Shown in pieces: positions 1 through 64,000 of a DNA stretch of 64,000 bases (within the stretch, counting starts at the first letter, position 1; the number at the start of each line of letters is the position of its first letter). This DNA comes from Owenia fusiformis (lineage: Eukaryota > Annelida > Polychaeta > Sabellida > Oweniidae): the NCBI GenBank assembly GCA_903813345.2, contig CAIIXF020000012.1, positions 24,006,184-24,070,183 of the forward strand, read 5' to 3'. A program made the position numbers and the translations under genes. The notes beneath the pieces were generated by a model, which was not told where the DNA came from, did no database searches, and saw only the letters and a list, made by a program, of their open reading frames with translations.

Positions 1-3000
1 AGTACACAGTATACAACCAGACTAAATCCCCTGGATTAACTAAGATTTAGTGGATTAGAGAGTAGGATTAGGCCATCAAAGATTGATCCTCCGTGACATT
101 TCATTCAACATCACATCAGTTTGTATGTCAGAGAGATCTCATTGGAAATAGAACTCTTTAAAGGTATTCATCTTCAGTAGAAACTTTGAATTGGTTTCTA
201 TTAATCTAAGTTTATTGTTGCCATATATTCAACTCTAGCAGATCTGATTTGCTTATTTGAAGGTATGAAATTTTAAATGTTTTTGTTTTCAATTGAAAGT
301 CTGAAATCACATCACGATAACTGAGGCTGCGCTGCGCTGGGCCCCCTTTGTCTTGAACTGTCACAAATAACAGATAAGATGGGGTATCATAACCAGAATG
401 CTGAAATTAGTCTCTACCAATCCAAGATTCGTATTCTTTCCAATATACATTGAATGTCAACTGAGAAATCTAGTTTGCTTATTTGTGAAAAAGAAACATT
501 TTAAAGGTTCTTAATTTCAATAGAGAGTTTGACTTTTTACCTCTTCATTTTGATGCAGGTTGTTTAATTTCAAGAATTAGTTTTACATTTATAGGATCCT
601 TTAAAACATTGTTTCGTCTAATATTTCAGCAAAAATATCATCCTCAAATTGCATTATTGAGAAGCTGGCAGTTTTCTTCTTAAAAACATCAATAACATAT
701 AACTCTTTTGAGACAATGGAACTTTTCATCAGTTAAACAAGTTTATCAAAAAATTTAGACAAGTAAAGACAGTTATCTGAAACAGCACCAAGTGCCTCGC
801 TTACCAGTTTCATTTTCAATGAAAACCTCATACATTGGTAATCAAAGATGTCTAAGAATGGCCATCATGGAATATACTCATATCATACAAACAGAGAGCT
901 TTTTGACTATTAATATTGCCCTAATAAATATCCTTCTATAATGAATGGTTCATCTAAGCCGAAAATTGTCATTAAATGTGGTAGCCAGTGGCTACTAACA
1001 ATGGACAGGACCCCTACATCAGTTAGACATTTCCGCAATAACTGTGATCATGAAAACGTTGACACTTTTTCAAAAACTTTAAATAAATCTACATTTCTAT
1101 ATAAATCAAAGTGGTTTTTTTCACTTTATTCAATCCTTACTGTTTCCCTTATTTTTCACATGGTATCGTTAACTCACAAAATATCAACTTCATCCATGCA
1201 TGTATGGTACAGAGGATTCAGCTGATATTTTGCGGGTTCACATGAAATATTTTGTGGGGTCACCAGAAAAGTGAACATAAGGTTGAGAAAGTTGAATGCT
1301 TTGTAGGAATGGGCCAGCAATATTTCTGAATTTAATGGCCAATTGAGAAATTTTACAGTCAATTAATAACAATTTTATCCCTGATGACTTTTACTGAAAG
1401 TGGTATACCCTACTGTAGTATAAAGAATGTTCTACCAATGCATACTTGGAAATTGGGTTATAATTTGAAATAAATGTATATAAATATAGATCCACCTTGA
1501 TTCATATCAGGGGTTTCACTAGAATTTCTCCTCTAATAAATGAAAACAACAGGCAAAATTAATGGAAATCATCAATTTAACATGGAAAAGTCCCTCAAAA
1601 CACACAGAGGCAATTTTGTGAAAACAACCAGTGAAAACTGCATGTTGCCTGCTGCTAATGAAACCCCGGCATACACACAGTTGCACCTTGGAAGTTGAAA
1701 GTGACATTGATCAGGATGACATTATCATCATAAAGAATACAAATACTAAACTAATAATAGAGAAGTTTTATCTAATATTGACTATTTCCAATAGATTAAT
1801 TTTGAGAAAACAGCTTAATATACATTACTATAAGACCCTAGGTCTCAGGATTTACCCCCCCCCCCTCACCAGGCTTACATATGAACAATATCTTATTTCT
1901 GCAAGCAACCCCCCTCTCCTCTAAGCATATCACATGTGTTGTCAGTGTAGCCTTGTACTTATACCCTACCCCCACACTTATACCTTACCCCCCCCCCTCT
2001 ATTCCTTCTAACACTAGGTATAGGAGGCATGATCTTCAATGTAAGACTAGTCCTGTGATTTTCAATGTAAATATAAAGTAAATGAAAAGATTCTCAGAGG
2101 TATACAAACAAGATGATATCTTTAATATGCTCCATCCATCCCTTCTAAAAACAAATTTTGGTGAAATAGCAATCAACCATAAAAGAAGACAATGAAAAGA
2201 CCTCAAAGATAACACCAACTGTTATTTATACATAAGCACTTTTATATTTTCACCTCTTGAACTTTGGCAGCCTATAGTGTTGTTACACAGCATGTTACAT
2301 GTTGCGTTACACAGCGTTACAGCATCAGACAAGCTTAAATTATGGAGAGTTTATCAGGCAGAAAGTGTTACAAAATATTATATGATCACTTATTTGTTAC
2401 CTTTTATTATATAACCCAAATGACTGACTTCTATATCATACAAGCCAATCAGACTTTAACTTCACATGGCCTGGGTTCACTTAATTGTTTCGTATCAACT
2501 TGTGGGTTTATCATCAAAAATAATTGCTCTGACTCACTTACTACAGCCAAAACATCTGTTATTTTCATATTTGTCCATTGTTTAAACATTGGGGCAAGAG
2601 GTGATTTTAAGTTTGACAATCGTATACTTTTTGAAGTCTATATATAACATATATGAGCTTGTAATAGGTTTCTATTATGTCACTGAGCATGGCCTTGTAT
2701 GACTACTTTACAAAATGGTCAGAGGGATATAGCACATGTGCAAGATAACCTGAGATATATTGTATGATAACATTGCCAAATACAATATCTTATCTTAAAA
2801 TCTAAAATGCTCCACCTCCCTGTTCTATATTTTCTTCATGAACAAGGACGATTTATTCCTGAAGTTTCCAACTTTTAAACCACAAGGTGGCCTAGTTTTT
2901 CATACTGCCAACGGTTTGTGGTCATTGATCAGGCTTACTCAAGAAAAAACAAAATATTTTAGTGGTGAGACCAAAATTAGTGATGAACAACAAAGTGGTA

Positions 3001-3345
3001 GCATATCAATCTATAAAGTACTCCCTGGGGCTATTAACAATAAAATATATCTACCGATACAAAATATATCACTCTGATTGGAGTAATTTCAAAATATATA
3101 TTGACATTTTATGAAATATCCCACTGGGATATGTTTTCTATAATGATGCTCCTTCTGAAAGTTTACTCTATAACTTGTAGGTTTTATTCTTTTTTCCTTT
3201 ATCTAATAAAAAAATGATGACAGGTGTGTGTTGCCTTATTTGAAGGTTGATGACAAATCTTTTATGTTTCGATAAAAAGCATGACCATTTTCCTGTTCAG
3301 ATCTGTATACTTTTTGAAGTGGTATTAAAATTAGTGTAAAATGCA
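1..3345. other. Non-coding stretch, no gene seen
   Basis: AT-rich sequence with only short, biased-composition ORFs that I do not regard as genes. It holds two poly(C) runs of about 10-11 bases (around 1855-1865 and 1988-1997), a repeat of CTTATACCCTACCCC-like text between them, and a run of CAGCGTTACA-like words near 2280-2330. I recognise no element boundary. Confidence 0.6.
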
Positions 3346-3353
3346 TCATGTAC

Positions 3354-3770
3354 TTCGTGACAAAAGCCGCTTCCAAAAGAACCGATCCCCGAGGGCGTTA
3401 CTCAATAGAAATGTTTTCAGATGACAGCCTATTGAGATATTTGAAGAGTTCAAATATTCGGAATGTGCGCTTTTGAAGAGCGCTGAAGAGCTCCAGTTCT
3501 TATTGAAAGACACATTTAAGATTTCTGAGATGAGTGCCAACAAAGCACTTGAGAATGACAATCTATATGCAAAGTACCCTCAGATAAAATGTCATGTCTT
3601 CCTCAGTGAATATAGCATGAAGTATAGTCATTTAAAGTCAAGTTTTTACAAAAAAGATAATTTGATCATATATGTAAATCAAATATTATTTGGAGGGAAG
3701 ACTCGATCACTAATATCCTTTGGACACCATAATGCTTTTATTGGTCAACTTAAGCTAGAAAACTAAAGAT
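3354..3770 (+). other. Possible decayed coding fragment
   Basis: This patch is richer in GC and CpG than its surroundings. On the plus strand it reads for about 80 codons with ordinary-looking composition (KSRFQKNRSPRALLNRN, then a stop, then EIFEEFKYSECALL and LLKDTFKISEMSANKALE). One internal stop lies near 3422, and the frame continues to 3766 through increasingly low-complexity text. I see no splice sites with a good pyrimidine tract and recognise no family. It may be a fossil exon or a piece of a transposon protein. Weak call. Confidence 0.2.
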
Positions 3771-3972
3771 TCCTAAATAAAAATATATATATTGAGGATG
3801 TTTGAGATGAAAGTGAAACAATAATATATGTTAAAGTAACTTTCTATGATTTCATCTTAAAATTAAAACCCTTGGAAATACTAAATATGGTTTAGGTGCC
3901 ATATATAAAAATTTATTTAAGAAATATTGTGGATCAAAATGAAAAAAAACAAAAATAAAGAATAAAAGAATA

Positions 3973-4055
3973 TTCCACCTCTGGGATTTGAACCCAGATC
4001 TTTTGGAATAAAAGTCTTGTTGAGCCCTTAGCTCTAACCACTACACCAAAGTGCC
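3973..4055 (-). repeat. tRNA-like sequence, probable tRNA pseudogene or SINE head
   Basis: On the minus strand there is an A-box-like D arm (TGGTGTAGTGGTTAGAGC) and a perfect T arm with B box (CTGGG, loop TTCAAAT, CCCAG). The acceptor ends pair at only about five of seven positions, and the anticodon arm does not fold into a clean 5-bp stem with a 7-base loop. RNA polymerase III promoter boxes are thus kept while the tRNA fold is degraded. No SINE body was recognised beside it. Confidence 0.55.
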
Positions 4056-4655
4056 AAAGCTTTCTGAAGAAAGAAATTCTTTATGTATATAATCATGGAC
4101 GAAGAAAGTCTTATTTACATGCTTAAATTTCTTAAAAATGATAAGCATTACTACTAATAATAACATTTTGCATGTCTGAGTAAGTATTTTGATCTACATT
4201 TAGGATAAATGTTGTTTTATTCAGTTTTCATTTTGGGTATGACTTCCTGTCAAAACAGTGTTAAAAATGCAGGGCTCAACAAAAATTTTCAATTAGAAAA
4301 TGATATATATCCTTTGATCAGCTGTTTTTGGCACCTGAACTCATCCTACTAGAAAGGTAAGAGCATCTTCTTGAGACATATGGCTCGAAATCTCAAATTT
4401 CTCCTTCTAAGTCTTAGAAAGACACTTTAAGGGGAGGATTACGTAAGGTGATAATGCTGCTTTACAATGACATAGTCAACATCTGGGTCTAGACACAAAG
4501 GCTCAAATAAATAAGAATTACATCTGTATTGAAAACAGGCCAAACTATCAGAGCATATTGCAAAACAGAAAGATGTGATGAGTATATTAATGGTAACATT
4601 AGAAACAATACAAACTTCATCTTCAACTTCACCTTCTACATCATGGGGCACAATA

Positions 4656-4850
4656 TAGTGATCTCCCCAGCATCAAAGCAAGTGGGTGCAGCACCCACCT
4701 GAGATTTGGAAAATAGGCTTGCACCCATCTGAAAATCCATTTGCACCAACTTGAAAATGAGAAAAATCATGAAAAGTTGGCATTTTTTGTCAAAATTGTG
4801 AAAATGAGAATTTTGCACCTACCTGAGAAAAAATCCTAAGGAGTTCACTG
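4656..4850 (-). mobile_element. MITE with CAGTGATCTCCC ends, copy 1
   Basis: About 195 bp running from TAGTGATCTCCCCAG to a degraded GGAGTTCACTG. It contains the same GTGGGTGC / GCACCCACC blocks as the copies at 14800 and 15162. Flanks CAATA and TAATA are probably a decayed 5-bp target duplication. It is non-coding. Terminal decay and the mismatched duplication suggest this is the oldest of the three copies. Confidence 0.75.
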
Positions 4851-5099
4851 TAATATATCACATGACACAACACAATAACATGACATTGCGCAAGATAAGA
4901 CATGGCACATGACATAGAGCAATGGTGAGACAGTGAAACAACACAATGACCCTGAGGCCCTTCAGCCTAGCAGTTATTACATCAAACTCTCTTTTACAGA
5001 AAATAAAACCAAACCATTGAAAGGCTAAATTATGGTACTCCCTGTTCACTCGATATTTAATGGTTCTTGTTACATGGCAATAATTTCTCGAAGATGATC

Positions 5100-7078
5100 T
5101 TACAAATGTTATGAAGGAGAAATCAATAATTCATTTACATCTCATCAAAACCCATAAGGATTGTCTTTTTCTTCTCAATTATCTACTTAAGCATATTGAT
5201 GGGATCAATGCAAGTATTTATTATTTGTTAGGTTTTGTGAAGAATTTCTCAGAAAAACTGGAACCAGTGTTATTGCATTTACAGGTATCCACCTGGGTTT
5301 TCCCACACCTTATACTAATAGCAGGGCTCTCAAGTTTGACTCTATATACTATTAAGGAAGACCTAATACCAAAAGTCATCAGGTTGAATATTTCATATCA
5401 AGGCCCAAAAGTCATGATACTCTGCCTACCTTAACACTGTATAAAATATAACAGTTCTTCACAGAAATGTTGAGATCTTAAGGTGGAATGAGTAATCAGA
5501 ATAAATCATGTTATTAATTTATATGTCGATCGTCGACTAGCATATGTTGTCTCGCATTAAATCTCTACCGCCCCCCCCCCCTCTCCCCATTCCCCTTTCT
5601 ACTGTATTCTACTCCACCACCAGAGTGTGGAAATGAGGTATGTTCTTTGTAGGGTGATAATAATGTGAAGCAAAGCTTAAGCATGTGTGATGTCACATAG
5701 TCTATTTGCTCACACTCCCTCTCCCTTTCTCATATGTAAAAGGGCAATGAAAATTATGGATTTGACAGTCTCACCATTGCTAAACAACATATTTTTCTCT
5801 TATAACCTGCCAACTTCTCAGACTTGGAGTAGAAACCAAACAAACTATAATATTCTAAAATTATATTCACAGTTCATTGAATCAATCCTTGAGAAACATC
5901 TTTAGATGAAAAAGAAATTACAAAAACAAAAACAAAGTCAGTCATCTCTATTAAAACCCGTCATTCCTTTGTCATGAGAGATCACAACTTTTTAACATTT
6001 CCTTTCTAGTTACAAACCAGAAAGGTGTGATGAGTATCAAAATGGAAATTCTCAGATTTCAATGAATGGGATTTTCAAGTAGCATCAATATAGCAAACAT
6101 TTCAACTGGCAAATTATTCTTTACAGACCTCTACAGCTGAAGTGGGTGTTTTATAGGAATATCAAACTGAAGTAGGGGTTGTCAGTCTATGGTTGCTATG
6201 ATACAGTAACTAGGCAACATTTACCAGCCATGCACGGATCTGACCAACGAGCCAAAATACTCTCACATAGTTTCATTAGCTGCAGGCGTTGAGTGATTTT
6301 TTTCTTTTGTTTTTACTAGAATTGCCAATTGTTCTGAGGAATTTGGCTTCAATGTTAAAATTTGTTACGAAGTTACGTAGTCAAATAGTAGGAGGGGTGG
6401 TCATAGGGGCTTGGAGCTAGACTAATGCCCCCTTTGTTAATATAATATTACTTGATATGATCTGAATCAGATCAAAATCAACTGACTGACTATACTGTTA
6501 GTTAATACCATCCCTATAAGCACCATTAATATTATCAAAGTGTATGGATTCAACAACACCTTTTCCATCAATGCATCCAATGAGGCGTGAGTGATCTCTA
6601 TGGGGGGTTGGGCCTCATGACAGACCAACAAAGCAAGGGTTAGGCCTGGGGTCAGGAATTCTGTTTGTCGGAAAACTACAAAGACCCCTTCACCTGAGGA
6701 TATATACGTTAACTGTCAAGCAATTCATTTATATTACACCTCAATGTAATGCCACTAATGCCAAATTAAGCGTTGTTTTGCTATCATTTATGTGGAATAT
6801 GGTTCACGCAGGTTAAAAGGTGGTTAAATTAGTCAGGTAATATAGAAGAAATGAAATGAACCATCGGCCAATAATCCTCCTGTCTTTCAATACATTGCAG
6901 CTGCTGATTGATATTGTGAAATATAGAGGTCAGCACTGCATGGGCATGAAATGGCAACCAGACAAAGGTGTCATTGACTATTACCCTCTGCCAGAGGGAC
7001 TGACCTTGTAACTAAATTAGCGATAAAATTGCCATAAATTGCCTAGCCAATCACAGAGCTACACTAAGTTCCACATAC
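5100..7078. other. Non-coding stretch, no gene seen
   Basis: A short-ORF region. It holds a poly(C) run at 5571-5581, a copy of the dispersed CAGAAAGRTGTGATRAGTAT word at about 6018, and no bounded element. The 107-codon plus-strand frame at 5111-5434 has no family resemblance that I recognise and no supporting splice signals. Confidence 0.5.
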
Positions 7079-7080
7079 AT

Positions 7081-7256
7081 ACAGTAAAACCTGACTTAGT
7101 GAACACCTCTCTCGAGTGAACACCGTCTCTAGCACCCTTCCTCCACACATACTCTCTATACAGACTTCTGTATAAATTACCATCTCTGCAATGAACACCT
7201 TTCATCACTGAACATGGCAAAAAAAAGTTCAATATACTCAGGCCACAGGTTTTACA
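7081..7256. mobile_element. MITE with CAGTAAAACCTG ends (Tc1/mariner-like)
   Basis: Inverted ends: ACAGTAAAACCTGACTTAGT on the left and CCACAGGTTTTAC on the right. Internal GTGAACACC words are repeated. Many fragments of the same family occur in the window (near 13736, 21762, 29906, 34641, 41519). Assignment to a Tc1/mariner-like TA-inserting family rests on end form and is an inference. Confidence 0.6.
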
Positions 7257-7259
7257 AAT

Positions 7260-8895
7260 ACATACAAGCATTGATCTGTGGTTTTCATTGATTGGTTGAA
7301 TACTAAATTAGAAAATGAGCAATCTTAGTTAAAGCATAGAAATTTACCTAACTTTAACTAATGGCTCAGGGTGATAGTGGTATTTACGTCCTAATTGTGT
7401 AGACCTCCCCTTAATATAGGGGAATATATCATGAGATTGATAATAAGGTCATAGAATTGATACTTAAGACTATTATATTGATATAATGGTTTTGCATCAA
7501 GTCTATGTTGTTTCAAAAACATGTTAACTGGGGAATGAAAAAGAAATGATCAACCTAATGATTTTATCAACATATCTTTCATGTAGTTTCTTGTTACTTC
7601 ACTTTTAGTAAAGGTAGATTTTGCATTTCATACTCATATCTTTCTGTATGGCAAGCATGATGCTCTGTATGTTGCAGCATGCAGAAAAATATCCTTGATT
7701 ATAGGAAAGGTGCAATGGGGTTTAACATGCTATTTACCAGATGTGACAAAACAGTATAAGTCATGATTAGAGGAGCATTACAAAGAAAACAAAACACAAA
7801 ATGTTTTATTTCAATAACAGCAGTCAACTTATGATTTTCTCCAGTTGTTTTTACAATATTCACCTGTTCCTTTAGGAATTTTACTATTTCCACTTAAAAT
7901 TCATAATACCGCATGATTTTACATGTTGTTTCAATTAACTGTACGTGTTGCCTCAGATTCTAATGAAACACCTGTATTTTCATTTAACACCACCATAACA
8001 GACCACCACTCATATAATAGCCCACTACCCGAATATTAGTATTTCATTTGATAGATTCATCATACCACCATTTAATGAGCAAAAGAGAAATTTCAAAACA
8101 ATAAATTACTCACCATTTCTCGAGCTTGTCTTTCAGGATTAAACAACTTTGTATATTAGACAAAATGATTACTCTAAATAAAGTAATGACGGGGTGTTTA
8201 AGTCAGGACTCTCAAGCTAAACGTGAAATTAATACTTTGCGTTTTGCTTCTATCCACGTTTATTACTTTCTTAATTTGAGAAAAATGAGACGTGCACTTG
8301 TTACAAAGCCTTCGTTGAAGTTCACACACTTTAAAATCTCTAATTTAAAACTGATAAAAAAATTAAAACAGAATTTGTTTCCCACCAACTAATGAATTGT
8401 AAATTAATTTTGTGACATTTCTTATAAATGCAGACAAATTGGGTCATCGGTAAAGTAGCTACTTTAAATTGAAGATACAACGAACTATCTTATCGATAAA
8501 AATCATTAAAATCTCAACCCCCAAAATTTTAATGAAGTTTTGAAAAATCTTCAAAAGCATTGAGGATTTTAATAAGTACTTAATTTCACTTACTTTTAAG
8601 TATGTTTGTTTAATTCTATAATGGTGACTGACCCTGGCAGGGTGTTGCCCAATTTAATAATTACACATGATTCCACTTTAAGACTTGTACCACAGAGAAA
8701 AAGAGAGAACGAATAAGAAATCATTTAAACATACATTTAAGTTGAAGTTTTAACCTATACACCAGAATATAGATGGAGCCACATTACTGACAGAATAACT
8801 TGAAATAAAAACGTCAATCCTTATATCAATCTACAACCATAAGTGCTTTAAAAACAACAAGATATTGAAATTTGAACAATACAAAAAGAAACATG
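7260..8895. other. Non-coding stretch, nothing recognised
   Basis: AT-rich text with many stops in all frames. The short frames at 7699-7893 (-) and 8126-8392 (+) have no recognisable motif. Confidence 0.5.
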
Positions 8896-8900
8896 GAATT

Positions 8901-9012
8901 AACATGTAAAATGTCACCACCTGCCATTTATCACATCGAACAATAACCACAAAACACCAAACATCGAACACCATCCACAAAAGTCGAACTATATAACAAT
9001 ATGTGACCACTT
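8901..9012 (+). repeat. Dispersed repeat family 'ATGTCACCACC', copy 1
   Basis: Begins AACATGTAAAATGTCACCAC and ends AACAATATGTGACCACTT, with CGAACACC and CCATCCACAAAA words between. The same order of words recurs at 14679, 29543, 48831 and (minus) 53688. These are old copies; the family is not recognised. Confidence 0.7.
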
Positions 9013-9313
9013 CTGAACTTAAGTGGTGACATAAAAATTAATATAATACAACAAAGTATACACGTAGTAACACTCAAGATTATAAACACTCATATTTAAT
9101 AAATCATGATGAAATACATTAATAATTATTACTTTTTAAGTAATGAAGTTTAAGTTATATTTAGCAAGGGACGTGTGACTATAGACACTTGTGATAAGAA
9201 ATGTTTATTTAATAAATCACTTTCTAATCCAAACAAAACATCAACAAAAACTTAAGAAGGTACAATAACAAAGTGGGAATTGATTCTAGCAACACTGGGG
9301 GGGGAGTGGGTAA

Positions 9314-9379
9314 GGTGGTAAGCAACATACTAAATGGTGGTAAGCAACATACTAAATGGTGGTAAGCAACATACTAAAT
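9314..9379 (+). repeat. 22-bp tandem repeat, 3 copies
   Basis: Three identical units of GGTGGTAAGCAACATACTAA plus AT, preceded by a run of G. Related single words (CAACATACT) recur at about 9510 and 9550, so the array probably grew from a locally repeated text. Confidence 0.95.
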
Positions 9380-10524
9380 GGTATTATGCCATTCTGATAC
9401 TCATAGCATCTTTCTGTTTTACCTGAAACATCTCAGGGCTGAGAAGATTTGAGATATCATGGTTTATCATGATGGTTGTATGCTCTTATATAATAAAACC
9501 TGTAGACGCAACATACTTAATGGTAGTCTTCTGTTAAACCTGTGTTTGCAACATACTATCATTTTATATCTTTTATTGACATTTAATAGCAGTTACATGA
9601 TACATTAAGCCAAGTGAATGCAACACACTTAACAATAGTTGTCTTGTATTTACATTATTTTGATATATGTCAAAACTTGCATGAATGAACTACTCTAAAA
9701 CCCAAAAACCTTGAGATGAACATTTCTATACTCATCTCTCAGAATAAAAAATTTCATCCAATCAAATAATCCTCCAAATTAAACAAGTTTGACTGTATCA
9801 CAATATTCAGCAATCACAACAAATCAATTTGTCCCATACTAATACAATATCTGGCAATGATTATCTTAATCATAACTCAATAAACGGCAGTCCTGGTATG
9901 ATATCTATCAGAATCAATAAATGGAAATAACTGCAACGAACTACTATATAAAACTGAAATCCATGTTTCAACATAATAAACTGAACGTTTATATAGCATG
10001 CTATAAATGCACAATAAATAGCATGCATAAATGCACAATAAATAGCAGTGATAGAAAGCCTACAATTTACAATTTATTCCAGCATTGTGATTGTAATTAA
10101 TGCACTTACAGCTCAATTCAACATCAAAGAATGAGTCAAGGATTTTCAATATGCCTTACAGCGAGTCTGCTCAAACTGAACACGTCTTAATTCATAAAAA
10201 TTCAATTTTCAACTTAAATCTTTTTTACATTACTATGGTGTTGATAGTCGTTAAATTGCTCTGTAAAGCAAACAGAGAAGTTCTTATTCTACTGGTTTGT
10301 AGATATTTGTTTTTGTTAAATATTATCTTTGATATGGTCCCTAGCATATAGTGAAGTCCTGATCAATAGAATTTGAGCACAATCTACAAGATTCATTATG
10401 TTAGCTGTGGATTACTAAATATAAATGTTCTTGAGGTTTTCTAATAGATTTCCAGATGGTTTTTATTACAGTTCTCAAAGCATTTAAAATACCTGGATTT
10501 TTTCTAGATTTTTACATTGCAGTA

Positions 10525-10712
10525 CAGCGGCGGATCCATAAATTAACAAAAACAATTTGGGCCCAAATATGAAAAAAAATTAAAGCCCATTTTTTGATAA
10601 ATTGGCCAAAAAAGGCCAAATCATGCCCAAAAAGGCCCAATTTTACTAAATTCTCGGGCCCAAAAACTAAATACAATTTCTGGGCCATGCAACCCCCCCA
10701 GATCTGCCACTG
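10525..10712. mobile_element. MITE with CAGYGGCGGATC ends and 5-bp duplication
   Basis: Starts CAGCGGCGGATCC and ends AGATCTGCCACTG, imperfect inverted ends. It is flanked on both sides by CAGTA (10520-10524 and 10713-10717). The interior is rich in GGCCC/GGGCC words. CAG...CTG ends suggest a hAT-like or related DNA transposon. The 5-bp duplication is shorter than the usual hAT 8 bp and matches other elements in this window. Confidence 0.8.
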
Positions 10713-11084
10713 CAGTAAAACCTATTGTCTGGTGATCACAATGGTTAGACTAACAATGATGTTTTCCAAAGTGTAAAGAATTATTATTGAGAAACTAATA
10801 GCGATATTGAAAGGTTAGATGAAAAACAGAGGTGTTTACTTAAGAGTTTGGTGGATATTAGACATGAATTGAATTGAGGGGAGGGGATTTGACATATGCT
10901 GAGGTGATTCGCAAATAAATGAATAGGTTTACAAAGGCAGCACTACTACTCCAATGCCATACATGGACTTTCAAGATCTCTGATACCAAGAGATGTGAAG
11001 TCAAATATTCACTTTAGTAAAAGAGTATTCTCAGGTAGAATCAGAGACTGGACAGCTACGGATTCAAATAATACTTCAATATTT

Positions 11085-11250
11085 GTGGCATAGCCAGCTT
11101 TTATCAGAGGGGGTTGCCTTTTCGAAAAAGATTTTAGGATGGGGCTCACTTTTGACAACTTAGCTAAAAATCACATGTAAACTGCTTAGAATGTGAACAA
11201 AAAACTGAATGATTTTGGAAGTACATGGGGAACCCGCTGGCTATAGGCCT
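11085..11250. mobile_element. Probable old MITE with CATAGCCAGC ends
   Basis: Left GGCATAGCCAGC and right GCTGGCTATAGGCC form imperfect inverted ends about 165 bp apart. Related fragments with CCCATAGCTAG occur near 41284, and the TGAACCCCTTAG / GTGAGCCCACTTGGC text near 18430 also looks related. No clear target duplication seen. Confidence 0.45.
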
Positions 11251-11494
11251 GGGATTGTTGGGTTACATCAAATACTACTGCCATTCTTCCCCTCAAGATG
11301 CGACCCAACCCTCACATAATACACAGTTCACAGAAACGTTGGCAGGAATAACACATAATGTACAAGTGGTTTCTATTATATGGGTTACAAGGCACATATG
11401 TTTCTCCCACCACCTAAACCGCAACCTAGAAATTATACAGCGATCAATCAATGCCACAGAGGCAATGTCAACATGGTTATGGCTTAAAAGGAAA

Positions 11495-11694
11495 CCACAG
11501 TGGAATATGGCGAAATAAGAGAGGAATGTATTGAGTGAGTCAGGCGTGACAATCACATTTTTAAATACAATAGAACCCCCTCTAACCACAGTGGAATATT
11601 GCGAAATAAGAGAGGAATGTGTTGCGTGAATCAGCCTTGACAATCACATTTTAAATTTCGTTTTAAATACAATAAAACCCCCTCTAAGGTGAAC
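11495..11694 (+). repeat. 91-bp tandem duplication
   Basis: Two adjacent diverged copies start with CCACAGTGGAATAT (11495 and 11586) and each ends in ACCCCCTCTAA. The second copy has a ~10-bp insertion (TTCGTTTTAA). Overlapping ORFs on both strands here are by-products of the duplication. Confidence 0.9.
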
Positions 11695-12084
11695 ACTTTC
11701 AGAAACAAGCAAATGGTGTTCGAATATGGTGGCGTTGATTTTCAGATCGGTTGAGAGGTGGGGATAACTAGAAATCAATCAGAGAGATGAGTAAGAAGAA
11801 TTATTTTATGAGGTAGGTGCTCATTCAAGAAAGATGTTCCAGTTGAAAGGTTTTACTATAGTTGTAGAACGATTAAGATTTGAGTAATTTTGACATTTTA
11901 AAAAGTGTTCATAAAGAAACAATGGCAGAGCTGTATCTACCAATATGCGACTCAAGGTATCATTAATTACCGAACGCCAGCATCTCCAATACTGATTTAT
12001 ATAATTAAGTGTTTTATATAGTAAGGCCCCTTGCAAATCCACGATGACACTGCAAGAAGCTTATGTTATGACCTGGGATTTATA

Positions 12085-12320
12085 CTGACAGCCCTGGGGC
12101 CCAACCACCCTTTTAAGATGGGCCCAAAATTTTAAAACCCTAATTAGTAGGCCTTTTGGACATTACTGGGCCTTGTTTTTTAGCATTAGGACAAATTATC
12201 AACAATTCTCAAAATGTGGGCCCCATTTTGGGGTTTTAAGGGCCCAAACTTCAAAAATATTTTTTAGACTTGAAAAATGCCCTCCCCATCTTGTTCGTTT
12301 TTGGATCCACCCCTGCATCA
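12085..12320. repeat. GGGCCC-rich palindromic repeat, probable old MITE
   Basis: GGGCCC occurs repeatedly, and GGGCCCAAAATTTTAAAACC faces GGGGTTTTAAGGGCCC. The right side ends TTGGATCCACCCCTG, like the end of CAGGGGTGGATCC-type elements. The left boundary is not certain and I found no target duplication. Confidence 0.5.
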
Positions 12321-13164
12321 CTCCTAGGGTCAGAGCCTAGTACACAAGATGATGAAAGTGACTCTCTTTTATAGAATCAAACTATGGGGAATGGTATCTG
12401 GGTTTGAACACTACCTAGTGCTTCAGGTCATAAACAACTCTCTTATCTAACTCAGATTCCTTTCTATTTATTCAGTTATACTTGCTTAAAATGTTTACTA
12501 GATTGTGCAGTGTTTTCAAAGAAAGATCACATTTATATTACTAAAATATCTGATTTATTATCTTTTACATAAGGCCATAAGGTAGATGTTTATATATTGT
12601 TTTTTCCCAAATATTCCATTTTCATGCTGATGCCCTAGACCTTTACATAAACCTGGAATTCGAGATATCAATCCACAACCTTTACATTTGATAGTGTTGT
12701 TTTACAAGATTGTGCCTTGTTTCAGGATTTCTATTTCTTGATTTGTACTAACTTAATCCCAGAGTGATTAAGTTATATTTAATGAGATTATGTTGTGTCA
12801 ATGAACTCCTACATACAAACTAAGGTAAACCATTACCACATAGTCATTGCTTATTATACTAATTTGGATGCTTTATTTTATTTTTTCAGAATCATGCTTA
12901 AATCCTGTTTTTATTGGGTTGAATACATAACTTCATAAAGAATGCCACTGATTATGTTTTATGTATGATCATCATGTCAAAATACATTGAATGATTGATT
13001 TAGTGGTGAGAAATGAGAAAGGGATGGTGTCAAAATGTTAGAGGTGTGAAATACATTTATAGATAACTTAATTTCTGGAGTGAAGTGATAAAGAATAATT
13101 TACTGACGATTAGTTGAAAAATTGAAGTGAAAAGAAAATCACATTTTTAAATTTTGTTATAATA

Positions 13165-13541
13165 TATCCTTTGCATTCGTTTGACTTCACTTCTTAAAAG
13201 AGAGCTTCGTCTTCACTCTTTCAAACTAAAATAGACCTGTGAACTCACTGCGCCAATCAGTGTTCGTCGGCCAAATTTGACTGACATTCTATATATGGGC
13301 ATTCCTTCTGACGTCATTGTTGAGCCTGGAATTGACCAATGACATGCGCATATTTAATTAGAACGCATTTGGCGTATGTTTCTTCAAGCTCGTTGATTGG
13401 TAGAAGAAAGGTCAGCGCGTAGGTCAGAAGTGATTTATTACCCAAACTGTCACCGGTACCCGTCGTGGGACGGGGCTACTAAACTGTAACATGGTCTCTA
13501 CTAGGCAGAGTGTAGTTTAACTAGACTCTGCACGCAGGGTA
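13165..13541 (-). mobile_element. Promoter-like 9-bp-TSD element, copy 1
   Basis: A 377-bp copy, reversed relative to the copies at 43263, 57403 and 62959, with ends TATCCTTTGC and GCAGGGTA. It is flanked by GTTATAATA on both sides (13156-13164 and 13542-13550). It keeps the CCAAT boxes, TGACGTCA, the TATATA block and a C/G box disrupted to CGTGGGACGGGGC. Non-coding. The family is discussed in the findings. Confidence 0.93.
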
Positions 13542-14678
13542 GTTATAATATGGGGAAGAAGATGCAAACAATGCTTCAACTGTTGTCAAGATTTGGATAG
13601 CATCCCTAATAAGAAATTCAAACTATTATTTGAAACAAAAATCATTAAATGCATGTGCACCAGCAGTTAAATTTGTTATAATGCTTATACAAACTAAGAG
13701 GCGATGCTGATAAATTAATAAACACCTGCAATCTCCAAGAAACACCTATAGATGTGTTTATCATAAAAAGGTGTTCATACAGGTGTCTTAAATCACAGGT
13801 ATCATTGTAGTTATTATTCAGACTTCAATTCCACAATCAAATATCTCATTTACAAATAAGGGAAAACTTCAAAGCAGAGTTTCTGCTGTTAGCAAGTTAC
13901 TACAACCTCTGAATAACACGATCAATACATACATGCTACAAATATTTCTGGTCTATATTTTAGGAGTGTGACTGTAGCATATAAACTGGAAGCTCTTCAC
14001 TTAGTCTACCCTTACGAAAAATCACAGGTTGAATTCAACTGAAGATTTCATGAGAAAATATTGCTTGTTTCTCGCTGAACCAAAACAAAACATAGTAATA
14101 TCTTAAATAACGTTTTGTTATTTCCATCGACAAATACACTCTCATCAAGAAAAGCCTCTGCCTGGAAATTAAATAAAATATAGAGCGCTTAATAAATAAC
14201 AGTCATTGACTTAATTTATCAGAATATTTTCATTTGAAAGATACAAAGTCTATATACATTGATAAGAATTGTTAATAATCTTGAAGATTCATTTAACATG
14301 GCTGATTTGTGATATCATTTTCACGCTTTATTACTGTCTGATTTGTTAGTGAGATTCCCATTCATCAAAACCTGGGCTTATTTATTGTAAAAGGTTGACT
14401 TGAGAAAGGTTAATCGACTGAGAGAGTCAAGACTACTTATGTATCTTAAGAAATGCCCAGAGAAATACTTCATGAAAATAATGCAGGCCTCTTCAATGGC
14501 TTTAGATACATGGTCATGGTTTGAGATGACCCCTCCCTTTATTTATAAGCAACAATTTTCTATCATGCTTTTGATCAATATTAATAGTGATGGTTTAAAT
14601 ACATGTAATAGTATGTCTCCTGATTTAATCCTAATTTGATCCATGTAGTTTCAAACAAAGTGTCATACAATGCATCAA

Positions 14679-14799
14679 CATGCAAAATGTTACCACCTGC
14701 TATTTGTAACAGCCACTTTGTTACAACCACTGAACATCAACTGTCGAACATCAACTGCCGAACACTGTCCACAAAAAAGCTAGAGGCTATAACAATATG
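14679..14799 (+). repeat. Dispersed repeat family 'ATGTCACCACC', copy 2 (interrupted)
   Basis: Runs from CATGCAAAATGTTACCACC through CCACAAAAAAGCTAGAGGC to AACAATATG. It is cut there by the MITE at 14800, and its right end (ATATGTCATCATGTC) resumes at 14990. Confidence 0.75.
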
Positions 14800-14989
14800 C
14801 AGTGATCTCCCCAGGATTTTTTGTCAGGTGGGTACACAATTCAGACCAAAATTGGTCAAAATATGCCAATTTTTATGATTTCTCTCATTTTCAAGTGGGT
14901 GCAAATGGATTTTTAGGTGGGTGCAAGCCTATTTTCAAAATCTCAGGTGGGTGCTGTGCCCACTTGCTTTAATGCTTGGGAGATCACTG
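14800..14989 (+). mobile_element. MITE with CAGTGATCTCCC ends, copy 2
   Basis: A 190-bp element with ends CAGTGATCTCCC and GGGAGATCACTG, flanked by ATATG on both sides. It sits inside a dispersed repeat, so it is younger than that repeat. It lacks a ~16-bp piece (around GCAAAATTCTCATTT) present in the copy at 15162. The class is uncertain: CAG...CTG ends with 5-bp duplications. Confidence 0.9.
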
Positions 14990-15161
14990 ATATGTCATCA
15001 TGTCTGGGGGTGATATAATAAACCAATACCCTGAGACCAAGAAACAAGTATTACAATTCTATACTCTACATATTTTAGACATAGCATTAACATGACAAAA
15101 TGACATCACAGGCAGTGGTTACAATTGTATAACAATTTGCTCCATATACCAAATGCCTAAT

Positions 15162-15367
15162 CGGTGATCTCCCCAGCATTTAAGCAAGTGGGCGTAGCAC
15201 CCACCAGAGATTCTGAAAATAGGCTTGCACCCACCTGAAAATCCATTTGCACCCACTTGAAATTGAGAAAAATCACGAAAAATTGGCATATTTTGACCAA
15301 TTTTGGTCTGAATTGCATAAATGAGAATTTTGCACCCACTTGAGAAAAAATTCTTGGGAGATCACTG
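15162..15367 (-). mobile_element. MITE with CAGTGATCTCCC ends, copy 3
   Basis: A 206-bp element, inverted relative to its neighbour at 14800 and 172 bp from it. Ends are CGGTGATCTCCCC and GGGAGATCACTG, flanked by perfect CTAAT duplications (15157-15161 and 15368-15372). The two copies could pair as a ~190-bp stem. Confidence 0.92.
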
Positions 15368-15586
15368 CTAATAATGGTCATATTTATTCTGATGCCAGTA
15401 CGCCAAAGAATACCAACTGCATCCTTTAAGATCAGGCTATACTGCTATGTAGCAGCTATGGAATGAAGTGAAATATCCTTGAACCAAAGATGACCAACTC
15501 ACTCTGAAGTATTGAAATAAAAAGTCTATAGTAAATGTACCAAGTTCTTGATATAACAAAATTGTTGGAAATGTAAATCCACATAC

Positions 15587-15814
15587 CTTTTTGATATTTT
15601 TCTTTGGCATGTAACACGGAATATGTTTCTCTCTATGTTCCTTGGATGCCTTGATTGGTTCCTGCTGGGTGATGATAGGTGGCGGGGTGGTAGGAGTAGG
15701 TGGTAACGATACTGTCAGCTCATTGGTTGTCACCGTGGTTACCTCAGAGATAACTGGTGGAGTTGTCGAAGGTTCTCCAAGCACTGGTATCTGATCCTTT
15801 ACCTTTGAAGCGTT
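15587..15814 (-). CDS. Internal coding exon of an unrecognised spliced gene
   Basis: A 228-bp exon reading exactly 76 codons, phase 0 at both ends. The 3' splice site before it is strong (a pyrimidine-rich tract ending CTATCTTCAG) and the 5' splice site after it is close to consensus (AAAAAG, then GTATGTGG). The peptide starts NASKVKDQIPVLGEP and passes through a Ser/Thr/Pro-rich middle (STTPPVISEVTTVTTN, then PPTPTTPPPII). It ends in a basic stretch with EHREKHIPCYMPKKNIKK. Codon use is balanced and CpG-containing codons are present, unlike the flanking AT-rich DNA. The Thr/Pro part looks like a disordered linker, while the Cys-containing basic end may enter or leave a folded domain. I do not recognise the protein. 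Other exons must lie on the minus strand on either side. A candidate upstream exon is at 17847-18212, but its splice phase is not settled. The splice signals and coding frame are seen directly; that the gene is functional is inferred. Confidence 0.75.
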
Positions 15815-15899
15815 CTGAAGATAGAGAAATATAAACTTACAATCAAACATTGGAAATTAAATATGATGAAATTGACGTGGTTTATGATAATCGTTGATG

Positions 15900-17840
15900 A
15901 AAGTTCCTTTCAATGCCTAAGGAAGATACTTGATCGGTCATTTCCTAGAAAGAAAAACAAGCCATTATTACACAAGCCAATAGCAATTAACACTTTAGGC
16001 AAGACATGCACAAATGTGAAGTGCATGTAGCAAGATACAACCCAACAGGGACTGGAGAAGCATTTCAACATATTACACGGTGAGACACGCTCTCACATTA
16101 TGAGAAATCATGGCCTCCTTTTAGCTTCTTTCTAGCTGAAGACAGAAAGATGTGACACGCATCAGAATGCTTCTCTCCTATCATTTTCTGATCTCAACTC
16201 AGTCTCATCTGCAGATGAAGCCTTCTTTTAAAGAAACAAAACCAAATGCCTGTTGTCTTCTCCAGCTTCATACTACCTAAAAATTAATAAATTCTGGACT
16301 TGTTATTGAAGAGCAAAATGAATAATATTGGATAAGACAAGTTGTTGATTGTTTATTCATACAGCCACTCATTTGAATCGTGTTCTTTATTGTAGTAGCT
16401 TTATTGTTTTGCAAATACAACAGTCACATATCGATTACTTTAATTATGTTGTTTTATTACAGGCTACCTGTACATAATATAACATTCTGGCCTTTGAACT
16501 TAGTAAATGCTTTTCATGGACGTTTTGGCTTTTCTATTTAGGATGTTTTGTAGGCTTTTTAAAATTTCAATCATAATTCATCTTAAGTACGTGGTCAACC
16601 ATATCATATAACATTATTAAGACATCTATACTATACATATAATTATTAGAAATCTAAACTAAGGCATTTTTAAAACATCTGTCATCTACTATACATAAGA
16701 CAATTATTAAGATATCTACTATGTACATTAGACATTATTAAGACATCAATACATAAGACAGGTAATCTATTAGCAATGTATTATATCATCAAGATATCTG
16801 TATTACAATAGATCAATTAATGTACTTAATAATGAATTAATATGGCAATGAGCCGTTATCAATTACAGTCGAGCCAATCAAATCAGATAAATTCATTTTT
16901 ACATGCAAGATACTGATTTGAGATTAACAAAAATCCTAATTCAAATATAGCTTCCATTATCTGAAGATTGTGCAGATTATAACATTCTACAACAATTTTT
17001 TGTGCAGGGTAAATTTACTTAAATTCAATTCAATTCAATATTGAATATCTTTTAAGTTAGTCATGAGTGCTTATAGGGAACAGATGGTACATTGGGGTTT
17101 AACTGGTTAACGTTGATATTATATTTACAGATTGTTTTACCACTAACTTCATGGAGAAATTAAAAATCTAGTTTATGGCTGGTAGGGGTGGTCCTTAATA
17201 GTTAGAAGCCCTGATATATATGCATGTTGCTATTGAGAAGATCCTCAGCTACCCCTATATATCATGTGACTATCACAGATATTCTATTAGTAAGGTTACA
17301 GGTCAAAGTTCAAGAAGCTGCCGGAACTACTTTCTTTCTATCATCAGTTGACAATGAGGCATGAGTTCATATGATTGGTGTATCCCTTGCTAAAAATATC
17401 CTTCCACAAACACAAATTGCATGTCATTATGGTTACTTAGCTCTAATATTAGACAGTAACTGATAATTTCTTATCTTTCTATATAATTTAAAGTGAATTA
17501 ACTTAGACTTCTTCATACAATTCTAAGTCAAGTTCAGCTTTTCTACTAATTTTAGATTTCAAACCTAGACCACCAAAATAATATAGTGGCAGGATTTTCT
17601 CACATTCTTCTAGGTTTTATGAACACATATTTGAGGTTGGTTGGTATCAGTGGTTGTGACACTACTTGTCATATTAATGGATAACTCATTTTTAATAAAA
17701 CCTAAATATCAGCCAGTCTGAATATTTATTAAACTTTTATTTCTAACATGTATGAGCGTTAGTAGAGACCCAATTTCCCATACCAGTAAAAACATTTTTA
17801 TATGAAAATAAAATGCTAAATGTTGAAGGAAAAAGTATAG
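15900..17840. other. Intron-like stretch, nothing recognised
   Basis: Lies between the exon at 15587 and the possible exon at 17847. It includes a diverged TTTAAAAGAAGGCTTCATCT word (minus, about 16219-16240), a CAGAAAGATGTGA word at 16143 and a run of diverged GACATCTATACTATACATA text from 16620 to 16800. No bounded element. Confidence 0.5.
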
Positions 17841-17846
17841 ACTTTA

Positions 17847-18212
17847 GCATAGATATGACAATTCATCATTGTTGTTGTACTTTTCAATTTGGCGAACTAC
17901 ATAATCTGTAATATCTCCTTGAGGCTGTGTACTAAACTGTACCTTAAAATAGAAATGAGTTCCTTGAAGCTGTGTACTAAACTGTACCTTAAAATAGAAA
18001 TGAGTTCCTTGAAGCTGTGTACTAAACTGTACCTTATAATAGAAATGAGTTCCTTGAAGCTGTGTACTAAACTGTACCTTATAATAGAAATGAGTTCCTT
18101 GAGGCTGTGTACAAAACTGTACCTTATAACAGAAATGAGTTCCTTGAGGCTGTGTACAAAACTGTACCTTAAAATAGAAATGAGTTCCTTGAACTTGCAA
18201 TTCTTGGAGCAA
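17847..18212 (-). CDS. Possible coding exon with in-frame 45-bp minisatellite
   Basis: On the minus strand a frame opens after a plausible 3' splice site (TGTATGTTTGCATCCAG, then TTGCTCC). It reads LLQELQV, then six or more 15-residue units of the type QGTHFYFKVQFSTQP, then GDITDYVVRQIEKYNNN, and stops at 17844-17846. The unit is 45 bp, so any frame without a stop stays open, and long frames appear on both strands. The array alone therefore is not proof of coding. The non-repeated flanks on both sides also read as ordinary protein in the same frame, and this is the main support. The 5' splice site is not clear (candidates GTACAA inside GAAAAGTACAAC, or GTAGTT). If real, it lies upstream of the exon at 15587. 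The alternative is an intronic minisatellite. No family recognised. Confidence 0.35.
17916..18193. repeat. 45-bp minisatellite, about 6 units
   Basis: Units share CTGTGTACTAAACTGTACCT and AATAGAAATGAGTTCCTTGA and start at 45-base steps (CTGTGTAC at 17925, 17970, 18015, 18060, 18105, 18150). Units differ at a few positions (AAAATAG/ATAATAG/ATAACAG, TACTAAA/TACAAAA), and similar variants are adjacent, as expected from stepwise expansion. Confidence 0.97.
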
Positions 18213-18219
18213 CTGGATG

Positions 18220-19550
18220 CAAACATACAGATAACAATTTTGAAAGATCACAACAAAATTAAAATATTTAGCAGTTTATTGTGACAAGGTTAGACACCTC
18301 CCTATCGGAATGATTTAGATATGAATTGTGAACACTATACAGAGCTGCAGAAATAACCTGTGGAAGCAAAATCTTTCAAAATCATGCAGCTTTTTCACCA
18401 TACTTTTCAAGAGGTTTTGGGCCAAAATTGTCAAATGTGAACCCCTTAGATTTTTTTTAAAAGTGAGCCCACTTGGCAAAACCTGTAAATTGCATACTGT
18501 GCCCTTGATGCCTTTACCAAGAAATAGAATAGAAAGATACTATCAATACCCTGGACAAGATGCATATATTGACCAGGTGGAGACCTGTAAACATACATGA
18601 GTTCAGGTTCAGGTCAATTGAGGACTAGCAAGAATGTCTGAGATTTCCTAGAAAATTCCAGCATGTTTGACCCAGTATACGATTATTGAAGAATATGTAT
18701 ACCCAAATTTCCTGATGTAAAAATATCCTAAAATAGTGTATTATCTAACTATTTTGATAAAACATAAGTACCTCACAAAATTAAGCATAAGCACTCAAAA
18801 ACCTCTACTTTCCAATAGATTGATTTTCTCCTTTAAAAGAGAGCTTTATCTACCTAACATACTAGGCCCCTCCCCCCCCCCCCCCCATAGTATCAAAAAC
18901 CAAACTGAAAAAAACATTGATAAAAACGTTTTAAAAATATTCAATGTCTCCTGTTATATTCAAAGTGCCATGCTAATAGCTTTAACAGCTGTCAATGTTT
19001 TATATTATTCAACATTAAGTTCAGGTACATAAAAAGTAGAGACTAGTTCTTTCTTGCTTTGATAAAAGCTAGGATTAGGTTTAACTGCCAGATATTTGGT
19101 TTTAGATATTATGTTGAAATCTACTTATGTTTACTTGTATAAACAAATATTTGTTTAGTATTTTGGAAGATAAATCAAAACACTTTCTATTAAGAACCTC
19201 AACAATGTAAGCTTTTCCATTTATTCTGAAATGTCAACCCATTTTACACATTACTTACAGAAGAATAGTGGTGACTGTAATATACTTGTTCTGTAAGCGT
19301 CCACTTTTGAAGTAGTTCACCCCATTGAAGCCACATGGTGGTAAACTACAAAACCTAGACTGAAAAATGACTTTTTATATTCTGACATTTGGTCGTTCGA
19401 AGTTAATTATAAGTTTAACTTCCTGATGAAGGGTTTAATCTTTTGATTTGCCTAGATCATAGATGGGAGGTTACATAAAACATCTACTAAATTCAGAATG
19501 GCCTTATTTATCTGTATTACTACACTGATTCAATATGACAAAAAAACAGC
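18220..19550. other. Non-coding stretch with repeat fragments
   Basis: Holds a fragment with TGTGAACCCCTTAG / AAAGTGAGCCCACTTGGC text (about 18435-18480), a CTTTAAAAGAGAGCTTTATC word at 18831, and a 15-base poly(C) at 18872-18886. No gene recognised. Confidence 0.5.
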
Positions 19551-19555
19551 CTATA

Positions 19556-20847
19556 CAGAGGTGGCGTTAACGCAATTTTTTACGTTTTTTACTCACATTT
19601 TTGCAACTCTGACGCAAATATTCATTGTCTACCGAGTCTTTCTGACGCACGTTTGTTTCACATGCAAAATCCCCGCTTGGTACTTGGTTAAATTGATCCC
19701 TATACGTGAAAATACGTGATTGATCAAATTTATAATTTTGCTAATTCCGGAAATCTAACATTTCGTTCAGCGCAATCGAGCCTCCTTCCTACCGATCATT
19801 TTCTCATTTCGGTATTTCATATAATTTTTAAAGCCCTGTGATTCAGATTCAATGATATACTTGAAAACATTGATCGATCCCTCGATTTGTTTATCTCGTG
19901 AAGCACGTTGCTAGGGGGCGTATCAAAAATGCAATAAAACTAACATAACATTGAACAATAATTTATTAATTTCATACTCCCTTCTAAGGATTTTAGTGAT
20001 CGTAAATTTATCTAAATTACCGCATAAAATCTTCCCTTGAATGTTCACATGCTAGATTTACGAACCTTTAGTTTCCTTCGCAAGTTCGCAAAATTCCTTC
20101 GCTAAGTTAGCAAGTTTCCTTGAGCCGTCCCCTTCATCAGCATGCGCAGATGTAATGCGCAGTAGATTTATCAATGGTGCTCACAGTGACCGATCTATCG
20201 TAAGTTTTCACCAAGTATTTTCAATTAACTCCCTCAAGTTAAGATCTTCGATTCAATAGATCTGAAGCTGATCCTATTAAGATAGATAATGGGCACATGA
20301 AAATCCAGTCGATCGCATATTAAGGGGGGTAATGATGATAAATTAGGTATGAAAACAAATCTACTTTCGGTTTCATTTGATCAGCTATAATTACAAGATT
20401 CTACCGTATTCAATTTAAATGATGCCCAGTATTGTGGTCGGACTTATATTGCCGTTTTAGACTTTGGAATGATTGCAAAAATGTTGAATTTCAACATGAA
20501 ACGCTTTGACCCCAATTTGTGTAACTCCACACAGGGAGAAACTCCTCTCCCACTCCATTCACACCCATGACTCGCTGGACCAGATAATCAGATGATTAAT
20601 AGTGACATTTTTCTTGCAATTGCCTAATTAATTAATTGTTAGTTGTTAATGTGCTATAAGAGTACAATAAAAGGTATGCACAAAATCAAAAAATAGATTT
20701 TGTATGTGGTTTCTACATTTTGTATGCATTTTTACTCAAGAAAAACACTTTTATAGCTTTGACTCAACTTTTTTTCTTGTGACTCACTTTTTTGAAACTA
20801 CCTGAGTCATGATGACTCACAAAAGTATATGCCTACCGCCACCGCTG
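19556..20847. mobile_element. 1.3-kb non-autonomous element with CAGNGGTGGCG ends
   Basis: Left end CAGAGGTGGCG and right end CGCCACCGCTG, imperfect inverted repeats. It is flanked by CTATA on both sides (19551-19555 and 20848-20852). At 1292 bp it has no ORF long enough for a transposase. The interior is more CpG-containing than its surroundings, with GCATGCGCAG and GTAATGCGCAG words at about 20140-20162 and a cluster of TGACTCA sites next to the right end. CAG ends suggest a hAT-related element, but the 5-bp duplication is unusual for hAT. Confidence 0.8.
20779..20819. promoter_or_regulatory. Cluster of AP-1-type TGACTCA sites
   Basis: GTGACTCAC at 20779-20787, then TGAGTCA and TGACTCA facing each other across a 3-base spacer at 20803-20819. 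Together these make a 17-bp palindrome. TGASTCA is the classical AP-1 (bZIP) site. The cluster sits just inside the right end of the element at 19556-20847, so the element may carry it as part of its end. Function is inferred only. Confidence 0.5.
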
Positions 20848-21248
20848 CTATAATTATGTTTTTTTAATCTAGAACAATTATGGTTTAAATGTCTTTAATT
20901 TGTTAATCAAAGCTTAATTGATTAAAACCAGTGCTTAAAATGTTTGAGTTTGAAACTGACAAAAGATAATCCGAAGTAGGTAACAGCAAATGAATTCCTC
21001 TTTATATTAACTTTCAAAGGACATCCTCATATTGTTAACTATATACTCTTTGAGTCTGGTTGATCAACAAATGCATCCGGCTTTATCATTGTAGGTACAT
21101 AAACCCTTCTATACTGGTGGTCAGATATGATGAGTGCATATTTTCAAAGAGAGGGGGGCTGCAATGAGCATCGAGGTAATAAGATATAGAAAGAGAGTAC
21201 TCCCTGGGATAGAATTTTGCAAGCTGATCTTTTGATAGGTTCAATAAT

Positions 21249-21400
21249 AGTGAAACCTGTATATATCCAAATACTCTATACCTCTCTAATCTAAACATCT
21301 CGTAATGTAAACACTTTTTCTTGGCCCCAAATTTGCTAACTTGCTAATTCGAACAATTTTGGCTGCTCCCAAGGGCATTCGGATCAGACAGGTTTTACTG
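21249..21400. mobile_element. MITE with AGTAAAACCTGT-type ends
   Basis: Left AGTGAAACCTGTATATATCC and right GGATCAGACAGGTTTTACTG are imperfect inverted ends 152 bp apart. The interior has CTAATCTAAACATC / TTTGCTAACTTGCTAATTCG text similar to the copy at 24511. Same family as 7081 and 33544. Confidence 0.6.
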
Positions 21401-21761
21401 AATACAGTGTATGTAGAATTTCAAGAATAAACATATTTGCTGGAAAGAGAGCAATGATAAATTGATACTAAATAAGGTAAAGTGGCCTAAGTCCAAAGGC
21501 ATATAACACATATAGTAGTAATTACTGGGTGAAGAGCATATTTTAGAGAGACAAGAAAGAAAATTCTTGAAAAGGTAACAGTAAAGAGACCTGGTAATAG
21601 ACTGATATATTCATGCTATGCAGAGATGCAAGCATACAGGATATTAGGTTGTTTAAAACAACATAGAGTTATCTAAATGTTGTAAGTAGTTGTAAATACC
21701 TTATTCCACTCAAAAACTATACTGAGTATTGATTATCAACAATATTGTCTTCTTAAGCACA

Positions 21762-21925
21762 GTTAAACCTGTTTAAAGTAAACACTATCACATTGTGAGG
21801 TGTTCATATTTAGAGGTGCTTACACCAAGGTGTTTATATTAAGAGATGTTTCCATTTAGAGGTATTCATACAGAGGTATTTACAACAAGTTGTTTTCTTA
21901 TAGATGTGTTCATATGGAGAAGCTC
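21762..21925 (+). repeat. Partial MITE with repeated AGGTGTTCATA words
   Basis: Begins CACAGTTAAACCTGTTTAAAG, like the ends of the family at 7081. It is followed by five diverged copies of an AGGTGTTYATATTNAGAG unit about 18-20 bp long. No right end seen. Confidence 0.5.
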
Positions 21926-21979
21926 TTGACATGGTTCGTCAAAATACAACTTAATATGAAGAAAGGGCGATCATTCTTA

Positions 21980-22119
21980 TGCCTGGGTCACATTTGCTCC
22001 GATCCATCGGCCGGCGCCCAGACGATTGAGATTTTTGTTCAAATTTGTTTTCAATTTCGAACAAAATACTCATTCGACCGGGCGCCGTGGGGAAAACCGT
22101 AGCAAATGTGACCCAGGCA
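21980..22119. mobile_element. 140-bp palindromic MITE flanked by TTA
   Basis: Ends TGCCTGGGTCACATTTGCT and its reverse complement. The inner parts also face each other (GGCCGGCGCCC against GGGCGCCGTGG, and TTTTGTTC against GAACAAAA), so nearly the whole element can fold on itself. It is flanked by TTA on both sides. A 3-bp TTA/TNA duplication is typical of PIF/Harbinger elements, which makes that class the best guess. Confidence 0.9.
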
Positions 22120-22697
22120 TTAGTAATAAAAACTATTTCTGAAAGTCATCTACCGTCCTACAGTTTTCTGATAATTTACAAAGAAGAACAATCATGAGCC
22201 AACACAGGAAAGATAAATCACTACATTATAGCATAAATTGATATAAATCTACTCTACAGTAAATCTATTTAGTCAAACAAATCATGAAAACATTTCCTGA
22301 ATACTCACTAAAAAGACATGTTACAATTTCACTGTAGATATATTATGTTAAGCAGGCTTATATAAGTAATAAAGAGACCTGATTACTAAAAACATCTACA
22401 GTAGCAGACTGATATGTTAAAAGCAAAGCTTTTTTTAATTTAGCAATTTCTCCCAAATTACATGTAATACTCCTCTGAAAAAGTTCACCCCTTCCATTTC
22501 CCTTTATGAGCTGCTAATCCGCTGTGTTTACAAACAAATATGTCTTGCTTTGCAACAAGCTTTCATAGAATCTAAAAGCTTATTCTGGTGATAAAGTGAT
22601 CAACTGGGTCTAACTACCTTTAAACAAGCACATCGACCCTGTCAAACAAAGCTTACACAGATTATAACTAGATAATGGCAACTCCGCGGAGTAGCAA

Positions 22698-23481
22698 ATC
22701 CCAACGAACAAAATATCAATTACCGAATTCCAATCAATTATACTCATTACTTTGGTTAAAATTGAAAAATTTAGATTTTAGAATTGCGAATTCCTGCAAA
22801 GCAGCCATTTTGAATTTTCTGAGGTACAAATCTGAAAAATAATAGCATAATTGTGATCTACTCCAAAATTCCTTCAATTTGAGTATAATATAGCCATACT
22901 TTGAAGGGATCGAAAAATGTTTGCGAAATCGTACATTAGACGGCCATTTTGAATTTTAAAAGGCTCGAATCAGAAAAAAAGATACAATATTTGCAATCTA
23001 CTCTTAATTGCCTTTTATTTGAGTATAATAAAGCTATACTTCAGAAAGATCTAAAAATTAGCGAAAATTTCTGTTTTCCTGACCCCCCATACACGGCCCC
23101 TGGGGGTCAGGACGAAAAACACGGAATATATGTGAAATAGATAGATGTTGCGAATATACTACCAAAATTTCAAACAATAATATTAATTACTTTGGTTTAG
23201 AATGAAAAATTTATGATTTTTGCGAAAAAGTCCCGTCATTTTTAAAGCAGCGGCCATCTTGAAGAAATTTTTTTTTGCGTAAAACTATTCATCAATATAC
23301 ATCTTTCCACCAAATATGAAGAAAATCCGTCCACTAATATTTGAGTTATCTTCCGGACGGACGGACGGACGGACGGACGGACTGACTGACTGACTGACTG
23401 ACGGACTGACAGACTGACGGACTGACGGACTGACGGACGGAGGGCTTCACTATATCCCTACCGAACTTCGTTCGTTGGGAT
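22698..23481 (+). mobile_element. Pearl/Helentron-like non-autonomous element A
   Basis: Starts ATCCCAACGAAC and ends GTTCGTTGGGAT (12-base inverted ends). Two diverged ~135-bp units each contain GGCCATTTTGAATTTT or CAGCCATTTTGAATTTT followed by GAGTATAATA, and a third partial unit has GCGGCCATCTTGAAG. Next comes a (CGGA)/(CTGA) microsatellite at 23353-23447 and a terminal hairpin CGAAC-TTC-GTTCG. Order and parts match pearl-type elements known from bivalves, which are now usually grouped with Helentron-like non-autonomous elements. There are no rep/helicase codons. The 63-codon plus-strand frame inside is not a gene. Confidence 0.8.
23353..23447 (+). repeat. CGGA/CTGA microsatellite
   Basis: About seven CGGA units, then five CTGA units, then mixed CGGACTGA units. 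It forms the microsatellite region of the pearl-like element around it. Confidence 0.97.
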
Positions 23482-24510
23482 AATCAGGCATTATGATAGC
23501 ATATCCTTCTAGAACTAGTGAATATCAGCATAATTGTTAAATGATATTTTTAATCTATGCATCTTAATAATTAAAATCTAATACACTGTGGTTCATAATT
23601 CTCTAGAAAGCCCATGACTATTTCAACATGTCCAATACATTTAATCTGTTAATTGGTAGAGTTAGAATTAAGCCTTTTATACAAGTTTAATACACACGTT
23701 TTTGTACTTTTGTTATGAAAAATGATGAATCTGTGAAAACAATCCTCCCAAATGAATTTAATCCAAGTTTAAACGCCGAGCTAAATATGAATCTTTATCT
23801 TTCTGAGGCAGACAATGAAGTTGAGAAATCTTGATGAAGTTGCTCATAAATGTCAATTTAGTTTAAGTTTATAGAATAGGGGTCTTTGACTTTTATATTG
23901 TGTTAGGCAGGTGGATGATGTCACCTACAGTTGTAGCATAAACAAACCGTTTATCTTGTATCAAGTCTGCATGCCTTTACCAATATCTGCCTGCCTTCAT
24001 CATTATCTTAGTCTAGCTGCAATCTCCTGTGCCCCAGGAAAGAAGTTAAAAATCACTTTCATACCAAGAAAATAAAAAGTTTATACTGTGTAGGCAATGT
24101 TTTTATACTGTAAGAATCACAAAAAACATAAAACCCTTGAGAATAAGTCAAAGCTTCTTGAAAGAGTTAAAACAATTCTACAAACAATTGATTTACCATA
24201 CCCGGAATAGTTAAGTCAAAGTTTGCAAAAGATAATGATTCTTGCAAACAAGATCAGCGTTATGAGATTTTACAATGAAATCAATCTGGATGACAATTGT
24301 GTTCTAACATAAACAATACATAGCATTTATGATTATAAAAATGTTTACATTTAGATTAGCCATGTGTAATAACACAACATAACAACATTTATAGTGTTAG
24401 TAACATCTGCTACATCAAGAAACATGCTCATGTAACACTTGGTCTAAATCTATCACCTTAGAAAAAAATCAATCTCATCAGTATAATGTTACAATGTTAT
24501 TTAAATATGG

Positions 24511-25220
24511 TAGAACCTGTCTAATTCAAATGTCACTAGTGGCCAAGTGTCCAGATTAGCAAATCTAGCCTCACGACTGTGTATCCCTCCCCCTCCCTCC
24601 TTCCCACCCCTGTATACTTCAGGGGGTAGACAGTCTTGACTAGTGGTGCAACTCGAATGCCAGTACTCGCCACTCACTCGTTGAATCTGTCCAAGATAGT
24701 TACTTGAGTACGTTTTTTCAAACTCGAGTAGGCATGTTTTATTATGAAGTGTTTTAAACCCCGGGAATGATGATTTTTTGTATGCACTGAACGAAACAAA
24801 GTATCGATTCCGGAAACAAAATGAAAATATTTAAAAACAAACAAACACAATTATGGCATGAATAACTACATTTATTCTCACTAATTGATACAAACTATGT
24901 ATAACATCAATAACATATAGAAGAAACGAAGAAATTGTATCTATTTGGTCTTCAAACAGTCGACTAGGTGAGTTTTTTATTTTTTTTAAATTTTTCCCTC
25001 ATTTTTGCGAGTGGTACTCGATTACAGTGGCATTTTCACACTTTCTACTCGAGTAGCATTTTTCTTGCGAGTTGCACCACTAGTCTTGACGCAAGACTAA
25101 GATAAACAGATGTTCTAATTTCAAGGTTTTTCAAATATGTGAGTCAATGGGAGGTAACGCATTTGGGACTGGGAATGTGTTCACATTGAGAGGTGTTCTG
25201 ATTAGAGAGGTTTTGTATAT
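24511..25220. mobile_element. Old MITE (AGAACCTGTCTAAT ends) interrupted by a hAT MITE
   Basis: Left TAGAACCTGTCTAATTC and right GATTAGAGAGGTTTTGT are inverted ends of the AGTAAAACCTGT family. The middle is interrupted at 24641-25082 by a younger element. Removing the insert and one duplication leaves about 260 bp, close to the size of relatives elsewhere in the window. Confidence 0.6.
24641..25082. mobile_element. hAT-like MITE, 442 bp, 8-bp duplication
   Basis: Ends TAGTGGTGCAACTCG and CGAGTTGCACCACTA. It is flanked by a perfect 8-bp duplication GTCTTGAC (24633-24640 and 25083-25090). ACTCGAGTAG-type words are repeated near both ends. An 8-bp duplication with these ends fits the hAT superfamily. 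Non-coding. It is nested in the older MITE at 24511. Confidence 0.92.
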
Positions 25221-25239
25221 AACAGATTTCACTGTAAAC

Positions 25240-26730
25240 CTGTATATTTTACTTGGCTGAATATCTCAAGGATGTACCCTACTCTGTGTAAAGTGCTAAT
25301 ATAAGACAGCTGTTAAGTGATTGAAGAAGCTTTGTAAAATGTCCACCTTGAACATATTGGACCTTTAATTTGTTATGTTTAGGGGTCAGATCAAAATGTC
25401 AGTTTCTCGAAAAATGTTAGGAACCTCCTTCAACATCAAAACACAAATTAAATTGAAAAACTGAATACAAGTATCATACCAATTAACAAAATGGCATTCA
25501 ACCCCTTCATAGAATGTAATAATAAAACATGTACTAGCTGCTTTACACCCTCCCAAATACATAAATGTTTTTCAATAAACAATATCAATTTCAATAAACA
25601 TCACAATTTCAACCTGATCTCTTATTCTATGTACAATATGCTCGTCTACTAGTCTTCTGAACTGTCATCAAGGGTAGAAATGTTTCTGAATGATAGAACA
25701 TAAACACATTCCAGCTTGCAGCCAAAATCAATATATTCCAATATAGGATATCCCAGGCAGAAGATCAATGGGGATTACATTTTATATATTCAAGGATCTA
25801 ATCTGTTCAAAACATTAGAAATGTAATTTAGGATGGGACCATAAAGGAATGAATAGACTTCTAATGCTTCTATTTGAGATGATTGACCCTCCTTTCAATA
25901 GTATATAAACTTTAAGTGTTTGGTTTTGATTTCTGGTTTTCAATGTTGACCTTTGTACTTCCCCTTAATTCTTAAATACACTTCATGTGCACTACCATTA
26001 CATGTGCAATACCTTTAATATATGTGTAATACCATGATATGTGTAATACCATTTCATGCTGCTTCCTAGGTACATATATGCACAATCAAAGGGTGACCAC
26101 TGCATGACAGTTTATCCCCTGTAGTTGTGATGTAAAAAGACAGCAGTATAAAACCAAGTGGCAGCCTTATTTCCTACAAACAGCTGTCTTGGTAGTCTAC
26201 AAAACCTGGATTTGTAAAATCCAATAATTTCAATGTATTGCTTCATCTCTTGTGCTTACCAATTATGACATGGTTAATTAGTGTAAAAATACTCTTTTCG
26301 ATGGTTTGACTTAACTGCATCAAATAAAAGCTTCATTTACTGATTAAATATGTAATAAAATTACCAAATAGCCACTTCGCTCAGGATATACAGAAAGTGC
26401 AGAACATTGCATGTGTGTATAACTATAACATTACAAAATGCTGACAATGTAATACATAACATCAATACACTCATAATTCTTTAGAATTGTTTCACTAAAA
26501 TAACACAAATATTATACCAGCCAAAGAAACAGTCAAATTGATCGCTGATTCAGGATGTAAAAATATAGCTTTGGTTGACAGCTATTTATTTGGAATGTGA
26601 ATTAGACTAAGAAGAATTTTGATAAAAGTTATTCAGGGTTTCAAAATCTTGGCTTTCTATAGAAATAAGTAAGATCCAAAATAAACTCTGACACAGAATT
26701 ACATAATAATGATGTACAGAAACATGTTCT
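25240..26730. other. Non-coding stretch, nothing recognised
   Basis: AT-rich text with no bounded element. A short run of ATGTGTAATACCAT words lies at 25990-26055. Confidence 0.5.
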
Positions 26731-26735
26731 ATTAT

Positions 26736-27590
26736 TACATCCTATGCAGACAGAGCCTGTGGGAAATATTGGGTGGGGAGCAAATGAGCGGAGGGTGCGG
26801 AGCTAACGGTCATTTTTGAATTTAAATTTGGGATATTTCTAGAACTAAGCCGTTTTGGGACTTCAAATATACCAAGATATGTGTATTTGACACCAAATAT
26901 CAATACAATTGTGAAAATAGTAGCGCAATTCATTCTATAGCGACGCAGTGTGCCTTAAACATTTCCCAGACCTATATATTTTGAAATTATCCTTTTAATC
27001 CTGAGTCCCCAGCATTCATAAAAAATGATGTTCAAGGTACACTATCTATACAAATTATTTTTGCATCTTGGAAGCCAGGCAGTATCAATGTGATTTTATA
27101 AAAATTCGGAAATGTTTTTCAGATATGAGCCCCCTCTAAATATTGGGTGCGGAGCAGCTCCATAAACGTAGCTCCGCACCCAATATTTAGAGGGGGCTCA
27201 TATCTGAAGAACATTTCCGAATTTTTATAAAATCACACAGATACTGCCTGGCTTCCAAGATGCAAAAATAATTTGCTTGGGTAGTGTATCTTGAACACCA
27301 TTTTTTATGAATGCTGGGGACGCAGTATTAAAAGGATAGTCTCAAAATATATAGGTCTGGGAAATGTTTAAGGCATACTGCGTCGCTATAAAATGAATTG
27401 CACTACTATTTTCACAATTTTATTGATATTTGGTGTCAAATACACATATCTTGGTATATTTGAAGTCCCAAAACGGCTTAGTTTCAGAAATACCCCAATT
27501 TTAAATTCAAAAATGACCGTTAGCTCCGCACCCTCCGCTCATTTGCGCCGCACCCAATATTTCCCACAGGCTCTGTCTGCATAGGGTGTA
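26736..27590. mobile_element. Fold-back palindrome element, two 420-bp arms
   Basis: Arms at 26736-27155 and 27171-27590 are reverse complements over their whole length with a ~15-base centre (AGCTCCATAAACGTA). The two arms have equal length about the midpoint 27163, so there is no net length change between them. A modest number of substitutions is seen by eye. Outer ends are TACATCCTATGCAGACAGAG and its partner ending GCATAGGGTGTA, with TTAT on both outer flanks (26732-26735 and 27591-27594). The same small peptide frame appears in both arms (minus in the left, plus in the right), a trivial result of the symmetry. If transcribed it would form a long hairpin RNA. The transposon class is unknown; the ends could alternatively be read with a TA flank. 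Confidence 0.93.
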
Positions 27591-27599
27591 TTATATGCT

Positions 27600-29100
27600 T
27601 AAGTGCTATAACCAATAAACCTCATACATGGGTTTCAATAGATATAAGTTAAGAAGTTCTCAATAAATCTTTAAATATATAATTATTAATTTAGTGGTCT
27701 CACTCGCATTAGAGCAACCAGACATTGCAAACAGACATTGTACCCTGTTGAAGATTCAACTATTTAACAATATCCTGTTGAGGAAAAAGCCTTGAGAGAT
27801 CACTGTAATTATTATAAGAAGTTGTTAAAACAAACGTACATTATCCATAGCTTTTTCAATGAAATATTGGAAGAATCTAAAAAACATGTGTATTTTGGAA
27901 GCTAATTTAAGTGACATGTGATATCAAATGACTTTTAATAAGTATTTCCAAAGTGTCAAACACTACTTTCTATTTTTCGCTGTCTTTACAAATTAAACTA
28001 ATAACATAGAATTCCAAATGTGTAAAGCATCTGTGTTCTCTTTTTTTAAGTACACAATTTTAAATCCTATTCATAAACATTTTCAATGAATTGGTTAATA
28101 TGTTCATTAATTCCCTATTCTCTTGAGACTATTGAGATTGGGAATGCATATTGCATGCATTCATACTTCATCTGAGAATAATTCTGATTTTTTAATACTT
28201 AATTATACATTCATTAAAAATTTTTCCAATATTATGAGATTTTTTTCATGGGTTTACCATACTTCAATGGTGTAGATTTACAACAGTGCTTTTATCTACC
28301 ATCCATTTTGAGTCTTTAATAATAAAGATTCAATTTTCTTAAGTTTGTTTTGACTCAATGTATTTGAGTTATTGCAAGAAAGTCAATCAGTAGAGTCAAT
28401 GAAGGTTTGATCAATGCAATATAGTTCAAGTAATTCCAATTTTTAGGAAAATTAAAAAATCTGAACAGAAGGCAAACATCTTAATGAGAAACTGTTTTAG
28501 ATAAATTCGATTTGCATCAAGTCGCTGACAAGGGGAGGGGGTGTTACAAACGTTTCCTTATGTTCTCAGATGAAAAGAAATGACTTTAAAGTGAAACTTG
28601 TATGACAAGTAACCACGGAAACCCCAGAGGCAACCAGAAACAACATGTCTTGTAGCAAAGTCTAAAATTCTTAATAAACATGTAATCTTGGGTTCCTTCT
28701 TCATAGCCTCACAGTTTTCAATCTAAGAACCCATGCTTTCTTGGCCAAAATACAGAAATGTGTGATAGATATCAGTGCAGTATCTTCCAAAGATACAGTG
28801 ACCATTGTTGCTTGCTTGCTACCTTTCTTCTATTGTCTTCCCTCAATAGCTCTTTTTATTAGCTTCTTCTTTATAAGCTTCTTTTTTATTAGCCACAGTA
28901 GTGGTCATCTGATTTTCTAAAGATAACACAAGTTGAATAGTTTTTTAGTCTACTACCTAATAAATAAGGCTAATCAAGTAGACCCAATAATGAGAGGATC
29001 ACATCAGATTCACATACTTTCCTAGCAGTTTGATTTAAGAGAACATCAGCCTTTCGGAAACAAACTCAACCATTAATTTGATATTACAATCTAACTGTAT
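27600..29100. other. Non-coding stretch, nothing recognised
   Basis: AT-rich. Holds a fragment GAGAGATCACTGTAAT (27795-27810) like one end of the CAGTGATCTCCC family and a CAGAAATGTGTGATAGATAT word at 28753. No gene. Confidence 0.5.
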
Positions 29101-29104
29101 ATTA

Positions 29105-29214
29105 GAATCATGTTTGTGATGAAATCATGTTTGTGATGAAACCATGTTTGTGATGAAATCATGTTTGTGATGAAATCATTTTTGTAATGAAATCATTTTT
29201 GTGATGAAATCATG
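29105..29214 (+). repeat. 17-bp minisatellite, about 6 units
   Basis: Unit GAAATCATGTTTGTGAT. Four close copies are followed by two with CATTTTTGT in place of CATGTTTGT. It trails into AATCATGYCAATGAATCC doublets to about 29245. Confidence 0.93.
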
Positions 29215-29542
29215 CCAATGAATCCTAAATCATGTCAATGAATCCTTCATCATAACCCAGACATCAATGATGCTTATAAATATATTAATAAATATATGAA
29301 TATCAAGATTTACCAATTTATGATTTATTGATATAATAACCACAATGGCCTTTATTGAGAACTTCAATATAAAGTATGTAATGAAATCAAGTAATGAAAT
29401 GAATACCCTGGGACCCAGATACTAGCAATAGAATTCTACCCTCTCCAAATTCTGAATGATATTACAGTTTTGCTAACTGATAAGATCTTCATTAACTCAA
29501 ATGGCATTTTGTAAGAGATTAAAAATAAAACTCAAGCACTGC

Positions 29543-29613
29543 CATGCAAAATGTCACCACCTGCCATTTGTTACAGACACTGAATGCTAAACCACCAAAC
29601 ACCATCCACAAAT
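29543..29613 (+). repeat. Dispersed repeat family 'ATGTCACCACC', copy 3 (partial)
   Basis: CATGCAAAATGTCACCACCT through CCATTTGTTACAGACACTGA to CACCATCCACAAA. The right part seen in other copies is missing. About 110 bases upstream it is preceded by GAATACCCTGGGACCCAGA-type text (29400-29450) that also occurs at 15025 near copy 2, so the true repeat may be longer. Confidence 0.65.
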
Positions 29614-30722
29614 AAACAGGAAAATGACATAAAAGTGATTAACTCATCAGATATGTAAGCCTAGATCAAAGGATATGAAAGAGCGTATATGTAGCTTTTC
29701 TTCAGAGCTATGAAGTCAAACTTTTACAAAGGGTATAAAATAAATGAATAGATGAACAAGAAGCTCATAGATGTAATCGGATGTGATTTGTGCCTACAAT
29801 AAGTTAACATTGATCTAATTTTGATTAAGAGTTCAGACATGTAATCTATAATGTTTATATATTGGTTAGTCCCTTACAGTTCAAAGCAGTCAGATCAATA
29901 CGCAGTAAAACCTGTCAACAGTGAACACTAGCAAAGATATTGATGTTTAAAGAGTTTACTACTTTGGAAGAGTTAATAAAGCCATCCAAAACATGTCCAA
30001 ACCCCTATAATCAATCTCCAATCTGTATAAAACAAAGGGATATAACTTGATGCAATGGTGAAAGGGGCTTGATAAAAGACTAGAAATTCTATATTGGTTA
30101 TCTTTTCAGATACAACCAATATCATATTACTGTTAATGAAAAGCTATTTTTATTCCATGTACTTACTAAAAATACATCTAAACAAATCTTATCAGATATA
30201 ATCAATATCATATTTCTGTAAATGAAAAGTTATTTGTATTACTTGCTAAAAATACATCTCACGAATCTTTAACTCATCCAAATGTAATCATTGTTATGAT
30301 TAGCTGAAGACTAATATTTTGACTTGGTCCCTAGTGATAGTGCAAAGAGGCCATAGCTAACCCTGAGATGACCCCCCTGTCATAAAAATGAAACTACAAA
30401 TAGGAAAACTATTTCTGACACCTTGCCAATGAGTTAAAACAATCTTGCACAAATATAGCAATCATTTCTGATCAAGTGCCAAAATATGAACAGATTTCAT
30501 GACATTTTAGAAAAATATAAATTTCAGCAATACTCTCAAGTACCTTGCACTCAGTGTCTAGTTATAAACTACCTCCCAGTAAAGAAAAAGCTCTCTTTTG
30601 AGAAGTCAGACAATATAAATGGTAATTCTCAAGGTATTTGGGATTTAGAGTCAGTTATAATATTATTGTATGGAAGCAATGTTTGAAGACTTCATAAAAA
30701 CAAGAACACAAATGTGTACAAA

Positions 30723-32359
30723 ATGTCCCCACCAAGTGGTGATCCCGTGAAATGGTTATCCTGAAAATGAGTAGACAAGACTTTACCAACACAATTTGAG
30801 GACGGAAAATCCAAAGTGGCCACCTTAAAATTAACCCAGAATGCCAAAAATTTAGTCAGTTCTAGATTTTCATACTAAGAACCACCCCTGAAAATTTGAA
30901 ATTGATCCGTCACACAGTTAACCAGAAAACATGTAAACAAGACTTTACAGACAAGATTTCAGGATGGAAAATCCAAAATGGCTGCCTTGACATTTACCAA
31001 GAATGTCAAAAAACTAATCTGTTTGTAGATTTTCATACTAAGAATCATCCCTGAAAATATGAAATTGATCTACCAAACGGTTCACCAGAAAACATGTAAA
31101 CAAGACTTTACAGACAAGATTTCAGGATGGAAAATCCAAAATGGCTGCCTTGACATTTACCAAGAATGTCAAAAAACTAATCTGTTTGTAGATTTTCATA
31201 CTAAGAATCATCCCTGAAAATATGAAATTGATCTACCAAACGGTTCACCTGAAAACGGGTAGACAAGACTTTACAGACAAGATTTTAGGACAGAAAATCC
31301 AAAATGGCTGCCTTAACATTTACGCAGAATGCAAAAAAAGTAATCAGATGTAGATTTTCATACAAAGAATCATCCCTGAAAATTTGAAATTGATCTATCA
31401 AACCGTTCTCCTAAAAACGCGTAGACAAGACTTTACAGGCAAGATTTTAAGACGGAAAATCCAAAATGGCTGCCTTGACATTTACCCAGAATGCAAAAAA
31501 ACTAATCAGTTCTAGATTTTCATACTAAGAATCATTCCTGAAAATTTGAAATTGATCTACGAAACAGTTCACCTGAAAACGAGTAGACAAGACTTTACAG
31601 ACAAGATTTTAGGACGGAAAATCCAAAATGGCTGCCTTGACATTTACCCAGAATGCCAAAAAACTAATGAGATCTAGATTTTTATACTAAGAATCATCCC
31701 TGAAAATTTGAAATTGATCCACCAAACGGTTCACCTGAAAACGCGCAGACAAGACTTCACAGACAAGATTTTAGGACCGAAAGATCCAAAATGGCCGACA
31801 ATAAAAAAGTCCTTATGAGTTTTTGCTGATTTCTTTTTACAAAATTATCACATATAACTACTGTTAACAATAAAGTAGGCTTTTACAGCAAAGTACATCT
31901 GAAATTATTTATAAAGCTACTAAATAGTTAAAGTATGAAAACTCAAAAACACCATTCAATATGATACAAAGTATTATCGCGCGCTAACTTTTCTTAAGAC
32001 ATTCAAAATGGCTGACATGACTGAGCTAGCAGGTCCAAAACCTAATCAGATCTAGAATGAAGTGAGCTGAACAAGATGTTAAAGTTTTAAAAGCAACTGT
32101 GAAGCAGTTTTTCTTAAAGTTTGCAGACAAGGATTTTAGCATTCGACTTCAAAATGGCCGACAGGAAGTAGGTAATGAGTTAATTTTTTTTCATCCACAT
32201 CTGTATGCACTCATAAGTTATCCCTGAAAATTTGAAGGTGATATCTGTAGCAGTTTTGGAGAAAACTGCCGGACGTACGGACAGACGGACAGACAGACGG
32301 ACAGACAGATGGACGCGCCTAGGCCGACAATATGGCCCCACACTATGTGGTGGGGACAT
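30723..32359 (+). mobile_element. Pearl/Helentron-like non-autonomous element B
   Basis: Starts ATGTCCCCACCA and ends TGGTGGGGACAT (12-base inverted ends), 1637 bp in all. It contains six full and two partial ~163-bp tandem units (30800-31800), a unique segment, an ACGG/ACAG microsatellite (about 32272-32312) and a terminal hairpin CCACA-CTA-TGTGG just before the right end. This is the typical pearl layout known from bivalves, including repeat units near 160 bp. Both this and the element at 22698 contain words of the type AAATGGC(T/C)G. No protein-coding capacity. Confidence 0.85.
30800..31800 (+). repeat. ~163-bp tandem repeats, six full units
   Basis: Unit starts (GGAYGGAAAATCCAAAATGG) fall at 30800, 30962, 31125, 31288, 31450, 31612 and 31774, spacing 162-163 bases. 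Units 2 and 3 are nearly identical, pointing to recent local duplication. The other units vary more. Confidence 0.96.
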
Positions 32360-32447
32360 AATAATTTCTATGAAAATATAAATTTTGCAAGTAAGCATAA
32401 TTTCACGTGAATTGAGGTTTATGAGTGACACATTATAATATATATAT

Positions 32448-32733
32448 ATCTTTTATTGACTCTTTAGATGTCATATCATGACATATTAGTCACTAAGGTA
32501 GAGCAGTTCTTCCCATTGTCGAGTTGAAGAACTGGTATCTTTATCCTGGCTGGAACCATAGACAATTCTAGCCAGCGCCAGCCTTTTATCGAGTTAGCAG
32601 CACTCTAGTAATCGCCGGTATAGGTCAGCAGTCATAGGTCAAAGACAAATCACAAGAAGTGCTGTGACCTGGGTTTGAACCCAAGACCTCTACTTTTCAG
32701 CTGAAGCCAGACTTCCTGCTTTTCAGACCAAAA
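32448..32733 (-). mobile_element. tRNA-derived SINE, long copy
   Basis: On the minus strand: a tRNA-like head with a good B box (GGGTTCAAACCC near 32665) and a degraded A-box region. It is followed by a ~135-bp body (GCTGGCGCTGGCTAGAATTG through GACATCTAAAGAGTCAATAA) and an AT-repeat tail (TATATATATA). The body is shared with the copy at 51208. SINE family not assigned. Confidence 0.75.
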
Positions 32734-33543
32734 GAATATCACTGTATTTATTTGTGATCTCGAGTCTGTCAACATTGAATCAAAAACTGCATACTTTTTA
32801 ATTGGAAATCTCATGGTTTCTGGATTGTGTGATAGCAGCTACTATATTACAGTAAATATGGTCAGTAGTAGAAAAAATGATATTAGTGTTTCTGAAGATA
32901 ATTAAATTGCTTGTGACTACTGACTAGACTAATACGCTTGATGTTGACCGGCAGAAGGCAAATTGACTAATATTCCTCATGGGTCTAGCATCAATAGAGC
33001 CAATGTAAACTAGGAAATCTCTAGTTAGTTATCTTTTAAGTGAAGTTATTTATTTTTAACCTGTTTAAGGGCTTTCACCTAACTAGAGCGATAAAACCCT
33101 TGGAGCAAGTTTAGAAGGCAGTTTTTTATTAGTAGTTTCTCATTACAAGGTTAGATCTTTTAATAAATCACATTTTCTTCAATAAACCTATAAATAAGCC
33201 TACATTTCGGATGAAGTTACCCAAAATACATTAGCGTAGCTCACATCTCGTTCCTCGGTATAAAGTAATTGCTACTATCTGGGCTTTAGAGTATGATGAA
33301 CTCTAAATCAGAATCATCTAATGCATATCACAAAATGCAACATGAAAAAACTCAAAAAATCAAAACCCCTATAATACATTACTGATTATATAAGGCTAAC
33401 AAACCTAAAACTGAAATGCCAATGCATGCAGAGTATGAAAATACAACCAAACAAAGCTTGACAACATAAGGGTTTTCAAGGGTAATAAACACACCTCTTG
33501 ATATGGTGGATTTGCTCAGTTGTATCACAGTTTATCCGATAGG

Positions 33544-33726
33544 CTGTAAAACCTGTCTTAGTGAACACCTCTCAGTCTAGTGAACACATGTGTTAAGTGA
33601 ACACCACTTAAAAATATATTTTACATTGACTCCAGTATTAAATTCCCTCTCTGTAATGAACACATGCCTACAGTGCACACTGTTTTGTGGCTCCATAGGT
33701 GTTTACTATATATAGGTTTTACTGTA
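33544..33726. mobile_element. MITE with GTAAAACCTGTCTTAG ends
   Basis: Left CTGTAAAACCTGTCTTAGTG and right TATATAGGTTTTACTG, with four TGAACAC words inside. It is the best-preserved member of the family at 7081, 21249 and 44531. Confidence 0.65.
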
Positions 33727-33729
33727 TAT

Positions 33730-35095
33730 TTGTGGGAAAATGATCACCTCAACACTTTAAGCTTAACACTCTCATGATATGAGTGATTAAAATGCTCTTG
33801 GTATATGCTGAGGTCTGGTTAGAGCCCATAGTCTTCAACTTGACACCCTACTATTCATAATGAATAATGAAAAAGTAATGCATTGTATCTTGATAGATGA
33901 TAAATGGTGGTATTTACATCCAATAACTCCTAGATGAGATAATTAAGCACAGTTTGTATAATAAGCTCCTCTACCTTACTTTAACCAGCTGTAAATCATT
34001 TATTAAATAAAAGCAATCACTCAAGGCTGCAGTCTGTTTGCCATTTGTACTTGTGTAATAATAATATGCCAGGGCATTTATCACAATAGGACATATTAAT
34101 TATGTAATCATATCATTATAGAATATTAGAGCAGTCTACTTCTAGATCTCTTCATATATTCGATTCAGGAGAAAACAGATATTTATTATGTACATTTGTA
34201 ATTTCATTAGTAGAGGAGTCTCTGCTCCCCTTGAGAACTTCAGTTGGAAGAGGGGATTCTTCCATATTGCTACACCAGTTGTTCAGTATATTCCAGAATC
34301 CAGACCCTAGTCTCTGGACCCCCCACTCCCTGTTACAAGAACTTGAAGCAAGACTTATCTTCCTTCATTATGAAACAATGTACTTTGATGGATCAAAATG
34401 GAATAGTGCCACAAACCACAGAAGCAAGGTCTCAATACCTTTTGTTTCAAGAAAAAACCATACACGTTTTTATCTTTTTAACTACTTCTCATTCTCAACT
34501 CTCATCAAAAATTACCTTCCACTCTAAACCTATTGTGAGATCACAGCCTTCAATTAGCTTCTTTCTAGTAACTATTGCTCATCGTAAGTATCTGCTAACT
34601 CAAAAAAGACAATTACAAGCAATAAAGAGGGGAGTATTTTCATGTACAGTTAAACCCGTCTTAGTGAACACCTGTGTATTGTGAGTGAACACCTGTGTCT
34701 AGTGAACAATCCATCTCAGCTAATACTCCACATCAATAATCACTAATATTTTACTCAAAAGCACCCCATGTGGTCTAAATTAGTGGGACTCTGATTCTAT
34801 ATGTGGCCTTTATCAAGGGAGCAATATTGCTAGTCCCAAAACAGAAAGTGTGATGAGTATCAGAATGCCAGAAAGCCAGAATGCAGAAGAATGTGAAATT
34901 TTCATCCTGGGTTAATCTTATATCAACATCAGCCATCAGAGAGCACATGGTTCCAGTCTAACATAGTAGACCCAATGGGGAACACATGTTCTGTCCATTC
35001 CATGCAGACTCTACATCTCATCTCAATATCATATCAACAATCTGATTTTGGATCACATTTATACAATATTGAATGTGTTTCAGTATATCTTTTCA
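33730..35095. other. Non-coding stretch with fragments
   Basis: Holds a fragment ACAGTTAAACCCGTCTTAGT with TGAACACC words at 34647-34712, and an AACAGAAAGTGTGATGAGTA word at 34840. Two overlapping plus-strand frames at 34231-34684 are open by chance as far as I can tell: no motif, no splice signals. Confidence 0.45.
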
Positions 35096-35101
35096 TATTA
35101 C

Positions 35102-35258
35102 CCAGATCTGATTAATCTCATTTGTGTTTTGTCTTAATTTCCAAATATGGGCGTCGTGTAATTTTACTCGCGGGGAGGAAGAAATCAATGTATTAATACC
35201 AGTCCCTTGTTCTGCCTGGGAAATTACTTCACTTGCTAATGGTGTCAGATATGGATTC
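35102..35258 (-). CDS. Possible coding exon, unrecognised
   Basis: A 157-bp block on the minus strand between a plausible 3' splice site (TGCTTTATAATCTGCAG) and a good 5' splice site (ATCTGG, then GTAATATG). It reads 52 codons after one leading base. The peptide begins NPYLTPLASEVISQAEQG and ends KLHDAHIWKLRQNTNEINQI plus W. CpG-containing codons (CCG, CGA, GAC GCC) stand out from the AT-rich surroundings. A plus-strand frame over the same bases is also open (CSAWEITSLANGVRYG...), but it meets a stop just inside the only good plus-strand acceptor. Strand and reality are both uncertain. It lies immediately beside a minisatellite at 35321. Confidence 0.3.
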
Positions 35259-35320
35259 CTGCAGATTATAAAGCAGTACAAGTACCGCCACTCTGCTTCT
35301 TTGGACTCTGAGGTATTATC

Positions 35321-35557
35321 ACTAGGCACAAATTTGACAAATTTTGACTTGGGAAACTAGGCACAAATTTTGACTTGGGAAACTAGGCACAACTTTTTCA
35401 AATTTTGACTTGGGAAACTAGGCACAATTTTTCAAATTTTGACTTGGGAAACAAGGCACAAATTTTTCAAATTTTGACTTGGGAAACTAGGCACAAATTC
35501 TTTTAAGTTTGACTTGGCAAACGAGGCACAAATTTTTCAAATTTTGACTTTGGGAAC
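35321..35557 (+). repeat. ~35-bp minisatellite, about 7 units
   Basis: Units of ACTAGGCACAAATTTTTCAA followed by ATTTTGACTTGGGAA. One unit lacks ~9 bases, and single-base variants are spread across the array. Confidence 0.95.
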
Positions 35558-35576
35558 TTCTTGTCTTACCTTTTGC

Positions 35577-35622
35577 ATTTATTCGACTTCGCTTCTCAAA
35601 AGAGATATTCATCTTCAGTGCG
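35577..35622 (+). repeat. Diverged end of the promoter-like element family
   Basis: TACCTTTTGCATTTATTCGA then CTTCGCTTCTCAAAAGAGA resembles the TACCCTTTGCATT...CTTCTTAAAAGAGAG end of the 13165/40890 copies, base by base with about 20% differences. The rest of the element is not recognisable downstream, so this is a solo end or an old, deleted copy. Confidence 0.5.
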
Positions 35623-35808
35623 ATGGGGGTGACCCATAACCAATAAAAATAAAACCACAAGAAAGAAGAAGAAAAGAGCTTGAAGCTTCTAGCTCAATTT
35701 TGAAGGAAGTTGCATCAATTTTTGTAAAATTCAAAATAAATCTTATTTTTTGTCTTGTTTATGCCACAATCTCATCTCTGACTGAAACTGAAATTTTTGG
35801 GGTGATCA

Positions 35809-35830
35809 CCCCCCCCCCCCCCCCCCCCCC
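35809..35830 (+). repeat. 22-base poly(C) run
   Basis: Uninterrupted C run, the longest of nine C runs of 10 or more in the window. Confidence 0.97.
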
Positions 35831-35839
35831 ACTGACTGA

Positions 35840-36520
35840 AAGCTGTCTACGCCCCTGACTTGTAAATTCCAATATCTTATCCTCTAGGAATGCAACCAAA
35901 AATGATTTAAGATGTTTACTTTGTCAAGCAATGTTTGCTGCACTTGTGGATATACATATATCTATAGTCACCATCAAAGTGCTAAATCAATGCATATTTC
36001 AATTAAAAGAGCAAGCAACAAGAAAATATAGAAACCAATTAAGTTAATGATAAACTGTAATATAAACATCTCATGATTAATCATTCTAGACAAGTTAGAA
36101 TATCTCCTGTTATTAAAATATTTATTGTGAATTTGTGGTATTGATTATGCATTAAAAACAAAGAATAAATGTAAAGCAATGAAACATGTCTAGCCATAAA
36201 ACATCATGAATGCAAATATAAAGTATGTGGTTGTTATTTTCAGCGTGTTACTGTATTGAATCTCTATCTGTGTACAAATAACAGTGTTGGGTAAAGTGCT
36301 TTACTTTACAGCTTGGTACTCAATGTGGCTCTCAATGTAACACACAATGCTACATATTATCACAGATTTCTCTCTCAAGTTGATAACATGACCCTAGTAG
36401 TACTTTAATGTGAGAATTACACTTTTGGGGTTTTCGCTGATCTATATAATCATACATCCAGTACCCTCACCTCTATTGGGGAGTTATCTTTATGGTATAA
36501 TATTATGTAACAGTGTGCCA
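35840..36520. other. Non-coding stretch, nothing recognised
   Basis: Ordinary AT-rich text with stops in all frames. Confidence 0.5.
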
Positions 36521-36525
36521 AGTTA

Positions 36526-36602
36526 TGCCTTGGTCACATTTGCTCCGATTTTCACTACAGCGCCCGGCCGGTTGAGTATTTTGTTCAATATTGAACGACA
36601 TT
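36526..36602. repeat. Truncated relative of the TTA-flanked MITE
   Basis: TGCCTTGGTCACATTTGCTC follows TTA, as in the element at 21980. GCGCCCGGCCGG and TTTTGTTCAATATTGAAC come next, but the right end is lost. Confidence 0.7.
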
Positions 36603-36639
36603 CTTCTAAGAGTTCATATTTTGAATATTTTTTTCAGGA

Positions 36640-38640
36640 TGATCCTTGTCAATATTAATCTTGTTGATGACGTTCTCAAACATTATTAACCAAGTAATTG
36701 ACTCTCAAGAAAATCAGTAAAGGTTTGAAATGCAGTGGTATTAAATACATGTTGCTGTACCTTGACTGTTAAATGATCTTGCATTGAAACCATGTATGTA
36801 ATGTGTACCCCAACCTCTGACCTCTGATAGAGGATATACAAAGACTGTTTTCCCAACATGGTCTTGGCTTTTGACCAAGCCATCGTGGTCAAAATGGACC
36901 TTAACCCTACCATTTCTCAAATCATTATATCCCAAAGTGAAAATTGTGGTCTAACCATCCATATACCTCAACAGAAAATATTCCCAAAAAGTCGAACATG
37001 ATTGGTAGGCCATGTAAGTTTCAGATCTAACTGATCACCTCCCTACAGGCCCTCATAACAACATACTAGTTAGTGCTTGATAACAGATATTTTTAGCAGT
37101 GAGATATGAAGCAAAATATTGCAATTGACCCCATCATTAGATATCGAGATTTATGCGAAGCATGGGATTTCATCTTGTATCAATATTCTCGGCTTCCCAA
37201 TTTTGACAGCTAGATTCGTTCTATTTATTTCATTCCAGTCTTTCTGTCATATTGATAGTTTTAAAACAGAAAGATGTGATAAGTATTGAAATGAAATGAT
37301 AATATTCACCAACATCACCAGGGTCTCCAGTGAATGAGTTAAATGAGAGTGTGACGGATATAAGCGCTTTCAGTGTTTGATCTTGCATTAAAGAACTTCT
37401 TCTGACCCCCCCCACATTTTTCCCCTACCTTATCTAACAATGTTTAGTTAAGAAAATAATGCAGACTACTCCAATCCCGAATTTATCCTGAAATCTGAGT
37501 TTAAATTCTGATACTTTATTTCAATAAATAATGGACAACTTTACTCAGTTTCATGTTATTAAAGGAAATCCAAGATGTTACCTGTAACTACAGGTGAGCA
37601 ATAATGGTGATTAACAAGCCTATCATTACTAATTAGCACATAGAGCTGCATGTTATATTGACTCAAATGAGCGTAGTTTCAGCCTTTGAATTGTACAGCA
37701 TCTTAAATGCAGTATTTTGTTTCACTGAGGGATGGAGTCCAAGTGTCAATAGATGTTGGAGAACAAAGTTAATTTTAAAGGTGGGCAGATGATTTTTGGC
37801 TGTTTGAAAATAACTAAATCAAAGAGGAAGGGTTAAATTTTAACAAAACAAATCTGTTTTTCTACAACAATTGATATTTGGAAACCATCCATAGTGAAAT
37901 GATCTTTAATATTTTTTACATCTAGGAAAATTAAATCAAATCCTAGAATCGTAATCCACATATGTTAAACACATGTAACCTGAAACATTTTGGAAGGGGC
38001 ATTAGAACAGATTTCAATTGATTTTGCTGGAACTATTTTCATAGCTTGTAAAAACATAATCTACCTTTAGTGTGCTAACATTGCCTTCTCTTCACAGTGA
38101 GCTAATAGACCCTTACAATATAACATTAACAACTATTACATTGAAGAGTCGAGACCCGAAATTATTTTGCTTTTTTAAACCTGCAATGTTTGCTTAAATA
38201 TAGATAGATCAAGAAAACTTATTTTATGAATATGTCCATCCTTTAATTGCGTTCTTTCCTCACTTATATTAGAGTAAACAACTCAGTAGTACCAACATGC
38301 CATATTAGATACCTATGGGGTATTGTTTGAAGGTTTAATTAAGATTGGATGGCATGATTTTCAAAATGTATTAATATGCCAAGATGTCACCAAATGTTAA
38401 GTGACTGCAAAGGGTGACAAATATGTAACAAATTGTTAGATATTGAACACCGATTGTTTAAATGGCAGTCATAAAAAAGACAGTGACTATATCTATTTTG
38501 AATCTAACAAGTAAAACAAGTAAAATTTCTATTATTTTAATACATTCAAGCCAAATGATCTTGCCATTATAAAATTGGAACATTTCGTTCTTGCTTGATC
38601 ATAAAGCAGGAAATGTAGGAGATCACTCAATGCTTGTACT
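36640..38640. other. Non-coding stretch with one weak exon-like frame
   Basis: A minus-strand frame at about 36758-36945 reads protein-like text (RVKVHFDHDGLVKSQDHVGK) up to a possible 5' splice site (AGTCAAG, GTACAG). Its upstream acceptor is poor and I do not call it a gene. A CAGAAAGATGTGATAAGTAT word lies at 37266. The rest is featureless. Confidence 0.35.
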
Positions 38641-38940
38641 ATCAGTCAGGAAACAGCTCTTCAATGAGTAATTCTTACAATGAACCAGATACTTTGTACA
38701 GTTAAACCTGCCTGCAGTGAGCAGTCAGTCTTCAATGAGCAATTCATACAATGAACCAGATACTATGTACACTTAAACATGCCTACAGTGAGCAGTTACC
38801 TTTTTGCAAAGACATGTATAGCTTTAGACAGTGGCAGTAATTCATACAATGAACCAGATACTATGTACACTTAAACATGCCTACAGTGAGCAGTTACCAT
38901 TTTGCAAAGACTGTATAGCTTTTGGACAGTGGCAGTTTAA
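38640..38940 (+). repeat. Higher-order tandem repeat, about 3 units
   Basis: AATTCATACAATGAACCAGA followed by TACTATGTACACTTAAACAT and GCCTACAGTGAGCAGTTACC recurs at steps of roughly 75 and 107 bases. The longer step carries an extra TTTTGCAAAGAC..GTATAGCTTT block. The ACAGTTAAACCTGCCT word links it to the MITE ends of the 7081 family, so the array probably arose from one MITE end. Confidence 0.9.
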
Positions 38941-38944
38941 ATCA

Positions 38945-40880
38945 GTATAATATTTAATTTCACATTTGGGTATAATTGTTATATACATGGCTTCTTAATC
39001 TGAAACCTCTCCACAGTCTCCACTAACTCTCACAACAAAAATATCCAGTTTACACCAACAACAAAAATATTTTTGATTTGAAGGTCAATGGGAAATTCAA
39101 TGTAAGTATGAAAATGGTGTTAAGAAATTGACTTAGCATCTTTAGAGTAAACTTTTATTCTAGCCTCTGGGTCCCACTGTAAGAATAACATCGATTAGAT
39201 TATTAATATTACAAAGTGATTTGGGATTTCTTTATTGTAAATTATTTGTTTACTTAAAAATGAGACCTTCAAAAAACACAGACATACTTAAACTCCCATA
39301 AACTAAATCAACTAAGTTAGAATGTAAACACATCTTATTTTTGAGAGATAAGGAGATATAGGATGGGATTCTAATGTTAGCATAAATCTCACCTTTCATT
39401 ATATCCAGGTTTTGTAGTGTGCCATAGATAAACTAGTGCATAAATAGCACTGTGGATATGTCAACATAGGAGAAAAGAAAGCCTTTTATTACCTTCATGT
39501 TTAATTGTTAACAGATCCAATACTCAAACTATCAATATATGAATACTTATTCCTTGTCAATTCTCTCTAAAACTTGAAATAACTACTTGATTTCATGGTA
39601 TTTTTACAAAATCAACAACATGGGTGTTATTTCAATTGACTTAAATCATGGTTCATTAAACATGTTCAACTGAATTTTAGATTTGAATCTATGACCCCAT
39701 GATATTTTGCAGAGGGGATGTCTGTCACTGCAGACTCAAAACTTGTACCTTTTAATCCAGAGTCTGTTACCTTCCCTGGAAAAACATTCTTAATTTGATT
39801 CTATCGTTAACATTTTTCACTGAAAATTTCATAATAAAAAGACAACATGGTTTCCCAAATTTTTATTTCCTGTTCGTTTTCAAAAGTGTACTCTAATCCT
39901 AGAGGATTTATGCATTTCTATAGGTAAATAACGTATATTGTTATCCTATTAAAGGGTTTATTTTAAAATAACACTGGTAAAGACGCACCCACAAACAGCT
40001 GTTTAAGTATAAACACTGCGTTTAATAAGCTGTGGTTGAAACTTATTGAAAATATTTTACTGAAAATCTGAAACTTGCATGCCTGACTAAAAAGAGCATA
40101 TCATTTTTTGCAAAGATGAAGTAAGTACATACTAATTTATCCATCAAGATATTTTATATGACATAAAAGGAAACGCAGGGAAGAATGGAAATTAATACGG
40201 GATTTTGGAGGTATTAATTATGGGTATATTGAAGGGGAGATAAATTATATATACCTGAAGGTAGAGACTGATGTTTACCTGCAAGTCTATCAATCTAAAT
40301 ATGGATCCTAAAAAATGATCACAGTTTGGTCTCTGGTTTATACTCATGAGGTCCAAGTCAACTTTATTATTTAAATCATCCTTGATAGACAATGCCAACA
40401 TCAATTTACACCTCACATAAGCATTGAGAAGAGCAAGAATGATCATAATCACCCTCTTCCCATCTACCCCCCCCCCCCCCATCCCCATTCACTATATAAT
40501 ATTACATCTTACAGATATTGTCGATGTCAATTAACTCCTTACATGGGAGCAGGTAGGATAGCAATAGTGATTTTCCCCCTCTCCACATCTGCCCCCCCTC
40601 GACCCTCCCTTCTCCTCATTATAATACATCTTAGAGATATAGTCAATGTCAATTTACGCCTCACTTGATCAGTTAGGACAGCAATCTATAAAGCTGAGAT
40701 AACTGGAAACACAAATTGATTGCTTCTTTGTTATACACTGCTATACTACATTTTTGTATTAGAGACAGGAACCTTCATCCTGATAAACCATATCATCATC
40801 CTTGCCTTGTCAGTATTGCCTACTGCATTGCAATACAGTATTCAGATACTCTTTCTAGTAGTATTTTTTCTTTAATGCAG
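38945..40880. other. Non-coding stretch, nothing recognised
   Basis: AT-rich, with a 14-base poly(C) at 40467-40480 and two similar short segments around 40380 and 40640 (TCAATTTACRCCTCAC). No gene. Confidence 0.5.
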
Positions 40881-40889
40881 GGCATCATC

Positions 40890-41261
40890 TACCCTTTGCA
40901 TTCGTTTGACTTCACTTCTTAAAAGAGAGCTCCGTCTTCACTCTTTCAAACTAAAATAAACCTGTGATCTCACCGCGCCAATCAGTGTTCGTCGGCCAAA
41001 TTTGACCGACGTTCTTTATATGATACATTCCTTCTGATGTCATCGTTGAGCCGGGAATTGACCAATGACATGCGCATATTTAATTAGAACGCTTTTGGCG
41101 TATGTTCCTTCAAGCTCGCTGATTGGTGGAAGGTCAGCGCGTAGGTCAAAAGTGATTTACCCAAACTGTCACCGGTACCCCTCGTGGGGGCGGGGCTACT
41201 AAACTGTAATATGGTCTCTACTAGGCAGAGTGTAGTTTAACTAGACTCTGCACGCAGGGTA
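40890..41261 (-). mobile_element. Promoter-like 9-bp-TSD element, copy 2
   Basis: 372 bp, reversed orientation, ends TACCCTTTGC and GCAGGGTA. It is flanked by perfect 9-bp duplications GGCATCATC (40881-40889 and 41262-41270). It keeps CCAAT boxes and the GGGGGCGGGGC box. The CRE is altered to TGATGTCA. Confidence 0.96.
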
Positions 41262-41269
41262 GGCATCAT

Positions 41270-43262
41270 CTGTATTAATGTTCCAGGCCCATAGCTAGAT
41301 TTTGCCAAGGGGGAGTGGGGGTTCACTTGTAACAATTTTGTCCAAAAATGGCCGAAATCATCAAGTGCACAGAATGGTGAAAAACTGCATGATTTTGAAA
41401 GAATTTTCAAGTGATCTCCCCAGCATTAGACAAACTGGGTGATGCACTTTGTGATGCACTTTGTTGAAAATCAGTTTGCAACATGTAAAAAATATGAAAT
41501 CCATGAATAATAACATATATAGTAAAACCTGTATATCAGAACACCTCTTTTATAAGAACCCCTCCCAAGTGAACACTTATATTCTCAGTCCCATGTTTGT
41601 CATCTCCCACTGACTCACAAGGAACCTTGAAATATGAACACATGTTAATCCATTGACCATGTACCAATCCCAGTAATGTTCAGATGAGACAGTTTTACTG
41701 TAGTTGCAGGATTTAGGACCCTTGATAAATAAAATGGAGAATAACACAGGGAAGCTGTCTTGCATGGTAAATGCATGACTAATATAGAAATAGAAAGGAT
41801 ATTGGTTATGAGGATCAGAGGATTGCAATATAGACTTGAGATATACCCTGCAATAGAGTCACTTTCACACCCTGGTTCATCAGTGAATATACTCGCCTCT
41901 GACAAAGACCAACCAATTAACAATTTGTCAATCAGCTAATCAGATAAAATCCAAATCACTGTCATATGCTACATAATTACACAAACACACAGAGAACTAG
42001 CTTCAAGCAACAAGCTCTGATTGGCTCAATCACTACAATTGTTCATCATTTATATAATAAAGAGGAAGATAATGTCAATCACTCTTGTCCAGGGTACTGC
42101 TTTCTACAAGAAGAGCACAGACATGAGCTTTATTGATCTATTAATGTATTTCATTAATACACTAGACACACAGAATTCATTCCAGAGCTAACATTCAGTG
42201 TCTAAGGTGCCATGGTGAACCTGCTTGATTTACAACTCTCATAATTACAGTAAATATTTTTTGCATTTCTCTGAAATGAAGTCTATTAGGGATGTGGAGA
42301 GAGATGATGCAGCACCAGGTGATGGTTAGCTTATAAGAATTAGAGATTTCCTTAGACCCCACAATAAATCCCCATTGGCTAGCTAAATTACTTTCTGACT
42401 TTTACAGATTTTACAGCTAGTAACATCTTAATGAACTAAAATTATGCTCTGGAGGCCCTTTATGGTCAGCTTGAATGTGAAATGAAAATACAGCTACTGA
42501 AAGGTAGAAAATATAGTGTTGAGGTTCTCAGACTAGATAATATATTCTGCTTGTAATAAGCTAGACCAAAATAATTATTTAATGTTTAATTGAAAGAGTT
42601 TGGATTGAGCTCTTGAGAATAGTACTCAGATCCAAAATTTCAGATTTCTAGGATCTGTGCTGATTTTGACATACACAACCTGTTTTATCAACGAAGAATG
42701 TCAGTAGTCTTGCATCAAGCCACTGTTACCCCCTGCCCTTCATACATTCCCAGCCTGTATCAGGGGAAGAACAAGTGGTTCAAGAACAAGACTTATAAGT
42801 ACATGTATTCATATATGGATGGTCCGGAATCATACAGTAGAGATAAATGTACTGGAGAGTAAAAAGGTTATTCTGACCTGAAGTCTACAGGAATAACCTG
42901 ATTATAAATACAGTATGCTCCGATGCATGATGCATCATTCTATTACAGCAGTGTGAGGGCCAATCTGTAGATGAAGTGCCCTTCATAAGAATGTAACTTC
43001 ATTTTCATTCTTTTACTTTGATCTTTATCTAACCCATATATCTAACCATAATGATGAAATCTGAAATCAAAACACTGATTTTTATCGCCTTTGGGTATGG
43101 AACTTAATATTCCTACCTCATTCAGACTGTAACAAAAGACCAAAAAACTGTATTTGATAATGTCAAGGTTTTATGTAAAATCCTCTGTAATTATCAGAGG
43201 GCCATATGACTAGATGGAAGTTCAGGGTAGACATTCAGTGAGTCACCCATGCACTGTACCTC
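41270..43262. other. Non-coding stretch with MITE fragments
   Basis: Holds a CCCATAGCTAG fragment (41284), a GTGATCTCCCCAGCATTAG fragment (41412) of the CAGTGATCTCCC family, and an AGTAAAACCTGTATATCAGA fragment (41520). Minus-strand frames at 41577-41923 show no motif. Confidence 0.5.
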
Positions 43263-43640
43263 TACCCTGCGCGCAGAGTCTAGTTAAACTACACTCTGCC
43301 TAGTAGAGACCATGTTACAGTTTAGTAGCCCCGCCCCCACGACGGGTACCGGTGACAGTTTGGGTAATAAATCACTTCTGACCTACGCGCTGACCTTTCT
43401 TCCACCAATTAGCGAGCTTGAAGAAACATACGCCAAATGCGTGCTAATTAAATATGCGCATGTCATTGGTCAATCCCGGGCTCAACGATCATGTCAGAAG
43501 GAATGACCATATATAGAACGTCGGTCAAATTTGGCCGACGAACACTGATTGGCGCGGTGAGTTCACATGTTTATTTTAGTTTGGAAGAGTGAAGACGAAG
43601 CTCTCTTTTAAGAAGTGAAGTCAAACGAATGCAAAGGGTA
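43263..43640 (+). mobile_element. Promoter-like 9-bp-TSD element, copy 3
   Basis: 378 bp, ends TACCCTGCGCGCAG and GCAAAGGGTA. It is flanked by perfect 9-bp duplications CTGTACCTC (43254-43262 and 43641-43649). The 64-codon plus-strand frame inside is not a gene. One CRE base differs (ATCATGTCAG). Confidence 0.96.
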
Positions 43641-43649
43641 CTGTACCTC

Positions 43650-44525
43650 CCATCCCAGGCTTAAACTCATCATATCAGTCTCTAACAAATACCAAGAAGA
43701 CATTGTGAGAGATTCCAGCCTTCTATTTGCTCCATTCTACATATTGCTAGGAGAGAGCACAAGAATAAGTGCTACATACATATTGTACATATTTAGTATT
43801 TCTTAGTTTTCTCACTCATATAGGCTACTATCTCTATATAAGAGAGCATTTGCCTTCTGTCAGTTCCTTCCTAGAAGCCTATTGCTCTGGTTTAAATAAA
43901 CAAGATACAATGTATAATGAATAGCAGTGCTGAGAAGGACATAATTTGTCAGGATGTACACTTCCCTCAATTTCAGTAACTGAACTTTATTTGTTACTAT
44001 AGTAACCTGCAAACAATAACATCAACAAAATCTGAAAACCTCAACAGGATCAAAATACAAGAATTCTGGGATTGTTTATGTTCCTCCTTTGGTATGTTAC
44101 ATTCAGCATCTTGAGACCACCCAACTTCTGACCTCCTTTGCTTCACATAGAATAAGTAAAGTGAGTCAAATCTAAACCTCTGACCCGTAATTTTCATGAT
44201 TTTCCAGAACTCCCAAATATAAGAAGATGGAAACAGTTTGAGTTGGTTCAATGCCAAGGTTGACAGTTTTTGCAACATAAGATTCTAAGAATCCTGACAC
44301 ACATTTCTTGGCCTCAAGTGACTATACAGATAGCAAGGATCTTGAAGTAACTTACTTGCCAAGTGCTGTTTTGAATTCCATTATCAATATTCTAGTACTA
44401 TTGTCATTTCTACAGTTCACTAAAACAAGGAACATTTGAAAAAGCCAAACATGTCAGTCCAAAGGTTGGTGGAAATAAACAGCATAAGGGGGAATGGCAG
44501 ATTTGATGCCAGGACTCATTCTTTC
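43650..44525. other. Non-coding stretch, nothing firm
   Basis: A minus-strand frame at 43997-44278 reads some protein-like text (QRRSEVGWSQDAECNIPK) but has no convincing splice sites on both sides and no family that I recognise. Confidence 0.4.
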
Positions 44526-44530
44526 CAATA

Positions 44531-44672
44531 TAGTAAAACCTGTCTGACCTGAACACTAATGAGACTGGCCAAAAGGTGTTCTGATTAGCAAGTGTTCACA
44601 TTTCAAGGTGAAGGTGTTCATATTGAGATATTTGGATAAGAGAGATGTTCAATATATACATGTTTCAGTGTA
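44531..44672. mobile_element. MITE with AGTAAAACCTGTCTGA ends
   Basis: Left TAGTAAAACCTGTCTGACC, right ACATGTTTCAGTGTA, with AAGGTGTTCTGATTAGCAAG inside. Member of the 7081 family with a decayed right end. Confidence 0.55.
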
Positions 44673-44679
44673 GTTTGAT

Positions 44680-45435
44680 TTTGCTGCTTAAAAGAGAGCT
44701 TCATCTAGCTATTATACTAGGCTGTGACACACATAGGTACATTAACACTCTTTCCCTTCCCCGACCACAAACAACCATTGAGACACAGTTTACACTATCT
44801 CCTTAGGGGGGGGGAGATAAAGAGGGACGATGATTAAACTGAATGACTATCTCTAGAGATTCTTTTGTCTCAATTCATATAAAACAAATGATTAACAACA
44901 AAAAATATTGTAAGAGTAGAAAATCAACAATACACCCCCAGGTAGCACACTTAAACATATATTGTTTTATTGACTTTCTGATTTAAATGACATATTATTT
45001 ACTGATCATAATCAATAGACAACAGATAAAAATACAAATACATATTTCCATAATATTACTTTATAAAATGAACCTATGAACAAACACATCCTGGTAGCAG
45101 TACTACTGAACATAAGAGCAACTACACTCTACTATACCTAACCCCTAGAAATGCATAAGATACTTTGTTATTAGTCTAATTGTATTGTTTAGTGTATTTT
45201 TGAAAGTACCTTATTAACATCTATTGAACATCCGATAAACCATTCATAAAGAACAGACACATAAAAACAAATAACATAATCATTACCAATAAGCCTAATG
45301 GGTTGCTTATGAACACCAAATGCAAGGTATAGTAGAGTGAACTACTTGGTTTATGATTTACTCCTGAACTTGTGTTAAAGGGATAATAACCTCAAGTAAA
45401 AACTATGATCCATCAGAATAATAAGTCTATAATCA
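44680..45435. other. Non-coding stretch, nothing recognised
   Basis: Begins with a TGCTTAAAAGAGAGCTTCAT word (44685) and then AT-rich text with no gene. Confidence 0.5.
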
Positions 45436-45677
45436 AAAACATGACCCGGGTATGAGCGACGATCTTCTTATGCATCGGCAGATATATTGGAATTAATTTT
45501 GAGGTATTGGATCTTCACCTGGATTATGGAGGTCGCCATAACCTACCTATGAATATTCATGAGCGGCGTCACTGCGACTCGACAAATTCCAGCATTTTGA
45601 TTGGCCCGAAAAATGCGCATGCGCAATTGTAGTGGGGCGGCCACATTGAAAAATATTACGAACTTCTTAACAAGAAA

Positions 45678-45791
45678 ATGGAGCAATTTGAAGATTTTGA
45701 CGATGTATTTGGCGTATTGACATACTATAATATGATATCACCTGTTCGAGAAAAACATGACCATGTTCACTTCAATACTTACAATTCATAG
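45678..45791 (+). CDS. Possible N-terminal ORF next to promoter module
   Basis: A 37-codon frame starting in a good context (AGAAAATGG) about 40 bases after the GC box. It reads MEQFEDFDDVFGVLTYYNMI and then ISPVREKHDHVHFNTYNS. It may be a small ORF or a first exon that splices earlier (GAT/GTATTT is a possible but weak donor). Function unknown. Confidence 0.25.
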   Translation: MEQFEDFDDVFGVLTYYNMISPVREKHDHVHFNTYNS

Positions 45792-46192
45792 AATTAACTC
45801 CCAAAGTGCCAATCAAAACCAAAAACTGACCAACTCGTGAACGTTGGTTACCGACATGACAGGAAAATGCGTTAATTTTATGTTGACAATCAATTATCTC
45901 TCGATCGTTTTGCTTGAAGATTAAACATATTCGGATATTTTATTTAATTAAATGACGAATGGCAGATATTAATTGGATTTTTGACACTCTGTTATAAATA
46001 TAAGACAGAACTGATAATGTATTCCCCCTCATGAATGATCGCGATCGATGACGCAAGGTTCGTCATTTCGATCACCATGGAGGTGTATTTTTGTTGTATT
46101 TACAGTAGACAACAAACAATTTAAAGGCTCGTAGACCTAGTATGTTATATTTATTTCACAAATATGGTATTAAGTTATAAAGCTATTAAAGA

Positions 46193-46218
46193 CATACGAT
46201 ACGATACGATACGATACA
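46193..46218 (+). repeat. ATACG microsatellite
   Basis: About five units of ATACG inside the CpG-rich block. Confidence 0.9.
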
Positions 46219-46832
46219 ATTCAAAAAGTTTTTTCAAAATGGCGTCGACCTAACCGGCACAGGGCCTGGTTCAGTTCTCTTTTTGGGACCGGATTGCTCG
46301 CCTTGAATCCGTTTTTTTTGGTTTCTTGTGAGAGAATATGTATGGTATGGCAACTGCCCGAACGACAGTGAGATTCCATTGTCGATAACGACAGTGTTAT
46401 TTCTGTTGCCGATAGCAAACTGTCGTGGGTAAACCCGGAAGTAAAATTGTGTTCAATCTACGCCGTTTGAGGAGAAAATCAGCTAAAACAACTTGCCCCG
46501 CGTGTCTAGAACCATCATCACTGTAGCGTCTATATAATCAATACTTACTATCCTGACATCGAACTAAATACTGTAAACCACTCTAACTTCAGTTGTTATT
46601 CATTTTTATTCACCAATCTATTTTGAAGAGCTTTTGAAGAGCGATTTCAGCATTTGGGGCAATCTGCGCCAGTTCCTCTTGATTCGGAATCTAGTTCATG
46701 CGCATTAGAATGAATAATTTGATTGGCTTAATTCCAAAAACACATGCGCACTTGTAAATTATTTCAAACTACTAGGCATGCGTGAAGAGTTGAAGCAAAA
46801 ACGAAACTGCTGCAGATTACCCTACTTATTCG

Positions 46833-46916
46833 ATGGCGGAATTAGAAAATTCTTTATTCAAAATGTTTTCCCGTATTGGGGAGAAAAAACACAACCCCAG
46901 GATAGATATAGGATGA
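46833..46916 (+). CDS. Possible short N-terminal ORF
   Basis: A 27-codon frame with a strong start context (TTCGATGGCGGA), reading MAELENSLFKMFSRIGEKKH and then NPRIDIG before a stop. It lies downstream of the second NRF1/CCAAT-like module. It may be a genuine first exon or uORF. No clear splice donor seen. Confidence 0.25.
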   Translation: MAELENSLFKMFSRIGEKKHNPRIDIG

Positions 46917-46981
46917 CAAACAAGACAATAATAAGTAGGAATCTTTGATTGTTAAAAGCCGTGCATGAAACTTTTCAGAAA

Positions 46982-47194
46982 CTATAGTAAGTGACACTGT
47001 TTTAAATGTGTTCTATTCCCCGGGGATTCAGTCCACGAAAACGACAGCTGGTTTGAACTGTCGACAGATTTTAATTCTACCGTCACCAGCCGACTGTCGT
47101 ACTGTCGTTCAGGCATTTCTTTTAAAGTCCTTATCCCAAGTCTAGCTCTATCAGTGGAAATATTTGAACAATTTACCGCACAACACATAGGCAT
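46982..47194 (-). CDS. ORF with THAP-like N-terminus
   Basis: The minus-strand frame starts MPMCCAVNCSN, which fits the opening of the THAP zinc-finger domain (M-P-x-C-C-A-V-N-C-S-N is close to the common form). It begins at an ATG in acceptable context (GGAAAATGCC), right after ETS- and YY1-type promoter sites on the same strand. The rest of the 70 codons (ISTDRARLGIRTLKEMPERQ...) lacks the expected later Phe, Pro and Cys/His positions. Either the true exon splices soon after the first residues, or this is a decayed THAP start, or the match is chance. A possible but awkward donor is GCG/GTAAAT. Confidence 0.3.
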   Translation of the reverse strand: MPMCCAVNCSNISTDRARLGIRTLKEMPERQYDSRLVTVELKSVDSSNQLSFSWTESPGNRTHLKQCHLL

Positions 47195-47299
47195 TTTCCT
47201 TTGTTGTGAATGCTTTCAAGATGGCGACTCAGGTCGCAGAAACGTCACACTTCCGGTCTACATCCGGGTCTCTGAGGGAAATATGGCAAGCCCCGTCCA

Positions 47300-48825
47300 A
47301 CAGACAACTGGGTCACTGGGTCAATTTATGATTTTTATTTTCAATATTATACAAAAACTAACACATAACAAGATTTTCAACTTATTGCATTTTATTCAGT
47401 AGTATTGTAACTACATATAATGATGATTAGAATACCTGACATTATTTCCGCTTTAAAACAGTGCCTCAATATGTAAGGTCATGTGACCTCACCAAAACAC
47501 TTGACTTATAAATAAATTTTCTGCAGATATCAGCATCATGCTGTGAAAAATGTTCTTTAGAGAAAACAATGTTTAAAATAAATCAACATCAGAAAATCTA
47601 AGGAATAAGAAAAACATATTTTCCGACTGAATATATTAGGTATTTGTCGAATAGTAAAAAAAATTTAAAATGTTGATCAGCAAAAACATGAATGGGCTAC
47701 TTAGTATGTTCATGTTTTGAACATAACCAATTGATACCTCATAAAAATATCAAAAAAAGATTGTTAACATATCAAATAAACATATAAAATTAAACCTGAA
47801 TGGATCACATATACAGACAATTGGTTCCCTGGGTCATAGAAAATTAACAGTAGATATCTGAGAGATTACATTTTCTAAAGAAATGGCTCTTTTGCTGGCA
47901 GACCATCAAGATTAGAGCATAAAACATCTTTGGGGCTGGGTCAATATCTTAATGTCCATCAAAAAAAATAATTAATTTAATTAGATCTTAACCCCCCCCC
48001 CCCCTTCTAACGAAAGTCATAATGATTCGCGCAGTGTAAATGAGTCAAAATGTTGATTTGCATGCAGTTTACAAGTAAAAGCCCAGCATGCAATATACAG
48101 GTATGATACTGCTTTAAACAACACATATTAAATTCTCTTACATAGCTGTTACATATAGTGATCATACCATTGCAGAAGATGTAACTCTTGGAAACTAAAA
48201 ATCAATGTCGTCACCTAGTTAAATGGGACTTTACTATTACCCCCAACGTAATTAATCAAGTCTTTTGACGGACATTGAAACCCGGCCCCTAATGTGAGAT
48301 AACTCCCATATATAGTTACCCATATGATCATCAATAAATCTAGGGATATTGGGGTTTTAATCAAATTCAACTGATATAATCCTCTTAAAATTATGGATTA
48401 AATAAATGAACATATATATTTTCGCAATTTATCACAATTTGCTCTTGTGTGTACTTTATCTAAAGAAAAATCGAAGCAGAGTCAATCACCTTTGCAAAGA
48501 GTACTTACCTTGAAATGCCTTAGGGCTTACATAATCTGATATATCTAGCAGCATGTAGCAGACTCTAGCAGTAGCTTGAATAGTCAACTAGCCTTAGGAT
48601 TCTCAGTCAAAACAATCATGAATGTTTTCATACAATATTCAACAGATAAATTGTTATTAAAGATGCATCGAGATATAGAAGAGCACAATCAAGACCTCCT
48701 AGACTTTTTGAATGGCAGTTCTTTTAATTTGTTCTTTCTGGCAGTTGGTTGTCTTGTGTATTTACTCTAGTTATTGAACATATATGCACTTAAAATGGTT
48801 TGAGGCAATAAGTATGATATACAAG
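47300..48825. other. Non-coding stretch, nothing firm
   Basis: AT-rich, with a 13-base poly(C) at 47992-48004. One textbook 5' splice site on the minus strand (TTTCAAG, GTAAGTACT at about 48500-48516) has no visible coding frame behind it. It could end a non-coding exon. Confidence 0.45.
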
Positions 48826-48830
48826 GCATT

Positions 48831-48967
48831 AACATGTTAAAATGTCACCACCAGTCATTGCAAGTTTAAAGAATTTGTTACAGATGCCGAAAATAATTTG
48901 TTACAGACGCGAAACTCCGTACACAGTCCACAAAAAGTTGGAGACTGTAACAATATGTCACCACTTG
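48831..48967 (+). repeat. Dispersed repeat family 'ATGTCACCACC', copy 4
   Basis: AACATGTTAAAATGTCACCA through a duplicated TTTGTTACAGAYGCCGA word to CACAAAAAGTTGGAGACTGT and AACAATATGTCACCACTTG. The most complete copy. Confidence 0.75.
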
Positions 48968-48969
48968 TT

Positions 48970-50285
48970 CAAATACTTCTTCAAGTTGCAAATGCTGCTT
49001 CAATTTGCAATGTTTCAACAAACTGATTAAAAGTGGCAATGTGCTTGAAACTACTGACCCCCTCCTTCAGATTGACACTCCTTGACAGAACAAGCAAGGT
49101 AGACACTTATGTAACAATGAAAATGTTTTACAAATAGGCTAGAGAGCTATTGACTAAAGTATATTGGTTTAACTGTAAACCAATTTAGCCCAGACCCTTA
49201 AATCAGGATTATACTATCAAAATATCAAACATGGATTGTGAATTATGCCGGAAAAAGTTGACTGTTGTGCTCGTGCTTTATATAATTGTAAATCAAATTT
49301 CCAAGTGAGAATATTGAATTAAGGCATAGATTTCATTCTTTACATGAAGTGTTTTAGATATCGAAGTTCGGAATACAAAATCTTGTTAATGATAAATAAA
49401 TTTCATATCTATTTAAATTAAGATAGAACTCTGGGGATAATAGTGCTTTATCTAACATGTTTATGGTAAAGTCATATGTGTGATATTAAATAACTTATAT
49501 TGAAATAAAAATATCTCCATGTCTTCTTCACCAAATTAAACTGTCAACATTTTTAGAAAGACATAAGAGCTTTAAATGGTTTAAGGGAATGTTTGGTTTT
49601 GATAACAAATTGATTTTTAAAGAACATTAGGTTACTTCCTGGAATAACAGGCGGGATAAAAAGCCTCAGAAAAATAATGACATTTTCTCTAGTTGTTTTG
49701 AGAAATAACCCCAAGTGATTGTTCCAACACAGAAATATATATGAACAGAAACTGGCATATAACAAACCCTTACAAGAGACACTATGAGTACTCTAGTATC
49801 TATAACAACAATGCTCCTAGGGAGAATAGATGTTAGCTGATTAGGATTTCATAAAGGATCCATTATGGAATGACCAGACAAAGGAATTCTGTAATTATGA
49901 ATTTTCAGTTTAAATAATGGAAAATCCTTGTTTTAATTAACATAAACTTCAAATTGAGTGTTTTGAGATGACCCCTTTACCTCACTTAATATTGTAATCA
50001 GCTGTAGCTGTAGCATAGGACTGTTTACACAACTATAGAATTTATCCTATGTGACCATGATTGATATGGTGGTTTTTAAGGTAGGCGGATTGAAGTGAGA
50101 TATCTGGTGGTTTTTAAGATAATGAGGGCTGTGCTTATAAGCTAAAAGCACAGGTACCTCCAGTCCTCCATCCTATATTCTAGAGGCTAGAAAGAGGAAC
50201 AGAGTCTGCAATTTGCAATACCAGATGAAAAGAAACCACTGAATCAAAATTCTTGATTAATTCAGAGTCCTTCTTTATTTACCGC
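48970..50285. other. Non-coding stretch, nothing recognised
   Basis: Ordinary AT-rich text. The minus-strand frame at 49553-49765 has no motif. Confidence 0.5.
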
Positions 50286-50290
50286 CCAAT

Positions 50291-50733
50291 AGTAAAGGCT
50301 GTAGAACCCATAATGATCAAATCAAACCATAGTAAAGGCTGTAGAACCCATAATGATCAAATCAAACCATAGTAAAGGCTGTAGAACCCATAATGATCAA
50401 ATCAAACCATAGTAAAGGCTGTAGAACCCATAATGATCAAATCAAACCAAAGTAAAGGCTGTATAATCCATAATGATCAAATCAAACCATAGTAAAGGCT
50501 GTAGAACCCATAATGATCAAACCAAACCGTTTAGTAAAGGCTGTAGAACCCATAATGATCAAACCAAACCGTTTAGTAAAGGCTGTAGAACCCATAATGA
50601 TCAAATCAATCCATAGTAAAGGCTGTAGAACCCATAATGATCAAATCAATCCATAAGGCTGTAGAACCCATAATGATCAAACCAAACCGTTTAGTAAAGG
50701 CTGAAGAACCCATAATGATCAAATCAAACCATA
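50291..50733 (+). repeat. 40-bp minisatellite, 11 units
   Basis: Unit AGTAAAGGCTGTAGAACCCA then TAATGATCAAATCAAACCAT. Four 42-bp variants or junctions carry CCAAACCGTTT, one unit is shortened (CCATAAGGCTG), and the last is diverged. Adjacent units share variants, indicating recent slippage or unequal exchange. Confidence 0.97.
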
Positions 50734-51001
50734 GTTAAGTTGCAGAACATAAAATGAATGAAAGCAATAGGAGGAATGAGCTAATTATCCCTTTTATCAA
50801 GAGCAACATCTAAACAATCAATATATTGCTTTGAATAATGAAAAGGTGATTAAACAACTAAAGCAGCAATATAACATGAGATTTTACATGGATCATTGAA
50901 TAAATCTAATATACTGTCAGGTCAATGTTCGAGCCATGTGTATAATTTCACATTAAATTCTTGTATGTTTGGGTCAAGTTGTACCATGTTATGCATTCAA
51001 G

Positions 51002-51207
51002 GCGTGGTAGAGTAATAAGGGGGGTAGTAGGGTGGAGTAATAATGGGGTAGTATGGTGGAGTAATTCATTGGGTTGTGTAGTAGGTTGGAGTGTTAATTT
51101 ATAGTAGGGTGAAGAAGTAGGGTGGGGTTATAGACTAGAGTAGTAGGGTCACTGGGGTAAATGCATGTGGTATTGGGGTGCAACAGTAGGATGGAGTAAT
51201 TGGGTAG
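51002..51207 (+). repeat. G-rich degenerate minisatellite
   Basis: Irregular copies of GGGTAGTAGGGTGGAGTAAT with many G2-G6 runs on the plus strand. It could form G-quadruplexes. It is interrupted on the right by the SINE at 51208, and the same GAGTAATAAGGGG text resumes after it. Confidence 0.85.
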
Positions 51208-51349
51208 GATATATGTCTTTTATTGACTCTTTAGATGTCATATCATGACATATTAGTCACTTAGGTAGAGCAGTTCTTCCCATTGTCGAGTTAAAGAACT
51301 GGTATCTTTATCCTGGCTAGGACCATAGACAATTCTAGCCAGCGCCAGC
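51208..51349 (-). mobile_element. SINE, 5'-truncated copy
   Basis: Matches the body and tail side of the SINE at 32448 at nearly every base by eye (about 135 bp) but lacks the tRNA-like head, as expected for 5'-truncated reverse transcription. It is inserted into the G-rich minisatellite. Confidence 0.85.
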
Positions 51350-51359
51350 GATAGAGTAA

Positions 51360-52615
51360 TAAGGGGACTGCATGTGATTTTACTAACATATTTATGATAG
51401 ACTATTTCAAACTAACTCCTTGTTTCAGTCCTTGTTTGTTGTAACCTGAGGAAATCTGTAAGAAACTCTTACTTAGTGCAAATTAACCTCGTAAAAAATC
51501 ACTCACATGGAACATCTTAAATACTCCAATTTTGAATTTCAAATACAGTTTTAGACATGATATCTTCAACTCATTTATCATGGTTTACAAACTGCAATAT
51601 GATCACTCACACATATGAGTTATACTGTACCAGCATACATAAAACAATGTTTTGAGTCTTTAACCAAACCAGGAGCTCAAATTTATTCTGCAGGAGTTTA
51701 GAATCAGCCCATCTGCTTGTTAAGAATCCAATTGAATTGTTAGTGTGCCTCTCATTGTGATAACTGATGAGAGTTCATAATTGAGCGATTAGAAGTCATA
51801 TCATGACAGAGATAGTGATTTCTGCTTTAATAGCGACTAATACCACCTGATTTGAGCGTAGGGTTGTCAAATGATGACTTTGTTGCATTTTTCTCTAAAA
51901 AATCAAGCTCCTATTTGGGCTGTGAGATAAATATCAGAAGTGATTCGAGCATAGGACTGTCTTTTGACTTTGCCAATGGTGGAGTTCCGAATCATACACT
52001 TTCTCTGGAAGTTTTAGTGAAATAGGGACTCTGATAAATCAGAATGGACTTTGTGGCATTTTTTCTAAATAAATCCAGCTTTCACTTGTGCTGTAAGATC
52101 ATATTAAATGAGACATCTGATAAGATTCTTTTGTCCAGATTGTCAGATTAAATTATATTGAAATAATACAACTTTATCATTTAAACAATTTCAATGTTTT
52201 GTAATGCAAATGAAAGGTAATACTATAAAAATGAGACATTTGTTTTCATGTGGATGTTTCTATTAATGGCACTTGGTGAATGCAGGATTCAAATGGGGTC
52301 CTATTAACTTCATGTCACTTTGTGTACTATGAACTTTATGTCACTCTGTGTCTAATTAACTTATGTCACTTTGTGTGCTACATACTCGTATATATGTATT
52401 ACTTTAAGGATCCTGACCCATGAAAGAGATCCCCCCATTTTTTTCTACACAATCTTTTTAATCTTGTTTTAGTCAAAATATGTCCAATTTTCTTTCTATT
52501 AACAAGTTGCAGAAGGGTGGCATGCAATGTTCAAATCTTCAATAGAATAAATATTGCACCTAAGTACTTGCTCTCATGCTAAGGAGACAACAGAAATATA
52601 CATAAAACATACAAA
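51360..52615. other. Non-coding stretch, nothing recognised
   Basis: AT-rich. Contains repeated CTTTATGTCACTTTGTGTSTA words at 52300-52380. No gene. Confidence 0.5.
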
Positions 52616-52625
52616 CCGGTAGATT

Positions 52626-52875
52626 CCATCCTCCTAAGCAGGTGTCTAGAATCCGTAACTCCTTCTTTCCCCTGCTATAACCAATTTGGAAGCGCCCGAT
52701 TTAACTGAATCACGTGATCTAATTATGCGCAATGACTTACACATGATTTCTGTCGCAGTTTTGCGACAGCCAATCAGATTGCAAATTCTTAATCGAGGAA
52801 ATGGTAACTGCTTATAGCAGGGGGTAAAAAGAAAGAATATATTCTGGATTTTGAAGCCCTGTGATCGGAGGATGG
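52626..52875. mobile_element. 250-bp MITE with CCATCCTCC ends
   Basis: Ends CCATCCTCCTAAGC and GATCGGAGGATGG, with further inverted text inside (CCCCTGCTATAA against TTATAGCAGGGG). It is flanked by TAGATT on both sides (52620-52625 and 52876-52881). If one allows unequal ends, the flanks extend to the 8-bp GGTAGATT. The interior has CACGTG (52711-52716), a perfect 8-bp hairpin CTGTCGCA/TGCGACAG (52750-52769) and CCAATCAG next to it. The 84-codon minus frame is not a gene. Confidence 0.85.
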
Positions 52876-53290
52876 TAGATTCAAATGCTGGTAACAACAA
52901 ACAAATAAATGTTTGAAATAACCAATAAAATTAAAACATTACACTGCTGAAAATAGAATCATTAAAACAACAGTGCTGTTTTCATACTAATATTGACATA
53001 ATCATATGATAAAAGTTGCATATGGTTTAATATAGTAATATGCCACTGAACAGTTATAAAGCCAAACCACATTAACAAAACAAGTCATTCCAAATCTCAA
53101 GTTTCAAAACTGGAAACAATTTTTCTCTATAAAAATTATACCCTAATGAAATCTTAGATTATGATTGATTGCCATTTATTCAATTAATAAGTACATTTCA
53201 ATATCCCATTGATCTGGATCGTTCACTCCAAAATTACATTTAGATATGTTTGCCTGATTTATGCTGGCAGTAACTGCTATAGCCAAGAAC

Positions 53291-53372
53291 CTAAACATAA
53301 AATATCACCATGGTGAACTTAAAAATAAAATATCACCATGGTGAACCAAAACACAAAATATCACCATGGTGT
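53291..53372 (+). repeat. ~30-bp tandem repeat, 3 units, each with CACCATGGTG
   Basis: Units of AAACAYAAAATATCACCATG then GTGAACYWAAA. Each contains the perfect 10-bp palindrome CACCATGGTG. Confidence 0.93.
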
Positions 53373-53687
53373 TTGTTGTTTAAAACACAAAGTGGAATAA
53401 TATAGAATTACAAGACAATGAGGGATCTCTGGGACTCTAGTCCAGGGAGAGAAATAAATGCATTTGAAGAATGAACTTTGAACAGTCATGGCTGTATCTA
53501 CAGATCACAGGTAATTTATATAAAGATGTATCTTGAACAATGAACTTGGTGATAAATAGGTCTGTGATCCTGAGTTCCCTTAGCATATTTATTGATCAGG
53601 CACAGTTTTTTAATTTGCAGTCTTCTCAACACATGTCTATCTAAAGTATAGATCCAGTTTCCATAAATATAAAATCTACATATTTTT

Positions 53688-53807
53688 GTCCCCACTATGT
53701 TATAGTCTCCAACTTTATGCGGCGGTATTTGGTATTTGGCAGTCGGCGTTTGGTTGTTGGTGTTCAGTGTCTTGAACAAATGACAGATTGTGATATTTTA
53801 CATGTTA
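53688..53807 (-). repeat. Dispersed repeat family 'ATGTCACCACC', copy 5
   Basis: On the minus strand: AACATGTAAAATATCACAAT through GACACTGAACACC and repeated GCCAAATACC words to AAAGTTGGAGACTATAACAT. The only inverted copy in the window. The central part is expanded by short duplications. Confidence 0.7.
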
Positions 53808-54025
53808 TTGCCTTGTTATTTATTAAGTAGTCCCCTTTACCTTTAAGCTTTTTCAGAAACAGTAAAGGCTGAGTAGGCATCAATATAATCTAATCTACAA
53901 TTACCCTGACCAAGAAAGTATCAGTTCAATGAAGCTTTCTGTGAGATATAAAGGCACACTCTTCAAAAACGATAAATCTACAGCAGTCAGAGATCTCAAT
54001 GCACAGTTGATAAAATCTGTTCACC

Positions 54026-54042
54026 AGATAGAAGTAGGCATA
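54026..54042 (+). repeat. LINE target-site duplication, left
   Basis: AGATAGAAGTAGGCATA, identical to 55035-55051 on the other side of the insert. Confidence 0.95.
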
Positions 54043-54955
54043 TCTTGCCTCAATTTTACAAAGATTTACTCCATGCTTGGAGTATTCTTGGAGGCTCAGA
54101 ATCCAAAATTGATAACATAACATTTGCAGAAATTAGACAAATGGTGATATGGCACAATAAAGACATAACTTTCAATAACAAGTGTTTGTATTTTGAAAAC
54201 TGGATAAATTCAAATATATTATATGTTAATGATCTTATGTGTACCCAAGATGAAATTCTTCATAAGCTTAAATCTAGGGTCAATTGGATGGCAGAATATA
54301 TAACTGTTAAGCAATCTTTGCCATTTCAATATAGAGTTAAAATATTTAGTGAGGCAAGCAGATGTACATATGTTAATACAAATGTAAGTTTAAGATTTTA
54401 TGACAGTAAATTGAAGCATTATAGATTTTTGGATAAACATGCAAGTTCTAGAGACATATATTCAATCCTGTTGGAACATATAGCAACTAAAACATATTTG
54501 GAATCATTTTGGATTAATCTTTGTGAAATTCAAAATAGTCAAATGCTGTTTCAACAGACTTGGATACTTTTAAAGCAATCCAAAAATAAAAAAGTGGCCA
54601 ATTTTAAATACAAACTTTTACATTATATTTTACCATGCAAACAATTACTTCTAAGATGGAAAATAAGTGTTAACGACAAGTGTGATATTTGCGGACAAGT
54701 AGAAGACTATAAACATTTGTTCTTTCAATGTCATAGAGTACTTAATGTAATAGACTTGAAAATTATATTTTAGATCATTTTAAAATTGAATTAAGCTTGA
54801 AAAAGTATAAAACTCTTGTCTTTGGCTATAAGGTACAAGACACTAACTATACTTATTTTAATGAATGGTTAAACAACTTATGGTACGTTATATTTGTAAA
54901 CTATTGTAATAATGTTCAAGAATTGAAATTATATCATTTTTCACAAATATTGTAA
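54043..54955 (+). pseudogene. C-terminal part of LINE ORF2, frameshifted
   Basis: The frame is open from the left junction and reads LPQFYKDLLHAWSILGG, a motif seen after the polymerase domain in many LINE ORF2 proteins. About 180 residues later comes a zinc-knuckle region, KYKLLHYILPCKQLLLRWKI then CDICGQVEDYKHLFFQC, typical of the zf-RVT domain at the C-terminus. The main frame stops at 54773. The natural C-terminus (LKKYKTLVFGYKVQ, then FNEWLNNLWYVIFVNYC) continues in another frame from about 54757 to a stop at 54955, so a small indel broke the ORF. The endonuclease and the polymerase catalytic core are absent because of 5' truncation. It cannot code for an active enzyme. Confidence 0.9.
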
Positions 54956-55034
54956 TATTGTAAAATGACCTGATGTACTTGTATACAAAGTTATAAAATG
55001 AGAAATATATACATGATTTAAAAAAAAAGAAAAA
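54043..55034 (+). mobile_element. 5'-truncated LINE (non-LTR retrotransposon)
   Basis: A 992-bp insert between identical 17-bp duplications. It contains the 3' part of a reverse-transcriptase ORF, a short 3' UTR and an A-rich tail (TTTAAAAAAAAAG then AAAAA). 5' truncation, long duplications and a poly(A)-like tail are the marks of target-primed reverse transcription. The clade is not resolved. Confidence 0.95.
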
Positions 55035-55051
55035 AGATAGAAGTAGGCATA
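55035..55051 (+). repeat. LINE target-site duplication, right
   Basis: Second copy of AGATAGAAGTAGGCATA, directly after the A-rich tail. Confidence 0.95.
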
Positions 55052-55059
55052 ATAGAGGC

Positions 55060-57390
55060 ATAGCTACTCAAGACCTACTTATACTTAAAGTCCTTCGACT
55101 CCTTAGCAAATTTGACATCTCTCTATACACTACCTACAAATGTGTTTTAATATCTTGGGCCCCATTTACAACCCAACTTCACAAGAGAATATGATGTAGA
55201 TATGGGGGGGGGATTTTTAGAATTTGTGTAGTAACAGATCCAAGCATTCAACCAGACTGGCTTTCCATTCTTGGAATCTAACCATTTTGCTACCTGCCAA
55301 ACAGAAAGATGTGATAAATATCAGAGTATGGTAAGATAAAACAAATATGACTTAAAATGGACCTTGTTGGTATATCTTTACATGGTGATTTTGAGTGACC
55401 AAATCCTTATAGGCTAACTTACACCTTACTAACACCTCACCCCTCTGAAGCTTTAGTTTTGCGTTAAGACCCTTTATATACCCTTTTTCAATTTCCCTGC
55501 AAAGGGGAGGGATATATAGGGTCTTACAAGACTTTGGAGGTAAAGAAGATATACAGATGGGGTCCAGATGCTAGATGCACTAGTTACACAATAATGAGAG
55601 TTGTTGAGTGTTTATCAATCCCTTGCTTTTATAATTATATAATCAATGTATTATTGACAATTGATATGCTTTATTGACAATAACAGCTTTGATCATTTTA
55701 CGCTCTTATAATCAGTGTGAAGCTTATGATTCAACCATAAAGTAATTTCTGTGATCAAACATTATCCCTCTTAATTCTTAATTCATTGACATTTAAAAAG
55801 CAAAAAAGAACTGATTTTTAAAACAAAAGTGATAAAACACTACCCTGATAATTACATAATAGACATTTTTCTTTTATATAAGGACACCCAGCCCCCCCCC
55901 CCCCTCCTTCAAAATGGTTAAATATTGAGAAAAATTAGGAAGATCGCTAACATAGAACTTTACATAGAACATGGTATAATAAAAGTGTTCACATTATTTG
56001 AAGCGTTTAACTTTGTGAGGTGCTCACATATCTGCCTTATCACATGTCAACTTAATAAATTTTATTTTTACTTTGAGAAATTATTTGAGTTGACCCCTCT
56101 GCACTGACAGCCTAGTGAAGATATAGATTAATACACCCTGTTAAATTAGATTAGAAACATCCTTCAAATGATGCCATAATGACCATTCTATAATGATGAA
56201 AGTTTCACAGACACCTTAATCAGCATATAATTATGGGGGGTGTACATGTGATTAAATGTCAAGAGGATCACAGAGAATTTTCATCCAGTTTTCGGTTTGA
56301 GATTATCTGGAAGAGTAAGGCTCATATTTGTAAGGTCTGTCTGCTGTTATATTGGCTCACAAATCTCATTGTTGTTGCTCTCCCTTGCAGAAAATATCAC
56401 TGGATCTTTATACTTAAAATTCAATTATATTAGCAACTATTATATTAAGCAAGGAATTAAGTTTGTAGTTAACATTAGATGACTAAGTATGTCGGAAACT
56501 CAGGCATCTGCTTAAGGTGTTAACTTGTTACAGAGAAAATGACATGAAATGAGCATGGTCTAAGAGGGTATTTTACCAGAGGGTTTATAGAGTATTGATG
56601 TCTTGATTTGCTATACTTAAATGTCATACTCTGCAGACAATTCACCTTTTTCAATGATAGCAGTCCTGATCCAGGAGATGGGAGGGGCATCAGTCTGAAG
56701 CAAAGCCAACAAAAATTCATCCGGGACCTATGTTAATTAGGTTACACTTAAATTTGATGATATGTCAACTCTAAAATAGATGTCACATTACCCTACATTA
56801 GCCTTTTGAGCATTAATTTTTGAATTTATTAATTTTTGAATTTTGTGTGAGGTAGGGAGGATATCTTGCTTTAAACTATTTGTTTTGCCCCCCCCCCCCC
56901 TCGTATAGCTATCCCATACCTCGCTATCTGCCCCAAAGTATTCATACTCATATGATGGCGAACTATGAGCCCACATGGCCTAGGTGTGACAGCTCCATAA
57001 AAGGGAAAATATTATATACCTTTTGAATCATAATTATTTCAAATTTAAACACAGAGTAGCTTAATATGCCTCCTAAATAACACATATTTCTATTGTAAAT
57101 TGCAGGTTTTAGATATTACGGGGGTTTGCCCATCTTTGTTCGCTCGCTTCCATTGGTTGCAGTAAAGACTAAACGTGCAAAGGCAGCTTTTGCCACCTGT
57201 GCCAAATACCAGTAAAAGAACGAGATGTATAATGTAAAGCTTACATGACATCAACCAATCAAGGTAGCTGATGTTCTCGTAACGGATGGACATTTCTCAC
57301 TAGTGATGATTAAATAATGAATAATATGTGAGATCAGTTGGTCTACAGTGAGGAAATTGAATAAATATTCATAATTGATCCTAGTGGGAT
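55060..57390. other. Non-coding stretch, nothing recognised
   Basis: AT-rich with poly(C) runs at 55892-55904 and 56888-56900 and an ACAGAAAGATGTGATAAATA word at 55301. Short frames at 55925-56482 and 56520-57293 show no motif. Confidence 0.5.
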
Positions 57391-57402
57391 TCAGACACAC
57401 TC

Positions 57403-57778
57403 TACCCTGCGTGCAGTCTAGTTAAACTACACTCTGCCTAGTAGAGACCACATTACAGTTTAGTAGCCCCGCCCCCACGACGGGTACAGGTGACAGTTTG
57501 GGTAATAAATCACTTTTGACCTACGCGCTGACCTTTCTTCCACCAATCGGCGAGCTTGAAGAAACATACGCCAAATGCGTTCTAATTAAATATGCGCATG
57601 TAATTGGTCAATTCCGGGCTCAACGATGACGTCAGAAGGAATGACTATATATAGAACGTCGGTCAAATTTGGCCGACGAACACTGATTGGCGCGGTGAGT
57701 TCACAGGTTTATTTTAGTTTGAAAGAGTGAAGACGAAGCTCTCTTTTAAGAAGTGAAGTCAAACGAATGCAAAGGGTA
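57403..57778 (+). mobile_element. Promoter-like 9-bp-TSD element, copy 4 (best example)
   Basis: 376 bp, ends TACCCTGCGTGCAG and GCAAAGGGTA, flanked by perfect duplications GACACACTC (57394-57402 and 57779-57787). In order inside: an imperfect hairpin near the left end (CAGTCTAGTT facing AACTACACTCTG); GC box GCCCCGCCCCC (57466-57476); CCAAT (57543-57547); ATGCGCAT; ATTGG (57603-57607); full CRE TGACGTCA (57627-57634); TATATATAG (57646-57654); the 20-bp near-palindrome GTCGGTCAAATTTGGCCGAC (57658-57677); and ATTGGCGCGG (57686-57695). No ORF. Confidence 0.97.
57627..57654 (+). promoter_or_regulatory. CRE and TATA-like pair inside copy 4
   Basis: TGACGTCA (the full CREB/ATF palindrome) followed 12 bases later by TATATATAG. 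CCAAT and GC boxes lie upstream, which is the spacing expected of a compact RNA polymerase II promoter reading rightwards. Promoter activity is inferred. Confidence 0.5.
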
Positions 57779-58311
57779 GACACACTCCAAAGCAATATTA
57801 AAAAAATATATGCTAGATGTATTTTTTAATATTTTAGTCTTGCTTCCAGCCCCTTTCCTCTTAAACACCTCTCCTTTAAGTGAGGTAGATTCTAGTAGAT
57901 ACTATTAGGATCTGCTACTGCTATTCTCTGGTATTTGCAATCCTGTCTTTTACATCAAAATTTCCATGTGATGAACTTGAAGATGAAGTCGAAGCATTTT
58001 AGAAGAGGATGAAAAAGACTGGACTTTATACTTTATCAGTAGGCATTAAATAACATGATAGATACAACGGAATTGAAAGAGATAACATTCTTGTAATAAA
58101 ACTTTGATTAGCAGCTAATCTCCAATGATCAATATGTGCTGGAGCAGTGCTATAATTCACCTTTTCATCATTTTCTCCAATTAACTCTACAAATCTAAGG
58201 ACCATACTGTGAAAGGCTCAGTTCTGTTATTGTGAACCTTAGAAAGTATGTAGATGTATAGTATTCAGAATGTTCCCTCCCTGGTGAATATACCTGACCA
58301 CCTGTATCTAG

Positions 58312-59031
58312 TGTTGGACCCCTGGGTCGGTCCAATTCATTATTAAATTGTCTAATTTTGTAAAGAATGACAAACTAGTCGATTCCTTAATACTCATAAT
58401 TTATTTAATAATTTTAAAGTTTAGTCCAAACAGTTACAAATTACAATACATCTTCACAATCTAAAGCCAAGCCGAAAAGGTGCTACAAATTCTTTACAAC
58501 TGCCTTTTATAGTAAGACAGAAGGAAGAAAACTATAAAATACAATGCAATTAATCATTTATAAACATCTCACAAATAAAGAAATAGGAATATTCTCAAAG
58601 AATATTCTCTATCATTTATAAACATCTCACAAATAAGGAATAAAGAATATTCACAAGGAATATTCTCCATCATTTATAAACATCTCACAAATAAGGAATA
58701 AAGAATATTCACAAGGAATATTCCCTAAGAATAAAGCAATAAATTTAGAATGACTGACTCAGGGTCAGAAAGAGTCCAAGGAATAAAACATTTAAAAGAT
58801 AAACACATATAAACAAATCTTACTAATGGATTTTTTCTCAAAGGTCAGCTACATGTCATAGAAGGAATAAGCAATTAAAAATATTCTCAACTGTCAACAA
58901 CATGACATAGTGTGAAGAAGTCAAGGAATAATGTATCTCTGGCAAGGTAGGGCAAGAAGCCAAAAATGAAGAAACTAATAAATCAATCAGTCCTAATATG
59001 AACTAAAAACCCTAAAATAAAATGTCCAACA
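58312..59031 (-). repeat. LTR (3' LTR in element orientation)
   Basis: 720 bp with 8-base inverted ends TGTTGGAC/GTCCAACA. An AATAAA signal occurs on the minus strand near 58400. It contains a 3 x 58-bp tandem repeat at 58553-58726. Confidence 0.95.
58553..58726. repeat. 3 x 58-bp tandem repeat inside the LTR
   Basis: Units start ATCATTTATAAACATCTCAC at 58553, 58611 and 58669. The first unit differs (AAAGAAATAGGAATATTCTC) while units 2 and 3 are nearly identical. The same array is in the other LTR at 61498-61671. Confidence 0.95.
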
Positions 59032-59032
59032 C

Positions 59033-59048
59033 ATCACCCTCCCCAGTT
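59033..59048 (-). other. Polypurine tract of the LTR element
   Basis: On the minus strand ACTGGGGAGGGTGATG lies directly before the 3' LTR. A purine-rich tract at this place primes plus-strand DNA synthesis in LTR retrotransposons. Confidence 0.75.
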
Positions 59049-60023
59049 CAAATTTACTCCTGGAAATTTTACACTGATTGAAACCTTACAATTGTTACTA
59101 ATAACTGTCACACATAAAAAAACAATATATCAACTTCAAATTGTACAACTTAAGTAAAATTACATCTGCATAATTAAATCAATCTACAATAAAAGTTTAG
59201 GCTATTACCACTTTAAATGTCAAATCACCATTTAACAACATTCACTGAAGGTCTCAATTCTTCCACCTGTACAGTGGTGGGTCAATTAGGATAAAATCCT
59301 TATCTTTAACAAGTATGTTCAGTTTCAGGGATCTATTACCAATTTACCAGAGCACTGTCTTCTAATGTTCTCAGTGTGCCAACTTAAGGTCATTTAAACA
59401 CAATATAAAATTGTCTATATAAAATCTAAGGGCACACAATCAAATAAGGAAACAGTAAATTTTCATTGCACAAAGTTGCAAAATCATTAGAAACAAATGT
59501 CCAAAATATTTCCTTAAATAAAACTACAACCAAAATTGTCAAAACATCAATTACAGCGTTTCTCTGCTCCTCCAAAATATTTTCATGTGCACTTTAATCG
59601 ATCAATGTCACTTGCAAGATCCTTACACAGTAGTGTGAATATTCAGTGTTCTCAAAGGGGCCCTTCACCCAACAGCTAGGTTACTCTCCCAAAATATGAA
59701 TCACTGCACTTTATACCCGTACTCCAAAATGGCCATTCAGAATCTTGCATAATCGATCACAAAAGACAACAGCTACACACATATTAGTCGAACACAGTCG
59801 CTTCAAAAACAATTGATCGCATCGGCATCACACACATAATCATTGTTCTCCATATATTTAGTCTGACACTGAGGTTATTAGATACGTCGCTGTTTGGTCA
59901 CTCTGCATTGAGATGTGTCAGATGCGCACAAAACACACCGATTTAGAGTCTGCAAGTAGAAAGGCCTTGGAACCTTATAACACAGCCCTTGCCAACAACA
60001 AGGATACCTTGAACATTGTCATA

Positions 60024-60203
60024 CTAATTGTTCCTCGATATCTCCTCTAGATCACCTATCATCATCAGGTAAACAGTTAACATAATACTCAGATACTTTC
60101 TGGGCCCTACTCTATCTGAGTCAAAACAAAATATTTCCGGAAATCGATCATCAATCACATCTGCGTGATTGGAACTTGGGTACCACTCAATACTCCAAAA
60201 CAT
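60024..60203 (-). other. 59-codon ORF inside the LTR element
   Basis: The minus-strand frame starts MFWSIEWYPSSNHADVIDDR and ends before a stop at 60024. Composition is ordinary and it is the most protein-like piece of the interior. It could be captured or decayed sequence. No family recognised. Confidence 0.2.
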
Positions 60204-61240
60204 TCAGCTCTCCCTTGGCTGAAGTCACCAACAAAAGTCAGGTATAGGCATACTCGTCTATATGCCTTTCTACAAGATATGGGCTGATATACGAATTCTA
60301 CAAGTGTAACGACTTGTCAAGAACCACCAGCTTACATGTCTCTACCCGATGTAGCACAATAAAACTCAAAATCCCTGTACAATGAGGAATGTGCCCTCTC
60401 ATTGCTATCGGTCTTCATGAAGCAACTTCTATATCCCATATATCAAATTGCTATCTCCATGATGCAAGGTCCTCAAAACAAAAGTCATAATAAGCAGAGA
60501 CACTTAACATCTCTGATACCACAGTGATTGTTCCTTACTTGACATCACACATAAATCGACTATATGGTTATGCAATGTCTCGTCTCTGAGTCCATTCAAC
60601 TATGTGAAGCTGGATATTGAAGCAATTCATATCCCGAGTTGACATCTTCAGATATGTAAACACATAAAACGAGTACTTTATCCAAAAGTCTATCTTGTTC
60701 ACAAGAATATATCCTTTAATTTTGAGAAATGTCCGGGTCCGTCCAATCAAATCCAACATCAAATACATGAGCCTGACAACTCGTTTTCAGTTCTGATAAA
60801 ATTGTTCAGCATTGTCTCAAAATAATAGCATCCTAATCATGTGCAACAATCTCTTAGAACACTTCCAAAGCAGCCATACTTTTTCCTGCTTTTCTCTCAA
60901 AATTTTCCAAGTTCAAATTTTACAAAACAAAATAATGGTCACTGAAAGTTCATCAGCTGGCTTGCTGATAAATAGCAACTGAAGCAATGGTCAGTAAGTC
61001 CATTTGTTTACCTCAATCAAAGCAACTCAAAATAATGTTCAATCTTAGTTTCTTGTTTACATCATATTTCCAGATCTAAATATTCCAATCCATCTGTTTA
61101 TGAATCAATAGATCAATTTGATCAGTTCCAATCCTAAATAATACATTCACTGAATTCGGTAGCGTTTTTCAATCAAAAGCATGTTAAAGTCCGTAATTAT
61201 AAGTCTCCAGAAATCCTTACGAAATGTTATATAAAATTCC

Positions 61241-61255
61241 ACCAGGCTGCCACCA
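61241..61255 (-). other. Primer-binding site of the LTR element
   Basis: The minus strand reads TGGTGGCAGCCTGGT one base after the 5' LTR. It is complementary to a tRNA 3' end ...GCTGCCACCA, which fits animal tRNA-Leu of the type ending GCTGCCA plus CCA. It fixes the element on the minus strand. Confidence 0.8.
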
Positions 61256-61256
61256 G

Positions 61257-61976
61257 TGTTGGACCCCTGGGTCGGTCCAATTCATTATTAAATTGTCTAA
61301 TTTTGTAAAGAATGACAAACTAGTCGATTCCTTAATACTCATAATTTATTTAATAATTTTAAAGTTTAGTCCAAACAGTTACAAATTACAATACATCTTC
61401 ACAATCTAAAGCCAAGCCGAAAAGGTGCTACAAATTCTTTACAACTGCCTTTTATAGTAAGACAGAAGGAAGAAAACTATAAAATACAATGCAATTAATC
61501 ATTTATAAACATCTCACAAATAAAGAAATAGGAATATTCTCAAAGAATATTCTCTATCATTTATAAACATCTCACAAATAAGGAATAAAGAATATTCACA
61601 AGGAATATTCTCCATCATTTATAAACATCTCACAAATAAGGAATAAAGAATATTCACAAGGAATATTCCCTAAGAATAAAGCAATAAATTTAGAATGACT
61701 GACTCAGGGTCAGAAAGAGTCCAAGGAATAAAACATTTAAAAGATAAACACATATAAACAAATCTTACTAATGGATTTTTTCTCAAAGGTCAGCTACATG
61801 TCATAGAAGGAATAAGCAATTAAAAATATTCTCAACTGTCAACAACATGACATAGTGTGAAGAAGTCAAGGAATAATGTATCTCTGGCAAGGTAGGGCAA
61901 GAAGCCAAAAATGAAGAAACTAATAAATCAATCAGTCCTAATATGAACTAAAAACCCTAAAATAAAATGTCCAACA
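61257..61976 (-). repeat. LTR (5' LTR in element orientation)
   Basis: 720 bp. I found no difference from the copy at 58312-59031 when reading the two side by side. Confidence 0.95.
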
Positions 61977-61980
61977 CTAG

Positions 61981-62945
61981 TCATGCCATGGAATGAAACT
62001 TAACATAAGGGACCATATCCACTCTCAAATGGAATGAACATGAATATAATACAACTATACCCGGCAAAGTAGAGAACTAGAGGTGTAACAGTCCAAAAAA
62101 TCGTATGTGAGGGAATGGCAAAAGTGGCCTTGGGACATGGTACTTTTGAGACATGCCATACTTGATTTGCGGATGCTGCTTTAGGAAATTTAAGAATGGA
62201 CATAACCATCAACTTGAAATTGCAGGTCCGCAATAAACACTTTTCATTACTAATAAGTGTAATCAAGGTACGAGGTAAGCGAAAATATTTTGATCCCAAA
62301 TCGATCCATCTTGACAGAAATACAGTCCAATATTGGAAAACAGTGACATCTCTACACATAATTCACATGTTACTGAATAAATATCTAAAATTGGTCAAAA
62401 TATCTGAATTTTCAGAGTTTAGTAAATTAGGCAAAATTGAATCATTGGAATAAGTTTTGAAAGTTGTTTACAATGCTGGGGAAAACCAATGATCTCATTT
62501 TCTAATGTAAATGGTTATCACTGATAGGTTTTGAGCTGGTCCCTGTAATCATCCAGCCTGTTATCAAAGTCTATGCCAATACATCCCATTCTCCCCAGCA
62601 TTGCTTTCTCCACTCCCCAATCAACCCTATAATCACAGTCAAACCCACAAATAAAAGTTATTTGTGGGGCATGTGAATCCTTAACATATCAGAATATTAA
62701 TTCAGATTTTTACCTGAAGATTTTCTTGATTATACCTGTCTTGAAGTACATGTACAAGATGTAAAACTCAATAATGTGAACATTCTTTGTCCAGTTTGGT
62801 CACATTGACTCCCATGTTACAATTTTCTCAACCATGAACAAACCTAAATGTGAAAACTTTCAGCTCATCCCATCCATTGAATCCCACGTTATGAGAACTT
62901 AACCCCATGCGAGTATCTTCCCCATACTACATACCTCCCTACAAG
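61981..62945. other. Non-coding stretch with a weak protein-like frame
   Basis: A plus-strand frame at 62196-62453 (VRNKHFSLLISVIKVRGKRK...) and a minus-strand frame at 62000-62359 overlap. The CpG content is slightly raised. A possible mini-exon GTCCGCAA...ATCAAG sits between AG and GTACGAGG on the plus strand (62226-62268). I do not call a gene. Confidence 0.3.
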
Positions 62946-62958
62946 GGGGTAGAGTCCA

Positions 62959-63318
62959 TACCCTGCGTGCAGAGTCTAGTTAAACTACACTCTGCCTAGT
63001 AGAGACCATATTACAGTTAAGTAGCCCCGCCCCCACGACGGGTACCGGTGACAGTTCGGGTAAATGACTTTTGACCTACGCGCCAATCAGCGAGCTTGAA
63101 GAAACATACACCAAATGCGTTCTAATTAAATATGCGCATTTCATTGGTCAATTCCGGGCTCAACGATGACGTCAGAAGGAATGACCATATAAAGAACCTC
63201 GGTCAAATTTGGCCGACGAAAACTGATTGACGCGGTGAGTTCACAGGTTTATTTTAGTTTGAAAGAGTGAAGACGAAGCTCTCTTTTAAGAAGTGAAGTC
63301 AAACGAATGCAAAGGGTA
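62959..63318 (+). mobile_element. Promoter-like 9-bp-TSD element, copy 5
   Basis: 360 bp, ends TACCCTGCGTGCAG and GCAAAGGGTA, with flanks TAGAGTCCA and TGGAGTCCA (8 of 9 matching). It lacks a short block around the CTTTCTTCCACC region present in copies 3 and 4. CRE TGACGTCA and the GC box GCCCCGCCCCC are intact. Confidence 0.94.
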
Positions 63319-63329
63319 TGGAGTCCACA

Positions 63330-64000
63330 GTCTCGAAGCAAGACTAGAGAACTGATAACTTGAACAATTTAGCCATTTTAAACAAGCATTCACTGGTTTT
63401 CATGAAGATTAAGAGAAATGGTGTTGATTAGGATGTCCCGACTAGAATGAGATATAAGCCTATGCCTAGCCTGTAAAGTTATCCCTGTTTAACCTTGTGC
63501 TATAATCTATTAACATTATAGGAAACATGTTAACCTAGTATACATCTAGAACAAGTAGGAACCTTTAGTAAATTACTTTTAAAGATGACATTCTAACATT
63601 TAATAGGGGTATTTTTATTGAATAAGTCTTCGCCTTCGTGACTCTGTGTTTGCAGTTCTAATTGGTAACACATCCTTTAAGATTTGCATTTTTTTTTAAT
63701 ATATCTTTATAATCTCAAGTACACTGCTGATAACATATAAATATACCTTTACCCAGGCATTGACCCCATTATACCAAATAGTTTTTTTTCTTTATAAAGC
63801 TGTATATGCCTGAGTGACAGAGCATATTTTGGATAGATGAAGCTCCCTTTTAAATGAACAAAACCAAACTTTTAGAAAGGATGATATTGAGCTGATGTTT
63901 AGGCAGTGAATCAGTTCAGGAATCTTCAGAAGATTATTCTGATCATAAAACTTTCACCAAAGCATCTCACCTTTGCATTGCAAGAACTGGACTTCCTGTC
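63330..64000. other. Non-coding stretch, nothing recognised
   Basis: AT-rich. Contains a GATGAAGCTCCCTTTTAAAT word (63838-63857), the reverse form of the TTAAAAGAGAGCTTCATC word seen at 18831 and 44685. Confidence 0.5.

Follow-up and report, generated by a model that had tools for sequence, protein, structure and literature searches.

The mobile promoters of LTRs and of the B2 SINE are retroelements, and their function has been tested. MITEs derived from MULEs are short and protein-less, occur in several copies, and show internal deletion down to the ends; they usually have clear inverted repeats. hAT elements duplicate 8 bp of their target, integrases give duplications of 4–6 bp, and LTRs have TG..CA tips.

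MULEs characteristically make duplications of 8–11 bp and have TIRs of 14–500 bp, and groups without TIRs exist (PMC6446971). Table 1 of that paper lists the Platyhelminthes group Curupira with a TSD of 9 bp and no TIR, and also mollusc and cnidarian groups without TIRs, for which the duplication length is not indicated. Merlin elements make 8- or 9-bp duplications and have 5′-GG tips and TIRs of 24–462 bp; in one Merlin family the two ends differ strongly (PMC8101967). In Repbase, a non-autonomous element is assigned when its duplication has the same length and its first 11 bases align with no more than one mismatch (PMC4455052). LTRs are called ready-to-use mobile promoters in the title of a reference cited by PMC8232201.

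We analyzed a family of short dispersed elements in a window of 64,000 nt, the whole stretch of DNA under study. Like the promoters borne by LTRs and the B2 SINE, these elements have Pol II promoter vocabulary within a dispersed repeat; unlike them, they appear to be a DNA transposon, and their promoter is a putative one. With the MULE-derived MITEs they share shortness, absence of a protein, presence in several copies, and internal deletion down to the ends, but their inverted repeat is only 6 bp long. They resemble the animal MULEs without TIRs in their 9-bp duplication, as in Curupira, and in having no long inverted repeats (PMC6446971, Table 1); they differ in that those groups have a MULE transposase, whereas none was seen in the window. 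This comparison covers duplication length and inverted repeats. The 8- or 9-bp duplications of non-autonomous Merlin elements and the strongly unlike ends of one Merlin family are also similar, yet TACCCT tips with a 6-bp inversion are unlike the GG tips and the TIRs, 24 bp or longer, of those elements (PMC8101967).

Copies, target duplications, and related ends

The window contains five full-length copies (c1–c5). By blastn, identity to c4, the copy found initially, is 95.5% for c3, 94.4% for c1, 93.7% for c2, and 91.0% for c5.

13165..13541, minus strand: c1, 377 bp; 9/9 target duplication GTTATAATA at 13156..13164 and 13542-13550
40890..41261, minus strand: c2, 372 bp; 9/9 target duplication GGCATCATC at 40881..40889 and 41262-41270
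43263..43640, plus strand: c3, 378 bp; 9/9 target duplication CTGTACCTC at 43254..43262 and 43641-43649
57403..57778, plus strand: c4, 376 bp; 9/9 target duplication GACACACTC, left 57394..57402, right 57779..57787
62959..63318, plus strand: c5, 360 bp, with deletions relative to c4; 8/9 duplication TAGAGTCCA/TGGAGTCCA at 62950..62958 and 63319-63327

The edges of the five-copy alignment are sharp: identity ends at TACCCT and AGGGTA, one tip base being altered in c1 (TATCCT on the plus strand of the window). Inverted tips of 6 bp are thus present in four of the five copies; they fall short of the 14–500 bp of MULE TIRs, but MULE groups without TIRs exist. An extended inverted repeat gave P = 0.02 when the tips were included and P = 0.15 when they were excluded (2000 Markov resamplings), so the inversion is not significant beyond the first six bases. 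All resampling controls (duplication scan, motif cluster, and end inversion) were first-order Markov resamplings, not exact shuffles.

Other duplication lengths fail for c1–c5: at 5–8 and 10–12 bases, every copy shows at least two mismatches. At the base composition of the window, the chance per site is 9e-6 for a 9/9 match and 2e-4 for a match of at least 8/9. A length of 9 bp lies within the 8–11 bp given for MULEs (PMC6446971). The first and the ninth duplicated base vary between sites yet match within each site of all six members (c1–c5 and the shorter c6, below), and we rejected a hAT element on this ground. No consensus among the six 9-mers was evident by eye, six sites being too few for a test. 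A search of the window with the joined flanks of c1–c6 found no empty site.

We scanned the window for TACC...GGTA pairs lying 40–6000 bp apart whose flanking 9-mers mismatch at one base or none. Six pairs were found, against a mean of 0.75 expected from 20 first-order Markov resamplings. They were c2–c5, a pair at 55841-57504, which we took as chance given the 0.75 pairs expected per resampling, and a new pair at 30541-30624; c1 was missed owing to its altered tip. The new pair delimits a sixth member:

30541..30624, plus strand: c6, 84 bp, from the duplication scan, nhmmer, and pairwise alignment; 8/9 duplication ACTCTCAAG/ATTCTCAAG at 30532..30540 and 30625-30633

The duplications are therefore 9/9 in four of the six members and 8/9 in two (c5 and c6). 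The first 45 nt of c6 resemble consensus positions 1–47 and its last 47 nt the final 53 consensus bases, with an overlap of 8 nt; nhmmer recovered the left end (E = 0.015) and the right end (E = 0.0022), adjacent and in order. No part of the consensus beyond the outer ~50 bp at either end aligns to this member, which has no promoter body and is clearly more diverged than c1–c5. Blastn with c4 gave three further short matches in the window, all to the right end. With nhmmer, three right-end relics were retained:

35567..35617, minus strand: right-end relic of a related element, nhmmer E = 2.4e-8
44673..44706, minus strand: partial right-end relic, nhmmer E = 1.1e-4
29676..29735, plus strand: right-end relic that terminates in AAAGGGTA, nhmmer E = 2.8e-4

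These E values come from a model of the right end (E < 1e-3); a full-length model gave only 0.003 for two of the three relics. No 9-bp duplication was found for them within 2500 bp upstream, and weaker right-end matches (E of at least 0.08, for example, 26291-26336 and 18808-18852) were dropped. We infer from the six members and the relics that c1–c5 look like a single burst within a broader, older family with common ends. Two source lineages are hinted at within the burst: c1 and c3 have two substitutions in common, and c2 and c5 one substitution and a 3-bp gap. Another gap in common, of 4 bp, was left uncounted because it falls within the larger c5 deletion. A tandem array of 35-bp units (35303-35579) lies within ~10 bp of the relic at 35567-35617, and other tandem arrays occur at 30698-31795 (unit ~162 bp), 50249-50768 (~40 bp), and 17871-18230 (~45 bp).

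The initial annotation had described a transposon family of five copies at these positions, with 9-bp duplications that share no consensus and with only about six inverted terminal bases. These points held, the absence of a consensus as judged by eye from six sites, and the 84-bp member adds to the support. The TACCCT...AGGGTA tips that it gave for every copy are found in four of the five, c1 departing by one base. It had missed c6 and the three relics.

Hairpin z values, which we set aside, were −2.0 for the left end, −0.3 for the right end, −2.3 for the stretch after the TATA box (see below), and +0.6 for c6. The left end contains one near-palindrome:

62969..62995, plus strand: 27-bp near-palindrome inside the left end of c5, seen as an nhmmer opposite-strand self-match in all five copies, shorter in c4

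It was not recovered in c6. The subterminal word CTWCACTYT, which occurs twice in the consensus and 12 times in the window and is absent from c6, was dropped as a candidate.

The copies encode little. Frames of at least 55 aa lying wholly inside them reach 72 aa (c3) and 67 aa (c4), and those that cross an edge reach at most 74 aa. No transposase gene was found inside the copies; the c4 frame had no Pfam match and no relative in the protein collection searched. Neither a transposase nor a longer relative with the same ends was seen within the 64-kb window. The Pfam scan, which covered 10 of the 204 window frames of at least 55 aa, gave one match above the cut-off, zf-RVT, outside the copies. 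This match (E = 1.3e-8) lies in a 265-codon frame at 53976-54770, a non-LTR retrotransposon relic; the RT-like ORF had no match in the protein search. Exact patterns of the right end, middle, and left end had no match in viral contigs, and the right-end pattern had none in prokaryotic genome contigs; both results carry little weight, since the host is not expected in either collection. Rfam at the gathering threshold gave no match and ARAGORN no tRNA, which together with the fixed duplication length argues against a SINE. Among the papers listed by our literature searches, we saw no description of the family, which does not establish that it has never been published.

Promoter-like words in the body

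We read the words found in the body by their usual promoter meanings and spacing. Along the consensus, in the orientation of the element, they come in this order: GC box (66), CCAAT (143), ATGCGCAT (~192), ATTGG (203), TGACGTCA (227), TATA box (~248), and a second ATTGG (286). In c4 they are placed as follows:

57466..57475, plus strand: GC box GCCCCGCCCC; in four of five copies (lost in c1), nowhere else in the window
57543..57547, plus strand: CCAAT, with further ATTGG at 57603-57607 and 57686-57690
57592..57599, plus strand: ATGCGCAT; in all five copies and at two other places in the window
57627..57634, plus strand: CRE octamer TGACGTCA; confined in the window to three of the five copies (c1, c4, and c5)
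57648..57654, plus strand: TATA box TATATAG, aimed at the right end; TATA[AT]AG in all five copies
57695..57700, plus strand: GTGAGT, splice-donor-like, downstream of the TATA box; GTGAG[TA] in all five copies

The motif list of the initial annotation thus stands in every copy for ATGCGCAT and the TATA box, but only in three copies for TGACGTCA and in four for the GC box. Its three CCAAT boxes are the CCAAT/ATTGG total of c1–c4, whereas c5 has two, and the TATA letters that it gave, TATATATAG, are those of c4 only: c1, c3, and c4 have TATATAG, and c2 and c5 have TATAAAG. The 20-bp near-palindrome GTCGGTCAAATTTGGCCGAC proved as described, with 9 of 10 arm pairs matching by eye; it is exact in c2–c4, and c1 and c5 each depart from it by a single substitution.

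When the consensus was resampled 2000 times with a first-order Markov model, three CCAAT boxes, a CRE, and a TATA box never occurred jointly; the test is generous because the motifs were selected with the sequence in view. In slices of 376 bp taken from the window, the combination was present only over c1 and c4, not over c2, c3, or c5. CCAAT lies 15–75 bp upstream of TATAWA at 27 places outside the copies; with a CRE-like word added, three copies and one place outside (45993) have the combination. About 125 bp of the element remain between the TATA box and the right end at which it aims. ATG frames running through the right end into flanking DNA have only 9–20 codons, and GTGAG[TA] after the TATA box could act as a splice donor. 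A host-promoter-like spot, in which ATTGG, ATGCGCATGCGCA, and GGGGCGG cluster with several CpGs, lies at 45600-45640, with an ATG at 45678; it might serve as a nearby standard of comparison for a real promoter.

Motif columns have 11/285 changed cells versus 31/1065 in the rest of the middle (consensus 51–320; five copies, low power). Three of the 11 changes hit TATA columns and leave a TATA box; if these are forgiven, the count is 8/285. The central proposal of the initial annotation, a mobile Pol II promoter, therefore fared unevenly: the motif cluster is unlikely by chance, but its motifs are not preferentially kept and c6 does without the body. We conclude that the cluster is real and promoter-like in its letters but looks like a passenger.

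The CpG observed/expected ratio is 1.14 for the consensus (22 CpG) versus 0.354 outside the copies, where TG and CA stand at 1.28 and 1.21 (window 1-64000). CpG depletion with raised TG and CA is a mark of methylation and points to a methylated genome. An animal host is suggested by this depletion and by the motif vocabulary, not by a sequence match; the non-LTR reverse-transcriptase relic does not decide the matter. Other CpG-dense stretches also occur outside the copies, with 23 CpG per 376 bp at 23101, 22 at 46161, and 21 at 19561. We do not take the retained CpG to prove that the promoter is unmethylated: transitions affect 8/220 CpG sites versus 8/625 other C/G sites, which are too few. 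Retention says little about a promoter because the insertions look young (see below). Controls for CpG decay were too thin for calibration: kept CpG, CpG versus TG or CA, and CpG versus other numbered 8/1/3 in the arms of a long palindrome, 4/9/8 in the 162-bp tandem array, and 175/39/19 summed over ten copy pairs, and seven other pairs had 0–2 kept CpG each.

Ends less changed than the middle

Against the majority consensus, the five copies carry 46 substitutions in 1890 cells. Changed cells number 3/500 in the outer 50 bp of each end versus 43/1390 in the middle, about five-fold less (Fisher P = 0.001), with the 50-bp limit picked after seeing the data, five copies compared, and cells treated as independent. 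Columns with any change, gaps counted, are 5/100 at the ends versus 57/278 in the middle (P = 1e-4), and changes private to a single copy are 3/498 versus 35/1364 (P = 0.005). The P value for private changes depends on the end length chosen: 0.42 at 20 bp, 0.07 at 30, 0.014 at 40, 0.005 at 50, 0.013 at 60, 0.017 at 70, and 0.046 at 80. When CpG sites are left out, the contrast between ends and middle weakens to P = 0.035. The middle is itself uneven, with 23 changed cells, mostly gaps, in 121–150, while 151–210 and 301–330 are as quiet as 31–60. The contrast is good but not overwhelming.

Mutation after insertion should strike ends and middle equally. The shortage of changes at the ends therefore suggests that the source copies already carried most of the differences seen in the middle and that sources with altered ends did not jump. 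It also suggests that the insertions are young, with a divergence of ~1% or less. The single mismatch among the 45 duplicated base pairs of c1–c5 agrees with young insertions. Because the ends are least changed and c6 kept the ends only, the mobile unit seems to be defined by its ends, with the body as an apparent passenger. Since the ends, which are needed for jumping, are the most constant part, this is probably an ordinary hitch-hiking transposon family.

Origin of the family and alternative readings

The initial annotation held that the family fits no standard class. However, MULEs that combine 9-bp duplications with short or absent inverted ends have been recorded, among them the animal group Curupira (PMC6446971, Table 1). 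The best reading is a non-autonomous cut-and-paste DNA transposon most like MULEs with short or no inverted repeats, a provisional assignment that draws on duplication length and the weak inverted ends. We give a probability of roughly 0.6 to a protein-less cut-and-paste family, most plausibly an internally deleted MULE derivative, that is moved in trans. A transposase encoded elsewhere would bind the two unlike ends, ~50 bp each with only the 6-bp tips in common, and join them to the target with a 9-base stagger, and host fill-in would produce the 9-bp duplications. The parent would be a longer MULE with short or no inverted repeats, from which internal deletion gave the present element. The left ~330 bp would then be the 5′ region of the parent, with a promoter aimed inward, fused to the last tens of bases of the right end; the promoter would aim out of the right end only because the intervening gene was lost, and gene capture would be unnecessary for this anatomy. 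In c6 the deletion would have gone further and kept the ends alone, which fits a transposase that needs only the two ends. The promoter may still fire into flanking DNA at some sites, but it is probably not what keeps the family spreading. We consider it rather unlikely that, in a CpG-depleted and probably methylated genome, every gene-less copy has a working, CpG-rich promoter of the TATA/CCAAT/CRE kind with a splice donor aimed out of the right end, so that a recent burst would have seeded many promoters with ~50 bp per end sufficing for movement.

The family could instead be a non-autonomous DNA transposon of a superfamily other than MULEs, either Merlin or one undescribed, a possibility that we regard as doubtful but worth keeping in view. 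Merlin too makes 8- or 9-bp duplications and includes a family with very unlike ends, but its 5′-GG tips and TIRs of 24–462 bp are at odds with TACCCT and a 6-bp inversion (PMC8101967). hAT, at 8 bp, does not fit, given the first and ninth bases that match within each site. Another reading, compatible with a transposon, is that the family is kept since its insertions drop a working Pol II promoter, which would transcribe out of the right end and perhaps splice from the GTGAGT donor into host exons. The motif combination absent from 2000 resamplings speaks for it, as do a CRE octamer and a GC-box decamer confined to the copies within the window, a TATA box and GTGAG[TA] in five of five copies, and the high CpG ratio of the consensus. 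We nevertheless think it unlikely: the motif columns are kept no better than the rest of the middle, the CRE is lost in c2 and c3, the GC box in c1, and one CCAAT in c5, the body-less member also has a 9-bp duplication, the right-end ATG frames are short, and CpG retention is weak evidence in insertions that look young.

The middle might also be the promoter of a host gene, acquired between transposon ends as in a Pack-MULE. The body and the spot at 45600-45640 both use CCAAT, TGCGCAT, and GC-box words, and the ends-only member shows that the body is separable; yet the body has no similarity to any other part of the window, the three extra hits all being to the right end, and the promoter of a transposase gene would look identical, so we rate such a capture as improbable. 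It is extremely improbable that the copies are solo LTRs, that is, promoter-bearing 370-bp LTRs remaining after recombination. The TATA box with upstream CCAAT and CRE and the short matching tips are LTR-like, but the duplications are of 9 bp, the tips are TA..TA rather than TG..CA, the 84-bp member has both ends and its own duplication, and a pair of LTRs elsewhere in the window shows TG..CA tips with a duplication of 4 bp. That pair belongs to a probable LTR retroelement of ~3.7 kb at 58310-61977, whose 723-bp stretches (58310-59032 and 61255-61977) are 100% identical and by eye look like LTRs that have TG..CA tips and a 4-bp duplication, CTAG. It is a very recent insertion, with an interior that has no open frame of at least 110 aa.

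If the copies of the MULE-like family are active promoters, the family, inserted five times in 64 kb, would be to DNA transposons what LTR promoters are to retroelements, and the full body and the 84-bp ends-only member would form a natural series that sets the needs of jumping against effects on neighboring genes. If they are inactive, the family still offers a clean case of unlike ends combined with a 9-bp duplication, which would help to assign similar orphans when its transposase comes to light.

An element of another family lies at 26733-27593. It is a long palindrome with 423-nt arms, 94% complementary, around 15 nt, with tips TACA(T/C)CCTATGCAGAC; by eye it has no 9-bp duplication but possibly TTAT, and it is of the foldback type.
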